Origin: Candidatus Poribacteria bacterium
GTDB lineage: Bacteria; Poribacteria; WGA-4E; WGA-3G
Assembly (NCBI GenBank): GCA_026702755.1
Contig: JAPPBX010000101.1
Coordinates: 1-55,927 of the forward strand
Length of the DNA stretch: 55,927 bases
Direction: 5' to 3'
Part shown: positions 1-55,927 of the stretch, piece after piece
How the letters are laid out: every line of letters starts with the position of its first letter
How positions within the stretch are numbered: the stretch's first letter is position 1
Translations under genes and position numbers: made by a program
The notes under the pieces: model-generated
What the model was told of the DNA's origin: nothing
Seen by the model: only the letters and a program-made list of their open reading frames with translations
Database searches by the model: none

Positions 1-47
1 TCGGTCTCCAAAACCGAATGTTGGGGGTTCGAATCCCTCCTGGCCTG
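1..47 (+). tRNA. tRNA-Trp (CCA anticodon), 3' part
   Basis: The 5' end lies outside the window. What remains folds as an anticodon arm (stem 1-5 with 13-17, loop 6-12 with anticodon CCA at 8-10), a 5-nt variable loop, a T arm (23-27 with 35-39 around TTCGAAT) and the 3' acceptor strand 40-46 with discriminator G47. The terminal CCA is not fully encoded (CCT follows). A tRNA-Trp just upstream of secE-nusG is a common bacterial arrangement, which supports the call. Confidence 0.93.
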
Positions 48-59
48 CCTTTTAATCTT

Positions 60-482
60 ATGATAGCTCGTTTTAAAAACTATATTCAGGGAATTACTCA
101 GGAATGGCAGCGGGTGTCTAAACCGGACGCGAAAGAGGTTCAAGGCAGCACGATTACCGTCATAGTTGCTTCCGCCCTGTTAGGTCTTTTCATCGGGATA
201 GTTGACGGGAACCCTGCTTTCCCAAGATGGGGAAACCCCTTAGGTTGGCTTTTTCTGGTAATTCTCCCGGTTGCTGTTTTTTTTATTGTAAGAAGTTGGG
301 AAAACCAGCCGCAAAGCAGTAGAGAAAGTGAACTGAGTGGTGGTAATGAGGGAAGCCGGAAAATATTCGCAGCAGCGATAGCGTGTATTCCGTTAATCGC
401 CGTCGTTGTAAGCCAGTACGCCTTGGATAGTCCGCTTGAGGGTTTCGGTATGGCTTTTCTTAGAGCACTTTTTATCCGTTAA
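60..482 (+). CDS. secE: Preprotein translocase subunit SecE, extended form
   Basis: SecE is the small clamp subunit of the SecYEG protein-conducting channel in the inner membrane. The N-terminal amphipathic stretch (FKNYIQGITQEWQRVSKPDAKE, given here only as residues about 5-26) followed by a hydrophobic helix near 32-50 fits the SecE pattern, and the position between tRNA-Trp and nusG is the classical one. I chose ATG at 60 because an upstream in-frame ATG at 18 lies inside the tRNA. At 140 residues it is about twice the usual single-helix SecE. Two further hydrophobic segments are visible near 62-80 and 107-125, and the usual tryptophan-proline of the KVxWP motif is replaced by SKP. The identity therefore rests strongly on context. 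Confidence 0.82.
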   Translation: MIARFKNYIQGITQEWQRVSKPDAKEVQGSTITVIVASALLGLFIGIVDGNPAFPRWGNPLGWLFLVILPVAVFFIVRSWENQPQSSRESELSGGNEGSRKIFAAAIACIPLIAVVVSQYALDSPLEGFGMAFLRALFIR

Positions 483-507
483 CGGCAATGTGACACATTA
501 GTGAAAT

Positions 508-1074
508 ATGGATGGATATTGGTACGTTGTTCAGATATACACCGGGCATGAGAAGAAGGTTAAACTTAACCTCGACAACATGATTGCGAGGGAAGAGTTA
601 CAGGACGAAATTTTGCAGGTTAATGTCCCGGAAACCGAAGTGGTAGAGGTTAAAGATAGCCAGCGAAAGGTTAGCGTTCGCCCCTCTTATCCAGGGTACG
701 TTCTTGTCAATACCACCCATGAGCTCGGTCCATACGTTGACAGTCCGATTGGGCAGAGAAGTTGGTCGCTCATACAGGAAACACCAGGAGTTATGAACTT
801 CTTGGGCCCCACTTCACATCCATCACCTCTGAGCCCTGATGATGTTGAAGCAATGCTCCAGATGTCGACTGAAGAAGAGGAAGCCCCGCCAGTACCTGCA
901 ATGGAATACGAGATCGGTGACAAGGTCAAGGTGATAAACGGTCCGTTTAGTGGATTCCCTGGCGAAATTGAGGAAATTGATATGGAACACCAACGATTAC
1001 GCCTCAGTATTTCGCTTTTTGGGCGCTCTACCTCTGTTGATTTGGGTTTGCTTGAAGTCGAGGAACTTAACTAG
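508..1074 (+). CDS. nusG: Transcription termination/antitermination protein NusG
   Basis: NusG binds the RNA polymerase clamp and couples elongation to Rho or to the ribosome. The 188-residue length is normal. The NGN domain starts with WYVVQIYTGHEKKV and contains the RPSYPGYVLV segment. The C-terminal KOW domain starts at GDKVKVINGPFSGFPGEIEE. The order secE-nusG-rplK-rplA is the standard bacterial arrangement. The central linker (residues about 105-130, rich in acidic residues and proline) is slightly longer than in a minimal NusG. The start is the first ATG after the secE stop. Confidence 0.97.
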   Translation: MDGYWYVVQIYTGHEKKVKLNLDNMIAREELQDEILQVNVPETEVVEVKDSQRKVSVRPSYPGYVLVNTTHELGPYVDSPIGQRSWSLIQETPGVMNFLGPTSHPSPLSPDDVEAMLQMSTEEEEAPPVPAMEYEIGDKVKVINGPFSGFPGEIEEIDMEHQRLRLSISLFGRSTSVDLGLLEVEELN

Positions 1075-1109
1075 ATTTAAATGGCGTAAAAATAAAATAG
1101 GGAAAAATA

Positions 1110-1532
1110 ATGGCAAAAAAAGTAGCAGGTGAAGTTAAACTCCAGTTGGTATCCGGACAGGCAACACCGCAACCGCCTGTCGGTCCGAGTCTCGCGCCGT
1201 ATATGATTAATCTACAGGAGTTTATCAAATCGTTTAATGCTCAGACGCAACATCAAACCGGAATGGTGGTGACAACCATTGTCACTTGTTATAGTGATCG
1301 GTCATTTACCTTTGCGGTAAAATCGCCGCCGGCTGCAATCTTACTCAAATCCGCGGCGAAGATCGCCAAAGGTTCAGGCGAACCTAATCGAAATAAGGTT
1401 GCCACCGTCACAATGGATCAGATTCGCGAGATCGCGCAGACGAAATTACCCGACTTAAATACGACAGACTTAGATGCAGCAGTGCGAATGGTGGAAGGTA
1501 CCGCTCGTAGTATGGGGTTGACAATTAATTAG
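1110..1532 (+). CDS. rplK: 50S ribosomal protein L11
   Basis: L11 binds the GTPase-associated centre of 23S rRNA and is needed for factor-dependent GTP hydrolysis and the stringent response. The 140-residue length is typical. The N-terminal signature [20 protein letters not shown] is the proline-rich L11 domain, and the C-terminal RNA-binding domain contains [21 protein letters not shown]. The gene follows nusG by about 35 nt and precedes rplA. The sequence [15 protein letters not shown] closely follows the family consensus KLQI.AG.A.P.PPVGPALG. Confidence 0.97.
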
Positions 1533-1627
1533 TGAAATTCGCTTGTTCGACGAAGAGGTATAACATCGTCGGCATAAGGATACTTACTTTGAAACGGGGC
1601 TACAGCAATACGCCCATGGAGAACAAG

Positions 1628-2326
1628 ATGGCGAAAAGAGGAAAGCGATACCGCGGCATTAGAGAGCAGGTAGATAGGCTCCAACTTTATACGGTAGACG
1701 AGGCTATCTCACTCGTCAAGAATACGGGGGGTGCTAAGTTTGATGAGACTGTGGATTTGGCATCACGTCTTGGTATAGATGCTCGACAAGCAGATCAGAA
1801 TATCCGAGGCACCGTTGCACTGCCACACGGAACAGGGAAGTCTGCGCGTGTTGTTGTCTTCGCCCAGGGTGATCTCGCGCGGCAAGCTGAAGAAGCTGGC
1901 GCAGATTTCGTCGGAACAGATGACCTTGTCGATAAAATCGTAGATGGTTGGCTTGAATTTGACGCGACAATCGCAACACCGGACCTGATGCGCAGTATCA
2001 TGCCGAAACTCGGACGGGTTCTTGGCCCACGCGGTTTGATGCCGAATGCCAAGGCAGGCACCGTCACAACAGACATTTCCGAAACCGTTCAGAGTATCAA
2101 AGCTGGGCAAATCGAATACCGAGTGGAACGCTCTTCCGGTATCGTTCATGTCCCGATCGGCAAAGTCTCGTTTGAGGAAGAAAGCCTTAAACAGAACCTT
2201 GATGCAGTGATGAGTGCACTCGTTGCCGCCCGTCCCTCCTCGGTGAAGGGTAGGTATATTCGAAGCGTTGCTATCTCAGCGACAATGGGTGTCAGCGTTC
2301 GTATAGATCCGCAGCAATTTGTATAA
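1628..2326 (+). CDS. rplA: 50S ribosomal protein L1
   Basis: L1 forms the mobile stalk at the E site of the 50S subunit and often represses its own operon. The 232-residue length matches the family. Signatures include MAKRGKRYRGIREQV at the start, NIRGTVALPHGTGK, and the GRVLGPRGLMPNAKAGTV loop. I chose ATG at 1628, preceded by GGAG at 1618-1621. The open frame extends upstream to 1532, but that extension of about 32 residues has no counterpart in L1. Together with rplK it forms the L11 operon half of the cluster. Confidence 0.97.
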   Translation: MAKRGKRYRGIREQVDRLQLYTVDEAISLVKNTGGAKFDETVDLASRLGIDARQADQNIRGTVALPHGTGKSARVVVFAQGDLARQAEEAGADFVGTDDLVDKIVDGWLEFDATIATPDLMRSIMPKLGRVLGPRGLMPNAKAGTVTTDISETVQSIKAGQIEYRVERSSGIVHVPIGKVSFEEESLKQNLDAVMSALVAARPSSVKGRYIRSVAISATMGVSVRIDPQQFV

Positions 2327-2370
2327 TCTACACGGGATACGATATAGAAATAGCCTTCACAGTTGAATAG

Positions 2371-2521
2371 AGTCGTAGAATGTAGGTGCTATGGGCTTAA
2401 TTTTGCCTACCGAGGCTTGAATGGATAGAAACAGAAGGGTGCGGTCGAAGCGTACGCAAGGTCTTGCCGTCCACTGTTCACTTCTCCTTAATATGAGCCT
2501 CCAGGTGCCTGGGGGCTTTTT
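2371..2521 (+). ncRNA. L10-type ribosomal protein leader (rplJ autoregulatory RNA)
   Basis: The 288-nt rplA-rplJ gap contains the hallmark of the L10 leader. A GTAGG stem strand at 2382-2386, followed by TGCTATGGGCTTAAT, pairs with CCTAC at 2406-2410 and is then followed by CGAGG. This closely resembles the AGCAGGTGC...GCTTAAT...CCTGCCGAGG element known from Firmicute L10 leaders. Known function: the L10(L12) complex binds this element and represses rplJL, here probably through the hairpin at 2497-2521. The match is from memory of the family pattern, not from a covariance model. Confidence 0.8.
2497..2521 (+). terminator. Attenuator/intrinsic terminator of the L10 leader
   Basis: GCCTCCAG (2497-2504) pairs with CTGGGGGC (2509-2516), with one G-U pair, around a GTGC tetraloop and is followed directly by five T residues. 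It lies between the L10-binding element and rplJ, so it is the likely premature-termination point for autoregulation. Confidence 0.82.
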
Positions 2522-2614
2522 GCATGCAATCGTATACCCAATTGACAGTTTTATAGAGAAACCGAGGCAGTGTGCCGCGGTCAACACACAACCCACATAG
2601 AAAGGAATTGGAAC

Positions 2615-3181
2615 ATGCCGAATGAGGCGAATGTTCATCAAACAGAGCAAATTCGCGAGATTTTCGACAGTGCTGATGTTGTTCTGCTAACAGACTTTCA
2701 GGGACTTACCGTTGCGGAAATTAGCGAGCTGCGCAATCAGCTCCGAGCAGCAGGTCTCCGTTATAAAGTCTGTAAGAATACATTAGTAAATGTCGTTGCC
2801 CAAGAGAGAGGTATTGAAGGGTTGGCACCTTATCTCAAAGGAAATACAGCCCTTGCTACTGGCACAGATCCAGCAGCATCCTCAAAAATCTTGCTTGAAT
2901 TTGGCGAAGAACACGAAAATTTTAAGATCAAAGGCGGGATTCTTGGAACCCAGGTCATTGACGCTGCAGGTGTTGAATCGCTCCAAGATATGCCGTCCCG
3001 AGAAGTCCTAATTGGCAAGACCGTCGGTCTCATCAGTGCACCGCTTACCGGGCTTGTCCGGACTCTCGATCAGGGTTCACCTATTACAGGTATGGTGAAT
3101 GTACTCAGTGGAACAATACGTCAGGTAGCCTCTGTGCTCACACAGGTTGCTGACCAAAAGAAAGAGGCGGAAAACGCCTAA
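2615..3181 (+). CDS. rplJ: 50S ribosomal protein L10
   Basis: L10 anchors L7/L12 dimers to the ribosomal stalk. The 188-residue protein has the N-terminal L10 fold (EIFDSADVVLLTDFQGLTV..., LRYKVCKNTLVNVVA) and a helical C-terminus (AGTIRQVASVLTQVADQK region) that carries the L7/L12-binding sites. ATG 2615 is used because AAAGGA at 2601-2606 sits at a good distance; the open frame continues upstream to 2570 without similarity. It follows its leader RNA and precedes rplL by 130 nt, in which a weak CTTGAT/ATCAAG stem can be drawn. Confidence 0.97.
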   Translation: MPNEANVHQTEQIREIFDSADVVLLTDFQGLTVAEISELRNQLRAAGLRYKVCKNTLVNVVAQERGIEGLAPYLKGNTALATGTDPAASSKILLEFGEEHENFKIKGGILGTQVIDAAGVESLQDMPSREVLIGKTVGLISAPLTGLVRTLDQGSPITGMVNVLSGTIRQVASVLTQVADQKKEAENA

Positions 3182-3311
3182 ATCAAAGCGCGTATTGCGC
3201 ATATACTAAATATTGTGGGGAAAGTCGGTTACGATGATTTAACCCTGCATGGCTTGATCAGAAAACTTCTAATCAAGTTAATTTGGTACTACTTATAGAA
3301 AGGATATGAAC

Positions 3312-3710
3312 ATGGCCGCAGATTTAGAGAAAATGATTGACGAGATTAGCAATATGACGGTTCTGGAACTTTCCGAATTGGTCAAAGCGTTAGAGGATAA
3401 ATTCGGTGTAAGTGCGTCAGCCGCCCCGGCTGTCGCTGTGGCAGGGGTAGCAGCACCCGCCGCCGGTGCGGAAGAGGAAGCCGCTCCGGAGGAAGAGAAA
3501 ACGGAATTTGACGTTCAACTCAAAGACTTTGGTGCCAAGAAAATTCCTGTCATCAAAGAGGTTCGCGCTATCACCGGACTCGGCTTGAAGGAAGCGAAAG
3601 AAAAAGTCGAATCCGCGCCTGTCATCATTCAAGAAGGTGTCTCTCAAGAGGATGCCGAAAAGACAAAAGAGCAGCTCGAAGCCCTTGGTGCCGAAGTTGA
3701 AATCTTATAG
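3312..3710 (+). CDS. rplL: 50S ribosomal protein L7/L12
   Basis: L7/L12 is the multicopy stalk protein that recruits translation factors. At 132 residues it has the N-terminal dimerisation helices ([25 protein letters not shown]), an Ala/Pro/Glu-rich hinge (about 40-60) and a C-terminal globular domain with [21 protein letters not shown] 3312 lies about 8 nt after AAAGGA; an ATG two codons upstream (3306) is too close to that ribosome-binding site. It is the last gene of the cluster, being followed by a strong hairpin rather than rpoB. Confidence 0.96.
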
Positions 3711-3765
3711 GTGGAAGTACACCGCCTTACAACATAGACTGCGCGCTTAACCGCACGCGGTAGGT

Positions 3766-3842
3766 AAACCCATTATGGTTCTTGATTATAGCGATGCACG
3801 AACTCATCGCTCTACAGCGGACTATAATGGGTTTTCGTTTTT
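3766..3842 (+). terminator. Nested-hairpin terminator after rplL
   Basis: AACCCATTAT (3767-3776) pairs with ATAATGGGTT (3824-3833). A second perfect stem AGCGATG/CATCGCT (3790-3796 with 3805-3811) is nested in its loop. A T-rich run follows from 3832. The large two-storey hairpin with T-tract is a convincing end for the secE-rplL transcripts. Confidence 0.78.
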
Positions 3843-3922
3843 TGTTAAAGCAATAATCTCCGGAAGTGCAGATACAAGTTTGATTAAAACCTAATCTGCT
3901 GGAAAATACCAACGTATTACCT

Positions 3923-4765
3923 ATGTTCAGTATCGTTGATGTCTTTTATCTTGTTTTCAGTCAGCTCGCGGTTGGCGGGTTTATTCTGCTTCTCATAGTT
4001 CCAAAAGATTTGGTAGGTGCCAATTTTTATCGCTTGATGGGAAGTATCTACTTGCTTGTAGGGGGTTTATCGCGTTGTGCAAACCTTGCTCTCTATCAAC
4101 AACCTGTCACATTTCGCAGTTTTTTCGGATTCTGGCAGAACCCAGAGTCCATTTCTGTTATCTGTTTCGTTCTGATTGTCCTTTTTTACACATTGAGCTG
4201 GTGGTTCAAAGCACTACTGGTCACCCGACTCCTTTTCTTTAGTGGGGCAATTTGCGGCGTAGTATGGATTGTCTTGAGCGCACAGCGTTATCTTCAAGTT
4301 GTTCAACTCCCCGCTGAGATGTTTCTGTTACCGCTTCAGTTCTTGACAGCGTCTGTGTTATTGGGTGCCGTCCACAGCGGAATGTGGTTTGGACACTGGT
4401 ATCTCGTGGTGCCTGATTTACCAGTGACATATCTGAAACGGTTTAATACCGTATTACTCTATACCCTTTTGGGTATGACACTGCTTCTCTGCCTGAACCT
4501 CTTTTTCAGACAGCAATCTGTGGATGTTGTACCTTTTAACCTTTTCTATCAAATCATTTTTAGTATGCGGATGCTGATTGGCATCGCGGGAACGCTGTTT
4601 CTCTATTTTATTACGTGGGATTGCTTGCGTCCTAAATCGGTTGCCCGCGATGTCCTTGGGGCGACACGGGCTGCAACAGGCTTCCTTTTTATTGCCATTA
4701 TAACAGTATTTCTGGGCGAGTTTTGCAGTCGGTTGCTGCTTCTGGAAATGCGATTCATTTTTTAA
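3923..4765 (+). CDS. Polytopic membrane protein of unknown function
   Basis: The 280-residue protein is almost entirely hydrophobic, with seven to eight predicted membrane helices starting at the N-terminus. I do not recognise the family firmly. The last segment, ITVFLGEFCSRLLLLE, loosely resembles the final helix of NrfD/DmsC-type quinol-interacting membrane subunits (a GE..R pattern), and GMWFGHWYLV contains a histidine in a membrane-adjacent position that could bind heme. These are weak hints only. It is isolated: terminator upstream, own promoter-like site after it for the next gene. No ribosome-binding site is obvious before ATG 3923. Confidence 0.7.
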   Translation: MFSIVDVFYLVFSQLAVGGFILLLIVPKDLVGANFYRLMGSIYLLVGGLSRCANLALYQQPVTFRSFFGFWQNPESISVICFVLIVLFYTLSWWFKALLVTRLLFFSGAICGVVWIVLSAQRYLQVVQLPAEMFLLPLQFLTASVLLGAVHSGMWFGHWYLVVPDLPVTYLKRFNTVLLYTLLGMTLLLCLNLFFRQQSVDVVPFNLFYQIIFSMRMLIGIAGTLFLYFITWDCLRPKSVARDVLGATRAATGFLFIAIITVFLGEFCSRLLLLEMRFIF

Positions 4766-4785
4766 TTTTTTGGAATCGAATTTCG

Positions 4786-4815
4786 TTGTAATTTAAATTT
4801 CAGATATGCTAAAAT
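4786..4815 (+). promoter_or_regulatory. Candidate sigma70-type promoter
   Basis: TTGTAA (4786-4791), an 18-nt spacer and TAAAAT (4810-4815) lie 35 nt upstream of the dehydrogenase start in the gap between two genes. The -35 box is imperfect. Confidence 0.45.
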
Positions 4816-4849
4816 GACTATATCCATTAAAAACTTGAGGAGGCACATA

Positions 4850-5920
4850 ATGAAATCCCAAATTTTCTATGAACCCGAATCAATGAGTCTTGAAGACCGG
4901 CCCGTACCGGCAGCAGGGGACAACGACCTATTGGTCCAAGTGCGTTCAGTAGGCATCTGTGGTTCGGATGTCGCATACTATTTCGGTAATAGTTCACTCG
5001 AAACAGATGACGGGAAGGGACCCCTTATTCTTGGACACGAGTTCACTGGTGAAGTCGTTGAAGTGGGTAGTGAAGCAGGATCAACAGGTGGATTTAAAGT
5101 AGGGGACAGAGTTGTCGTTAATCCCGTTCAATCGAACCCAGACTCTTTTTGGAGCCAGAAAGGATTGTCCAACTTGTGTCCAGAAAAACGTGTCTTAGGT
5201 GTTGGTGTTGACGGTGGTTTTGCGGAATACGCGGTTTCTGATTATCGCTGGACGGTCAAACTCCCCGATAACGTAACTTATGACCAGGGAGCGTTAACAG
5301 AACCTCTGGCATGCGGACTTTATGCTGTCAATAATCTCAATGCTGAGGAAGGACAAACTGCCGTTGTCTTCGGACCGGGCCCTATCGGTCTAATGATGGT
5401 ACAAGTTCTAAAGAGCCGCGGTTTGAAAAATGTCTTGCTCGTTGGAACCCGCGACTACCGCTTGGATTGCGGTAAGGAGCTCGGCGCAGATGTCGTCGTC
5501 AATGTTAGTGATACCGGTTCCCCACATTATGTTGAAGACCTTGGTGCTGCAATTCAGGAACTCAATAACGGAGAATTGGCGGATCGCGCAATTACGGCTA
5601 CCAGCTCGCTTGACGCAATTCACACGGCACTCGAAGTTACAGGTAGGCACGCGACTGTCGTTATCTTTGGGCTTCCTGGCGATACAGACGTGATGCAGGT
5701 TCCTATCCTTGACACTATTCTCGATGATAAAACTATCAGGTTCTCTTGGCTTGCTCCCGATACATGGGAAGAGGCTGTCCAGCTGATTTCGAGTGGCGAT
5801 GTCAATATGGACAAAATCATCAGCCACGAGTTTTCACTTGAATCACTCGTTGAAGGGATAACCAAGGTTCGCAACCGCGAAGACGGTTGTACCAAGGGCT
5901 TGATAAAAGTCTCCGCCTAA
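4850..5920 (+). CDS. Medium-chain (zinc-type) alcohol/polyol dehydrogenase
   Basis: A 356-residue MDR-superfamily oxidoreductase, probably acting on a sugar alcohol or similar secondary alcohol with NAD(P). The catalytic-zinc signatures are visible: GICGSD with C37, and GHE with H63/E64. The nucleotide-binding segment VVFGPGPIGLMMVQ follows. ATG 4850 is used because GAGGAGG (4837-4843) precedes it by 6 nt; the frame opens earlier at 4814. The structural-zinc lobe is degenerate: the four spaced cysteines of the family are absent, with only one cysteine (in SNLCPEK) in that region. The two other zinc dehydrogenases in the window keep all four. The substrate cannot be told from sequence. Confidence 0.85.
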   Translation: MKSQIFYEPESMSLEDRPVPAAGDNDLLVQVRSVGICGSDVAYYFGNSSLETDDGKGPLILGHEFTGEVVEVGSEAGSTGGFKVGDRVVVNPVQSNPDSFWSQKGLSNLCPEKRVLGVGVDGGFAEYAVSDYRWTVKLPDNVTYDQGALTEPLACGLYAVNNLNAEEGQTAVVFGPGPIGLMMVQVLKSRGLKNVLLVGTRDYRLDCGKELGADVVVNVSDTGSPHYVEDLGAAIQELNNGELADRAITATSSLDAIHTALEVTGRHATVVIFGLPGDTDVMQVPILDTILDDKTIRFSWLAPDTWEEAVQLISSGDVNMDKIISHEFSLESLVEGITKVRNREDGCTKGLIKVSA

Positions 5921-5932
5921 CCGGTAAGTAAC

Positions 5933-6280
5933 ATGGGCATCCCATTTTTTATCCTTTTTGCCCTTTCAATCGCTTTTCTATCACTTGGGATAACTGGGTG
6001 GGGTGGCTTCGTCTCGGTGGAATGGCCTCAACAGGATTCACCCGATGCAAACAGCGACAACACCGTGGCTGTCACCCCTTACCTGAGTTTTCAACCCAAT
6101 TATTGGGCGATCGCACAGTGTTTCACAGGGTTTCTATTGTTTTTAGCGAGTCTCTATTTTATGGGCTTTTTCCTCTATCTTGAAGAGCGAGAAAGCGGTA
6201 GGATAATGAAGAACGTTAAAAGTTTCGCCAAACTGCGACAGTTTATGGAACGACATCAGAAGGGGGACACTTCAGAATGA
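5933..6280 (+). CDS. Small two-helix membrane protein, unknown
   Basis: A 115-residue protein with hydrophobic segments near residues 1-22 and 60-85, the second followed by a charged cytoplasmic-looking tail (ERESGRIMKNVKSFAKLRQFMERHQK). No family was recognised. It starts 12 nt after the dehydrogenase stop and its stop overlaps the next start (ATGA at 6277-6280), so it is probably co-translated with the LamG protein. Confidence 0.65.
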   Translation: MGIPFFILFALSIAFLSLGITGWGGFVSVEWPQQDSPDANSDNTVAVTPYLSFQPNYWAIAQCFTGFLLFLASLYFMGFFLYLEERESGRIMKNVKSFAKLRQFMERHQKGDTSE

Positions 6281-7125
6281 ATTCGCTCATAAGATTTTTC
6301 GTTAGCAAACCGAAGCGGTCCCGGATGCTGATAGGTATCGGATTGCTGTTTGGCATGGTATGCTGTTTTACGACAGCCGATGCCAAAATCGACCCAGAGA
6401 CAGTGGCTGGAATCTGGCTTTTCGATGAAGGTACTGGGAAGACCACTGCAGATTTATCCGGCAATGGGAACGATGGTGAACTCAAAGAGGGCGCGAAATG
6501 GGAAGATGGACAATTTGGGCAGGCAGTCATATTTGATGGGAAAGACGATTACGTTGAAATTGCTCCCTCACCGCTGTTCAATTCGGAGGAGTTCACTGTC
6601 ACCTTCTGGATGCATCCTACAGCTGTCGGAGGCAACAACCCGGCGGGTAAAGGCTCAGCCACCCTTGTCATTGCGAACGGTAACCCTGGAGACGGTGGCG
6701 GAGCGAATTGGTGGTTTGAGTTCTGGAATGGCGGCAACTTTGAATTCAAAAGTTGTCAAGCAGGTTGCGCCGCCGCGAACACACCGGTGAACAAACCGAA
6801 TGAATGGTATTTTATCGCTGGTATCTACAACGGCACTGAGTATGAACTCTATATTGATGCTACATTTAAGGCAAAAGGACCGAACAAAGTCGGCGCACCG
6901 GAAAAGGGACTCCTTATCGGTAGTGGATTGTGTCCGGCTGGTCATGGATGTGACGGTGGCTATTTCAAAGGCATCATTGACGATGTGGCAATGTTTAGCA
7001 GTATCCTGAGTGAAGCGGACCTGAAAACGCTCATGGACCAAGGTGTGGGAAAAGTACTCGGTGTTGCGCCGGTAGAACCCATAGGCAAATTGACAACGAC
7101 GTGGGGTAATTTGAAAAGACGTTAA
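6277..7125 (+). CDS. Secreted LamG (concanavalin A-like) domain protein
   Basis: A 282-residue exported protein. A hydrophobic signal segment lies at about 17-35, ending in TTADA. A Laminin-G-3 type jelly roll follows: VAGIWLFDEGTGKTTADLSGNG, FDGKDDYVEI, FTVTFWMHP, NEWYFIAGIYNG, and GIIDDVAMFSSILSEADLKTLM. Such domains bind carbohydrates or form parts of surface adhesins. The C-terminal tail PIGKLTTTWGNLKRR matches a tail I associate with many LamG proteins of Poribacteria, of unknown role. The start is fixed by AGGGGG at 6261-6266 and by the ATGA overlap with the preceding gene. Confidence 0.87.
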   Translation: MNSLIRFFVSKPKRSRMLIGIGLLFGMVCCFTTADAKIDPETVAGIWLFDEGTGKTTADLSGNGNDGELKEGAKWEDGQFGQAVIFDGKDDYVEIAPSPLFNSEEFTVTFWMHPTAVGGNNPAGKGSATLVIANGNPGDGGGANWWFEFWNGGNFEFKSCQAGCAAANTPVNKPNEWYFIAGIYNGTEYELYIDATFKAKGPNKVGAPEKGLLIGSGLCPAGHGCDGGYFKGIIDDVAMFSSILSEADLKTLMDQGVGKVLGVAPVEPIGKLTTTWGNLKRR

Positions 7126-7144
7126 AACGTCAAGCCCCGTCAAC

Positions 7145-8224
7145 GTGGAACGACGATTGAAAAACGATTTACTTCTTCGCGCATCAAAATGTCTACCGGT
7201 AGAACGTGTCCCCGTTTGGATGATGCGGCAGGCAGGCAGATCAGATCCCGTTTACCGGCAGATTCGACGTGAGCTTAACCTTCCGTTGGAACGACTCTTT
7301 CGGACGTGTCCTGCACCGATGTTGCAGACCGATGTCGAATCAGCAGTCAAAATTTCACTGCTGCCTAAACGTATCGGTGTTGATGCCATCATTGTTTACA
7401 AAGATATTCTCACCCCACTCGCCCCTATGGGCGCGCATTTCCGGTTTAATCCCGGTCCTATTTTAAGCTCACCCATCCGGACGCGAGCCCAAGTCAACGT
7501 CCTTCAATCCGTTGATGACCCACCCACACAATTAGCGTTTACGGGAAACGTCATTCGCGAGTTACGGGAAACCTTGAATGAGGAACTACCACTGATCGGT
7601 TTTGCTGGGGCACCTTTGACGATCGCCTTTTTCCTCATTGTAGGGGAGAGTCCCATCAAGCATGGCGGAGGAATGTCGGAAAAAGCCACTCCTGTCTTCC
7701 AAATGATAGAAGAGGCACCGGAGCTCCTACATCTCCTGTTAGAAAAACTAACGAAGATGACAATTAACTACTTGAATTATCAAATCAGCGAAGGGGTTCA
7801 AATAGTGCAACTCTTTGAATCTATTGCGGACATCTTGCCCAGGCGGATTTATGAAGAATTCGCACTTCCTTACCACCAACGAATTTTCGTCGAACTCAAT
7901 TCAGAGGCACCCAGCATTCTTTTCGCAAAGGAGTGCAATTATCTGGATTTAATGCATCAGAGTGGCGCAGATGTCCTAAGTGTGGGAAAGTGTGTAGACC
8001 TCGGCAAAGCCAAAGCGGAAATAAATGGTACTGTCGCTTTCCAAGGAAATGTTGATAACGATATCCTCCGGGACGGAACCCCTGATGACATCACGGCAGC
8101 AGTCGATGCCTGCTTAAAACAGGGTGGGAAAACCGGACATATTTTGAATTTGAGTCACGGGCTACACAGAGACACTCCTTTTGAAAACGTCAAACATTTC
8201 GTAAATATCGCAAAAAGACTGTAG
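7145..8224 (+). CDS. hemE: Uroporphyrinogen decarboxylase
   Basis: HemE converts uroporphyrinogen III to coproporphyrinogen III by four decarboxylations in the cytoplasm. The 359-residue protein has the substrate-binding RQAGR motif (residues 28-32), FAGAPLTIAFFLIVGE, and VQLFESIADILP. The aspartate usually found in the FDSWAG element is E here (FES), a conservative change worth checking. The reading frame begins with GTG 7145; no better ATG is available upstream, and the homologous region begins within a few residues. It heads a heme block with hemH and hemY, separated by 8 nt from the next gene. Confidence 0.93.
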   Translation: MERRLKNDLLLRASKCLPVERVPVWMMRQAGRSDPVYRQIRRELNLPLERLFRTCPAPMLQTDVESAVKISLLPKRIGVDAIIVYKDILTPLAPMGAHFRFNPGPILSSPIRTRAQVNVLQSVDDPPTQLAFTGNVIRELRETLNEELPLIGFAGAPLTIAFFLIVGESPIKHGGGMSEKATPVFQMIEEAPELLHLLLEKLTKMTINYLNYQISEGVQIVQLFESIADILPRRIYEEFALPYHQRIFVELNSEAPSILFAKECNYLDLMHQSGADVLSVGKCVDLGKAKAEINGTVAFQGNVDNDILRDGTPDDITAAVDACLKQGGKTGHILNLSHGLHRDTPFENVKHFVNIAKRL

Positions 8225-8232
8225 GGAAATTA

Positions 8233-9690
8233 ATGAGAAACATTCCGGAAAACCCGTTTGCGCCACGACAATACGGACAACTCGTTAAAGTAACAGAACG
8301 GGTATATCTCTTTCGCAATATCGTCAACTCTTCTATTATTATTGGGGATAAAGGGGTTGCAGTAATTGATACACAAGTGAACCAAATGATGGCACGACGA
8401 TTGCGCAGTGCGATTCGTACTATCACAGATAAACCGATCTTATACGCAATTAACACCCACTATCATTGGGACCATACCAATGGGAACGTTATTTTTCATG
8501 AAGTTGGCGCGACCGTCGTTGCACGCGAGATGACAAAAGATTTTATGGTGAACAGATCGCCGCGTCAAGAAGCGTTCCTTCGTTCCCGGGGTTTTACGCT
8601 CGGTGATCCGCCTTTCCTCCCGCAGCAGACCTTCACTGACGAAACCGAATTGGATTTGGGTAATCAACCTTTGCACCTCGTTCATTTAGGAAAGGCGGAA
8701 ACAGATGATGCCACTGCCATTAGGATTCCAGCGGAAGATTGCATCGTTTCCGGTGACACCGTCATGACAGGAAGTTTTCCAATTTTCGGTCAACCTGTGA
8801 TGAACGAAGGTCTCATGGCAAACCACGATTGGATTAATACAATTAAAGAGCTCCGTACATACACACCTAAAGCCGTTCTTCCGGGTCACGGACCCTTGGC
8901 ATACGATGCCGAAATCGATTTGTTACTTGAGATTGAGACTTATTTTTTAACGGAGGTCCGAAAGCGTGTTGAACAAGGGATGTCCTTAGCCACACTGCTT
9001 GCCGAGATGGAAGCCAATCTACCTGACTGGATTCGAGATATTGCTGAGGTCTGGGGGACCCCTCGTTATGCGATTTTAAGGGTATATCGCGGGTTGATCG
9101 ACGATCCGGAGCCGGGCTGGCAGCACTTGAAACCTTCAGCTATTCCAACTGCGGATGCCGAAGCCCTTCGTCAAAATACATCCGAACTCAAAGCGTTTGA
9201 AATGTACCGGGAAACCGCTGAAGAGGTTGCAGAGGGCAACGATTTCGGCTTAGCCATCGCTATTTTGAAAGCTGCGACGCAGAAATATCCGAATTTTCCT
9301 GACGCATGGACGGCGTATGCAAGTCTGCTTACGCAAGCATCTCGCATCGTATCAAGCGTCCTTGAGAAGGGTGATTTCTTCGCTGAGGCGAAAAAAGCAA
9401 TTGATATTGCACTTGGATTGGATCCGGATTGTGCGCCGGCGCACCTTTTGCGTGGGTATAACCACATACTCTCTGCCTACCGTAACGGTGATGACACAAA
9501 GGCGGGATTGGAGTCTGTTTACAAAGCCCTCGTCATTGGAATTCAGGGCACGCAGCTCGCACAAGCATATTTTTGTATTGGACTCGCGCACCGCGCAAAC
9601 GGGGACGAGACCTTGGCACGTGAATCCTTTGCGAAGGCGATCGCTGCTGACGCAAGGTATATGCCGGCGCAGTTGGCTAACATAGCATAG
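8233..9690 (+). CDS. Metallo-beta-lactamase-fold hydrolase with C-terminal TPR-like domain
   Basis: A 485-residue protein. The N-terminal half is an MBL-fold hydrolase: the dinuclear metal motif HYHWDH is at residues 76-81 (H76, H78, D80, H81), with further ligands in GKAETDDAT and LPGHG. The C-terminal half (about 310-485) is helical and TPR-like: ATQKYPNFPDAWTAYASLL, ALGLDPDCAPAHLLRGYN and LARESFAKAIAADARYMPAQLA. The MBL class most similar by layout is the alkylsulfatase-like or general MBL hydrolase group, but the substrate is unknown. Tight spacing (8 nt after hemE, 13 nt before hemH) argues for co-transcription with heme synthesis genes. Confidence 0.82.
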   Translation: MRNIPENPFAPRQYGQLVKVTERVYLFRNIVNSSIIIGDKGVAVIDTQVNQMMARRLRSAIRTITDKPILYAINTHYHWDHTNGNVIFHEVGATVVAREMTKDFMVNRSPRQEAFLRSRGFTLGDPPFLPQQTFTDETELDLGNQPLHLVHLGKAETDDATAIRIPAEDCIVSGDTVMTGSFPIFGQPVMNEGLMANHDWINTIKELRTYTPKAVLPGHGPLAYDAEIDLLLEIETYFLTEVRKRVEQGMSLATLLAEMEANLPDWIRDIAEVWGTPRYAILRVYRGLIDDPEPGWQHLKPSAIPTADAEALRQNTSELKAFEMYRETAEEVAEGNDFGLAIAILKAATQKYPNFPDAWTAYASLLTQASRIVSSVLEKGDFFAEAKKAIDIALGLDPDCAPAHLLRGYNHILSAYRNGDDTKAGLESVYKALVIGIQGTQLAQAYFCIGLAHRANGDETLARESFAKAIAADARYMPAQLANIA

Positions 9691-9703
9691 GAGAAAAATA
9701 AAA

Positions 9704-10648
9704 ATGAAGTATGATAGTGTTTTATTGGTTGCATTTGGCGGTCCGACACCCGGATGCTGTAAAAAATATAATAACAATACCTGTCCTGGTGAAGCCTACT
9801 GCTTTGTTGAAGGAATTGCCGGGGAGGCAGAATCTCAAAGAGAACGCGTAAAAGACATCTCAGCACATTACGTAAAATTGGGCGGATTTTCACCTTTCAA
9901 CGAATTGACCTTCAAACAAGCTGCCGCATTAGACGATGCGTTGCGTGCGCGTAATCTGCCGCTTCCTGTCTATGCTGGATTTAGACATTGGAACCCCTAC
10001 TTAAAGGAAGTCATCGCAGAAATGACACAGAAGGGATACCGTAAGATACTCGGCATCATCATGGCACCACACCAGTCCAAAGTCAGTTGGGAATGGTATC
10101 AGCAAACGGTCCAAGATGGAATTGATGCACTGGAGGGTGAGAAGCCTACTGTTGATTACCTTGAGCCGTGGTACACACACGAAGGCTATGTCGGTGCTAT
10201 CGCTGAAATCATTAAAACCGCGTGTGGTGACAAATTAGCGCGTGCTGAGCTTGTTTTTACAGCGCATGCAATTCCACAGGTCTCCGCGGACACCTCACCC
10301 TATACACAACAGTTCGCAAAAACAGGTGAGGCAGTCGCTCAAAAGATCAGAAAAACTCGGTTCGGTTTGGCATACCAAAGCGAAGTGGAAAACAGTCCGA
10401 TACCGTGGACACAACCGGATATCAACGACTGGCTTAAAGCCCGAAAAAACGATGGTGTTGATACCGTTGTCGCCTCGCCTATCGGTTTCCTCTGTGACCA
10501 TGTTGAAGTACTCTATGACTTAGACATAGAAGCGACTGAAACGGCGGAGGCGTGCGGCATTGATTTTATTCGGGCGGGAACGGTCGGTGCGCATCCGAAA
10601 TTTATCGGCATGTTAGCAGACTTTGTATGTGAAAAATCTGCGGAGTGA
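9704..10648 (+). CDS. hemH: Ferrochelatase (protoporphyrin or coproporphyrin type)
   Basis: A 314-residue ferrochelatase inserting Fe2+ into a porphyrin. Key residues are visible: the metal-site histidine in FTAHAIP (H188) and the acidic site in GFLCDHVEVLYDLD (E268), plus GGFSPFNE in place of the usual GG.SP.N. The N-terminal loop after LLVAFGGP is unusual: cysteines C18, C19, C27 and C33 replace the common xxEDVxPFLxN segment, suggesting a bound metal or cluster. Adjacent hemE and hemY echo the Bacillus hemEHY operon, where the branch runs through coproporphyrin; which branch is used here cannot be decided because no hemQ or hemN is in the window. Confidence 0.88.
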   Translation: MKYDSVLLVAFGGPTPGCCKKYNNNTCPGEAYCFVEGIAGEAESQRERVKDISAHYVKLGGFSPFNELTFKQAAALDDALRARNLPLPVYAGFRHWNPYLKEVIAEMTQKGYRKILGIIMAPHQSKVSWEWYQQTVQDGIDALEGEKPTVDYLEPWYTHEGYVGAIAEIIKTACGDKLARAELVFTAHAIPQVSADTSPYTQQFAKTGEAVAQKIRKTRFGLAYQSEVENSPIPWTQPDINDWLKARKNDGVDTVVASPIGFLCDHVEVLYDLDIEATETAEACGIDFIRAGTVGAHPKFIGMLADFVCEKSAE

Positions 10649-10753
10649 GAGTGAAGGTCGAACGGACTCGTTTGACTGTGATGCTCTTGTGCTCTTGTTC
10701 ATGCTGGATACGGATTGGAAGTTTTAAATGAAGAACCTGGATTGAGAGTTCTC

Positions 10754-12172
10754 ATGTCGAAAAACTCAGTTAGAAAGCGTGCAATTGTTATTGGGGGCGG
10801 TATTACAGGGTTAGCCGCGTGCTATCGCTTGCAACGCGAGGCAGCACAACGCGATATTCCGCTTGACCTGATACTCCTTGAAGCAAGTGAGCGTGTCGGC
10901 GGCGTTATTCAAACTGAACATCGCGACGGTTTTCTCATTGAGCACGGACCCGATGCATTTATTTCAACGAAACCGTCGGCAAAGGCTTTATGTGAGGAAC
11001 TCGGTATCGCAGATCAACTCATCGGTACTAACTCAAAGGTCCGGCGGAGTTTTGTAATCCGCAATGGAACGTTACATCCTGTCCCGGAAGGCTTTTATAT
11101 GATGGCACCGGGTTCTTTCATGCCATTCCTAAAAAGCCCGCTCTTTAGTTGGCACGGCAAATTGCGAATGGCATTCGATCTCTTTATTCCGCGTAGGGAA
11201 AGAGATACGGATGAAGCCGTAGCGCACTTCGTCAGGCGGCGCCTTGGCACCGAAGCCTTCACACGGATGGCACAACCTATGATAGGAGGCATTTACACCT
11301 CGGATGCCGAAAATTTAAGTCTCAAGGCGACCTTTCCAAGATTCTTAGAGATGGAGAAAACGCACGGGAGCATCATCAAGGCACTGCGCGCACAAAAAAA
11401 GCAGGCAGCCGAAACCAGCCGAGACACGAGTGGACCGCGCTATAGCCTCTTTCTCTCTTTTAAATCTGGAATGCAGACCTTGATTGATAAGCTTACTGAA
11501 GCCGTATTCGACAGTATTAGGTTAAATGCCCGCGTAGAACATATTCAACAAACACCTGATGATAACGGGTGGATCGTTTCCCTTGCCAATGGGGAAACGC
11601 TAAATTCAGAACTCCTCTGCATCGCCCTTCCAACACCACAAACGGGGACACTTGTCCAAGACGTATCAAAGCCACTTGCCACAAAACTTGATGCTATCCC
11701 TTATGCTTCCTCGGCAACGGTTAACTTCGCTTTCCGCCGTTCAGACGTTACGCATCCATTGAATGGTATGGGATTTGTCGTCCCAGCTACGGAAAATCTA
11801 TCTCTTATCGGATGTTCCTTCAGTAGCGTTAAATTTGAAAGCCGTGCGCCTGCTGAACATGTTCTGTTACGTGCCTTTGTTGGCGAACCTACGTCTAAAA
11901 AAAGTGAAACAGAACTTATTGAGTTATGTCAAGCGGACTTAACACCACTTCTCGGATTCAAAAACGCTCCACAGTTTGCTATCGTTAGCACGCATTCACA
12001 GGCGATGGCACAGTATCAGGTGGGACACCAAGACCTTGTCAGTGATATAGAACGGTTCGCGAATGGATTACAAGGATTCGCACTTGCAGGAAACGGTTAT
12101 CATGGGGTTGGCATTCCAGACTGTATTCGGAGTGGAGAGGCAGCAGCCCTTTCACTCTTAGATACACTGTGA
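10754..12172 (+). CDS. hemY: Protoporphyrinogen/coproporphyrinogen oxidase, HemY type
   Basis: A 472-residue FAD-dependent oxidase that aromatises the porphyrinogen ring. The dinucleotide-binding motif IGGGITGLAACYRL begins near residue 13, followed by LLEASERVGGVIQT and the GPDAFIS segment typical of HemY/HemG2. Further signatures are PMIGGIYTSDAENLSLKATFPRF (residues shown only in part: PMIGGIYTSDAE) and the C-terminal GNGYHGVGIPDCI, which closes the FAD site. ATG 10754 is taken as the start; the open frame extends to a TTG at 10715 without family similarity. It follows hemH after about 105 nt and precedes the cytochrome gene by only a few bases. Confidence 0.92.
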   Translation: MSKNSVRKRAIVIGGGITGLAACYRLQREAAQRDIPLDLILLEASERVGGVIQTEHRDGFLIEHGPDAFISTKPSAKALCEELGIADQLIGTNSKVRRSFVIRNGTLHPVPEGFYMMAPGSFMPFLKSPLFSWHGKLRMAFDLFIPRRERDTDEAVAHFVRRRLGTEAFTRMAQPMIGGIYTSDAENLSLKATFPRFLEMEKTHGSIIKALRAQKKQAAETSRDTSGPRYSLFLSFKSGMQTLIDKLTEAVFDSIRLNARVEHIQQTPDDNGWIVSLANGETLNSELLCIALPTPQTGTLVQDVSKPLATKLDAIPYASSATVNFAFRRSDVTHPLNGMGFVVPATENLSLIGCSFSSVKFESRAPAEHVLLRAFVGEPTSKKSETELIELCQADLTPLLGFKNAPQFAIVSTHSQAMAQYQVGHQDLVSDIERFANGLQGFALAGNGYHGVGIPDCIRSGEAAALSLLDTL

Positions 12173-12179
12173 GGGTGTG

Positions 12180-13199
12180 ATGGATTTTACGATGGCGCGC
12201 CGAGGCATAGTCGTTGTATGTTTGGGGTTATGTGGATATGTATTGGTGACATTAAGTAGCAAACTTGCGCCCCGCGCTGAAAACACTAAAGATCGCGTGG
12301 CGGAAGCATATCAAGGATTTCAGGAAGGGAAATGTAAAAGCTGCCATCCTGCAATCTGGCGGGAGTGGGAAGGTTCGATGCACGCGAAGGCGTGGGTTGA
12401 TGAAATCTATCAGGAGGTCGCAAGTCAAGTTCCGGACAGAGAGACAAAATGTGACCAGTGTCATGCTCCGCAACCGATTCTCATCACGGGTGTAGGAAAG
12501 ATGCCGGAACTCAGGACTGAACACCGGGAAGCAGGCGTTTCATGCCTCGTCTGCCATCTCGATGCTGAAGGTGCGATGCACGGACCACAAGCAAGCGCAG
12601 AGACCTATTTCCACGCCAACGTGACCGATCCCATCTATACAGCACCAACAACACTCTGTAGTACTTGTCATGGTCAGCCAACTGTCCCTGAGCATGACCA
12701 AGTTTCCAGTTTTCTAAATAGTAAATTCGCTGAAGATGATAAAAGTTGCGCGACGTGTCACATGCCGATTGTGAATCGGCTACAAAGCACAGCTAGTTAT
12801 GAAAGCATTAAAGGCAGGAAACACACGTGGCGCGGAAGTCGTAGTGTCGCACAACTCAGACGTGCTGCGGCACTTCAACTTGAGATCACGCCTGAAAAGG
12901 TAAATGTGAAACTTCAGAGCAAGACCGGACACATTTTACCGGGTGGGACATTGCGTACTATTATGCTTGAAATGGTGCAGCTCACTTCAGAGAATGGTGT
13001 ACGTCAGAAGAAACGAGTCTCAATTTCTGCTGGAGAAGAAAATCGGCTTCTTCCAGATGAAAACAGAATTTATGTTTTCGACACACCATCCAGGGTACCC
13101 GGCGACACAATTACAGTTCGCCTCATGTATCAATTGACACCGAAAACACCGGAATCCGAGTGGATATTGATGGCAGAGAAAAATCACGTTGTGCCTTGA
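12180..13199 (+). CDS. Pentaheme c-type cytochrome (cytochrome c554-like)
   Basis: A 339-residue exported protein with a single N-terminal hydrophobic anchor or signal (about 8-28). Five CxxCH heme-attachment motifs lie at residues 52-56, 91-95, 122-126, 160-164 and 190-194. The sequence around the first, CKSCHPAIWREWEGSMHA, is typical of the cytochrome c554/multiheme family in which additional histidines act as distal ligands. The C-terminal third (about 215-339) lacks heme motifs and looks beta-rich. An electron-transfer role at the periplasmic face is inferred; the redox partner is unknown. GTG at 12177 is an alternative start. Its position right after hemY links it to heme supply. Confidence 0.87.
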   Translation: MDFTMARRGIVVVCLGLCGYVLVTLSSKLAPRAENTKDRVAEAYQGFQEGKCKSCHPAIWREWEGSMHAKAWVDEIYQEVASQVPDRETKCDQCHAPQPILITGVGKMPELRTEHREAGVSCLVCHLDAEGAMHGPQASAETYFHANVTDPIYTAPTTLCSTCHGQPTVPEHDQVSSFLNSKFAEDDKSCATCHMPIVNRLQSTASYESIKGRKHTWRGSRSVAQLRRAAALQLEITPEKVNVKLQSKTGHILPGGTLRTIMLEMVQLTSENGVRQKKRVSISAGEENRLLPDENRIYVFDTPSRVPGDTITVRLMYQLTPKTPESEWILMAEKNHVVP

Positions 13200-13203
13200 G
13201 ACA

Positions 13204-13950
13204 CTAAGTGTTCATATTCGGTAATGAATCGAGACCGAGCAATCGTTTTAGGGTCGGTGTCGCGCGGGATACAACCGCCTCTGATACTAATTCAAGATGT
13301 GCTTGCTGCGGTTTCAGGATGGAGCGACAGAAAAAACCGAGTAACCCAACACGCGTTTCATTCGTTCTATTTTCTGAGGATCCGTGCCATATTGCCCCGT
13401 TGACAATTAAAACGGAACCCCGTGGTCCACAAATCTGCAGCTCGTCGGCATATTCCACACCCGGTTCAGGTAATGCCTCGAGCCGCCGATGGCTCCCCGG
13501 GACACAACTGGTTGCTCCATTTTCAAGTGTAAAATCATCCAGAAACCATACGCTGTTAGCAACCATAGGGAAGTTTGGACGCGGTGTGGGAAGTCCTGAT
13601 AATGGGTAATCAATATGGAGACCGGTATCAGGCGCGCCTGGATAAAGCACATTTACGGTAAAGGAGCTCAGTGTGCAATCCGCGCCGAGTAGATACTCCA
13701 TAGCGGCAAGCATTTTTGGATGTTGAATGGTTTCTTCAAACATCTCGCCTTTGTCAATGAGATTCCAGACGCGTTGCGCGCTGTCATTGGCAAGATATGT
13801 GTGCCCCTTGCCGGCTTTTTGTTCCGCCTCAGCGAGTGCCAAAGCACTTTCTCGAAGCTGCGCTGTTGTGTCTGGAGGTATCAGACTTTCGAGAAGCAGA
13901 AAACCGTGCTGATCCAGTTGATTCTTTTCAGATTCGGTCAAGACAGTCAT
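13204..13950 (-). CDS. Phytanoyl-CoA dioxygenase (PhyH) family protein
   Basis: A 248-residue Fe(II)/2-oxoglutarate-dependent oxygenase. The metal triad can be read as H112-x-D114 (LHIDYP) and H189 (GAIWHGSSENRT), with R200 in NETR as likely 2-oxoglutarate ligand. PGSHRR and GSVLIVNG are typical PhyH segments. The family hydroxylates diverse small molecules, so the substrate is open. It is convergent with the cytochrome gene (4 nt between stops) and divergent from the giant repeat protein, with two promoter-like sites in the gap behind its start. Confidence 0.9.
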   Translation of the reverse strand: MTVLTESEKNQLDQHGFLLLESLIPPDTTAQLRESALALAEAEQKAGKGHTYLANDSAQRVWNLIDKGEMFEETIQHPKMLAAMEYLLGADCTLSSFTVNVLYPGAPDTGLHIDYPLSGLPTPRPNFPMVANSVWFLDDFTLENGATSCVPGSHRRLEALPEPGVEYADELQICGPRGSVLIVNGAIWHGSSENRTNETRVGLLGFFCRSILKPQQAHLELVSEAVVSRATPTLKRLLGLDSLPNMNT

Positions 13951-13974
13951 GTTTTTCTCCGATGCTATTTTTTC

Positions 13975-14003
13975 TTGACAGTTTAAGCGTTTTCTGGTAA
14001 TAT
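13975..14003 (+). promoter_or_regulatory. Near-consensus sigma70 promoter P1
   Basis: TTGACA (13975-13980), 17-nt spacer, TAATAT (13998-14003). Only one mismatch to the consensus. It lies just behind the PhyH start and points toward the giant gene. Confidence 0.72.
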
Positions 14004-14077
14004 GTCAAATAGATTGTAAATTTCTGCTTAAAGAGGTGGAAATTTTCAGCCAGAATTCCGATTTTGATTTGACATAT
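14000..14077. repeat. Perfect 11-bp inverted repeat overlapping two promoters
   Basis: ATATGTCAAAT (14000-14010) and ATTTGACATAT (14067-14077) are exact reverse complements. The left arm covers the -10 box of promoter P1 and the right arm the -35 box of P2, so the pair could be two half-sites for a DNA-binding regulator, or chance in AT-rich DNA. Confidence 0.5.
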
Positions 14078-14097
14078 TTTGTAAATTGTGGTATTAT
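14069..14097 (+). promoter_or_regulatory. Near-consensus sigma70 promoter P2
   Basis: TTGACA (14069-14074), 17-nt spacer, TATTAT (14092-14097); TATAAT is also present at 14095-14100 but with a 20-nt spacer. It is the second of two tandem strong sites 94 bp apart. Confidence 0.68.
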
Positions 14098-14247
14098 AAT
14101 AAGCGGACTGCAATTTAATCTGATGATATACCAATGCGGCGGGAACAAATTTACCGATTGCATAAAAAATCACGTAACTGCAGGACGATTTTGTTACCGG
14201 TTTCGTCCGTGTAACACTCATGTCTCTAACACGTAATGATTAAATGC

Positions 14248-14277
14248 TTGCTTAATTTTGCCACTTTTTGATAAAAT
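14248..14277 (+). promoter_or_regulatory. Candidate promoter P3 directly before the structured leader
   Basis: TTGCTT (14248-14253), 18-nt spacer, TAAAAT (14272-14277). Transcription from it would begin near 14284, a few bases before the first paired strand of the folded leader at 14289. Confidence 0.5.
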
Positions 14278-14288
14278 AAATAATAGAA

Positions 14289-14479
14289 AAATTCCCGCAA
14301 GGTTGAACATGGAAGTTAGATGCCGCTTTCCATCTATTTTTGACCTGTGCCGTATGCTACACGAACCCTATCCTACGGCTACATCCGTATCGGGAAATTT
14401 TAATGCTCGTTGGTAGGATGTTAATTGGATGGGCAAACATCTACCCCGGACGTCTTTTTTGTATTCTCGCTTGCCCATC
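14289..14479 (+). ncRNA. Candidate structured 5' leader RNA of unknown class
   Basis: A multi-stem fold can be drawn by eye. Outer stem: AAATTCCCG (14289-14297) with CGGGAAATTT (14391-14400), one bulge. Inner arm 1: ATGGAAG (14309-14315) with CTTTCCAT (14326-14333), one bulge. Inner arm 2: GCCGTA (14349-14354) with TACGGC (14374-14379). This makes a three-way junction. Downstream, GGTAGGATGTT (14412-14422) can pair with AACATCTACC (14436-14445), and GATGGGCAA (14428-14436) with TTGCCCATC (14471-14479); the second starts in the loop of the first and shares base 14436, so the two compete. A T6 run is at 14455-14460. The layout suggests a riboswitch or other cis-acting leader; I matched it to no known class. 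Confidence 0.5.
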
Positions 14480-14536
14480 TAAGAAACTCAGTACTTAGTC
14501 TTGCGAGCGCGCAGACTTAACGAGGAGGATGAGTTA

Positions 14537-17500
14537 ATGAAAAAACGAACACTCGTTTGTTTTTTGATTTTTACACTGTGTGTTTTTTACACTTCAATTC
14601 CGAACACGGTTTTCGGGCAGGAAGCGGAAGCCTCTCTCGCTGTCAAGGTACGTGACAAATACATTGATTTGTTTCAGCGTGACGATGTTAAGGCACTTCT
14701 GCCAGAGATTTTGAACGGACTTAAGACAGCAGAGGTTGATGATATCGGTGGTACCATTGATTTAGCTATCAGTCTTATTAACGCTGGGTCGGCCGCAACC
14801 CTGCAGACGGTCGCTCAAGGACAAGGGATCATACTAACAGACGACCATATAGCACTTCTGTCAGATCCAGATGTCCAAGCGTTACTGCAAGATGAAGACG
14901 TTAAAACATTGCTTCAAGATCCAGTAGCAATTGACGAACTTGCAGGGTTGTTGTTGCCGCCTCCGTCAACCGATGAAGAGACGACTCCATCAACGGATGA
15001 GGAAACCACTCCGTCAACCGATGAAGAGACGACTCCATCAACGGATGAGGAAACCACTCCGTCAACCGATGAAGAGACGACTCCATCAACGGATGAGGAA
15101 ACCACTCCGTCAACCGATGAAGAGACGACTCCATCAATGGACGAGGAAACCACTCCGTCAACCGATGAAGAGACGATTCCATCAATGGACGAGGAAACCA
15201 CTCCGTCAACCGATGAAGAGACAACCCCACCAGATGAAGTTATACCCCCGCCGGTAACAGCTCCAATGGCAGATCCAATTCCTTCGATAATGCCTACAAA
15301 TGAAGCACTTTTGGGCAAATCTCGGCTTGGTGGACTCTCGCATAACACGATCTCCGGAAGGAAATTTGTGCAGGATCTTTTCATGGTGGCTACCGGACAA
15401 CCGATTGAAAGTTTAGCAGGTTTCGGACTCACTCAAGACGCATTGGTTGCAATGGTGGTTGAAGAGATTGCTAAGTTGGTCGGACAAGAAATTCCTTTCC
15501 CAAAAAATCAGATCCTGAATCTTCTAGCTGATCCCGATATCCGAATTTTCGCTGGAAAATTAGGGGAAACGGATTTAGAACAAGGTTTAGACCCCGAGAA
15601 TTTTGGGAACGCGATTACACCTCTGCCGCTTGATCTTATCTATGATGATAGGATGGGTGACAAGACCGACCCGAATCGAAAATATCTGACTCGCAATAAT
15701 TTGAATCTTTACGTTCGCGTTCCGCTGCCAGCATCAAATATCGGTGGTGTTACGTTTCAGTCCAGTGACGGAACGCTGCAAGCAAAGGGTCGGTTGGTTG
15801 GTGATCCGACGGTCCTGGGTTCAGAGTTGATCCGCCATACCTTCCGATTGGAAGAGGCTCTTGCTGCTACTAACTTACCGGCATGGCCCGCTCTGGAAGA
15901 TAGTCTTGAGCAGCTTTTTGAAGAGGTTACCCTCGTCCACCATTATGGACTGAATGGGGATCCTGTTGAGCATCCCATGGATCCTATATTCGGACCAAAT
16001 GGCGTTGTTTGGGAAGCTGAGATAGGGGTCGTACCAGGTAGTAGTTATTATTACTTTCATGTGACGCTTGCTGACGAGTTAACTCTGGAAGTTTTGGATC
16101 GCGAAAAACTCGCAGCCCTTGCTAAGGAAACATTGGCTGGTAATCTCGCCACAATATCAGAAGTCCTGAGTGCAACAAAAACCTATCCGATTCGTGAGTG
16201 GTCGATGCCAGACCCGCGCAATCTCCAATTAACGAATCGTGGGATTCTTGAGGAATTATTTGATGACAATTTCAGGGCAGTATTCAACACAGCTGTGGGT
16301 TCGATAATTACAGAGTCCTTGGCAAGTGGTCAATTACCGTCTCCACAACAGTTGCTGAACGCACTTGGAAAACATCGATGGAGACTTCAGAATATACTCC
16401 TGCGTAATGCTAACAGAGTGACAACAGAATTTGAGGAATCGTTTGATCCGATGTTGTCTTCTGTTTTCACTATCCCAAAGGTCAATCCGGAATATGGGTC
16501 ACTCTGGGTTCCTGAAACTCAGTTCGATAATATTCCCGATGGCAACTATTTTTTGGGTGCTGTTGTCCATGATGTGAATGGGAACCCCTTAGATTTAATG
16601 CAAGGTGAGTTCACCGTTGATACCAGTGCACCAGAAGCCGATGTTGAAATCAGTTCAGGTGTCAACACAGTCGGTTATGAAAACGACGAAGGTGTTTACG
16701 TTGCCACTTCCTTGGAACCGGGTGCTGCTACCTTGACAGTCACAGGTGTACCGGGATTAAAACCAAGTGATAGAGTTGCACAGGCTGAAGGATATCTCGT
16801 TTATCAAATAATTGGGTTGAATGAAGACGGAACACCCTATCTCGGTGATCCATCGCTCCAACGCCCGAACACTTGGATGCCGCTAACGCCTGAGGCTACC
16901 CTGCTTGCCTCGACGATATGGGATCAAACCATAGCGCAACTTGTAGGTCAAAATGTTCTTCCTGAGGAGATTGAATTTGGTGGTGTAACTGTACCGACCC
17001 AAACGCTAACCTTAAACACGGTATTAGCTTTCCTTGGGACACCTCTTGGACTTGGGTTCCTACAAGACAATTTAAACCCGTCTCTTGAGGACTTAGGCGA
17101 ATTGCTAAATATGCACCTGCAATTGGACGCTGATGTAGCGCAATCGCTCGTTGACGTTTTAGGAGTAACGGTAGACATCGTTAATGCTGTGCCAATCACT
17201 TATGGCGAGCCGCCAAATGGTAATAGTTTGATGATGCTTGCACAATTGGGTGAAGATGTCCTCGCAGGGGATTATGGGATTCGCGCAATGGGGATTGATA
17301 CGCTCTTCAATGTAAGTTCTCATACTGCGCCAACACATCTCAGGATTGTTTATTCAAGTGATCCTGCACATCAGGACCGTGCAAGCGTAACGTTTGTTGT
17401 GGTTGGTGATTGTAACTTGGACGGCGATATGGATGACCTCTTTGAAAGTGGTCCTGTCGGTAACGTCACAATCTTCAACAATACCACAGAAAATGTTGTC

Positions 17501-20500
17501 TTAACTGTTACAGTTGACCATCGCTCACCACATCCTGCCGCCGTTATGGTGCAGTACATGGATGCAAGTGGCGCATGGCAAAACATCGGCGAACTTGATC
17601 TCGCAGGAACCCAAACAGGTTCAACATTGGAGATCGGTTGGAATGTCTCTGATTTTGAAGCATTGTTGGGTGGCAATGAGATGAGCCAGGTAATGGTTCG
17701 CGCTGTGGCAACCAACGCACTGCAAATTACAGATGTCAATCCGATGCAGGGTGTCATCAACTTAGATGCCGGTATTTGTCCGTTAGATCCTGAGGTTGTT
17801 GGAATTACGGTGGCTCCAGTTCCCCCGACTGTTACTAACCCGGATAGTGGTGGACGACAAGGCACACTCATGCTTACTGCGTATACACCGAGCCGGACTT
17901 CTACTCCTATTAGTTCTGTCCGCTTGGCTGCCACGGGTCCTCAAGCTGCTGAATGGGTGATTGAAAGCAGTGAAACTGCTGAGCACATTGAGGGTCAAGA
18001 ACTTGCTGACCTCCTTGGTGATCTCGTCAACACTGTGGGACCTGACAAACCAGTTGTCTCTGTCAATACTACCTACCAGAAATGGGTGGCTACTGTGGAT
18101 ACCACAACTTTGGCAGATACTATCACCGCAGATAGTCCAGCAGCACGAGATGCATCTAAAGATGAAAACCAGTATGTGGTAGTGGGGTATGCGAACACCA
18201 ACGGAACCGAAGTTCCACCGATTCCTGGTGTTGAGGCAAGATTCTCTGTTGACAATGTTGACGATGTCGCGCCACTCGGTCCGACAAACGTCAGTGTAAC
18301 AAGCGTTGAGGCGACCGATAGCATCTTTGAAGACGCTGGCGATGGCAGCTACACCGTTGGTGGTCTCGTTGATAAGTATGACGATGCTGTCAGTTCACCT
18401 ATGGCTACCCTTACCATTGAGCCGATGGCTGAACGGAAAACCTACGCATCTGTCATGTTACAAACGGACGCTGAAGGCATTGTTATTGGTGACGTAACCG
18501 AAACCGCTGAAGGCAGTGGCATTTTCATGGTAACTATTGATGTCGGCACGCTTGCTGACGGTGAGACGTACCTGGAAAACGGAACTTATATGTTCCATGC
18601 CCTCGCTTATGACGGATCTCCTGACGGACCTGATGAACAGTACGGCAATATCCAAGAGGATATGTCCGCAACGGATGGAACCAGAATCTCGGTGACTGTT
18701 GCAAACACTCGCCGACCGGCTCCTCAAGTTCTGGCGTTTGCTGTCGGTGATCCAGCACAGACGAACCCGGATAGTGGTGCACCTCAGGGAACCATAGCAC
18801 TTTACGGCTATTCACCTGAAATCACTTCGGCACCTACCACCTCTCTGATGTTTGAAGTTAAACGCAAGAACGACACAGAGTGGACTCAGGTCGGCACTGC
18901 CTCCGAAAGTAGTCCAGTTACTACAGTTGACGATGCAAAACTCGCAGCAGCAGACGTAGCGGACGTAGCAGATGTTGCCGGAGGGAATGTTGTAAAATCT
19001 GACACCTATCAAAGGTGGATGATTGAGGTAGATACAACAACTCTTGAGGATAGCATTACTGCTGATAGTCCTGGTGCGCGTGATGCCTCCAAGGATGACA
19101 ATCAGTACATGGTGCGTGCGACTGCAAGTGCCGCAGCTGATGGAAGCGAGACGCTCTCTGCTGACGATGTCACTGCGATGTTCTCTGTTGACAATGTTGA
19201 CGATGTCGCGCCACTCGGTCCGACAAACGTTAGTGTAACAGGTGTTGAGGCGACCGATAGTGTCTTTGAAACCGCTGAGGATGGCAGCTACACCGTTGGT
19301 GGTCTCGTTGATAAGTATGACGATGCTGTCAGTTCACCTGTGGCTACCTTCACCATTAAGCCAACAGCGGATAGAAAGACCTACAAATCTATCAGGTTCG
19401 TAACCGACATTGAGAACCTTGTTGTTGGCGACGCGACCGAGACAGCCGAAGGCAGTGGTATTTTCGAGGTAACTGTTGATGTCGGTACACTTGCTAACAG
19501 TGAAACATACTTGGAAAATGGAACTTATATGTTCTATGCCCTCGCCTTTGACGAGTTCGGCAACGAACAAGCCGATGACTCTGAAACGGATGGGTCGAAA
19601 ATCTCAGTGACAGTTGAAAACAGTTATCGACCAGCTCCCGAGATCTTCGCGATCACGACCGACCCCGCAGCACAGACAAATCCCGATAGCGGCGCACCGC
19701 AGGGAATCCTTGTACCTAACACGTACACCCTCGGTGAGAGGACCTCTCCACCTATCACTTCAGTGCGTGTTGAAGTTAAACGTCAAGATGCTGATGATTC
19801 TGAGTGGAAAGAGGTTGGTGTGACCACCGAAGGCACTGTTATTAGCGAGGAAGAATACCAAGAACTAAAGCAGAGCGATGCTGACTTCATCGCTGATTTT
19901 GTTGGTGTCGCAGCTGAAGCTGTCGTTGATGGTGAAGCAACCGCACCGATTCATAAACATCAAGCCTACCAAAAATGGTCGGTTAGCGTAGATACGGTAG
20001 CATTGGAATTAGAGGATACCATCACTGCGGATAGTCCCGCAGCGCGAGATGTAGCCCAAGATTCTAATCCGTATATCGTACGTGCAATCGCACTTTCCGC
20101 TGCAAACGAGAGTGAAACAGCAGCCCCCAGTGGTGTTCAATCAAGGTTCTCACTTGACAACGTTGACGATGTTGCACCGCTCGGACCGACAAATATTGTC
20201 GCTGTCACTCATGTTGCCGAAGGCGTTGACGCACAGCCCCCCATTGCAGCGAATGAAGATGGGAGTTATACGGTTGGTGGTATTGTTGATGAATCAGTAC
20301 CGTCACCAATGATTATGCTTACGGTTGAACCGACAGCTGAGCCGAAAACCTACGCGGCAGGTTCAGTAAGGTTGGTGCAAACCGATGTAGATGGCAACCA
20401 AATCACTGCCGATAGCGAACCGGGAGTTTTAGAAGCACCGACAGTCGATATCGGGATGCTTGCAAATGGAACCTATATGTTCCATGCGCTCGTTATTGAT

Positions 20501-22780
20501 GAATTCGGTAATGTGCAAGCCGATGATTCTGAAACTGATGGGTCGAGAATCACAGTGCATGTGCTGAACTTCCGAACCTCCGATATCAGCGATTTGGCGG
20601 TCATAGCTGTTGACGGTGTGGATGTTGCAGACGCACCTGCTGAACCGATCCCACTTCGCAATTCGGTCGCTGTAAGTTTCATGGTTGCTAACGGCTCATT
20701 AGCCGCAGACCACCTGAGTGGTGCTATTAACGGAAGCGCAGTTCCGAGCGAAAGTGCGGAAGATCCAGAAAATACCTTCTCACTTACGGTAATGGAACTT
20801 TCAGCACTGCCGGATGGTATGTATACACCGGATGGTGTCGTCACCCAATGGAACGGTTCAGTCCCGTTCTCGTTGGCAATGATTAACCTTGATAACACCG
20901 GTCCGATGATTACGATTGAGACTCCTTCAGAAGACCATACGGTGGATAGCTTGCCGACCGTTCATGCGACATATAATGACGGTGAAGGTAGCGGTCCAGA
21001 CAGCACTGGTAAGGAAGTCTTAGCTTGGGCAACGACGGAACTTGCCGATGGACCGACTGTTGGTTTGGTACGCACTCTGCCCGAACAAGGTAATCAAGAT
21101 ATTCCAGTCGAGCAGGCTGCCATTGAAACCGATGCAACAACACTGGTTTACACTCGTAATGACCAACTTGCCGGTGGCGCGTATAAAATAACCGTTAGCG
21201 TTGCTGATGTTCTCGGTAACATCGGTGAAGCCACACGCGAATTCGCTATCAGTGGTACAATACCTACGGTCGCTATTCAGTCACCTGCTGGTGGTCAAAC
21301 CGTTGAAGACGGTCGTCCGCTCATTAGCGGTGAATTCTCGGGTGCTGGCACTGTTGAGATAACCACATTTACCATTGACGGTACAGATGCTACACCAGAG
21401 GTAGATGGAAATCGGTTCTCTTACACGCCAGGATCAGATCTCAGTGGTGGATCGCACACGGTTGTTGTTGAAGTCACTGACGGCGATGGTAAAACGGCAC
21501 AGACATCTGCTACCTTTACGGTGAAGACGGATACAACGCCGCCAGTCATCTCTGCAGCGGCTCCATCTGGTGTCATCACGGGTGATAGTTGGGTAACGCT
21601 CTCAGCGGTTGTTACCGATGAGCAATCGAGCGTCGTAAGTGTGAAGTTCGGTATAAATGACAAACCGTTTCGCTCAGTACCACTTGCACAAATCGCTGCA
21701 GGACGAGTTGAAGTTGCTGATAGTTTCACAGCGGGAACGCACACCGTAAGAGTTGTTGCGATCAGCGAAGGTGGAACAACCGAACATTCTTGGACGTTCA
21801 CATTAGTCGTTGATAACGCTGCACCTGCAATCACCTCAATTACGCCGTCTGGAACTATCCGTGGCGGGCTCCCGGTCATCTCGGCAAGTGCCAGTGATGA
21901 ATCAGGTGTTGATGAAATGGTCATCACCTTGTGGGATAGCAACGGTAAAGAGGTGAAGGGGAAGACAGCAGATGATGGCGAAAGCGATGTTGAAGGTATC
22001 ACGCGTTTGGATTTCAATCCTGAAGCTCCGCTTGATGAAGGGACTTACACGATTGAGGTCCGTGCGACGGATACGATCGGCAACTCTGCCACAGCGAAGG
22101 GGAATTTCTCGATCGACTTTGATACTGCTGCGCCTGTCATCACGATGGCATCGCCACAGAATGAGGCACGCCTGATTGAACGTCGTCCGCAGATTTCGAT
22201 AACCTACGCGGATGCTGAATCCGGTGTAGATGTCGATTCTATCCGCTTCGTTTTCGACGATAAACTGATTAACCTCGCACCGAACCAGAAATCGGCATCA
22301 CAGGTTCTATACACCCCACCTGCCGATCTCGCTTTCGGGCAGCATACAGTTAAACTTGAAGTATCCGACATGGCGCATAAAGAGGGCAACGTTTCTGACA
22401 AGAACAGTGGGGCCCGTAAGGCAAACATGGCGGTTCACGAGTTTACATTCTTTGTTGAGAGTGAGGAAGGCCCAGTATTGGCATCGCGTCCGATTAACGC
22501 ACCCAATCCGTTCAAGGATAATACTCGTATTTCCTTCACACTGACTCGACAGTCCACGGTAAGTATTGTCATTTATGACATGACCTTCCGTCCGGTTCGA
22601 GTCCTTGTGGATAACGAAGTTTGGGATGCAGGCGAGTACGTTGGCAAAGGCGCAATCGGTTGGGATGGAACTACCACCGCTGGCGAAGATTTAGCTCGAG
22701 GCGTTTACTACTGTCAAATTATAGTGGCAGACGGTTTCGAGCCAGAGTACGCCATTCTCAAACTCGCACTGACGCGCTAA
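14537..22780 (+). CDS. Giant secreted Ig-repeat protein with FlgD-like C-terminal domain
   Basis: A 2,747-residue exported surface protein. A signal peptide spans about 1-28 (hydrophobic LVCFLIFTLCVFY, cut near VFGQ). An acidic Thr/Glu/Pro linker of 11 octapeptides (PSTDEETT type) covers residues 143-230. Residues about 230-1090 are unassigned; from about 1090 to 2013 there are three repeats of some 305-310 residues, each opening with NPDSG and containing FSxDNVDDVAPLGPTN. Residues about 2127-2640 hold at least five Ig/cadherin-like domains. The last 95 residues (NAPNPF..., VSIVIYDMTFRPVR, GWDGTTTAGEDLARGVYYCQI) form a FlgD-Ig/type IX-like C-terminal domain. ATG 14537 follows GAGGAGG at 14522-14528. 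A PorV-like gene follows. Adhesion or matrix function is inferred. Confidence 0.9.
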   Translation: MKKRTLVCFLIFTLCVFYTSIPNTVFGQEAEASLAVKVRDKYIDLFQRDDVKALLPEILNGLKTAEVDDIGGTIDLAISLINAGSAATLQTVAQGQGIILTDDHIALLSDPDVQALLQDEDVKTLLQDPVAIDELAGLLLPPPSTDEETTPSTDEETTPSTDEETTPSTDEETTPSTDEETTPSTDEETTPSTDEETTPSMDEETTPSTDEETIPSMDEETTPSTDEETTPPDEVIPPPVTAPMADPIPSIMPTNEALLGKSRLGGLSHNTISGRKFVQDLFMVATGQPIESLAGFGLTQDALVAMVVEEIAKLVGQEIPFPKNQILNLLADPDIRIFAGKLGETDLEQGLDPENFGNAITPLPLDLIYDDRMGDKTDPNRKYLTRNNLNLYVRVPLPASNIGGVTFQSSDGTLQAKGRLVGDPTVLGSELIRHTFRLEEALAATNLPAWPALEDSLEQLFEEVTLVHHYGLNGDPVEHPMDPIFGPNGVVWEAEIGVVPGSSYYYFHVTLADELTLEVLDREKLAALAKETLAGNLATISEVLSATKTYPIREWSMPDPRNLQLTNRGILEELFDDNFRAVFNTAVGSIITESLASGQLPSPQQLLNALGKHRWRLQNILLRNANRVTTEFEESFDPMLSSVFTIPKVNPEYGSLWVPETQFDNIPDGNYFLGAVVHDVNGNPLDLMQGEFTVDTSAPEADVEISSGVNTVGYENDEGVYVATSLEPGAATLTVTGVPGLKPSDRVAQAEGYLVYQIIGLNEDGTPYLGDPSLQRPNTWMPLTPEATLLASTIWDQTIAQLVGQNVLPEEIEFGGVTVPTQTLTLNTVLAFLGTPLGLGFLQDNLNPSLEDLGELLNMHLQLDADVAQSLVDVLGVTVDIVNAVPITYGEPPNGNSLMMLAQLGEDVLAGDYGIRAMGIDTLFNVSSHTAPTHLRIVYSSDPAHQDRASVTFVVVGDCNLDGDMDDLFESGPVGNVTIFNNTTENVVLTVTVDHRSPHPAAVMVQYMDASGAWQNIGELDLAGTQTGSTLEIGWNVSDFEALLGGNEMSQVMVRAVATNALQITDVNPMQGVINLDAGICPLDPEVVGITVAPVPPTVTNPDSGGRQGTLMLTAYTPSRTSTPISSVRLAATGPQAAEWVIESSETAEHIEGQELADLLGDLVNTVGPDKPVVSVNTTYQKWVATVDTTTLADTITADSPAARDASKDENQYVVVGYANTNGTEVPPIPGVEARFSVDNVDDVAPLGPTNVSVTSVEATDSIFEDAGDGSYTVGGLVDKYDDAVSSPMATLTIEPMAERKTYASVMLQTDAEGIVIGDVTETAEGSGIFMVTIDVGTLADGETYLENGTYMFHALAYDGSPDGPDEQYGNIQEDMSATDGTRISVTVANTRRPAPQVLAFAVGDPAQTNPDSGAPQGTIALYGYSPEITSAPTTSLMFEVKRKNDTEWTQVGTASESSPVTTVDDAKLAAADVADVADVAGGNVVKSDTYQRWMIEVDTTTLEDSITADSPGARDASKDDNQYMVRATASAAADGSETLSADDVTAMFSVDNVDDVAPLGPTNVSVTGVEATDSVFETAEDGSYTVGGLVDKYDDAVSSPVATFTIKPTADRKTYKSIRFVTDIENLVVGDATETAEGSGIFEVTVDVGTLANSETYLENGTYMFYALAFDEFGNEQADDSETDGSKISVTVENSYRPAPEIFAITTDPAAQTNPDSGAPQGILVPNTYTLGERTSPPITSVRVEVKRQDADDSEWKEVGVTTEGTVISEEEYQELKQSDADFIADFVGVAAEAVVDGEATAPIHKHQAYQKWSVSVDTVALELEDTITADSPAARDVAQDSNPYIVRAIALSAANESETAAPSGVQSRFSLDNVDDVAPLGPTNIVAVTHVAEGVDAQPPIAANEDGSYTVGGIVDESVPSPMIMLTVEPTAEPKTYAAGSVRLVQTDVDGNQITADSEPGVLEAPTVDIGMLANGTYMFHALVIDEFGNVQADDSETDGSRITVHVLNFRTSDISDLAVIAVDGVDVADAPAEPIPLRNSVAVSFMVANGSLAADHLSGAINGSAVPSESAEDPENTFSLTVMELSALPDGMYTPDGVVTQWNGSVPFSLAMINLDNTGPMITIETPSEDHTVDSLPTVHATYNDGEGSGPDSTGKEVLAWATTELADGPTVGLVRTLPEQGNQDIPVEQAAIETDATTLVYTRNDQLAGGAYKITVSVADVLGNIGEATREFAISGTIPTVAIQSPAGGQTVEDGRPLISGEFSGAGTVEITTFTIDGTDATPEVDGNRFSYTPGSDLSGGSHTVVVEVTDGDGKTAQTSATFTVKTDTTPPVISAAAPSGVITGDSWVTLSAVVTDEQSSVVSVKFGINDKPFRSVPLAQIAAGRVEVADSFTAGTHTVRVVAISEGGTTEHSWTFTLVVDNAAPAITSITPSGTIRGGLPVISASASDESGVDEMVITLWDSNGKEVKGKTADDGESDVEGITRLDFNPEAPLDEGTYTIEVRATDTIGNSATAKGNFSIDFDTAAPVITMASPQNEARLIERRPQISITYADAESGVDVDSIRFVFDDKLINLAPNQKSASQVLYTPPADLAFGQHTVKLEVSDMAHKEGNVSDKNSGARKANMAVHEFTFFVESEEGPVLASRPINAPNPFKDNTRISFTLTRQSTVSIVIYDMTFRPVRVLVDNEVWDAGEYVGKGAIGWDGTTTAGEDLARGVYYCQIIVADGFEPEYAILKLALTR
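14963..15226 (+). repeat. 11 x 24-bp in-frame tandem repeat (PSTDEETT)
   Basis: Eleven consecutive 24-bp units encode PS[TM]DEET[TI]. At DNA level two codon versions alternate, giving a 48-bp higher-order unit: one begins CCGTCAACCGATGAAGAG, the other CCATCAACGGATGAGGAA. Units 8 to 11 carry substitutions (ACG to ATG, ACT to ATT). All are multiples of three, so changes in copy number keep the frame. Confidence 0.97.
17806..20575 (+). repeat. Three ~0.92-kb internal repeats in the giant gene
   Basis: Unit starts are marked by NPDSG codons at about 17837, 18764 and 19679. Units 1 and 2 share identical stretches, for example 18242-18291 equals 19181-19230 (50 bp) and the 60 bp starting at 18341 equals that at 19280, all with an exact 939-bp offset. 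Unit 3 is diverged at DNA level but keeps the protein pattern. Confidence 0.88.
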
Positions 22781-22798
22781 GTAAACGGCAGTTTGCAT

Positions 22799-22830
22799 AT
22801 CGGGAATTGGACATCCGTCCAGTTCCCGAT
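22799..22830 (+). other. Strong hairpin between the giant gene and the porV-like gene
   Basis: ATCGGGAATTGGAC (22799-22812) pairs with GTCCAGTTCCCGAT (22817-22830), 14 base pairs with one G-U, around an ATCC loop. No T-run follows, so it is unlikely to be a simple terminator. It may stabilise or process the mRNA between the two genes, or cause partial termination. Confidence 0.7.
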
Positions 22831-22852
22831 GTGGACACTGAAGGAGGATATA

Positions 22853-23845
22853 ATGTTACTGACAAAGCAAATTGCTAAGTGGGCTTCCAAACAGGGCCCG
22901 AAATTGCTATGTGGTTTAATACCCGTTTTCTTTCTTATCCTAGCGGTGTCACCGGTCAGTTTTGCTGGCGTGGATGCCATGCCACATCTACGGCTTGGTG
23001 CCGGCGCACGCTCCATCGGTTTAGGTGGTGCTTTCACGGCAATCGCCGATGATGCCACGGCAACCGTTTGGAACCCGGCAGGACTCGGCTCCGCAGCGGA
23101 TTTAAGTTTCAATATTTCAACACAGCAGCTTGATCTGGATAGAAGCCATAACTTCCTGGCATTGACGAAGGCTCTTGGTTCAGCCGGGTCTATCGGGCTT
23201 GCTGTTACAAATGCAGGTGTGAGTGGTATTGAACAGTATGATGCCCAAGAACGCTATGGTGGCATGTTCGACTACAGCACAAATGCTTACTCCCTCTCTT
23301 ACGGCATCGGCTTTGGAAGCTTCGGTATCGGTTTAACAGGTCGTATGTTGATGGATAGTTTCGGCGCAGACGACAGCCAGAGCGGTTTTGGTGGTGTAGA
23401 TGTCGGACTGATGGGACATGCCCTGCACATAGATATGGGTGAGGAACAGGTTCCAACTTTCCATTACGGCATCGTTGCTAAATACCTCGGTGCAGCTCTC
23501 GGTGATGATACCGTGCCAATGGTGGTCAACGTTGGTTTAGCTTATGATCTCTATATGGGCAACGTGGTTACATTCGCAGCCGATATTGAGCAGGAGTTCG
23601 TCAATCTCGATCAGAGCGCGACGAGTCTAAAGCTTGGTGCTGAATATACTATTCTCACTTACAAATCTACAGGTCTTGCCATCCGTGGTGGGGTTAGAGC
23701 CTCCCGCGATGTCCAAAACCTTTTCGGTGGATTTGGTGTGAACATCGGTGGATTGCAGATTGATTATGCTATCCAAGATGGCATGGCGAGTGAACTAAAC
23801 GGCGTTGGATCAACTCACTTTGCGTCCCTCTCTTATAGCTTTTAA
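22853..23845 (+). CDS. PorV/PorQ-like (UPF0164) outer-membrane protein
   Basis: A 330-residue protein with a long signal peptide (hydrophobic LLCGLIPVFFLILAV, cut near SFA), then LRLGAGARSIGLGGAFTAIADDATATVWNPAG, quoted here only by its first half LRLGAGARSIGLGGAF. That is the UPF0164/PorV family signature of FadL-like beta-barrels. The rest shows alternating hydrophobic/glycine strands and ends in an aromatic residue (LSYSF), as outer-membrane barrels do. In Bacteroidetes, PorV carries type IX cargo at the cell surface. Here it directly follows a giant protein with a FlgD-like C-terminal domain, which suggests a cargo-carrier pair. ATG 22853 follows AAGGAGG (22841-22847); an upstream in-frame ATG at 22793 overlaps the hairpin and is rejected. 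Confidence 0.86.
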   Translation: MLLTKQIAKWASKQGPKLLCGLIPVFFLILAVSPVSFAGVDAMPHLRLGAGARSIGLGGAFTAIADDATATVWNPAGLGSAADLSFNISTQQLDLDRSHNFLALTKALGSAGSIGLAVTNAGVSGIEQYDAQERYGGMFDYSTNAYSLSYGIGFGSFGIGLTGRMLMDSFGADDSQSGFGGVDVGLMGHALHIDMGEEQVPTFHYGIVAKYLGAALGDDTVPMVVNVGLAYDLYMGNVVTFAADIEQEFVNLDQSATSLKLGAEYTILTYKSTGLAIRGGVRASRDVQNLFGGFGVNIGGLQIDYAIQDGMASELNGVGSTHFASLSYSF

Positions 23846-23857
23846 AGGAGATAACAA

Positions 23858-24718
23858 ATGAAAATGATAAGAGGCACACTGAAGTTGGCACTGATTCTGT
23901 ACATTTGCGCAGCACTCAGTGGCGTTTACGTGTTATCTGCATCTGCGAAAATCACACCGCACGCCGGGGATGACGATACCATGCTAATCACTATCGTAAA
24001 GGGTGATACCCTCTGGGATCTCTGCCAAAAGCATCTAAAGGATCCGCTCCGGTGGCGCGAGTTGAGTAAGTACAATGATTTCACCAATCCACACCTCATC
24101 TACCCCGGCGAAAGTTTACGTATCCCTCTCGCTATGGCAAAAGATGCTCTTGATGGTGCTGAAGAAAAGCTCGTTGTGCAGCACGAGGAACTTGAAAAGT
24201 TAAAGGTGGAATTGGCCGAATCCGAAGCAGCACGGGATAAACTTGAGGCAGAAATTAAAGGTCTCAATGCGAGTATGGGTGAACTCAAGGCACAAATCAT
24301 GGCTCTTGAGGCAAGTCTAAAATCACAAGAGAAGTTAATGGATGCCGTAAGCCAATCTGGTGACGCTGTCTCTGCTAGCGTTAAAGAAGCACTTGCTGCG
24401 AGCAAAGCAGCTATACTTGACCAGATTAGCCACCTTGACGAGCATATCGCAGCGTTGGATAAAATGATCAAAGAGCATAAAATGGCAGAGGAAGCAACAA
24501 GCGCAGTCATTGAATCCATCCAAGAGGACGTGAAAATGTTCTTGGCAAGCATTGAGGCTAACCAAAAGGCGATCAACGAAGTCAAGATGATGCTTGAGGA
24601 TGCCAAGGGTGTACACGAGGAACTGTCCACATCCAAACGCGCTTTAGTGTTCCTGACGACTGTCGCGGCAGGTATCGGATGGTTTGCCATTAACGCCATT
24701 GGTGGACGCAGCGAATAA
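23858..24718 (+). CDS. LysM and coiled-coil protein
   Basis: A 286-residue exported protein. Signal segment about 8-28. A LysM peptidoglycan-binding domain spans about 43-91 (ITIVKGDTLWDLCQKHLKDP ... IYPGESLRIP). A long heptad-rich coiled coil runs from about 95 to 260 with a short Ser/Ala break near 160-175. A hydrophobic stretch near the C-terminus (VFLTTVAAGIGWFAINAIGG) may be a second membrane anchor. It starts 12 nt after the porV-like gene with AAAGGAG upstream, and a terminator follows. Inference: it bridges peptidoglycan and a membrane and belongs with the giant protein and its outer-membrane partner. Confidence 0.87.
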   Translation: MKMIRGTLKLALILYICAALSGVYVLSASAKITPHAGDDDTMLITIVKGDTLWDLCQKHLKDPLRWRELSKYNDFTNPHLIYPGESLRIPLAMAKDALDGAEEKLVVQHEELEKLKVELAESEAARDKLEAEIKGLNASMGELKAQIMALEASLKSQEKLMDAVSQSGDAVSASVKEALAASKAAILDQISHLDEHIAALDKMIKEHKMAEEATSAVIESIQEDVKMFLASIEANQKAINEVKMMLEDAKGVHEELSTSKRALVFLTTVAAGIGWFAINAIGGRSE

Positions 24719-24739
24719 GCGAAACCCATCACCTTTTAG

Positions 24740-24777
24740 GCAGGGAAGGTGTTTCAAACACCTCCCTGCTTTTTTTA
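24740..24777 (+). terminator. Intrinsic terminator after the LysM gene
   Basis: GCAGGG plus AGGTGTTT (24740-24754) pair with AACACCT plus CCCTGC (24757-24769), with a single extra A, around a short loop and are followed by eight T residues. It closes the giant gene-porV-LysM unit. Confidence 0.93.
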
Positions 24778-24810
24778 TAGAATTCGCTACCGTTTAGAGG
24801 CACAGGGGAT

Positions 24811-25452
24811 ATGTCAGCAAACACCTCTAAATACCCTCAGCCTCCCTTCACTCACGCAATCAGGCTCTATGGCGATAGAGCGGGAAGTAAAGGGACATTT
24901 AGATTCGCGGGTTTCGCCTGGATACAGGACACAAAGGTCATCTTGGTGCAAGGCGATGCCCAAAGCCTAAGCAGTGCCGCAGAGTGGCGGTGTTTCCTAC
25001 GCTTAACCACACTCGCGCATCGGCTCAAAAAGCCTATCATTTTGTGGAACCTACCAGTTGTGCATATCGCTACAACACAACGCCAGACTTCATTGGACTT
25101 CGCACAAGCAATTCAGAACGCTGAATTAGAACTTCTAAAACTGCCCCACCCTATTATCACAGTTTTTGATGAAACTTATAATCTTACTTATACACCTCCA
25201 GAGCTGATATGGAACGATGGGGTTGTACGTGTTGCATCATCGGATATCCAATCTTCTGCACTGGAAAAAATGAAAGTCGTGCAGCGTCCGACGGAAATCG
25301 CACCGGCAATTTTGGAACTTCTTCGTCAAGCAGAAGAGATTCCCACCACAGAATTGGTCGAAAACCGGCAAGGATCCTTGCGATTCCTCGTGGAAGGCAG
25401 AACGGAGTTCTCCTCAAATCTGCATTACAATGAGGAGACATCACATGTTTGA
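24811..25452 (+). CDS. Degenerate carboxyltransferase (AccA/crotonase-fold)-like protein
   Basis: A 213-residue soluble protein. The central part has the layout of the acetyl-CoA carboxylase alpha carboxyltransferase: a LTTLAHRLKKPIILWNLP strand-helix, then a helix DFAQAIQNAELELLKLPHPIITVF. The position where AccA has the glycine-rich oxyanion-hole loop (GEGGSGGAL) instead reads DETYNLTYTP, and the protein is shorter than AccA, so catalysis as a carboxyltransferase is unlikely. Similarity is by eye and may be no more than fold resemblance. Its stop overlaps the next gene by 8 nt, implying translational coupling with the phosphatidyltransferase and perhaps a shared link to lipid metabolism. 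Confidence 0.6.
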   Translation: MSANTSKYPQPPFTHAIRLYGDRAGSKGTFRFAGFAWIQDTKVILVQGDAQSLSSAAEWRCFLRLTTLAHRLKKPIILWNLPVVHIATTQRQTSLDFAQAIQNAELELLKLPHPIITVFDETYNLTYTPPELIWNDGVVRVASSDIQSSALEKMKVVQRPTEIAPAILELLRQAEEIPTTELVENRQGSLRFLVEGRTEFSSNLHYNEETSHV

Positions 25453-26068
25453 AGCAAAATTAAAACCCCACCTTGAAGCATTCCTTTCTGTTCTCGCTAA
25501 CAAAATGGTTGCAATCGGTATTACAGCGAATATGGTGACGCTCTTCGGGCTGGTCATAAACCTCGTCGCGACCTTCTATTTCGCAACAGGTCGTCTTATC
25601 ACTGGTGGGATTCTGATTCTGTTTGGGGGAAGTTTTGATATGATTGATGGCGCGGTTGCCCGTGCCCAAAGAGATCTCCGGGCATCAGGAGCACTCTTGG
25701 ACTCCGTTATAGATCGCTACTCAGAAGGCTTTCTTTTCCTTGGAGCCCTCATCTATTTCTACAGCTTGGATAGTTTGTTAGGGATAATTCTCGCGTTCGG
25801 TGCCTGGTTCGGTTCAATACTTGTCAGTTACGTGAGGGCAAGAGCTGAAGGACTCCAAGTGACTTGTAAGGTAGGACTCATGCAGCGTCCCGAACGTATC
25901 ATCTTATTGGGTGCTGGGACCCTGCTCCAAGGGCTACTCTGGTACAAGTTTTCAATTGTTCAAAGTACAGGAATGATTCTGCTCTGCACACTCGGTATCC
26001 TTACCCTTACCTCACACATCACTGCCATTCACCGTCTGATTTTTTCGTACCAAGAGTTGGATCGCTAA
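25445..26068 (+). CDS. CDP-alcohol phosphatidyltransferase
   Basis: A 207-residue integral membrane enzyme transferring a phosphatidyl group from CDP-diacylglycerol to an alcohol. The family motif DG-x2-AR-x8-G-x3-D-x3-D is complete: D68 G69, A72 R73, G82, D86, D90, with an additional D65. Five to six hydrophobic helices follow. The acceptor alcohol (glycerophosphate, inositol phosphate, or other) cannot be deduced. ATG 25445 follows GAGGAG and overlaps the preceding gene. The 3' end is convergent with, and overlaps by 4 nt, the TSUP transporter gene. Confidence 0.9.
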   Translation: MFEAKLKPHLEAFLSVLANKMVAIGITANMVTLFGLVINLVATFYFATGRLITGGILILFGGSFDMIDGAVARAQRDLRASGALLDSVIDRYSEGFLFLGALIYFYSLDSLLGIILAFGAWFGSILVSYVRARAEGLQVTCKVGLMQRPERIILLGAGTLLQGLLWYKFSIVQSTGMILLCTLGILTLTSHITAIHRLIFSYQELDR

Positions 26069-26859
26069 CCGAGCCCGAGAAGCGATACGATATCTAAATC
26101 AAAAGGCTTTAACGCAAGGTTTGTCGCGAAGGCAAGCACAGTTACAACGAGAACCACTTTGATCCATTTTTCGCCTTTTTCGACGGCCCAATGGCTCCCA
26201 ACCCATGCGCCGGTAGCATTCCCTATTGCTAAGGTTATACCTAAAGTCCAATCAACCTGCTTGTTCATGATAAAAATACCGAGCGCAAGCACGGTGTAAG
26301 CGAAGATAACCAAAACTTTAATCGCATTCGTCCGAACGAGATCAATACCTGTCAAAAGTCGCAAAGCAGTTATAACAAGTAGCCCCACACCTGCTTGAAT
26401 GAAACCTCCGTAAATCCCGATGAAGAAGAATACAACCATTGCAATGACTTTAGAGCTTGTCCCGTTACTTTCAATCCTATCTTTTAGGCGTGCGGTCCGG
26501 TTCAACAATGTTAAGCTGAGCATAATCAGCATCACAGCTGCAAGGATGAATTGAAACAACGCTGCATCCGTGCCAATCGCGATTCTGGCACCTATCCCGG
26601 CACCGATAACTGCGGGGATAGCGAGTAAGATGCCATACCGAAAATTAGAGACCCCCTTACGCCGGAACCCCATAATGGCACTGAGGTTTTGAAAAAAAAT
26701 AGCGACCCGGTTTGTGCCGTTTGCTAATATCGGATCGGAGGTGAGGAAAATAAGCATCGGGAGTGCCAACAACGATCCGCCGGCAGCAACTGTGTTTATG
26801 AAACCTGCGCAGATACCTGTACCAAAGAGTAAAACGGTGTGCAAGAGATTGAATTCCAT
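26065..26859 (-). CDS. TSUP/TauE-SafE family membrane transporter
   Basis: A 264-residue polytopic membrane protein with about eight hydrophobic helices in two similar halves. The N-terminal half contains GICAGFINTVAAGGSLLALP and the second half GFIQAGVGLLVITAL, the glycine-rich family repeats. TSUP members export sulfite, sulfoacetate or related organic anions; in a sulfatase-rich genome an anion exporter would fit, but the substrate is not shown by sequence. It lies downstream of a small membrane protein gene on the same strand, 12 nt apart. Confidence 0.9.
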   Translation of the reverse strand: MEFNLLHTVLLFGTGICAGFINTVAAGGSLLALPMLIFLTSDPILANGTNRVAIFFQNLSAIMGFRRKGVSNFRYGILLAIPAVIGAGIGARIAIGTDAALFQFILAAVMLIMLSLTLLNRTARLKDRIESNGTSSKVIAMVVFFFIGIYGGFIQAGVGLLVITALRLLTGIDLVRTNAIKVLVIFAYTVLALGIFIMNKQVDWTLGITLAIGNATGAWVGSHWAVEKGEKWIKVVLVVTVLAFATNLALKPFDLDIVSLLGLG

Positions 26860-26871
26860 TTTATTTCTCTG

Positions 26872-27150
26872 CTATTTCCTTTCTTTTGATGAATTGGATG
26901 ATATCTGGCGATATTTCGCAAAACCGATGAGAGCAAGGGCAACAAGGTTACCGAAAACAATAGCGCTTCCGAACCCTGTAATTACCAAAAAACCGCCGAT
27001 TCGGAAAATTCCATCTCCAAATGGACATTGCCAATCTAAAATGAAAATAGCCACGGCAGGAATTAGCGTGCCGAGTATGAACCCTATCCCCGCAGTGCCA
27101 CCAGCAACATTCTGAAGTTTTTTTAGCATCGGTAGTTGAACTTCAAACAT
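26872..27150 (-). CDS. Small membrane protein, unknown
   Basis: A 92-residue protein with two clear hydrophobic segments (AGIGFILGTLIPAVAIFIL and LVITGFGSAIVFGNLVALAL) and a basic C-terminal tail. It is tightly linked to the TSUP gene. No family was recognised. Confidence 0.6.
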   Translation of the reverse strand: MFEVQLPMLKKLQNVAGGTAGIGFILGTLIPAVAIFILDWQCPFGDGIFRIGGFLVITGFGSAIVFGNLVALALIGFAKYRQISSNSSKERK

Positions 27151-27182
27151 CTGTATTCTTTATTGTTGGCTCCGATTTTTCA

Positions 27183-28199
27183 TTATGCGAGACCTAAGTA
27201 TTTATCCCTGCCTTGCACGAGTGCTTCTATCTTTCGGTCAACCACCGAACGTTGGAGCATCCAAAAGCCGCAGTCCGGATGCACCCAACCAATACGTCCT
27301 GCGCCCAACATCTTTTCTGCAGTCTCTATGCTGGCTGCCACATCATCGGCGGTTTCAACTGGATTGACTTTCACATCAATCACACCGATACCGAGGACGA
27401 TATCTGTGACCGCCTTGAGTGCCTCAAGATCTGTATCAGGACGGTGTTTCAGTTCTAAAACCAAGTGATCACACCGGAGCGTATTCAAGAAGTCGATCAA
27501 AGCACTCCAGGTCCCTTTTTGAATAACCTGACCCCCGTAGTTGCCAAAGCAGAAGTGAACCGCTTTTTCCCCGTTAAACGCATCAAGGACAATATTAATC
27601 GCCTCGGCGGCGCGGGGCGCGTCTTGGGGGTTCCCCGGTATGTTTGCCTCATCAATTTGGAGGCAGGCACAATCCAGTTCTCGCACCTGTGCCGCTAAGA
27701 CTTCCGCCAAAGCGGTGAGCAATCTATCAAAGTCACCGTAATGTTTATCCAACAGCGTTCGTGCGAGCATGTAAGGACTTGTCACCGTGAATTTAATATC
27801 CTTGCCGGCAACGTCTATAGCGCGCTCACAATCAGAAACGAGATTTAACGTGCCTTCGTTCAGCGCGTCTTCAACAACTCCTGCGGGTTTTGCCCGAAAC
27901 GACATCGTCTGCATCTGCCTAAATTCATGCCATTCCTGTCGTCCTACTTCTGCTCTCACACCAGAGAGCGGGCGGATGAAATAGTCAATCATCCCATTGG
28001 TATCTGGGTGGTTGGGATCAAAACGGTAGAGTTCGCCATCCGTCGGCAAATCAATGCCGCGTTGCCGCTGGATATCGACGACGACTCGTGTCGCATCGAG
28101 GAGGGTCTGTTCTGTTGGCATAGACAGAAGCCACGCTGGGACGGGATAAGACCCGACAGTTGTGGTTAAAATTTCTGGTTTTTTTGTTGTATTTTTCAC
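27183..28199 (-). CDS. MetE C-terminal-like (cobalamin-independent methionine synthase family) protein
   Basis: A 338-residue TIM-barrel protein matching the C-terminal catalytic half of MetE: TTVGSYPVP at the start, QIDEANI (D183, E184), the zinc ligands H215-x-C217 (HFCFGN) and C310 (HPDCGF). The N-terminal half of full MetE is missing, as in archaeal core MetE and in many UROD/MetE-like methyltransferases. It probably transfers a methyl group from a folate or other donor to a thiol; the natural partner is unknown. It is transcribed just downstream (4-nt gap) of a lipoprotein gene. Confidence 0.87.
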   Translation of the reverse strand: MKNTTKKPEILTTTVGSYPVPAWLLSMPTEQTLLDATRVVVDIQRQRGIDLPTDGELYRFDPNHPDTNGMIDYFIRPLSGVRAEVGRQEWHEFRQMQTMSFRAKPAGVVEDALNEGTLNLVSDCERAIDVAGKDIKFTVTSPYMLARTLLDKHYGDFDRLLTALAEVLAAQVRELDCACLQIDEANIPGNPQDAPRAAEAINIVLDAFNGEKAVHFCFGNYGGQVIQKGTWSALIDFLNTLRCDHLVLELKHRPDTDLEALKAVTDIVLGIGVIDVKVNPVETADDVAASIETAEKMLGAGRIGWVHPDCGFWMLQRSVVDRKIEALVQGRDKYLGLA

Positions 28200-28203
28200 A
28201 GTT

Positions 28204-29214
28204 TTAATTTCCGACTAACTCAAAGGATTCAAGTTCAAAAACGGTATCAATTGTCTCATCACCGCGAGTTTGCGACTGCGTAAATTTGATAATACCTACG
28301 TCCGGCGCGACCCACTTTTTCACGACAGTGATGTCAAGTGGAATGTCCTGATTTTCAATGTCGAAACCCCAACGGAATGACTCTTGAACTTGGAAGACAT
28401 GTTTGAAAGTTCCAGCTGGCACGGACACTGTTTCTTCCGATATTACCTCAAATTCGTCGAGTCCACCACCGAGCGGGAAAAGTTCAGGAACCAATTGTGC
28501 TTGGAAGTTGACCTCCCATTTGTCCCCCGGTATGAGCGGGAATTGGTATAGCGGCAGATACGGCACAAACAGAATCGTATCACCTGTACCAGATGTAGTA
28601 TTCTGCGCGTGCTGTATAATTGCTGAAACCTCACCTTTTTCATCCTGGCGCGTCCCGAGGTAAGAATAGTTGACAATATTCTCCAAACCCTCACCACTGC
28701 TGGACTTCTGGAGGACGAAACTCTCGATAGTTTCTCCGCCTGCTCGTTGAATCTGGATGGTATCTACGATCTCGAACGTGATCTTGGTACCGTTTGCGTC
28801 GCTGTAGTGCCAAATATTTCCTACCGCCAACGGATAATAGTCTCCCGGTCGGGTCCGCCACACTTGGATGTCAAGTGTACTTGTTGTTGTGTTTTCGCCA
28901 TCGCTTACTGTAACCGCAATCTGATATTTTTTTTCAGTTTGCGGTGCTTGCCAGAGTGCACCGGATGCGTTTTCCGTTAGTTCACCGCCCGTGGTTGACC
29001 AGGTGTATGATAAAACGTGCCCTTCAAGATCTGCAGCTTCCAGACGGATTGCCACCTTTTCCCCCGGTGAAACTATATCTGATTCTGCTTCAAAGGCTAA
29101 AATCCTCGGTGCGAAGTCTGTGTGACGCGGGTCGGAACTCCCGCAACCTAACCCAACACCAATAAGCAGAAACCAGAGGATTTTCCAAGCATTTATTAGG
29201 TTTTTGATTTTCAT
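28204..29214 (-). CDS. Exported lipoprotein with Ig/PKD-like domain
   Basis: A 336-residue lipoprotein candidate. The signal peptide WKILWFLLIGVGLGC ends at C24, though the lipobox is not ideal. An Ig/PKD-like domain follows (about 35-120: PRILAFEAESDIVSPGEKV, LSYTWSTTGG, KYQIAVTVSDGENTT). The remaining 200 residues are beta-rich with W/Y-rich strands and are unassigned. ATG 29214 follows GGGGAG; the open frame extends 44 codons upstream without signal-peptide logic and would overlap the PhyH gene. Confidence 0.72.
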   Translation of the reverse strand: MKIKNLINAWKILWFLLIGVGLGCGSSDPRHTDFAPRILAFEAESDIVSPGEKVAIRLEAADLEGHVLSYTWSTTGGELTENASGALWQAPQTEKKYQIAVTVSDGENTTTSTLDIQVWRTRPGDYYPLAVGNIWHYSDANGTKITFEIVDTIQIQRAGGETIESFVLQKSSSGEGLENIVNYSYLGTRQDEKGEVSAIIQHAQNTTSGTGDTILFVPYLPLYQFPLIPGDKWEVNFQAQLVPELFPLGGGLDEFEVISEETVSVPAGTFKHVFQVQESFRWGFDIENQDIPLDITVVKKWVAPDVGIIKFTQSQTRGDETIDTVFELESFELVGN

Positions 29215-29311
29215 GGTATTTCTCCCCAGATACAACTTTTTTACACAGTCGCCGTAAATTTCGGTGGCAGGTTCGCTGGGAAGTGTCTTTAGATCAATAC
29301 ACTCACTTTTT

Positions 29312-30052
29312 TCACGCGTCAAGAGGTTTCCCACGTAAAACTTCACGAGATTGCGTTTCTCCGTTTCCCGTCACATTGTAAGCGAAGGTGTTCATCAACC
29401 TATCATTCGGTGAATTATTCGGTGCCGAGCCGTGGATAATCAACGCATTAAAGAAAACACCGTCTCCGGGTTCCATTTCAACAGCGACTGCATCTTCCCG
29501 TTCTTGATAATGTCCGGGTAGGAAAACGCCAAACGTCTGATGTTTCCGTTCGTGTTCCTGCAAGCCCCAATTATGGCTGCCGGGAACAAACTGAATGCAC
29601 CCATTCTCAAGGTTTGCCTCGTTAATAGCCAATTGGCAATTAATCATGACCGGTTTGTTGTTCTCATTTTTCCAATAGGCGTAATCCTGATGCCACGGGA
29701 TAGATGTCCCGTCCCCGCCTGCCTTCGGAAGCAATTTGCTGTGGTAGAGCGAGATGTTTTCACCCATCAAAACTTCCAGTATATCCAGCACATCGTCAGA
29801 ACGAAGCAGGCGGTTGAGCGTCGGGCTTACCAACTCGCTGTGCATTAACTGTTTGATACGCGGTGGATGATCGTCCGAATCATAAACTTCCCAAGAAATT
29901 CCAATTCCATCAGTAGGTTGTTCTGCCATACGGTTGTGTATATCTATGATTTCTTCCTGAATTAGTGCAATGTCTTCTGCAGAGACAAGCCCTTTTTTCA
30001 AGAAATAACCGTTTGTTTCATAAAACTGCTGTTCTTTATTTGTAAGTCCCAT
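29312..30052 (-). CDS. Phytanoyl-CoA dioxygenase (PhyH) family protein
   Basis: A 246-residue non-heme Fe(II)/2-oxoglutarate oxygenase. The metal triad is H121-x-D123 (WHQDYAYW) and H207 (LIIHGSAPN), with R218 the likely 2-oxoglutarate contact. CQLAINEANLENGCIQFVPG is the usual PhyH core strand pair. A convincing -10/-35 pair (30136-30164) sits upstream on this strand. The substrate is unknown. Confidence 0.92.
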   Translation of the reverse strand: MGLTNKEQQFYETNGYFLKKGLVSAEDIALIQEEIIDIHNRMAEQPTDGIGISWEVYDSDDHPPRIKQLMHSELVSPTLNRLLRSDDVLDILEVLMGENISLYHSKLLPKAGGDGTSIPWHQDYAYWKNENNKPVMINCQLAINEANLENGCIQFVPGSHNWGLQEHERKHQTFGVFLPGHYQEREDAVAVEMEPGDGVFFNALIIHGSAPNNSPNDRLMNTFAYNVTGNGETQSREVLRGKPLDA

Positions 30053-30135
30053 CCGATTTCTCCTTTGCCCACCGAGCGTAATCGCTGAATGGTAAAGATC
30101 CGCTTCCTAAATAGGCTGTGCATTTATAAGTATAA

Positions 30136-30164
30136 AGTATACAACACACTTCGAGAAAAATCAA
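30136..30164 (-). promoter_or_regulatory. Promoter of the PhyH gene
   Basis: Read on the minus strand: TTGATT (30164-30159), 17-nt spacer, TATACT (30141-30136). It lies 84 bp upstream of the PhyH start and diverges from the promoter at 30215. Confidence 0.6.
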
Positions 30165-30214
30165 GCGATTTACAATCTAAATTGTGCACTTCAACGAGAG
30201 TTGAGAGAAAAAAG

Positions 30215-30243
30215 TTTACTTTCGTCGCGAACCCTGCTAAAAT
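30215..30243 (+). promoter_or_regulatory. Promoter of the MazG-like gene
   Basis: TTTACT (30215-30220), 17-nt spacer, TAAAAT (30238-30243). The transcript would carry a leader of about 110 nt before the start at 30358; no strong fold was noticed in it. Confidence 0.55.
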
Positions 30244-30357
30244 ATATAGAGATTGATTACGTATTATCCCTTTGCAAGGATTACCACGCTTGCAAAGCGG
30301 ATTATTGCGCGCATTGTAAGTCTTAGGTATGCACTATCAAACGGAGTTAAAACTGGT

Positions 30358-30696
30358 ATGGAGTATACACTCGAAAATTGCCAAAAACTCGTAGACGACT
30401 GGGTCCACACCTTTGGAGTCCGTTATTTTTCGGAGTTAACCAATACCACTATTCTCATGGAAGAAGTGGGGGAATTAGCCCGGATTATGGCGCGCCAATA
30501 TGGGGAACAGAGTTTCAAGGAAAATGAGAAGGACTTGGACCTTGGTGAGGAAATGGCAGATATTCTTTTTGTACTTATCTGTCTTGCAAATCAAACCGGG
30601 ATCAAACTTGAGGATGCATTCAAAAAGTCAATGGAGAAAAAGACGCGGCGAGATAAGGAACGGCACAGCAAAAATCCAAAACTTTTAGAAAACTGA
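30358..30696 (+). CDS. MazG-like nucleotide pyrophosphohydrolase
   Basis: A 112-residue all-alpha NTP pyrophosphohydrolase. The Mg2+-binding ExxE...ExxD pattern is present: MEEVGELARIM and GEEMADILFVL. Such enzymes hydrolyse (d)NTPs to NMP and pyrophosphate, often as house-cleaning. I chose ATG 30358 after GGAG at 30342-30345; the open frame continues 35 codons upstream but that part is not family-like. The downstream lipoprotein gene follows after 34 nt. Confidence 0.84.
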   Translation: MEYTLENCQKLVDDWVHTFGVRYFSELTNTTILMEEVGELARIMARQYGEQSFKENEKDLDLGEEMADILFVLICLANQTGIKLEDAFKKSMEKKTRRDKERHSKNPKLLEN

Positions 30697-30730
30697 GTGC
30701 CGGACACCGAACCGCCGAAGGAGATAGACA

Positions 30731-33460
30731 ATGACGCTCCGTAAAATCCACATATTTTTGATTCTTATTCTCCTTTTTGTCATCGGTGGATGCGCGATTT
30801 TTCCGAAAAGTCAGCCTGCTCCACCAGTAGTCGATCCGCTGGTCGAGCGGAACCGTGAGTGGCGAGAGCAGGTTGAGACTGGTAACAACGAGTTACAACA
30901 GGGAAATCTACGAGGAGCTCTTACGGCTTACAAAGCTGCTGTTGCAATTCGTCCGGATTCCAGTGATGTACAAAGCAAAATCGCAGAGATATATTTCCAG
31001 CTTGAAGAGTACGAAAACGCACGCAATGCATTCATAACATTTTTAGTACTGGAGCCGAACAATATCACGGCTCTGAATTACGCTGGATACATCTCTGAAA
31101 AATTAGGGGACTACGCAGCAGCCGCCGAATACTATGAGCGAGTCCTTGGTGTTTCGGTGGATAACCTCTACGCCTTGAATCATCTCGGTTTAGTTTACAA
31201 GCAGCTACAACGTTTCGATCAGGCACTTGAGGTGCTCCAAAGAGCACTGTCGCTTGATCCGAGATGTGAACGCCCTGAAAGCGAAAATTTGCACAATTAT
31301 TTGGGGTTAATCTACTTGGAGCGCGGTGAGATTGGGGAGGCTATTGCAGAGTTCCGAGAATCAACTCGATTATTTCCAACCGATGTTTGGGCGAGAGAAC
31401 AACTCGCTGCAATCTATGAAGACCAACAGCGTTACTTTGAGGCGCAGCTTCAATACAAACAACTCTTAGACATTGCTCCAGACAATCTGCTCGCCTTGAC
31501 ACGGCTTCAAACACTCGCCCAACAGAATTTTAGTTCAACGCAGATTGTTGATGTCCAGCCTGTTACCCTCCTGCATCCAGACGTTGAGCATATCATCGCG
31601 AACGCGCCGGACGCAAACGATTATCCTGACGCTGATACCCTTGTTCTATTTAACCATTTCAGTCACGATATTTTGCCGACAGGCCAGTCGCGCTATACGA
31701 CACATCAAGTCGTTAAAATTCTTACCGAAAGAGGCATCCAAAAATATGGGGATATTGCCATCCCTTACCAACCCGCTGCGCAAAATATAAGTGTTAACAT
31801 AGCGAGAACAATGACGGCAGACGGCAGGGTGCTGCAACCGCCTGAAGAGGCATTTAATGACGTAACGCCCCCGGGGTTATTGGCACAAAACCTCTATTCC
31901 GACGCGATGTGGAAAGTGATTTCTATGGTGGGGCTTGCACCGGGAGTTTGCGTTGAATATCAGGTAACGCTTGAAGATAAACTGCCTGGCGGCGAGACAT
32001 GGATTACGGGGGGATACAATTTTCAGGCAACGGAGGCAACCCTTGAAACGAGTTATGCACTTCGGATACCTAAAACGTGGCACCTTCAGTGGAAGATTGC
32101 CAACGCGATGTCAGGCACAACGCCACAAAAACCTGAAGTGTCTTACACAGAAAATGATACCGTTGTCTATATCTGGAAATATGGCGAAACACCTGCGCTG
32201 ACAGCAGAAGAAGGTATGCCCCATATCAACGATGTCGTTCCACGCCTGCGTTATTCATCGATTGCAGACTGGAACAACGTTTACGCTTGGTATAAAGAGC
32301 TCGCGAAGGGGAGATACACACCGGATACTCACATTGAGGAAAAAGTCCAGCAGCTAACCAAAAATCTAACAACGGAAGCCGCGAAAATACGCGCCATCTA
32401 CCATTTTGTTGCCGCAAAAATTCGTTACGTGGGTATTGAACTCGGTCAGAGTGCTTACCAACCCTCACCTGCCATCGAAGTTTTTCAGATGCAATACGGC
32501 GACTGTAAAGACAAGACAACGCTTCTGATTTCAATGCTGGATCTCGTCGGCATCAAAGCCTATCCTGTTCTGATTAGTGTCTCACCATACGAACGCGTTG
32601 ATACGGAACTTCCATCACTCAATCAGTTTAATCACATGGTTGCTGCAATCCCGACAGCGGACAACACCTATATCTGGTTAGATCCCACCTCGTCAACTTG
32701 TAGTTACGGCGACCTGCCTTATAATGTACAAGGACGCATGGGATTTCTCATTACCGATACACATGGTGAGTTTGTGGAGACACCTATTTTCCCATCTGAA
32801 TCCAATAGGCTTGTAAGCGCAACAGATTTGACGCTGAACAACCAAGGCACCGTGGAGGGAACACTCCATATTCAAACAAGTGGGCAATATAACCTAAACA
32901 CCCGCTGGGCATACCAACAGATACAATCCGGTGCTTTGAAAGGTACTTTGGCGGCTGAACTCAGCGGGCAATTTCCGGGGATCCAGATAGAGTGGTATGA
33001 CATGTCTGACCTCAACGAGCTTAACGAACCCGTAGAAATCAGACTCGGTTTTCGTGTTGAGAATTACGCAACACCTTTGGAAAACAGTATGTTATTGCCC
33101 TTACCAATTGATGAGTTCGGGGAGTATGCTGAAGCGTTTGCTAAGGAGGAACGTATGTATTCGTTGGATTTCGGTTATCCAACGCAAATTGAAAAGACGG
33201 TTCGTATCCGCATTCCAGACGGATGGAAGGCTGCCGTGCCGGAAGATAGCCATCATACTATAGAAAGTGCGGAATTCACTCGGCAGTACCGACAGATTGA
33301 TAACATTCTCACTTACCAGTTAATATTTACTCTTAAGAACAGAATCCTACCAGCTGCTGCTTACGCTGAGGCGAAACCGTTTTTTACTGCGCTTGCGAGT
33401 GAGGATGGGAGCCACTTGCTGCTAAATACAAGTGGCTATAGTTCTATGTCCCGAAAATAA
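30731..33460 (+). CDS. TPR - DUF3857 - transglutaminase-like lipoprotein
   Basis: A 909-residue lipoprotein: signal peptide LILILLFVIGGC with the lipidated cysteine at C21. TPR repeats span about 45-260 (for example YYERVLGVSVDNLYALNHLG). A DUF3857-like beta domain covers about 280-470, then a transglutaminase/papain-like core with C592 (YGDCKDKTTLL), H635 (FNHMVAAI) and D651 (WLDPTSS) as the expected triad, and a C-terminal beta domain. The TPR/DUF3857/Tgm order is known from Bacteroidetes and Planctomycetes. The role is probably peptide-bond hydrolysis or crosslinking at the envelope. Ribosome-binding site GAAGGAG precedes ATG 30731. Confidence 0.9.
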   Translation: MTLRKIHIFLILILLFVIGGCAIFPKSQPAPPVVDPLVERNREWREQVETGNNELQQGNLRGALTAYKAAVAIRPDSSDVQSKIAEIYFQLEEYENARNAFITFLVLEPNNITALNYAGYISEKLGDYAAAAEYYERVLGVSVDNLYALNHLGLVYKQLQRFDQALEVLQRALSLDPRCERPESENLHNYLGLIYLERGEIGEAIAEFRESTRLFPTDVWAREQLAAIYEDQQRYFEAQLQYKQLLDIAPDNLLALTRLQTLAQQNFSSTQIVDVQPVTLLHPDVEHIIANAPDANDYPDADTLVLFNHFSHDILPTGQSRYTTHQVVKILTERGIQKYGDIAIPYQPAAQNISVNIARTMTADGRVLQPPEEAFNDVTPPGLLAQNLYSDAMWKVISMVGLAPGVCVEYQVTLEDKLPGGETWITGGYNFQATEATLETSYALRIPKTWHLQWKIANAMSGTTPQKPEVSYTENDTVVYIWKYGETPALTAEEGMPHINDVVPRLRYSSIADWNNVYAWYKELAKGRYTPDTHIEEKVQQLTKNLTTEAAKIRAIYHFVAAKIRYVGIELGQSAYQPSPAIEVFQMQYGDCKDKTTLLISMLDLVGIKAYPVLISVSPYERVDTELPSLNQFNHMVAAIPTADNTYIWLDPTSSTCSYGDLPYNVQGRMGFLITDTHGEFVETPIFPSESNRLVSATDLTLNNQGTVEGTLHIQTSGQYNLNTRWAYQQIQSGALKGTLAAELSGQFPGIQIEWYDMSDLNELNEPVEIRLGFRVENYATPLENSMLLPLPIDEFGEYAEAFAKEERMYSLDFGYPTQIEKTVRIRIPDGWKAAVPEDSHHTIESAEFTRQYRQIDNILTYQLIFTLKNRILPAAAYAEAKPFFTALASEDGSHLLLNTSGYSSMSRK

Positions 33461-33495
33461 GGGCTGCTCGGTTTTCCCTATGTTCAAGCGTAGCG

Positions 33496-34098
33496 TTAAC
33501 CCTTGACGTACTTCCAACCATCGACTATGACAGGAAGCCCACGAATTAGACACATAGCGACAGTTATAGCAGATAGGATTACGCCCGCCAATTCCAATCC
33601 GACAACTAATTCCGGATAGACACCGGAATTTTTGAAGGCAATAACGCTACCGAGATAGATAAAAGCAATAGTTTTCGTGATGCCGTAGACACTTCGGCTC
33701 AATCTCGAACTCGTGAGTGCGCGCGTCCATTTAGAGGTCATCATCGTGTTTTCACCGAAGGCAGTTTTGCCTTGCGCAAAGGCCGCACTCCGCAAGCCAT
33801 CTGTAAAGAAGCCACGTGCAATCACGACGGCTGGTATCCAGAACGGTATCAACCCAACAACGGCGAAATAAACCCAGAAAATGCATTCGACAATTCGGTC
33901 GCCAACGATGTCAAATAGGGCACCAAAATCGGATGTTTGGTTCAGTTTACGGGCAACATAGCCGTCAACTGCATCGAGGAACAGAATTAAGCCGATCAGC
34001 GCGACGAGTAAAATATCTAAATAAAGGTGATGCCCAAAGAGGGAAATCACAACGAAAACCAGAATCAGGCGGAAGAGTGTAATCAAATTCGCAATCAT
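33496..34098 (-). CDS. CDP-alcohol phosphatidyltransferase, PgsA-like
   Basis: A 200-residue membrane enzyme starting MIANLITLFRL, as in CDP-diacylglycerol-glycerol-3-phosphate phosphatidyltransferase. The full motif is D45 G46, A49 R50, G59, D63, D67, with D42 before it. Most likely it makes phosphatidylglycerophosphate; another acceptor cannot be excluded because a second family member lies at 25445-26068. It converges with the transglutaminase gene, 35 nt between stops. Confidence 0.87.
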   Translation of the reverse strand: MIANLITLFRLILVFVVISLFGHHLYLDILLVALIGLILFLDAVDGYVARKLNQTSDFGALFDIVGDRIVECIFWVYFAVVGLIPFWIPAVVIARGFFTDGLRSAAFAQGKTAFGENTMMTSKWTRALTSSRLSRSVYGITKTIAFIYLGSVIAFKNSGVYPELVVGLELAGVILSAITVAMCLIRGLPVIVDGWKYVKG

Positions 34099-34243
34099 GA
34101 TTTTACCTCCAAGAATGTATGAGGCATTTTATCTGCTTTTATAAAGGCTGTATATTTTCAGGCTAAGCGTCACTCTTTTAATGGTAACATACTAAACCTT
34201 CAAAAACAACATCAATTTTGCAAACGAAAGGGGTATTTATTTG

Positions 34244-35860
34244 ATGAACGAGAATAAAAAACCTAACATGGTCCTTATCTTGAACGACGATATGGGTTTT
34301 TCCGACTTAGGCTGCTACGGTGGCGAAGTCCAAACGCCACATCTGGATCGGCTTGCAGCCGATGGGCTTCGGTTTACACAGTTCTACAACACGGCTCGCT
34401 GCTGTCCGTCCCGTGCGTCTATGCTTACTGGACTACACCCACACCAAACAGGCGTGGGACACATGATGGGTGACGATGGACTTGAAGGTTATCGCGGAGA
34501 CCTTAATGACCGTTGTATAACTATTGCTGATGCCGTCCGTTCAGAAGGCTACGGCACGTACATGAGCGGTAAATGGCATATCTCTCGACATACCGGTGCT
34601 GATGGACCCAAACATAGTTGGCCCTGTCAGCGTGGATTTGACGAATACTATGGGATTATCACGGGTGCCGCGAATTTCTGGAAACCGAACACTCTGACGC
34701 GAAACAACACCCGCATCCAACACGATGAACTCCCGGAAGGCTACTTCTTCACAGACGCTGTCAGCGATGAAGCAGCGACATTTATCCGTAATCATACTGA
34801 GAAAACACCTGATCGCCCATTCTTTACATACGTTGCTTACACGGCACCGCATTGGCCCCTGCACGCGCATGAAGAGGACATTGCACTCTACAATGGACGT
34901 TTTGCTGCTGGATGGGATGAACTTCGGGAAGAGAGACTCTCTCGGATGCGAGAAATGAAGATTTTAGATGAGGCGTGGCAGCTTACCGCGCGTGATCCGT
35001 CGCAGCCCCCGTGGAGCGAGGCGCAATACAAAGCGTGGAATCAACGCCGCATGGAGGTCTACGCTGCACAGATCACCCGTATGGATGCGGGCATTGGACA
35101 GATTATCGACACATTGGAAGAGACAGGTGAACTTGACAACACGCTAATCCTATTTTTAGCTGATAACGGTGGTTGTGCTGAGGAGCTCGGTGGTCCTCCA
35201 GCGAGGCGCGACGCGGGTTCACTCATTAGTACCGAGACAACTTCCGATGGACAACCTGTCTATCGTGGGAACGACCCAAGTATTATGCCTGGTCCCGAAA
35301 ACACCTATCAGAGTTACGGCGTTCCGTGGGCGAACCTTTCCAATACACCGTTCCGTGAATACAAGCATTGGGTGCACGAAGGCGGTATCGCTACACCGCT
35401 CATCGCGCATTGGCCGGATGCCATAAAGTCTGAAGGCGAACTACGCCATCAGCCCGGTCAACTACCGGATATCATGGCGACATGCCTTGAAGTCTCAGGC
35501 GCAACTTACCCCGAAGAACACAACGGACTGTTTAACACGAGGGCAATTCTGCCATTAGAAGGGACAAGTTTAGTGCCGATTTTCGATGATAAAGACAACG
35601 GTAAAGAGGTGCTTTATTGGGAGCATGAAGGCAACTGCGCTATCCGGCAAGGGAAATGGAAATTGGTCTGCAAATTCCCCGGTGATTGGGAACTCTATGA
35701 TGTGGAAGCGGAACGAACAGAGATTAACAACCTCGCCGACAAACATCCGCAAAAAGTAAAGGAACTTACAGGACTTTACCAAGACTGGGCAGATCGCTGT
35801 TTTATCTATCCGTGGGATAAACTCCAGGAACAACGGAGACAACAACGGCAGCAGCGGTAA
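34244..35860 (+). CDS. Formylglycine-dependent sulfatase (arylsulfatase family)
   Basis: A 538-residue type I sulfatase. The modification motif C53-C-P-S-R57 (TARCCPSRASMLTG) would give formylglycine at C53. Metal-site residues occur in NDDMGFSDLGCYGG and LFLADNGG. The sequence around LHPHQTGVGHMMGDDG and EHEGNCAIRQGKWKL resembles arylsulfatase A-type enzymes. There is no signal peptide, so it is predicted cytoplasmic. ATG 34244 follows GAAAGGGG; the preceding TTG at 34241 is less likely. The gene stands alone on the plus strand and converges with the lactonase gene. Confidence 0.92.
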   Translation: MNENKKPNMVLILNDDMGFSDLGCYGGEVQTPHLDRLAADGLRFTQFYNTARCCPSRASMLTGLHPHQTGVGHMMGDDGLEGYRGDLNDRCITIADAVRSEGYGTYMSGKWHISRHTGADGPKHSWPCQRGFDEYYGIITGAANFWKPNTLTRNNTRIQHDELPEGYFFTDAVSDEAATFIRNHTEKTPDRPFFTYVAYTAPHWPLHAHEEDIALYNGRFAAGWDELREERLSRMREMKILDEAWQLTARDPSQPPWSEAQYKAWNQRRMEVYAAQITRMDAGIGQIIDTLEETGELDNTLILFLADNGGCAEELGGPPARRDAGSLISTETTSDGQPVYRGNDPSIMPGPENTYQSYGVPWANLSNTPFREYKHWVHEGGIATPLIAHWPDAIKSEGELRHQPGQLPDIMATCLEVSGATYPEEHNGLFNTRAILPLEGTSLVPIFDDKDNGKEVLYWEHEGNCAIRQGKWKLVCKFPGDWELYDVEAERTEINNLADKHPQKVKELTGLYQDWADRCFIYPWDKLQEQRRQQRQQR

Positions 35861-35871
35861 ATGTTTAGACA

Positions 35872-35911
35872 GGTCACCATGCCTAACTGTTATCGTTTAG
35901 ACACGGTGACC
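35872..35911. terminator. Convergent-gene hairpin (possible bidirectional terminator)
   Basis: GGTCACC (35872-35878) is complementary to GGTGACC (35905-35911), in the short gap between two convergent stops. The octamer GTTTAGAC occurs just before each arm. No proper T-tract is present, so termination is only a possibility. Confidence 0.35.
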
Positions 35912-35928
35912 ACCTCCTGCAAAGCGAC

Positions 35929-37023
35929 TTAACTACACGCCAACATCTTCAAACAGACCGGTGTCGGCACTTCTGCTACATCGCCTGTTGCGTTCAATTC
36001 GCCAGTTTCAGCGTCAATTGCGAACGTGACGACCGTATCTGTCTGCTGATTGGCAGCAAAGAGAAAGGTCCCCTCCGGATTCAGTCCAAAGTTCCGCGGT
36101 GCCTGTCCTTGTGTTGATTCATGACCGATGGAACTGAGCATCCCCGTTTCTTCATCAATCGCGCAGATAGCAATACTATCATGCCCACGGTTTGAACCAT
36201 ACAAGAACTTCCCAGAAGGATGGACGTGAATATCAGCGCAATGGCTGGTGCCATCAAAATCATCGGGAAGGGTGGGGATTGTCTGAAATTCAGTGAGTGT
36301 TTCTGCACTCGCGTCATACCGGAAAGCGGTGAAGGTAGAATCTATCTCGTTAATCACGTACGCGTATTGCTTATTCGGATGAAAATCGAAATGACGGGGG
36401 CCCGCGCCGGGCTGCACCCGTACCCACGGCTGCGTATTAGGCGTAAGCGTCCCATTTTTCGCATCCAATTGATAGATGAGTACTTTATCAAGCCCCAAAT
36501 CGGGTGAGAAGGCGTACCGATTGCCCGGATCGATCATAATTGCATGCGCGTGGGGTTCCATCTGCCGCTGTGGATTAACACTGGATCCCTGATGCTGAAC
36601 GAAGTCAGAGGCTTCGCTGAGTCTACCATCCGCCCCTATCAGGAAAGCAGTAACACTTCCACCGCCATAATTCGCCACGAGTAAACATTTACCAGTAGCA
36701 TCTACACTCAGATGACACGGGGCACCACCGCCAGTTGCTTGCTGGTTGAGATAACTAAGTTCCCCTGTTTCTTTGTGAATATAAAATGCCGTGACCGCGC
36801 CGCTATCTTTGCCTTCAAACTCACCAAGTTCGTTGACAGCAAAGAGATACTGTCCACTTGGGTGTATCTCCAAAAAAGAGGGATTTTCAACGCCTGTTAT
36901 CTTGCTACTGTATTCCAAGCCGCCAGTCGCGCCATCCAAGCGGTAGACATAAATCCCTTCGCTGTTTCCATGCGTGTAGGTGCCAACATAAACGAAATAG
37001 TCCTGGCTATTCTGTTGCGCCAT
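35929..37023 (-). CDS. Lactonase family beta-propeller protein (6-phosphogluconolactonase-like)
   Basis: A 364-residue seven-bladed propeller of the YbhE/Pgl type: FVYVGTYTHGNSEGIYVYRLD opens the first blade (first 12 residues FVYVGTYTHGNS), and blades repeat the pattern HPSGQYLFAVNELG, HPSGKFLYGSNRGHDS, NPEGTFLFAANQQTD. Members hydrolyse 6-phosphogluconolactone or other sugar lactones; here a sugar-acid pathway beside sulfatases and dehydrogenases is plausible. ATG 37023 follows AAGGAGA; an upstream TTG at 37029 is less likely. No signal peptide. Confidence 0.9.
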   Translation of the reverse strand: MAQQNSQDYFVYVGTYTHGNSEGIYVYRLDGATGGLEYSSKITGVENPSFLEIHPSGQYLFAVNELGEFEGKDSGAVTAFYIHKETGELSYLNQQATGGGAPCHLSVDATGKCLLVANYGGGSVTAFLIGADGRLSEASDFVQHQGSSVNPQRQMEPHAHAIMIDPGNRYAFSPDLGLDKVLIYQLDAKNGTLTPNTQPWVRVQPGAGPRHFDFHPNKQYAYVINEIDSTFTAFRYDASAETLTEFQTIPTLPDDFDGTSHCADIHVHPSGKFLYGSNRGHDSIAICAIDEETGMLSSIGHESTQGQAPRNFGLNPEGTFLFAANQQTDTVVTFAIDAETGELNATGDVAEVPTPVCLKMLACS

Positions 37024-37037
37024 TATCAATAATCTCC

Positions 37038-38648
37038 TTACGAAATTTTTAGATGAATCGTTCTCTCTTCACTTTCACGATAACCAATGCGAATCGCTTT
37101 CGCTCTTATGCTTATTTCGCCCTTTGGTAGACGTAGTGGATCGGTATACAGCTGCCAATGAGGCTCCTCTCCTTGCTCCGTTGTGTAGGCAATAGATGCC
37201 CCTTGCGTGGAGCAGTGAAGTTGTAAAACAAGCGGAGCTACCCATTCACTCACCCTATGCGCGACCTCTGTGCCGGGATGTTCGGCGTTAATTGGAATAA
37301 AAATCGGAGCTGCCGTTTGTGGCTGTGTACCATCAGGGTACCACGTTGCAACCATCTGCTCTTCGGGTATATTTCCCATGTCTCCAAATTCGGACTGCCA
37401 CCCTGTTAATGCGCCGCGCATCCGTTCCAGTACATCTTGATGTTCAGGGTCCGCTGCTAAATTGTTGAGTTCATATCGGTCGTTTTCGGTATCATAGAGT
37501 TCTTCAGCGGGGCGTGGGGAACGGAACATCACCGCTTGATCGCCCTCCAATTCGCCTGCTGCATATAACCGCCACATCTCCTGCATGACTGGGTGCCGAT
37601 TGCGATAGGGGATCCAGAGGAGATACGGTTTTTCGGGATAATAATTTTTGAGGTATTTATACCGTTTATCACGAACAGCGCGGACCATATCGTAGGATTC
37701 ATCGTAGCGGTCGCGCGTCGCAAAAATATAGTCGCGTTCAATCGTCTGTGGACCGAGGAAAGGCTGTCCCTGCAGATGTTCCGGTGCCTGCACGCCACAG
37801 AGCGAAAGCACCGTTGGCCCGAGGTCAATCAGACTCACCAGCTGTTCTGTGGCACTGCCGGGACTCAGCGTGCCGGGCCAGCGGACAATCAACGGTATAC
37901 GGATGCCAGCGTCATAGGGCCACCGTTTTCCACGCGGGAGCCCTTCACCGTGATCGCTCCAGAGGAAGACGATGGTATTCTCTGCAAGCCCATCCTCCTC
38001 CAACTGATCCAACAGTTCACCGACGCGTGCATCGGCAGTTGCAAGATTATCGTATTGGCGCGCTAACGCCTGCCTCGCTTTCGGCGTGTTGGGTAGGTAA
38101 GGGGGTAACTGCACATCATCTGGATTCGTGGTTGTGGTCAACGGACGATCCTCGCGTTCCCACATCCCGCTTTCATGCGTAACGCCCGGATTGAAAACGG
38201 AGAAGAAAGGCTGTCCCGTTTCACGATTTCGCCAATGCGCGGTGTTGTTAGTCTCATCCCATGCTGTGATTGGCGGTGTGAACTGATAATCGGTTTTGCT
38301 ATTGTTCGTGCAGTAATAGCCCGCGCCTCTGAGATATTCGGTGAATGTTTTGACGTAAGGCGGCGGCACAGCGGAATACGGTGTTGGCATATCAGGCGTG
38401 TTTTGGTTCGTATGTGTCGTCCGCATGTGGTGTGTACCGATAGAGGTCTGGTACATGCCGGTGATGATTGCGGAACGGCTGGGTGCACAGACACCAGCGG
38501 TCGAAAACGCATTCGGAAACCGACATCCGCCTGCAGCGAGGCGATCAATATTTGGCGTGCGGGCGATTGGGTCTCCGTAACAACCGAATCGCGGTGTTGT
38601 ATCCTCTAAAGATATCCAAAGAATGTTCGGGCGATCTGGTGTGTTCAT
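37038..38648 (-). CDS. Sulfatase with C-terminal beta domain (tandem copy A)
   Basis: A 536-residue type I sulfatase with motif C54-A-P-S-R58, giving formylglycine at C54. NILWISLEDTTPRFGCYGD carries N-terminal metal ligands and FLWSDHGEGLPRGKRWPYD the second metal site. The last 90 residues (LHCSTQGASIAYTTEQGE ... ISIRAKAIRIGY) look like the CHB_HEX_C beta domain found at the ends of some glycosidases and sulfatases. No signal peptide. It is the downstream partner of a nearly colinear paralogue; the gap between the two is 80 bp. The substrate is not deducible; heparan or other sulfated glycans are only analogies. Confidence 0.92.
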   Translation of the reverse strand: MNTPDRPNILWISLEDTTPRFGCYGDPIARTPNIDRLAAGGCRFPNAFSTAGVCAPSRSAIITGMYQTSIGTHHMRTTHTNQNTPDMPTPYSAVPPPYVKTFTEYLRGAGYYCTNNSKTDYQFTPPITAWDETNNTAHWRNRETGQPFFSVFNPGVTHESGMWEREDRPLTTTTNPDDVQLPPYLPNTPKARQALARQYDNLATADARVGELLDQLEEDGLAENTIVFLWSDHGEGLPRGKRWPYDAGIRIPLIVRWPGTLSPGSATEQLVSLIDLGPTVLSLCGVQAPEHLQGQPFLGPQTIERDYIFATRDRYDESYDMVRAVRDKRYKYLKNYYPEKPYLLWIPYRNRHPVMQEMWRLYAAGELEGDQAVMFRSPRPAEELYDTENDRYELNNLAADPEHQDVLERMRGALTGWQSEFGDMGNIPEEQMVATWYPDGTQPQTAAPIFIPINAEHPGTEVAHRVSEWVAPLVLQLHCSTQGASIAYTTEQGEEPHWQLYTDPLRLPKGEISIRAKAIRIGYRESEERTIHLKIS

Positions 38649-38728
38649 TATGACTCCCTATTTTTGACAAGATTATACCTCAAACAGCGGTTTAAGTCAA
38701 TAAGGTCGTCCAAGCATTCAGGGGGCAT

Positions 38729-40339
38729 TTAGTTGTCTAAAACTGTGAATTTTAGAGATTTTTCGTCGCTCTCTTTGTACCCGATCCGAATTGCTTTTGC
38801 TCTTATAACGGTTTCGCCTTTCGGTAAACGCAAAGGTTCTGTATACAACTGCCATCGGACATCTTGACCTTGTTCGGTTGTATACGCAATTGAGGCACCT
38901 TGTGTTGAACAGTAGAGTTGCAGAAGCAGCGGTGCGTCCCATTCTCCATCTTCATGAGCAGGCTCCACGCCGGAGTTAGACGCGTTAATCGGAATGAAAA
39001 GTGGTGATGCCGTTTGTGGTTGGGTGCCATTAGGATACCATGTCGCCACCATTTCTTCTTCAGATATATTCCCCATATCCCCGAATTCCGTTTGCCATCC
39101 TGTCAACGTTTCTTGCATCCGTTTAAGCACATTTGCGTATGCTGCATTCTCTGCTAAGTTGTTGAGTTCATACGTGTCATTTTCCACATCATAGAGTTCT
39201 TCAGTGGGGCACGGTGATTGGAACATGACCAATTGGTCTCCCTCTAATTTGCCTTCGGTATGAAGTCGCCACATCTCCTGCATCACGGGATGGCTATTGC
39301 GGTAAGGATCCCAGTGGAGATACGATTTTTCGGGATAATAATTTCGGATGTATTTATACTTTTTATCGCGTACAGCACGCAACATGTGATACGATAAATC
39401 AAGGCGGTCGCGCGTCGCAAAAATATATTCACGTTCTACTTTTTGTGGTCCAAGGAAGGGTTGCCCTTGTAGGTGCTGCGGTGCTTGAACGTCACATAAC
39501 GAAAGCACAGTGGGACCGAGGTCAATCAAACTCACCAATTGATCACTTTCACTGCCTGGATTAAGTTCTTCGTGCCAACGCACAATCAACGGAATTCGGA
39601 TCCCCGCATCATAGGGCCAACGTTTACCGCGTGGGAGTCCTTCACCGTGATCGCTCCAGAGAAAAACAATAGTATTCTCTGCAAGTCCATCTTCTTCGAG
39701 TTGATCTAACAACTCTCCGACACGTGCATCAGCAGTGGCGAGGTTATCGTACTGTCGAGCCAATGCGGCACGAGCTTTAGGTGTATCTGGTAAATAAGGA
39801 GGTAATTCCACGTCATCTGGGTTCGTAGTCAGTGGACGATCTTCCCTTTCCCACATACCGCTTTCGTGTGTAACGATTGGGTTAAAAACGGAAAAGAAGG
39901 GTTGCCCTTCCGCACGATTTCGCCAGTGCCCTTGATTGCTATTGTCATCCCACGCTGTGATAGGTGGTGTAAACTGGTAGTCTGTTTTACTATTGTTGGT
40001 GCAATAATAGCCTGCCCCTCTCAGGTATTCGGTGAAGGTTTTCACATAAGGTGGCGGAACAACAGAATACGGCGTAGGTAGGTCAGGTGTACTTTCGTGT
40101 GTATGCGTTGTCCGATGGTGATGTGTTCCAATGGAAGTCTGATACATACCGGTGATAATAGCGGAACGACTTGGTGAACAGACACCGGCTGTTGAAAAGG
40201 CATTTGGAAACCGACATCCACCTGCAGCGAGGCGGTCAATATTTGGGGTACGGGCGATGAGGTCGCCATAGCAACCGAAACGCGGCGTTGTATCTTCTAA
40301 AGATATCCAAAGGATATTCGGACGATCTGGTGTGCTCAT
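38729..40339 (-). CDS. Sulfatase with C-terminal beta domain (tandem copy B)
   Basis: A 536-residue paralogue of the neighbouring sulfatase, aligning without large gaps over its whole length. Motif C54-S-P-S-R58 is intact, as are the metal-site segments ISLEDTTPRFGCYGD and WSDHGEGLPRG. Differences are scattered, with the divergence highest in residues about 320-420 and in the last ten residues. It lacks a signal peptide. Transcription would start here and run into copy A. A tandem duplication with both active sites kept suggests selection for dosage or for different substrates. Confidence 0.92.
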   Translation of the reverse strand: MSTPDRPNILWISLEDTTPRFGCYGDLIARTPNIDRLAAGGCRFPNAFSTAGVCSPSRSAIITGMYQTSIGTHHHRTTHTHESTPDLPTPYSVVPPPYVKTFTEYLRGAGYYCTNNSKTDYQFTPPITAWDDNSNQGHWRNRAEGQPFFSVFNPIVTHESGMWEREDRPLTTNPDDVELPPYLPDTPKARAALARQYDNLATADARVGELLDQLEEDGLAENTIVFLWSDHGEGLPRGKRWPYDAGIRIPLIVRWHEELNPGSESDQLVSLIDLGPTVLSLCDVQAPQHLQGQPFLGPQKVEREYIFATRDRLDLSYHMLRAVRDKKYKYIRNYYPEKSYLHWDPYRNSHPVMQEMWRLHTEGKLEGDQLVMFQSPCPTEELYDVENDTYELNNLAENAAYANVLKRMQETLTGWQTEFGDMGNISEEEMVATWYPNGTQPQTASPLFIPINASNSGVEPAHEDGEWDAPLLLQLYCSTQGASIAYTTEQGQDVRWQLYTEPLRLPKGETVIRAKAIRIGYKESDEKSLKFTVLDN

Positions 40340-40369
40340 TCTTACTCCCTGTTGCAGTGATTTAATGTT

Positions 40370-41206
40370 TTAGTGCCAACATCCCTCTGTATACGCCTCG
40401 CGATCAAATAACTTCTGGCGGAACGGTGTTGCCTGCGCCATCCATTCCCCAGGGATTTCCTGCGTGTAGCGATGCGGCGGTCCTGCCTCTTTAAAGATAT
40501 CTATGGCGAAGATGCGATACAGCTGCGCGGAATCCACAGGTTTCGCCTCCACCGCGTGGAAAATACGGGCGTTAATATAAACCATGCTACCCGGTGGCAA
40601 GTCAAGCCGTTTCTCTTCAAGTTTGCGTCCAGCTTCTTCGTCGAAATCGCCTGCGAGCATCCGTTCTGGTGTTGCCTCTTTCGTCGGTGCCACCTTGTGG
40701 CTGCCGGGGATAACTTTGAGATTTCGATCGCCGCGTGTAAAACCGTTCGGATAGTATAGAATCTGTATATAGTAATTGTCACGCTCTGCGAGGTTAATGG
40801 GATTCTCATGCTTCCAATGGTGATGGTCCTGGTGGAATCCAAGTGGACCGATCCCTTGGGGGGCGATGTTGAGTGCGGAGTGGCAGAAGTGGTACGCGTC
40901 TCCGATAGTTGCGCATATCAATGCCGTAATGAAGGGGTCGTCAATAAGCCGATCACTGTATTCACCGCGATCGTTCCATGGACGAATAAAGTAAGAGCGT
41001 TCTTGTGCGTCGCCGTTGTTCAGTGCCTCAATATACTGACGCGTCGGTTCAAAACGCTGCGTGATTTCCTCGATCAGACCTTCTCTTCCATCGTCCGTGA
41101 ATACATCTGGATAAGCGATATAACCTTCGTTATGGAAAGAATCGATATCCGCTTGCGATGGACCAGACAATCGGAAAAGTGAATCAAGTATAGTAGTAGT
41201 TTCCAT
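40370..41206 (-). CDS. Phytanoyl-CoA dioxygenase (PhyH) family protein
   Basis: A 278-residue Fe(II)/2-oxoglutarate oxygenase. Triad H125-x-D127 (GFHQDHHHW) and H217 (RIFHAVEAK), R231 as likely 2-oxoglutarate contact. The extra HHHW after the metal motif is distinctive. It lies 30 nt upstream of the sulfatase pair on the same strand, so co-expression with sulfate-ester removal is likely, perhaps on a common substrate. Confidence 0.9.
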   Translation of the reverse strand: METTTILDSLFRLSGPSQADIDSFHNEGYIAYPDVFTDDGREGLIEEITQRFEPTRQYIEALNNGDAQERSYFIRPWNDRGEYSDRLIDDPFITALICATIGDAYHFCHSALNIAPQGIGPLGFHQDHHHWKHENPINLAERDNYYIQILYYPNGFTRGDRNLKVIPGSHKVAPTKEATPERMLAGDFDEEAGRKLEEKRLDLPPGSMVYINARIFHAVEAKPVDSAQLYRIFAIDIFKEAGPPHRYTQEIPGEWMAQATPFRQKLFDREAYTEGCWH

Positions 41207-41284
41207 AACCGTCTCTCCCTAGACAATTTGCAGTTGCGTTCCCCAGGTTTCTATAAGTTTTAAATGAAACCGTGGCCATTCCGT

Positions 41285-42016
41285 TTAAATCTCTCCAGAA
41301 ACGCTGTCAGTTGTTGCAAAATCCCCGGAATGGTATTCCAATTGCTTGGCGACAATAGCCTTCAAAATCTGAACGATGCATTCAGCTTCAAAAATCCCAT
41401 TATATACTTGCGAAAATTCAACGGTAAACGTCGGTTTTTCTGTTTTAATGCCATCAACGGTGCCATGAACGAACGTCCAACTTTCAGAGACAGTGTAACA
41501 CCCAAAAATTTCTTGACTGTCTATAGATGCAGTCTTAGTTGGTTGCGAATTTGTTCCACTTGTCCAATTGAGCCATGCGGCAGCGAGCATTTCACCGTAG
41601 AGTTGGATCTGTGGATCGGATGAATGAATCCCGCGTTTTGCCTCATGCACAATGAGATAGGGCTGTTGCGGCTTTCCTGCTGCAGCGGGTGCGAGCGCAC
41701 CATCCGCCTCACCTTCGAGTTGAAAAGAAGGGTAGATGGCTTTCAGAGGGATGCCCGCCCAAGCTTGAACATAAGTCTGCTCTGCTAATACCAAAAGTGG
41801 GTAGATAGCACGCGCCCAGAGTGTGGCTTCGTTCATCACCACCAAGTCCCGTTCTCGCAAAATTGATTTGAGATAGTCAATTTGGGTATCCTCTGCGGGC
41901 GTTAATCCGTACTTCTGCATGTTCTCCCATTTGTCAGATACACCTACTTGTATGCGGAGGGTTACAAGTGTCCTGAGTGTTTCCTCGGACAACTGTGACA
42001 AACTATAGGTTTCCAT
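41285..42016 (-). CDS. PD-(D/E)XK nuclease-like domain protein
   Basis: A 243-residue soluble protein. The central region shows the order expected for a restriction-endonuclease-like core: an acidic strand EGEADGAL (E101 to D105), a second strand LIVHEAKRG with E125-x-K127, and a following helix DPQIQLYGEMLAAAW with a conserved-looking glutamine. The flanking N-terminal helical part (1-90) and C-terminal strand region are unassigned. The assignment is by motif only. It sits between a PhyH gene and a sulfatase gene on the same strand without obvious partner such as a methylase or toxin-antitoxin gene. Confidence 0.62.
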   Translation of the reverse strand: METYSLSQLSEETLRTLVTLRIQVGVSDKWENMQKYGLTPAEDTQIDYLKSILRERDLVVMNEATLWARAIYPLLVLAEQTYVQAWAGIPLKAIYPSFQLEGEADGALAPAAAGKPQQPYLIVHEAKRGIHSSDPQIQLYGEMLAAAWLNWTSGTNSQPTKTASIDSQEIFGCYTVSESWTFVHGTVDGIKTEKPTFTVEFSQVYNGIFEAECIVQILKAIVAKQLEYHSGDFATTDSVSGEI

Positions 42017-42047
42017 ACGCTAAAACCTCCTATCTTACTATCCTCTT

Positions 42048-43520
42048 TCACATGCAGCTGTGTCCATCCTGTTTAAATCTCTCCAGTAGTGTTGTCAACC
42101 GTTCCACGATCTCTGGATGCGTTTCCCATACATTGTTCGTTTCGCCCGGATCCTCATAGATTTGATACAGTTGTCCTGGAACATCCGGTTTGGGACCCCC
42201 ATCACGAGGTGGAGGCCAGCCACCTGAACCTTGCGTCCCTAAAATCAATTTCCATTCACCGTGTCGTATAGAGAAAACGCCGGTGCTGGAGTGATGCACG
42301 ATAGCCTCTCGCAAAGGATTCTCTATCTCTTCACCTAACAGCGCGGGTAAGATATTACAACTATCCTGCCCCGCATCGTCAGGAACTTCGGTGCCGACAA
42401 TAGCGGCGCACGTCGCCATCAGATCCGTGAGACAGGTTAGCGCGTCGGTTTCGGTATTCGGCGCAATGACACCGGGCCAGCGTGCAATTAATGGTTCGCG
42501 GTGTCCACCTTCCCATATATGCGCCTTGTAGCCACGCCAGTCACCACACGACTTGTGGTCATAGAGATGGTATGGCATCGGGCTATTGTCGTCTTGGATT
42601 CGGTCGCCGGGCAGTGCCCCGTTATCGCTCGTGACGAAGATGAGTGTTTCATCGGTTTTACCAGTGCGTTCTAAGGCATCCATTACTTTACCTACCATCC
42701 AATCGACAAGCCACACCAAATCGCCACGAGGACCGGCACTGCTCTTGCCGCGTGCAAAGTCTGGCACGACTGCTTCTGTACAAGGTTCGTGCGGTGCGGA
42801 GGGGGTCAGGTAAAGGAAGAAAGGGGCATCCGCATCGGCTTGTCCCTCAATATATTCAACCGCTTTCTGCGCTATAATAGGATCTGCGTCTTTATGCTCC
42901 CACCCTGGGGTCATCATTCCCGGACGGCTTGTGAACTCCGGCACCTCATGATAGACGCTTGGGACCTCGACAAACGTATCATTCTCAATGAAACCGTAAG
43001 GGGGTTGGCAGGTTGGGCAACCGGAATTTCCGTAAAAATAGTCGAAACCAATATCTACTGGACCACCGGTCAATGGTGCAGTGAAATTGATATGTTCCTC
43101 CAACTCGCGTCCTGCGTTCTGCCACGGCAGCGGCGCATTGAAATCGAAGTCGTATCCCGATACCGTCGAGAATCCGAGTCCCAAATGCCATTTACCGACG
43201 CATGCAGTGTTGTAACCCGCATCCTTCAGCAGTCCCGGAACTGTCAAGCGTTCAGGTTCAATAAGGGGAGGCTCATATCCGTAAAGCACGCCGTGTTTGA
43301 GACGACTTCGCCAGCAGTAGCGTCCAGTTAAGATCCCGTATCGTGTGGGTGTACAGACTGCGGAGGGGGAGTGCGCATCGGTGAAACGAATCCCTTCCTG
43401 TGCGAGTTTATCCATGTTTGGGGTGGGAATCTTTGAATCGGGGTTATAGCAGCCGACATCACCGTATCCCATATCGTCTGCCATGATAAAGACAATGTTT
43501 GGAGAGGTATGTGTATCCAT
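42048..43520 (-). CDS. Sulfatase, arylsulfatase A-like
   Basis: A 490-residue type I sulfatase with motif C56-T-P-T-R60 (the threonine variant), formylglycine at C56. It begins NIVFIMADDMGYGDVGCYNPD, quoted here as its metal-binding ADDMGYGD, and has FVTSDNGALPGDR and the C-terminal EHPEI. GRYCWRSRLKHGVLYGYEPPLI is typical of the GALNS/ARSA branch. No signal peptide. The neighbouring PD-(D/E)XK-like gene is 31 nt downstream. Probably hydrolyses a sulfated sugar; target unknown. Confidence 0.92.
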   Translation of the reverse strand: MDTHTSPNIVFIMADDMGYGDVGCYNPDSKIPTPNMDKLAQEGIRFTDAHSPSAVCTPTRYGILTGRYCWRSRLKHGVLYGYEPPLIEPERLTVPGLLKDAGYNTACVGKWHLGLGFSTVSGYDFDFNAPLPWQNAGRELEEHINFTAPLTGGPVDIGFDYFYGNSGCPTCQPPYGFIENDTFVEVPSVYHEVPEFTSRPGMMTPGWEHKDADPIIAQKAVEYIEGQADADAPFFLYLTPSAPHEPCTEAVVPDFARGKSSAGPRGDLVWLVDWMVGKVMDALERTGKTDETLIFVTSDNGALPGDRIQDDNSPMPYHLYDHKSCGDWRGYKAHIWEGGHREPLIARWPGVIAPNTETDALTCLTDLMATCAAIVGTEVPDDAGQDSCNILPALLGEEIENPLREAIVHHSSTGVFSIRHGEWKLILGTQGSGGWPPPRDGGPKPDVPGQLYQIYEDPGETNNVWETHPEIVERLTTLLERFKQDGHSCM

Positions 43521-43559
43521 TATGGTTCCTGAGAAATAGGTGGCGATGGAACATCGCGT

Positions 43560-44675
43560 CTATTGTAATTTCGCCTTTAATTCTGCAAGGTCTTTGTCGA
43601 TTGATGCGTCTTCTGCGTAGCTTGCAAATTCACGATGCAGTTTCACGTCCTTGAATTCAACATCCACTTCAGAAGCGGCTTTCGCTAAAGCGGCAGCTTC
43701 AGTTGCGTTTTGCTCCACTTTCCTGAGAATCTCGAAAGCCTTGCTATCTTGGAGTTCAGTTAATGCTTGGCGCAGATGTTCGTGGGCATCAACATTTGTG
43801 TGCTGTGCGATGACCTGATCCCTTTTTCTTTCTGTTTCCTCAGTTTTCTGCTGAAGTGTTTCAAAGAGTGTTGTAAGATGTCCAACAATTCGTTTCTGTT
43901 CTTCCCATTGGGTTTTGTAGCTGCTCGCGAGTTGTCGATACTCGTTGCGTTGTGCCAAATCTTCGCGGGCAAGGTCTTCGCGTCCGGCTTGGATAGCGAT
44001 GATCGCCCGCTCCTCACACCGTTCGGCTTGCACAATGGCACCTTCGTGAGCGTTCTGAAACTGTTTTTCAATGCCAATAGAGGCATCAACCTTCTGTTTT
44101 GCTTCCGAAAACCGATTTGTGATTTCATGAATAACATCGCCTAATACCTTTTCCAGATCCGTTGTCGCGGCTTTGGTTTTAACCTCAGACTTGGTTTCAC
44201 CCTCAGTTACAAATTCAACAGGTTTTGTGTCTAATTTGACAACAACTGTCTTGGCAAGTTTATCGCCCATCCGTTGTTTCTCTTTTCCTGTTGCAAACAG
44301 CCAGTCAACGGGTTGGAATATACCGGCAAAACGACGAACGAAGGCATCTTTGAAATTCGCGGGTTCTCCATCCTCCAGACGAATTGTCTGTAGCGATAAA
44401 AGTCCCTTTCCAAACCCGCCTCCCTTCTTGAATCCATCCATGAAAAACAGACCATATAACCACAAAACACCACTTAGGATCGCTATACTTATTGATGTCG
44501 TATCCGATGCGTTACGAAAGTTAAAGCCATCAAAAATTGTAAATAGGACGGGACCGCTAAGAAGTAAAAGGACTTGACAGAAACCCAAGAGTCCTATGTC
44601 TAATAAGAATGCACCCAGTCGAGCCCATCGGGATGCCAACTTGAACTGTTTTCCTGCAACCTTAATAATGGACAT
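43560..44675 (-). CDS. RDD membrane domain - PspA/IM30 coiled-coil fusion protein (paralogue 4)
   Basis: A 371-residue protein and the most diverged of four neighbouring paralogues. The N-terminal about 150 residues form an RDD-type membrane domain with two long hydrophobic segments and GFGKGLLSLQTIRLEDGEP ... GDKLAKTVVVK. Residues about 180-371 match PspA/IM30/Vipp1: DLEKVLGDVIHEITNRFSEAK, then long heptads around REDLAREDLAQRNEYRQLASSYKTQWEEQ (residues REDLAREDLAQRNEYR). It ends ASIDKDLAELKAKLQ, like the end of PspA. ATG 44675 follows AAGGAG; the open frame extends upstream. PspA proteins are ESCRT-III relatives that bind and remodel membranes; here the amphipathic membrane helix seems to be replaced by a membrane domain. 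The role is inferred. Confidence 0.87.
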   Translation of the reverse strand: MSIIKVAGKQFKLASRWARLGAFLLDIGLLGFCQVLLLLSGPVLFTIFDGFNFRNASDTTSISIAILSGVLWLYGLFFMDGFKKGGGFGKGLLSLQTIRLEDGEPANFKDAFVRRFAGIFQPVDWLFATGKEKQRMGDKLAKTVVVKLDTKPVEFVTEGETKSEVKTKAATTDLEKVLGDVIHEITNRFSEAKQKVDASIGIEKQFQNAHEGAIVQAERCEERAIIAIQAGREDLAREDLAQRNEYRQLASSYKTQWEEQKRIVGHLTTLFETLQQKTEETERKRDQVIAQHTNVDAHEHLRQALTELQDSKAFEILRKVEQNATEAAALAKAASEVDVEFKDVKLHREFASYAEDASIDKDLAELKAKLQ

Positions 44676-44801
44676 CGTCAGAAACTCCTTGTTCTCGCCC
44701 GGATGGATCCGCCTAATATACATCGTGAATCTTTTTTCTCAAAAAGATTCCTCCGTGACAGCCACACTACTTTTCTGTGAGTGTAACGACGGAGTTCATG
44801 T

Positions 44802-45899
44802 CTACTGCAACTTCGCCTTTAATTCAGCGAGGTCTTTGTCAAGGGATGCTTCTTCAGCGTATCCCGCAAATTCACGCTCCAATTTCGTATCCTGATATGC
44901 CACATCCACTTCAGCCGCTGCTTTCGCCAAAGTAGCTGCTTCAGTCGCATCCTGCTCCATCTTCGCGAACGTTTCGAGTGCTTTACTGTCCTGAATTTCT
45001 TTCAGCATCTCTTGCAGATGCGCTTGGGCATCAACGTTTCTGTGTTTCGCTACAACGATAGTTTTTTGGCCTTCCGCTTCGACGGTTTTCTGCTGAAGAT
45101 GCTCAAGAAGGTTCTTGAGATCTCGGACGACCTGTTTCTGTTCTTCCCACTGTTTCTTGTATTGATCTGCTAACCGTCTATATTCATTTCGTTTTTCAAG
45201 GTCTTCACGCGCTAAATCCTCACGTTCCGCTTTAAGCGAAACAAGGGCGCGTTCTTGCCACTGTTCCGCTTGGACCACTGCGCCTTCATAAGCGTCCTGA
45301 AACTGTTTTTCAATGCCTACAGAGGCATCAACTTTTTGGCGCGCTTCTGCAAGTCTGTTTTTCATCTCAACGATAATACCCTCTAAAACTCTCTCTGGGT
45401 CTTCAGTTTCAGTCTCAGTTTGTTCTGGTTCCGGTTCATATTTCACAACAACCGTCTCCGCGAACTTATCTCCGAGGCGTTGCTGTTTTTTTCCAAGGAA
45501 CCAGAGTAAATCAAAGGGTTGTAAAAGACCGGCGAACCGGCGAATGAAAGCGTCTTTGAAAGTGCACGGTTTGCCATCTTTCAAACGGAGTACCTGTAAG
45601 GACAACAGTTTCTTCCCTATGCCCTGCCCCTTTCTGAAGCCATCCATAAAGAGCAAACCAAATATCCACAAGGCAGCACTGAACAGAGAGCCAAAAATAC
45701 TGAGTCCAAGACCAGCCAGTAATGACCTGGATACATCGAAAGGACCTTTAGGGAGAAATAGAAATGCTACAAACGATAAAAGAAGGGCAAAACCTGATTG
45801 CACAGCACCTAAAATCGCAATATCTATAAAGAGCGCGTATAGCCGTGTCATTCGGGATGCTAATTTGAATTTTTTACCTGCGATCTTAATAGACTTCAT
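44802..45899 (-). CDS. RDD membrane domain - PspA/IM30 fusion protein (paralogue 3)
   Basis: A 365-residue fusion. RDD domain about 1-155: MKSIKIAGKKFKLASRMTRL, hydrophobic segments at about 22-48 and 60-85, then GIGKKLLSLQVLRLKDGKPC and LGDKFAETVVVKY. PspA domain from about 166: EDPERVLEGIIVEMKNRLAEA, REDLAREDLEKRNEYRRLAD, and the end EASLDKDLAELKAKLQ. A MITE-like repeat lies in the 133-bp gap to the upstream paralogue. Closer to paralogues 1 and 2 than to 4. Confidence 0.88.
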   Translation of the reverse strand: MKSIKIAGKKFKLASRMTRLYALFIDIAILGAVQSGFALLLSFVAFLFLPKGPFDVSRSLLAGLGLSIFGSLFSAALWIFGLLFMDGFRKGQGIGKKLLSLQVLRLKDGKPCTFKDAFIRRFAGLLQPFDLLWFLGKKQQRLGDKFAETVVVKYEPEPEQTETETEDPERVLEGIIVEMKNRLAEARQKVDASVGIEKQFQDAYEGAVVQAEQWQERALVSLKAEREDLAREDLEKRNEYRRLADQYKKQWEEQKQVVRDLKNLLEHLQQKTVEAEGQKTIVVAKHRNVDAQAHLQEMLKEIQDSKALETFAKMEQDATEAATLAKAAAEVDVAYQDTKLEREFAGYAEEASLDKDLAELKAKLQ

Positions 45900-45910
45900 T
45901 TTATATTTTT

Positions 45911-46007
45911 AACCCAAGTTGCTACTAACAGATTTTGCACATTTCAAAACGTTTTTCAACTTCTTTTCGCACCCCAGAGGGGTGATATGTCTATAGAATT
46001 GCGTTAT
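45911..46007. repeat. MITE-like non-coding repeat, short copy
   Basis: Starts AACCCAAGTTGCTACTAACA and contains GCACATTTCA and CACCCCAGAGGGGTGATAT, ending TTGCGTTAT. It matches the element at 53031-53199 over most of its length but lacks about 70 bp before the right end. It lies inside the RDD-PspA array, between two genes. Confidence 0.82.
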
Positions 46008-46032
46008 TTTTACTACAAAACTCGGTGAACTT

Positions 46033-47121
46033 TTATTTTTGTAATTTTGTCTTTAATTCGGCGAGGTCTTTGTCAAGTGATGCTTCTTCAGCGTAACCCG
46101 CAAACTCACGCTCTAATTTCGTATCCTGATATGCCGCATCCACTTCAGCCGCTGCTTTTGCTAAAGTCGCCGCCTCAGTCGCATTCTGGCCCATTTTTAC
46201 AAGTGTTTCAAGTGCTTTACTGTCCTGAATTTCTTTCAGCATCTCACGTAGGTGTGCTTCGGCATTAACGTTCCTGTGTTTCGCTATGACAGAGGTTTTC
46301 TCACCTTCTGCCTCCATCATTTTCTGCTGAAAATGCTCAAGAAGGTTGCTAAGTTCTCGGACAATCTGTTTCTGTTCTTCCCACTGCTTTTTATGTTTGT
46401 CAGCTAACCGTCGGTATTCGTTTCGTTTTTCGATATCTTCGCGTGCCAGATCTTCACGTCCTGCTTTAAGCGCAATGAGTGCGCGCTCTTGCCACCGTTC
46501 TTCTTGAGCAATAGCACCTTCATAAGCATCTTGGAACTGCTTTTCAATGCCAATAGAGGCATCAACCTTCCCCCGCGCTTCTGAAAGCCGATCTTTCATT
46601 TCAACGATAGCATTTTCTAAGACTTTTTCTGGATCTTCGGTTTCGACTTCAGTCTGTTCCGGCTCATATCTGACCACAACCGTCTCAGCGAACTTATCCC
46701 CCATTCGCTGCCGTTTTTCTCCGAGTGTCCAGAGAAAATCCAATGGTTGAAAGATACCTGCTAATCGGCGAATAAAGGCATCCTTGAAAGAGCACGGTTT
46801 TCCGTCTTTCAATCGGAGCACTTGTAGGGACAGTAGTTTTTTGCCTATGCCTTGTCCCTTTCTAAACCCGTCTATGAAAAGTAAACCGAACGTCCATAAA
46901 GTTATATTAAAGAAAACAAAAGTCCCAGCGACGAACCCCTGCAAAGGACCTTGTGGTTGACTCCACATTGTTGGGGAAATAAGTTCTGCTATCAAGCGCA
47001 TAAGGCAGACTAAAATGATTTGGGCAACAGATAAGCAAGTGAAATCTATGAAGAGTGCATACAAACGCGCCATTCGGGATGCCAATTTGAATTTTTTACC
47101 TGCAATTTTAATGGACTTCAC
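46033..47121 (-). CDS. RDD membrane domain - PspA/IM30 fusion protein (paralogue 2)
   Basis: A 362-residue fusion. Membrane segments near residues 22-42 and 63-83; RDD signatures GIGKKLLSLQVLRLKDGKPC (91-110) and GDKFAETVVV (141-150). The PspA domain starts at DPEKVLENAIVEMKDRLSEA (163 onward) and ends SLDKDLAELKTKLQK. The start is set at GTG 47121 by alignment with MKSIKIAGK of the paralogues; a TTG at 47127 is in frame. It is 54 nt from paralogue 1 upstream. Confidence 0.87.
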   Translation of the reverse strand: MKSIKIAGKKFKLASRMARLYALFIDFTCLSVAQIILVCLMRLIAELISPTMWSQPQGPLQGFVAGTFVFFNITLWTFGLLFIDGFRKGQGIGKKLLSLQVLRLKDGKPCSFKDAFIRRLAGIFQPLDFLWTLGEKRQRMGDKFAETVVVRYEPEQTEVETEDPEKVLENAIVEMKDRLSEARGKVDASIGIEKQFQDAYEGAIAQEERWQERALIALKAGREDLAREDIEKRNEYRRLADKHKKQWEEQKQIVRELSNLLEHFQQKMMEAEGEKTSVIAKHRNVNAEAHLREMLKEIQDSKALETLVKMGQNATEAATLAKAAAEVDAAYQDTKLEREFAGYAEEASLDKDLAELKTKLQK

Positions 47122-47175
47122 TTTCAAATCCTATAAATCTTTTTGTGTTTGTGCGATACATATCTTGATGAACAT

Positions 47176-48348
47176 TTATTTTTGTAGTTTTGTTTTCAAT
47201 TCAGCGAGGTCTTTGTCAAGGGATGCTTCTTCAGCATAACCCGCGAACTCACGTTCTAATTTGGTATCCTGATATGCGACATCTACTGCAGCTGCGGCTT
47301 TCGCCAATGTGGATGCCTCTGTCGCGTCCTGCTCCATCTTTGTCAGCGTTTCAAACGCCTTAGTGTCTTGGACTTCTTTCAGCATCTCACGGAGATGGCT
47401 TTCGGCATCAATATTTCTGTGTTGTGCGACGACGGCTGCCTTTTTCCCTTCAGCTTCCATCATCTTCTGTTGAAGATGTTCAAGAAGGTTGCTGAGTGCT
47501 TGAACGACCTGTTTCTGTTCTTCCCACTGTGCTTTGTACTGTTCCGCTAACCGTCGGTACTCGTTTCGTTTTTCTAAGTCTTCACGTGCCAAATCTTCGC
47601 GTTCCGCTTTAAGAGAGATAATAGCACGTTCTTGCCACCGTTCTGCTTGGGCAACTGCACCTTCGTAAGCGTCTTGAAAATGTTTTTCAACGCCGACAGA
47701 GGCATCAACCTTCTCGCGCGCCTCTGAAAGTCGATTCGTCATTTCAGCAATGGCATACTCTAAAATCTTCTCAGGGTCTTCAGGCTCAGCTTCAATTTGC
47801 TCCAATTCTGGTTCAGACTTCACAACAACCGTCTCTGCTAACTTATCCCCCATCCGCTGTCGTCTTTTTCCAAACGTCCAGAAGGAATCCAGTGGTTGAA
47901 AGACGGCTGTGAGTCGGCGAATGAAAGAGTCCTTAAGCGTGCAGGGTTTTCCATCCTTCAATCGAAGTACTTGTAGTGACAGCAGTTTTTTGCCAATCCT
48001 TTGCCCATTTTTGAAGCCATCCATGAAAAATAAACCGATTGTCCATAGCGCGATACCGCCCAAGGCTACGGTCTCCAGATCGTTATACGCCCACGGTCCG
48101 AAAAGAAAAACGATAAGCAATTGGGTGACAACCAACGCACTTCTTGGTAGTTCAGTTTTGGGACCTAATATCCATAGTAATGCACTGAACAACCCTATCC
48201 GAATAGGACCAGAACCCACAGCGTCCAAAAGAAGTGCCAAAACCAATAGAATACCCGCTAAGAATGCTCCGTCTATGAAAAACGCGAACAACCGCGCGAA
48301 TCGGGATCCTAACGTAAATTCTTTGCCCGCAATTTTAATGGACTTCAT
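47176..48348 (-). CDS. RDD membrane domain - PspA/IM30 fusion protein (paralogue 1, first of array)
   Basis: A 390-residue fusion and the first gene of the array in transcription order. Its RDD domain is longer, with three to four hydrophobic segments before GQRIGKKLLSLQVLRLKDGKP. The PspA part opens DPEKILEYAIAEMTNRLSEA, carries REDLAREDLEKRNEYRRLAE, and ends SLDKDLAELKTKLQK. Cytoplasmic coiled coils on a membrane base would place an ESCRT-III-like module at the inner membrane. No phage-shock partner (PspB, PspC, PspF) or LiaRS-type genes are in the window. Confidence 0.88.
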   Translation of the reverse strand: MKSIKIAGKEFTLGSRFARLFAFFIDGAFLAGILLVLALLLDAVGSGPIRIGLFSALLWILGPKTELPRSALVVTQLLIVFLFGPWAYNDLETVALGGIALWTIGLFFMDGFKNGQRIGKKLLSLQVLRLKDGKPCTLKDSFIRRLTAVFQPLDSFWTFGKRRQRMGDKLAETVVVKSEPELEQIEAEPEDPEKILEYAIAEMTNRLSEAREKVDASVGVEKHFQDAYEGAVAQAERWQERAIISLKAEREDLAREDLEKRNEYRRLAEQYKAQWEEQKQVVQALSNLLEHLQQKMMEAEGKKAAVVAQHRNIDAESHLREMLKEVQDTKAFETLTKMEQDATEASTLAKAAAAVDVAYQDTKLEREFAGYAEEASLDKDLAELKTKLQK

Positions 48349-48537
48349 CCTGAAGAACCTCTGTGCTTCTTAGGGGAAACACCTCGTGTGTTATATTAGA
48401 CGGAAACAAACTCACGGCACTCTGCACCAAAGTGGGGAATGCAGTTAAACTTGCAAATCCGGTCGCGTTCTGTACATACTATAATAATAGAGTCTATAAG
48501 GATGAGAAAAGATAGTGAAATAGACACTGGAAACGAG

Positions 48538-48559
48538 GGCGAGGCGTGGAAACCTCGCC
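48538..48559. repeat. Perfect 7-bp hairpin (REP-like)
   Basis: GGCGAGG (48538-48544) and CCTCGCC (48553-48559) with an 8-nt loop, just after the stop of the oxidoreductase gene on the minus strand. No T-tract on the minus strand, so termination is uncertain. The preceding about 150 bp show no gene. Confidence 0.5.
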
Positions 48560-48567
48560 TTACAATG

Positions 48568-49626
48568 TTACAAGGTCGGTACGGACACTGCGACTTCACG
48601 TCCACCAGCATTTGAGGAATCAATGACTCCCTGAATAATAACGTTCGTGAGCATCACACCGTAAGGATCGATCGGCGAGGGTTTCCCTTCGCGGACAGCG
48701 TCAATAAACGCTGTATCTTCCTCATGGAACACACTTACCGATTCAAACTCCGTGAACTCTTGGTCAAAAATTTCACCGTCTTTGTCGCCGTAGACGCGGA
48801 CGCCTTCTTGTGGTCCACGGACTTCGCCGATGCCGAGACGGAGTCCCGCTTTCTTACCGAGGAAAATCGTCCCACCGAGTGAATCCATATTCATGCACCA
48901 GCAGGTTTTGAATACCATGCGTGCACCGTTCTCAAAGACTACCCAACCGACACCGAAATCTTCAACCTCGGTCTCTTTAAGTGCAGGATTCCATGTATTG
49001 TGGAGGCTCAGGTAGTTAGAAGTAATACCAGAGACAGCGACAGGCTTGGGATGCCCCATCAGATAGAGGGCGGTGTCTAAAGCGTAAACGCCGATGTCCG
49101 CGGAGGCTCCTAAACCGGCTGTCGCTTTTCGGATGAAACTACCACCTGGATTCCCGCGTCGCCGGTCTGCAACCGTTTCGACATAGTAGATATCGCCAAG
49201 TGTGCCAGCGTCAACAATCTCTTTCGCTTTAACAACTTGTGGTGAATACCGGAGTTTCAAGCCGATCATGAGGATTTTATCGTTTTCTTTTGCAGCACGC
49301 CACATTGAAGCGGCAGCGTCCAAGGTCGCCTCCATCGGTTTCTCGCAAAAAACGTGTTTACCTGCGTTCAGGGAAGCGACGGTCGGTGCTGCATGCACAC
49401 CTGTCGGGGTACAGACGTACACCGCCTCAATCTCGTCCATTTTAAGCATTTCGTTGTAGTCAGTGAACGTCCGCTTGATGCCCCATTGCTCTTTCGCACG
49501 TTCAAGGTTTGCAGGGACGAGGTCGGCAGCAGCAATGATTTCGGCACCTTCGATGTCAGCCAGTGTTCGACAGTGTGCCCCGGAGATACCACCCGCCCCA
49601 ATCAAGCCTAATTTAACTGTTCTCAT
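48568..49626 (-). CDS. Gfo/Idh/MocA family oxidoreductase
   Basis: A 352-residue NAD(P)-dependent oxidoreductase, probably for a sugar or inositol-type substrate. N-terminal Rossmann GLIGAGGISGAHC, the catalytic EKP at 95-97 (VFCEKPMEAT) and the second catalytic segment ADIGVYALDTALYLMG are all present, so it looks active. It diverges from the zinc dehydrogenase and ThuA genes on the plus strand, which suggests one pathway. Confidence 0.92.
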   Translation of the reverse strand: MRTVKLGLIGAGGISGAHCRTLADIEGAEIIAAADLVPANLERAKEQWGIKRTFTDYNEMLKMDEIEAVYVCTPTGVHAAPTVASLNAGKHVFCEKPMEATLDAAASMWRAAKENDKILMIGLKLRYSPQVVKAKEIVDAGTLGDIYYVETVADRRRGNPGGSFIRKATAGLGASADIGVYALDTALYLMGHPKPVAVSGITSNYLSLHNTWNPALKETEVEDFGVGWVVFENGARMVFKTCWCMNMDSLGGTIFLGKKAGLRLGIGEVRGPQEGVRVYGDKDGEIFDQEFTEFESVSVFHEEDTAFIDAVREGKPSPIDPYGVMLTNVIIQGVIDSSNAGGREVAVSVPTL

Positions 49627-49777
49627 TTTTATCTCCTCATAAGGTATTATATCTCCTTGATTCTAACGCATTTCTCCTTTGGAAGTCAAGAGAAATTTCG
49701 GAAGCGAAGTTGATATTGACACGATTCCAAGCCTATGTTATATTTCAAACAGACTATTAAAATCTGAGGAGACTATT

Positions 49778-50809
49778 GTGAAAGCGGCACAATTTTATGG
49801 CGGAAAAGACATAAGGGTCGAAACGGTGCCTGATCCAACGCCCGAAGAAGGACAGGTACTCGTCCAAGTAGAGGCTACAGGGATCTGTGGCAGTGATCTG
49901 CACGGGTACCATCATCAACCAGAGAAGCCTCTATCTCCACGTATTGGTGGACACGAATTAACAGGAGAGATTATCGACTCAGGCAGCGGCGTTACAGGGT
50001 ATAAAAAGGGAATGCGTGTGGCGGTTGAACCGATTAGTCCCTGTAATAATTGCCCGGAGTGTTTCAACGGTTATTACAATATCTGTGGAAACCTGCGTCA
50101 CGGCGGTGGTGGTTTTGCAGAGTTTATGGTCACCCGCACACCAAACGTGTACGCTTTGCCGGACAGTGTTTCGGCTGAAGGTGGCGCATTGGCAGAGGTC
50201 TATGCCGTGGCAGTCCATGCCGTCAACAGAGCGATGGTATCCCCTGGAGACCGCGTCGCTATTATTGGAAGTGGCCCCGTCGGATTGACGATTGCTCAAG
50301 TCGCAGATATTGCAGGGGCAACCTCTATCGCCATGCTCGGAAAGCCGGACGGACCGATACAGATCGCCCACGAAGCGGTCGGAGCCGTGCCTATTAACGT
50401 GGATAAGACAGACGCTGTTGAGGCTATTAAAGAGTGGAGCGACGGCAGGGGGGCGGATGTTGTCTTTGAAGCGGTCGGTGGCACTGCGAATACGCTGGAG
50501 CAGGCAACAGAGATCGCAGCGAAACGAGGACGCGTTTGTATGGTTGGTGGGCATCGTACACCCCTCACCTTTTCAGAAAGGTTCGCACGGAGTCGAGAAC
50601 TTACGGTCATCTGGTCGTTCTGTTACGGGAGACGTGGTGGGAAAACAGAGTTCCAAGTCGCTATCGATTTGCTTGCTGCAGGTAAACTTGACCCGAATCC
50701 ATTGATTACGCATAGGTTCGACTTGGACGGTATTAACGAGGCATTTGCTGTTGCTGCAGGACGTGATGAGCATGGATCCGTCAAAGTGCTCGTGATGCCG
50801 AACGATTAG
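49778..50809 (+). CDS. Zinc-dependent alcohol dehydrogenase (sorbitol/threonine dehydrogenase-like)
   Basis: A 343-residue MDR dehydrogenase. Catalytic zinc ligands C37 (GICGSD) and H59/E60 (GHE). The structural zinc site is complete: C89, C92, C95 and C103 (CNNCPECFNGYYNIC). Nucleotide-binding IIGSGPVGLTIAQV. I chose GTG 49778 after GAGGAG at 49766-49771; the ORF opens 33 codons upstream without similarity. Probably oxidises a polyol or similar compound; the exact substrate is unknown. The ThuA gene follows after 30 nt. Confidence 0.9.
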   Translation: MKAAQFYGGKDIRVETVPDPTPEEGQVLVQVEATGICGSDLHGYHHQPEKPLSPRIGGHELTGEIIDSGSGVTGYKKGMRVAVEPISPCNNCPECFNGYYNICGNLRHGGGGFAEFMVTRTPNVYALPDSVSAEGGALAEVYAVAVHAVNRAMVSPGDRVAIIGSGPVGLTIAQVADIAGATSIAMLGKPDGPIQIAHEAVGAVPINVDKTDAVEAIKEWSDGRGADVVFEAVGGTANTLEQATEIAAKRGRVCMVGGHRTPLTFSERFARSRELTVIWSFCYGRRGGKTEFQVAIDLLAAGKLDPNPLITHRFDLDGINEAFAVAAGRDEHGSVKVLVMPND

Positions 50810-50838
50810 TTATCAGTTAGAGAGGGTTAAAGATAGAA

Positions 50839-51474
50839 ATGGAAACACTTAAATTGCTCGTATTTGTCGGTACAGAAGGTATTTATCACGATCATGCAGG
50901 AAACGGACAATTCTTGACATCAATGCTCAACGATACTGACGAAATTGCAGCTGATTTCTCGCAAGACTACGATGTGCTTGCTGATGGGCTTAGCGGATAC
51001 GATACTGTCCTGTTCTATACGGATGTCGGTGAACTCTCGGCGGCACAAGAAACGGGGCTCCTCAACTATATCCGAGCGGGTGGTGGATTTTTTGGACTGC
51101 ACACCGCAGCTGCTTCATTTAGGGAATCTGAAGGGTATCACGGTATGCTCAACGGGTTTTTCGATGGACACAGCCCGTATATGGACTTCACCGTGAATGT
51201 GAGTGACAGTGGACATCCGATTACTGAAGGGTTAGCCGATTTTGGGGTGACGGATGAACTCTACTATCTCAAACACAATCCTGATACATCACACCACCTG
51301 ATGCATGCTTATGACGAGACGAAAGATGAAACACATGTTATGGCGTTCCACCATATGTATGGCGAGGGCAGGGTTTTTTACTTCGCACTCGGACACGATA
51401 TGGCAGTGCTTGAAAATCCGAGTTTCCAGACGGTTATCCGACGCGGGGCGTTATGGGCGGGTAATCAACTTTGA
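50839..51474 (+). CDS. ThuA-domain protein
   Basis: A 211-residue class I glutamine amidotransferase-like protein of the ThuA family, linked to trehalose or ketosugar metabolism. Signatures include GLHTAAASFRESEGYH, FDGHSPYMDFTVNVSDSGHPITEG and DELYYLKHNPDTSHH. ThuA proteins often neighbour Gfo/Idh/MocA genes in sugar-degradation loci, as here. No signal peptide is visible. Substrate unknown. Confidence 0.92.
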   Translation: METLKLLVFVGTEGIYHDHAGNGQFLTSMLNDTDEIAADFSQDYDVLADGLSGYDTVLFYTDVGELSAAQETGLLNYIRAGGGFFGLHTAAASFRESEGYHGMLNGFFDGHSPYMDFTVNVSDSGHPITEGLADFGVTDELYYLKHNPDTSHHLMHAYDETKDETHVMAFHHMYGEGRVFYFALGHDMAVLENPSFQTVIRRGALWAGNQL

Positions 51475-51525
51475 AAAACAGTGTTAGATAGGTGCTGAGA
51501 TTCGTTCTTGGTTTTCATGTTCAAT

Positions 51526-51658
51526 GCTGGCGAGGTTAGATGAAGTTTCAGAATTTAATTCGGTAATGCATCAACAGTCTCTTGGTAGGAGCGAGCTGTG
51601 CTCGCGATCTGTAACAATTACCGAAATATTTATTTAATCTTCATGAAACCTCGCCAGC
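51526..51658. repeat. Long inverted-repeat (MITE/REP-like) element
   Basis: The two ends are imperfect inverted repeats: GCTGGCGAGGTT (51526-51537) matches the complement of AACCTCGCCAGC (51647-51658), and TTCGGTAAT also pairs with ATTACCGAA (51617-51625). In the middle is a perfect hairpin, GCGAGC (51591-51596) with GCTCGC (51600-51605). No open frame of note. It occupies the gap between the ThuA gene and a convergent sulfatase gene. Confidence 0.8.
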
Positions 51659-51681
51659 GATAAGTTGAGCGCACTGTGGCA

Positions 51682-53010
51682 CTATACCATTTCACGTGCA
51701 GGGTAGTGTTTGTCACCCGGTGATATATCTGTCGGATCGTTCGACACAGCCGTTTCTGGTGGTACCATAATTTGGTTCTCGCTCACTGGATCGTCTGTTT
51801 CGGAACGCCACTGTTCCAAACGGTCTTGCATCTCTGCCAGAATGTCCGCATAAGCCGGATTTCCAGCGAGGTTCTGTGCCTCCGATGGATCGAACACGAC
51901 ATCATACAACCGTTCCTCTTCAACCGGATCGTCCCCCCAACCGTGTTCCATCATAAAGGTTTTACTGATGCTGTCGTCGCAATTCGGCAGTGCCCACTTC
52001 TCAGCGTTGTCATAGCGTCTAATGTATTTCCAACGCTTGGTTCGGACAGCGCGTTGCGGTTCATAACAGCAGTGATAGTTAACTTCAGCAAAGATAGTGT
52101 CGCGAGTATCTTCCGCCTCACCACGCACTAACGGGAGAACGGAGTTACCCTGGAGCCACGCGGGTGCTTCAATCTCTGCCAATTCACAGATCGTTGGGAA
52201 GAGGTCGATCTGACTGACCAACCCGTCCACGACTTGCCCTCCATCAAAACCGCCGGGACCCCGAACAATTAACATGATACCGATGCCGTGGTCACTGAGG
52301 TGACATTTCATGCGTGGGAATGCAAGCCCGTGGTCGGTCGTACATATCACAAGCGTATTCTCAGCAAGCCCGTTTTCTTCCAGCGCGTTGAAGACGACAC
52401 CCATTTTCCTATCAAGGGTTCGTGCTGCGTCTATGTATTCCGCCATATCTTGTCGTGTTACAGGTGTGTCAGGGAAGGGTGCTGGAGGTTTCACATAGCG
52501 CGGGTCTGTCTTCGGTTCTCCGTCCGGTGGTGGATCAAATCCTTTCGCTCGGCGATGCGTTTCACCAAACCCAACATCCAAAAAGAACGGCGCATCGTGT
52601 TTCTCCTCGATGAAGGCACGGGCGCGTTCTTCTGCGCCTGCTCGTACACTTCCTTCAGATAAAAGTCTCTGGTATCCTGTTTCTTTGAGGTCTCGGACAA
52701 CGTGCTGGAATCCTGCCAAGGCGGTGGTGTAGCCTGCTTGGTTTAAGGTGTAGGTTACGAGGCGCTCTGGTACTGGAAGACTCCACCCCCGGTTTGCCAA
52801 TCCACCCATACCGCAGCTATGTGCCCATTGTCCGGTGAGCAGTGCGGCGCGGGAAGGTGAACAGGTAGGATTCGCACAAAAGGCGTTCCGAAACACCACG
52901 CCTTCCTCCGCAAGTTTCTGAATATTTGGTGTTGGGATTGCATGCCCGTAAGGCTGCACATATCGTCCTGTATCGTGCGAATGAATATAGACTATATTTG
53001 GTTTGTTCAT
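51682..53010 (-). CDS. Sulfatase (compact type)
   Basis: A 442-residue type I sulfatase with motif C50-S-P-S-R54 (formylglycine at C50). It begins MNKPNIVYIHSHDTGRYVQP, with HDTGRYVQPYG instead of the usual DDxG metal element, and has CTTDHGLAFPRMKCHLSDHG as its second metal site. This layout is that of the heparan N-sulfatase (sulfamidase)-like branch. No signal peptide. A MITE-like element lies directly upstream of its start. Confidence 0.92.
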   Translation of the reverse strand: MNKPNIVYIHSHDTGRYVQPYGHAIPTPNIQKLAEEGVVFRNAFCANPTCSPSRAALLTGQWAHSCGMGGLANRGWSLPVPERLVTYTLNQAGYTTALAGFQHVVRDLKETGYQRLLSEGSVRAGAEERARAFIEEKHDAPFFLDVGFGETHRRAKGFDPPPDGEPKTDPRYVKPPAPFPDTPVTRQDMAEYIDAARTLDRKMGVVFNALEENGLAENTLVICTTDHGLAFPRMKCHLSDHGIGIMLIVRGPGGFDGGQVVDGLVSQIDLFPTICELAEIEAPAWLQGNSVLPLVRGEAEDTRDTIFAEVNYHCCYEPQRAVRTKRWKYIRRYDNAEKWALPNCDDSISKTFMMEHGWGDDPVEEERLYDVVFDPSEAQNLAGNPAYADILAEMQDRLEQWRSETDDPVSENQIMVPPETAVSNDPTDISPGDKHYPAREMV

Positions 53011-53030
53011 GTAATAACCCTTAATATAAA

Positions 53031-53199
53031 ATAACCCAAGTTGCTACTAACAAGTTTCGCACATTTCAGAAAGCGTTTTTGTCTCTTTCCTCACCCCGTA
53101 GGGGTGATATATTTATAGAAACGGTGTATTTAAGCGACCGCACTCCGTAGGAGTGCTATTGCTTCGCAGTGAGAATAAATAGGTGGCAACTTGCGTTAT
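53031..53199. repeat. MITE-like element, full copy, with terminal inverted repeats
   Basis: A 169-bp non-coding element. The ends ATAACCCAAGTTGC (53031-53044) and GCAACTTGCGTTAT (53186-53199) are inverted repeats with one mismatch in 14. Internal small palindromes CACCCCGTAGGGGTGATAT (about 53092-53110) and CACTCCGTAGGAGTGCTAT (about 53141-53159) are near-copies of each other. A second, shorter copy is at 45911-46007. No transposase is nearby. Confidence 0.84.
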
Positions 53200-53247
53200 A
53201 AAATAGGCGCGCTTCATAAGCGCGTCAATTCTGAAAATACTTCTTTA

Positions 53248-54297
53248 CTAACAGTGTGCTGCTTGCCTCGCTTTGTAGATCTCCGTCAACACGTTCATTG
53301 CGTGCAATGATTCTTCTTTGTTGTACTGTGGACATTGCCGCAGACCTGCAGCGAGACATCGGTGGATGGCTTCGGCTTGGTAGAGAAAGCCGTGCTGATT
53401 CGGAGAGGATCTCGCCATCGCGACAGATCCGGGTAACGGATACTCAAAGTAGTGCAGCGGCGCGGGGGCGTTTCGGGTCCTGTACTGCGAAGGCACGCCG
53501 TTTGGCGGTGGGATTCGGATAGAGATACGCGTCGGACAGTGTGCGGGTCGTTCAAGTGTGATGCGTCCCTCTGTCCCAACGAGTTCTGTCACTTCGGGTA
53601 GCTCGGAGTTGCGCGGCGGGAATGTTAGGATGGCATACTTGTCGTCCCCATAATCCACCATTGCGCCACCGACTCTATCCCCCAAAGCAATGACCGCTCT
53701 TGGCACTGCCGACGCACCGAACGCGAGCGGTGCTGCTTGGATGGTGTAGATCGGGTCGAAGAAGTCGGACTGTGTCAGTACCACTTCGCCGATAGTACCT
53801 GTTTCAATTGCGGCGCGGGCATGCTCTACCGCTGGGAAAAAACGGGTCCACATACCGTCTTGCATCATCACGTCTTTCTCTTCAGCGGCTGCATACATCT
53901 CTTGGGCATCGGAAAGGTTCTCAGTAAGTGGTTTCTCGCAGAGTACGTGCTTGCCCGCCTCAAGAGCAAGAAGGGTGTGTTCTTTGTGCAACCGGTTGAT
54001 TGTGCCGATGTATACGATATCCACATCATCGGCTGCAACCATTTCCTTGTAGTCGCCGTAGGCCGTGGCAACCTCGTATTTTCTCGCAAATTCTTTTGCT
54101 CGGTTGATTTCGCGTGCCGCTACAGCGGTTACGGTTGCGCCTTCGCAGGCGTGTAAAGCCCACACCCATTGCGCTGAAATTTTACCCGCACCGAGGATAC
54201 CCCAACGCAACGGAAAAGCGACATCTGCCGCGCTTGTTATGCCACGACGAACGTCCAGTGGCGTTGAGAGAGGCATGTTGTTTGCCATCGAATTCAT
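53248..54297 (-). CDS. Gfo/Idh/MocA family protein with internal deletion
   Basis: A 349-residue relative of dihydrodiol/glucose-fructose oxidoreductases. The Rossmann motif GILGAGKIS (33-41), EKP at 121-123 and WTRFFP are present. The segment that normally follows (GGGALLDIGxYP, the second catalytic motif) is missing: after FGASAVPRAVIALGD the sequence jumps to GGAMVDYGDDKYAILTF. Enzymatic activity is therefore doubtful. ATG 54297 follows AAGGAA; the ORF opens upstream into the neighbouring gene. It is downstream of a zinc dehydrogenase gene, 14 nt apart. Confidence 0.86.
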   Translation of the reverse strand: MNSMANNMPLSTPLDVRRGITSAADVAFPLRWGILGAGKISAQWVWALHACEGATVTAVAAREINRAKEFARKYEVATAYGDYKEMVAADDVDIVYIGTINRLHKEHTLLALEAGKHVLCEKPLTENLSDAQEMYAAAEEKDVMMQDGMWTRFFPAVEHARAAIETGTIGEVVLTQSDFFDPIYTIQAAPLAFGASAVPRAVIALGDRVGGAMVDYGDDKYAILTFPPRNSELPEVTELVGTEGRITLERPAHCPTRISIRIPPPNGVPSQYRTRNAPAPLHYFEYPLPGSVAMARSSPNQHGFLYQAEAIHRCLAAGLRQCPQYNKEESLHAMNVLTEIYKARQAAHC

Positions 54298-54311
54298 AGC
54301 GATTCCTTTTT

Positions 54312-55325
54312 TTACGACCATGCATTAAGGACGACTTTCCCGCAGTTATGTGTACACTGCAACGCCCATGCCTCTTGAATCTGGCGCATAGGGAAGGTAT
54401 GCGTGATGAATGTATCCAGCTGTTCCTTCACTTGTGTAATCATCTGCATCATAGCAGGTGTCTCTATGAGATTGTAATGCCGCGTGCCGTGTAAGGTCAA
54501 GCCTTTATTGATAATATTACTCCCTTGAATTTCCACTTCGCCAATTCCACCGATCAATGCGATGTGTCCTTTCGGACGTGCTGCCTCAATCAATAATCGG
54601 ACTGCTGCGGAAGCCGCTGAGCACTCCACGCCTTTGTCGATGCCTCTACCATCAGTCAAATCCTGAATCTGATCGATGACATCCTCGTCTTGTGGGTTGA
54701 CGACTTCCGCTGCACCAAGTTTTTTCGCGAGGGCTGCGCGATACGGGTGGCTTTCAACAGCGATAACGTGCGCACCTCTATACACAGCATTAATCACACC
54801 GCCAAGCCCAATAGGTCCCATTCCCGTGATTAGGACGGTATCAAACGCGTTGACGTTCATCAACCGCATAGCATTAGATGTCGATCCCAGCCCACAACAT
54901 GCCATTGCAGCATGATGATAGGACACTTCCTCCGGAATTGGCACGAGCAGCCAGTCCTGTTTGAGGATGTACTGCGCAAAAGTCGCCGTCACACCCGTCT
55001 GTTCGGTAATTTGTAGAATCTTATTGTCGTCTGGACAGTGGGCATATTCGCCTGCTAAGCAGATGTAACACTTTCCACAGGGGAAGTGTGGCATCACGAC
55101 AACGCGGTCGCCTACCTTAACAGTGCCCGCTTGTGCGATTTCTACTACTTCGCCCGCGGCTTCATGGCCGAAACTGTCATTCTCACCTTCATTTTTGAAG
55201 CCTTTATATTCCGTACACATAGGTGCTGAATGAATTTTGACGACGACGAACTCACCCTTGGCAACTGGGTCTGGTTTGTCAATTAAGCCCGCGCTTTCGG
55301 GTCCGAATTTTGCAACGACTTTCAT
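54312..55325 (-). CDS. Zinc-dependent alcohol dehydrogenase
   Basis: A 337-residue MDR dehydrogenase. Catalytic zinc C37 (APMCTEY) and H54/E55 (GHE), and all structural-zinc cysteines C83, C86, C89, C97 (CGKCYICLAGEYAHC). Nucleotide-binding ITGMGPIGLGGVINA. The methionine and CTEY replacing the usual GxCGSD make it a divergent subgroup. It is co-directional with the Gfo/Idh/MocA gene, so the two probably act in one pathway. Confidence 0.9.
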   Translation of the reverse strand: MKVVAKFGPESAGLIDKPDPVAKGEFVVVKIHSAPMCTEYKGFKNEGENDSFGHEAAGEVVEIAQAGTVKVGDRVVVMPHFPCGKCYICLAGEYAHCPDDNKILQITEQTGVTATFAQYILKQDWLLVPIPEEVSYHHAAMACCGLGSTSNAMRLMNVNAFDTVLITGMGPIGLGGVINAVYRGAHVIAVESHPYRAALAKKLGAAEVVNPQDEDVIDQIQDLTDGRGIDKGVECSAASAAVRLLIEAARPKGHIALIGGIGEVEIQGSNIINKGLTLHGTRHYNLIETPAMMQMITQVKEQLDTFITHTFPMRQIQEAWALQCTHNCGKVVLNAWS

Positions 55326-55389
55326 AAGGAGCTCCGCTTTTTGAATGATATATGGTAAAATCTAAAATATGTGGACAGTTGTAAAAGGT

Positions 55390-55761
55390 TTATGGTGTTC
55401 CGTGTTTATGGAAACCGTTAGCGACAGCTAACACCACCAAGGCAATCATCGCCAGTCCGAAAAGCCCAATAGCAACGTAAAGATCGAGATTCCCTTGGAA
55501 GGCGAAGCTTTTTTCCAAACGTTCGTTTCCTGATTGCCGAAACTTTTTTGTTAGTATCTGCTTTTCGTGAGTTGTCAGCTGCTGCTCGCCCGGAGATGCG
55601 AGTGCTGCCCGTTGGTCGAGAAACCGTTGAATCCGCCATGATTGCCACTTCCGCAACAAGAATCGGCACAGGATGACAGTGCCAGTGGTTGCGAATAGAA
55701 CCGTTGCTCCGAGACACCAATCTGTCAAAGGTAGGTGCCAAGGTAAGTGTTTACCTTCCAT
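55390..55761 (-). CDS. Small membrane protein with two helices, unknown
   Basis: A 123-residue protein. Hydrophobic segments near residues 18-35 and 93-115 flank a basic, charged middle (KWQSWRIQRFLDQRAALASPG, quoted residues KWQSWRIQRFLDQR). ATG 55761 follows AAAGGAAA on the minus strand; a longer frame to 55866 seems less likely. No family recognised. The remaining 160 bp to the window end hold no feature I can support. Confidence 0.6.
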   Translation of the reverse strand: MEGKHLPWHLPLTDWCLGATVLFATTGTVILCRFLLRKWQSWRIQRFLDQRAALASPGEQQLTTHEKQILTKKFRQSGNERLEKSFAFQGNLDLYVAIGLFGLAMIALVVLAVANGFHKHGTP

Positions 55762-55927
55762 CGTTTTTTCCTTTAAGAAACTAAGGTTTCTACGTATGGT
55801 AAATAATCTGTTTACAAAGAACTGAGTTGTTGTGAAATTATAGCAAATTTTGATGCGTAGATTCAAATTAAACTGATATTTCTCAAAACATTGTTTGATT
55901 CAATAGTTATAGGTATTCTTGTGGGTT

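Follow-up and report, generated by a model that had tools for sequence, protein, structure and literature searches.

The window, by which we mean the whole 55,927-nucleotide stretch of Candidatus Poribacteria DNA analyzed here, contains four consecutive minus-strand genes (48348–43560), all complete open reading frames, whose products each join an RDD membrane domain to a PspA domain. The array and its surroundings comprise the following features.

48568..49626, minus strand: GFO/IDH/MocA oxidoreductase (PF01408, E 1e-26), upstream border of the site
48487..48515, minus strand: bipartite promoter-like element, CTATCTTTT-N12-GACTCTAT, 138 nt upstream of F1
47176..48348, minus strand: F1, the "first" paralogue, RDD–PspA fusion, 390 aa
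47836..48306, minus strand: RDD domain of F1 (PF06271, aa 15–171, E 5.5e-11)
47188..47802, minus strand: PspA_IM30 domain of F1 (PF04012, E 1.8e-19)
46033..47127, minus strand: F2, a middle paralogue, RDD–PspA fusion, 364 aa, TTG start
46687–47082 and 46045–46644, minus strand: RDD and PspA domains of F2 (Pfam)
44802..45899, minus strand: F3, a middle paralogue, RDD–PspA fusion, 365 aa, for which an AlphaFold model was made
45459–45860 and 44811–45413, minus strand: RDD and PspA domains of F3 (Pfam)
43560..44723, minus strand: F4, the "last" paralogue and an old lineage, RDD–PspA fusion, 387 aa
44250–44636 and 43569–44159, minus strand: RDD and PspA domains of F4 (Pfam)
42048..43520, minus strand: sulfatase, 490 aa (PF00884, E 6.7e-49), 39 nt after F4

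The fusion had been proposed in a sequence-only reading of this DNA, and a Pfam check bears it out, with both domains above the gathering score in all four proteins: RDD (PF06271) at E 5e-11 to 7e-13 (43–50 bits against a cut-off of 24.1) and PspA_IM30 (PF04012) at E 1e-16 to 2.7e-22 (62–80 bits against 33.9). With the PspA equivalog model TIGR02977 the same proteins reach 49–71 bits, far below its cut-off of 242.95. Calculated separately for the RDD and PspA halves of each gene against the orthologue in the nearest genome, dN/dS is approximately 0.1 (0.05–0.13 for the PspA halves); both halves are under purifying selection, and since the ratio is this low in both, F1 to F4 are functional genes. 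Chance or mis-annotation as the source of the array is ruled out by the Pfam scores together with dN/dS. The order of similarity suggested by the same reading was likewise recovered, F2 and F3 being 70% and 72% identical to F1 and F4 only 57%, and its proposal of stepwise duplication agrees with F4 being an old lineage and copies 1–3 younger.

Nor is the array an oddity of one genome, as the fusion is present in 56/59 genomes of one (mostly sponge-derived) poribacterial family and occupies a single syntenic site wherever examined, with the oxidoreductase on one side and the single-copy sulfatase on the other. The relatives are known solely from metagenome-assembled genomes. Where the array is present it has one to four copies, usually one to three, the four in the window being the upper end of the range. 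The "last" and upstream paralogues have been separate since before the split of two genera. Two genomes of the family lack the array at an otherwise intact locus, the oxidoreductase directly abutting the sulfatase, so the array is not essential to the family. A divergent unfused PspA is also retained in nearly every family genome, and could perform the classical PspA job.

Beyond this family, only unfused PspA was seen among the matches listed for 26 further Poribacteria and for several hundred genomes of other origin; profile searches of three overlapping samples (289, 386, and 391 genomes, partly Poribacteria) listed nothing but unfused PspA outside the family. The peptide patterns REDLARED and EFx[GSN]YAE[ED][AE], whose narrowness limits the reach of the scan, matched in Poribacteria alone across one genome per species of 84,980 species. 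The fusion was not found in viral contigs or in plasmids, the one plasmid match being a Nostoc PspA that aligned over the PspA part alone. An RDD gene adjoining plain pspA would have pointed to a source of the fusion; none occurs in sister lineages within stretches of up to approximately 7 kb on each side.

The GFO/IDH/MocA oxidoreductase is syntenic in the relatives examined and probably does not belong to the array proper. The sulfatase has no obvious signal peptide by eye, occurs as one syntenic copy across the family, and is probably on the same transcript as F4, the gap being mostly 33–44 nt in related arrays. The array's place directly before this one sulfatase would suit a tethering role, in which the PspA coils keep the co-transcribed cytosolic enzyme, along with its partners, at the inner membrane. 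We consider such a role improbable, given the two family genomes in which the oxidoreductase–sulfatase locus stands without an array, two relatives outside the family that have an orthologue of the sulfatase but no array, and a promoter-like element that the array shares with genes unrelated to sulfatases.

The join between the two domains is precise. Plain poribacterial PspA (for example MSVFSRISTVFKANVNDALTKAEDPEKVL) has a 22-residue amphipathic helix alpha0, which is gone in the fusions: these run through the RDD C-terminal motif (...GDKFAETVVVK) and an acidic linker straight into alpha1 (EDPEKVL). The exchange of alpha0 for the RDD domain falls exactly on the alpha0/alpha1 boundary, in keeping with the earlier suggestion that a transmembrane anchor replaces the amphipathic N-terminal helix. 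The description of the PspA domain as "full" has to be withdrawn, as the Pfam match starts only at profile position 16–23 because alpha0 is absent; alpha1 to alpha5 are kept.

Over 79 fusion sequences (F3 numbering) the RDD signature residues R19 and D144 are invariant and D26 is found in at least 90%, and the arginine pair before the third hydrophobic stretch (R120, R121) is invariant. Hydropathy and the F3 model indicate two clear transmembrane segments and only short helices in the third stretch, with basic stretches flanking both segments on the side taken as cytoplasmic. F1 has a longer RDD domain with a rebuilt loop and an extra hydrophobic hairpin (model helices 47–64 and 69–83). An RDD protein of Halobacillus andaensis is a Na+(Li+,K+)/H+ antiporter (PMC5996927), and the retained signature and arginine pair would be expected if the RDD part were an ion (Na+/H+) antiporter or leak valve, with the fused PspA coil gating or plugging it under membrane stress. 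However, the third transmembrane segment of the characterized RDD protein has shrunk to short helices in the F3 model, the rebuilt F1 loop is more in line with an anchor than with a conserved transporter, and deletion or overexpression of SppI, an RDD protein of Bacillus subtilis, left salt and alkaline pH resistance unchanged (PMC7568657), making a transport function quite unlikely in our estimation.

In the AlphaFold model of F3, the N-terminal part consists of strands, transmembrane helices 16–48 and 56–83, a small alpha/beta part and a linker, followed by alpha1 (168–223), alpha2/3 (227–304), and alpha4/5 (306–364). The hairpin is predicted with pLDDT mostly 92–98; the C-terminal part is poor (pLDDT 44–61), leaving alpha4/5 poorly resolved, and pTM is 0.36. 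All 17 PDB matches of this model below E 0.001 in Foldseek are Vipp1 or PspA, and the best VIA-align result is Vipp1 (Z 13.6, 141 residues, rmsd 2.0), so that the ESCRT-III hairpin on which the original interpretation depended is retained in the model. Profile matches of the fusions to the best solved Vipp1/PspA chains give E 1e-20 to 5e-23.

Judged from the sequences, two of the three ATPase-linked residues (R44, E126, and E179) are lost in the fusions: residue 126 is Q in 73/79 and residue 179 is A in 71/79, with R or K at residue 44 in 75/79. Plain poribacterial relatives mostly retain E126 and E179. The published interface test mutated F197, an assembly residue of interface 3, and L200 jointly; in the fusions residue 197 is F in 79/79 and residue 200 is Y in 77/79. 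PspA lacking alpha0 still forms rods but does not take up lipid (PMC12358876). Rods are also made by R44/E126/E179 mutants, whose ATPase activity is lowered by 60–90% (PMC11746142). Because these published variants still make rods, we infer that the fusions may be a permanently anchored, assembly-competent, ATPase-impaired scaffold. The substitutions at E126, E179, and L200, together with a copy number that varies from zero to four and includes broken copies (G029, G055, and G058), could instead mean that the PspA domain no longer polymerizes and serves as a passive coiled-coil spacer, the paralogues being redundant and drifting in number. To this we assign a low probability, set against the low dN/dS of the PspA halves, the invariance of F197, the family-wide conservation of the REDLARED stretch, and the long-standing distinctness of the "last" and upstream paralogues.

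Within the window the promoter-like element occurs once, compared with 0 hits across 100 shuffles. Its family consensus, CTATCYTTT-N10-13-GACTCTAT, lies within 260 nt upstream (score of at least 16/18) of at least 41/44 arrays versus 0/880 shuffles, is absent at the two array-less sites, and is confined to the family at 1–7 sites per genome. This candidate promoter is new here. Its commonest non-array target is a conserved 190-residue protein, and in single genomes it also precedes an ECF sigma gene and a Toastrack/LiaG-like gene. The ECF sigma factor, beneath the element in one genome only (G028), was considered as master regulator and is not claimed as such because its homologues elsewhere lack the element. 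A simple pattern search found no sigma-54 (PspF-type) promoter upstream of the array, and general sigma-70 and terminator scans were no better than shuffles. As to the reported absence of the usual regulators, PspC was found in 0/58 family genomes with control searches positive, and PspB, PspF, and LiaRS do not occur among the Pfam-scanned neighbors of the array; regulation as such is not simply lacking, given the family-specific element preceding the array.

PspA is a membrane-repair protein and a bacterial relative of the ESCRT-III membrane-shaping machine. We put at about even the chance that the array is an inner-membrane-anchored PspA/ESCRT-III-like scaffold with its own promoter-like element and a role in envelope stress. 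Under this scaffold reading, the two RDD transmembrane helices would keep both termini cytoplasmic, so that the PspA part would always sit on the inner membrane face rather than being recruited by alpha0. The alpha1–5 parts may polymerize side by side into sheets or arcs bound to the membrane, possibly with several paralogues in one polymer; these would make the membrane stiffer or seal it without engulfment, since it is alpha0 that pulls membrane into PspA rods, and disassembly or remodeling would be independent of the weak PspA ATPase. Expression would come from CTATCYTTT-N10-13-GACTCTAT, which an alternative sigma factor or an activator probably recognizes, as part of a response to envelope stress that takes the place of PspF/PspBC or LiaRS. 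Eukaryotic ESCRT-III subunits co-assemble into hetero-polymers, and a bolder proposal, which we think possible but unlikely, is an all-anchored ESCRT-III with paralogue hetero-polymers, an abandoned ATPase, a dedicated family-specific promoter class served by an alternative sigma factor or activator, and a Toastrack/LiaG-type partner.

Debate on how PspA and Vipp1 touch and shape membranes centers on alpha0, the importance of their weak ATPase being a second question. The fusions amount to a natural experiment in which a transmembrane anchor has taken the place of alpha0 and two of three ATPase residues have been discarded, while purifying selection has maintained the hairpin, together with an important interface residue, across the family. 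If the fusions still polymerize, a physiological scaffold could do without alpha0 and the ATPase, and the array of paralogues would be a bacterial case of a possible hetero-polymeric ESCRT-III. For a phylum whose study has relied mostly on metagenomes, the promoter-like element provides a first entry point to a small regulon.

The earlier reading knew of no tandem array of this fusion, and literature on RDD with PspA and on Poribacteria with phage shock gave no description of one. Ravi et al. (2024) reported that tandem PspA, NlpC/P60, and PspAA fusions occur in <2% of homologues, with RDD unmentioned, and ascribed adjacent PspA/Vipp1 paralogues in cyanobacteria to tandem duplication (PMC11237479). 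The cyanobacterial neighbors resemble the array in being adjacent paralogous PspA-family genes, but form dyads or triads and have no RDD anchor. Compared with other RDD proteins (PF06271), those of the array share the R, D, D signature and the C-terminal GDKxAxTVVV motif, and differ in the fusion to PspA, the shortened third transmembrane stretch, and the extra hydrophobic hairpin of the first paralogue. With PspA, Vipp1 (IM30), and LiaH they have in common alpha1–alpha5 with the long hairpin, the EDPEKVL start of alpha1, the conserved E(D/N)LARE stretch, and F197 of interface 3; they differ in lacking amphipathic alpha0, E126, and E179, in their permanent RDD anchor, and in coming as one to four paralogues in a row. 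Like the Psp, Lia, and PspA–CesT/Tir–flotillin systems (Ravi et al. 2024, PMC11237479), the array has a PspA-domain effector. Further resemblances are the Toastrack/LiaG-like gene behind another copy of the element in one genome and the position of unfused poribacterial PspA next to CesT_Tir_1 in sister lineages. Unlike these systems, however, the array occurs in genomes without PspC, and its membrane part is fused in cis instead of being separately encoded.

Each of the four minus-strand genes that the sequence-only reading had taken for tandem RDD/PspA fusions exceeds the Pfam cut-offs for both RDD and PspA_IM30 (4/4). These genes, F1 to F4 in transcription order, are separated by 48, 133, and 78 nt (F1/F2, F2/F3, and F3/F4), and the sulfatase gene starts 39 nt downstream of F4. 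Features of the window are as follows:

48348-43560, minus strand: four complete open reading frames, F1-F4
48515-48487, intergenic region upstream of F1: bipartite element CTATCTTTT-N12-GACTCTAT
14501-22780, plus strand: 2759-residue open reading frame for what is probably a large secreted or surface protein; it contains bacterial Ig-like domains and, close to the C-terminal end, weakly matches a secretion tail
30731-33460, plus strand: protein of 909 residues in which TPR repeats accompany DUF3857 and a transglutaminase core

The observation holds well beyond the window. In a set of 85 poribacterial genomes, the fusion is restricted to one poribacterial family, f1, and present in 56 of its 59 genomes; the 26 poribacterial genomes outside f1 have at best PspA without RDD. 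All 50 loci recovered from a species-genome collection with a fusion-derived alignment are titled Candidatus or uncultured Poribacteria, and identity and kinship place the genome of the window among them. Every array examined occupies a single site, flanked by a GFO/IDH/MocA oxidoreductase on one side and on the other by the sulfatase, which is single-copy in 58 of 59 f1 genomes at the threshold used. Arrays with both borders visible comprise one (10 arrays), two (26), three (14), or four (6) fusion genes, some genomes being counted twice across two overlapping collections. In genomes G031 and G037 the oxidoreductase directly adjoins the sulfatase and no fusion remnant was found, and in G015, outside f1, unrelated genes lie between the two. 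Since G031 and G037 are sisters of array-bearing relatives within f1 in the sulfatase tree, loss of the array is favoured over late gain with moderate support. One main rival explanation, that the array is a tether for the adjoining sulfatase, can draw on this shared site and has to accommodate the two genomes in which the sulfatase stands without an array.

In the PspA-domain tree the fusions fall apart from unfused relatives, except for one very long-branched sequence of unsure placement. F4 belongs to a supported lineage common to two genera and F1-F3 to an upstream lineage whose expansion came later, as expected from the stepwise duplication proposed earlier. In several genomes, though not in the window, a small conserved protein of no known family (cluster c14, about 101-111 aa; loci L044, L046, L047, L048, L049, and L052) is encoded between the middle fusion gene and the last. 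In G029 (L054 8986-10067) the RDD and PspA parts are split between two overlapping reading frames, reflecting a gene frameshift or an assembly error. G023, from a sister family, carries another pair of divergent PspA genes (L075 6111-6770 and 10801-11526), which lie on long tree branches and have about 4 kb between them.

In sister Poribacteria, PspA that is not fused starts with the usual amphipathic helix alpha0, for example MSVFSRISTVFKANVNDALTKA, followed by EDPEKVL, whereas in the fusions the RDD end GDKFAETVVVK leads through a short acidic linker to the same EDPEKVL; the swap is thus limited to alpha0. An AlphaFold model of F3, built on a 79-sequence alignment, has two long transmembrane helices (residues 16-48 and 56-83) followed by a small alpha/beta part. 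A linker modelled at low confidence (156-164) leads to the PspA hairpin (168-223 and 227-304; pLDDT mostly 92-98), and alpha4 and alpha5 are again of low confidence. The overall pTM of 0.36 makes the relative position of the RDD and PspA domains meaningless. Every one of the 17 PDB structures matched below E 0.001 is a Vipp1 or a PspA, and VIA-align gave Z 13.6 over 141 residues against Vipp1 compared with about 11.5 or less for unrelated helical hairpins, in keeping with an ESCRT-III hairpin in the predicted structure. In F1, the RDD domain includes one more hydrophobic hairpin (moderate confidence). In both RDD versions the membrane helices are even in number which, with their basic flanks, suggests that the PspA part is cytoplasmic. 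dN/dS is about 0.1 in each of F1-F4, RDD half and PspA half alike, indicating purifying selection on both. A second main rival holds that the RDD transports ions and that its PspA tail acts as the gate.

Across 79 fusions (Vipp1 numbering), position 44 is R or K in 75, E126 is replaced by Q in 73, and E179 by A in 71; six unfused poribacterial PspAs retain E126 in four cases and E179 in five. The slow ATPase of Synechocystis PspA requires R44, E126, and E179, single mutants losing 60-70% of activity while still forming rods (PMC11746142). Without alpha0, PspA also forms rods, which no longer take up membrane (PMC12358876). Assembly of Vipp1 F197K/L200K is severely inhibited (PMC8281802); F197 is invariant in the fusions (79/79) and L200 is Y in 77/79. 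Two of the fusion changes are thus assembly-neutral in a relative and one assembly residue is conserved, from which we infer that the fusion proteins assemble. The third main rival, that the PspA part is a leftover, non-polymerising coil, could appeal to the L200 replacement and must explain the invariant F197.

For 41 of 44 arrays the element is found, with a score of at least 16 of 18, in the 260 nt upstream (shuffles, 0/880). Of the three exceptions, one has it slightly past 260 nt and in another a transposase-like gene intervenes; such a gene parts the element from the first fusion gene at L099 (about 4354-6000) and also L039. The element is missing at both array-less sites. Its exact pattern has 1-7 sites in each of 58 f1 genomes tested and a reversed control pattern none; a slightly stricter pattern is absent from all 26 other Poribacteria. 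About 16 nt separate CTATC from GACTC, a spacing that fits a sigma-factor promoter. The remark that usual regulators are absent holds for PspC (0/58 f1 genomes tested), and a divergent unfused PspA is retained in nearly all f1 genomes.

The commonest other gene behind the element encodes a conserved protein (about 190 residues, SNExxxQKEIRRILRLLE...) with no Pfam match, usually starting 32-41 nt past it, as expected of a promoter. Genes behind the element are:

L175 (593-1162; also 1470-2588), L176, L178, L179, L180, in other f1 genomes: ~190-residue protein, in G080 with a Toastrack/LiaG-like follower
L167 (497-1885, 2081-3073), L177, L161: RT/Cas1
L165 331-1776, L164, L181: several small membrane coiled-coil proteins in a row
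L174 2629-3258, minus strand (G028): ECF sigma factor, 157 nt past the element, single occurrence

The follower in G080 is a 373-aa Toastrack protein (DUF4097 E 7.5e-10, LiaG E 2.7e-12); that in G028 resembles it by eye, with no family match. RT and/or Cas1 CRISPR adaptation genes follow the element in at least three genomes, twice in tandem in one. The small proteins (~80-115 aa, one or two membrane helices plus coiled coil) have a PspB-like layout by eye only and no Pfam PspB match. The ECF sigma factor is a candidate for autoregulation through the element, but in other genomes its homologues do not have it.

On the preferred reading, the fusion probably works as a permanently anchored, ATPase-impaired PspA scaffold. 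The anchor would keep it at the inner face of the cytoplasmic membrane, with polymerisation possibly drawing on several paralogues, and an alternative promoter would supply it during an envelope-stress response, where it may act on the membrane. The sequences themselves show the anchor, the precise removal of alpha0, the substituted residues, the selection and the common element; polymer formation, paralogue mixing, the stress signal and the membrane effect are inferred from them. Profile searches of three overlapping, partly poribacterial samples (289, 386, and 391 genomes, a fraction of known species) found many PspA domains outside f1, none sharing a match with RDD among the matches listed; independent fusions may still occur elsewhere. 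A PspA survey found that over 98% of homologues vary little in architecture, and RDD is not among the rare fusions it names (PMC11237479), nor did the RDD-PspA fusion appear in our literature search, which mostly covered papers outside subscription. Lacking alpha0 and two of the three ATPase residues, the fusions fall outside PspA proper and are classed as a PspA_IM30-domain variant, which may nevertheless work like PspA. The fusion is a new architecture inside a known superfamily, maintained across one bacterial family, and has a regulatory element of its own.
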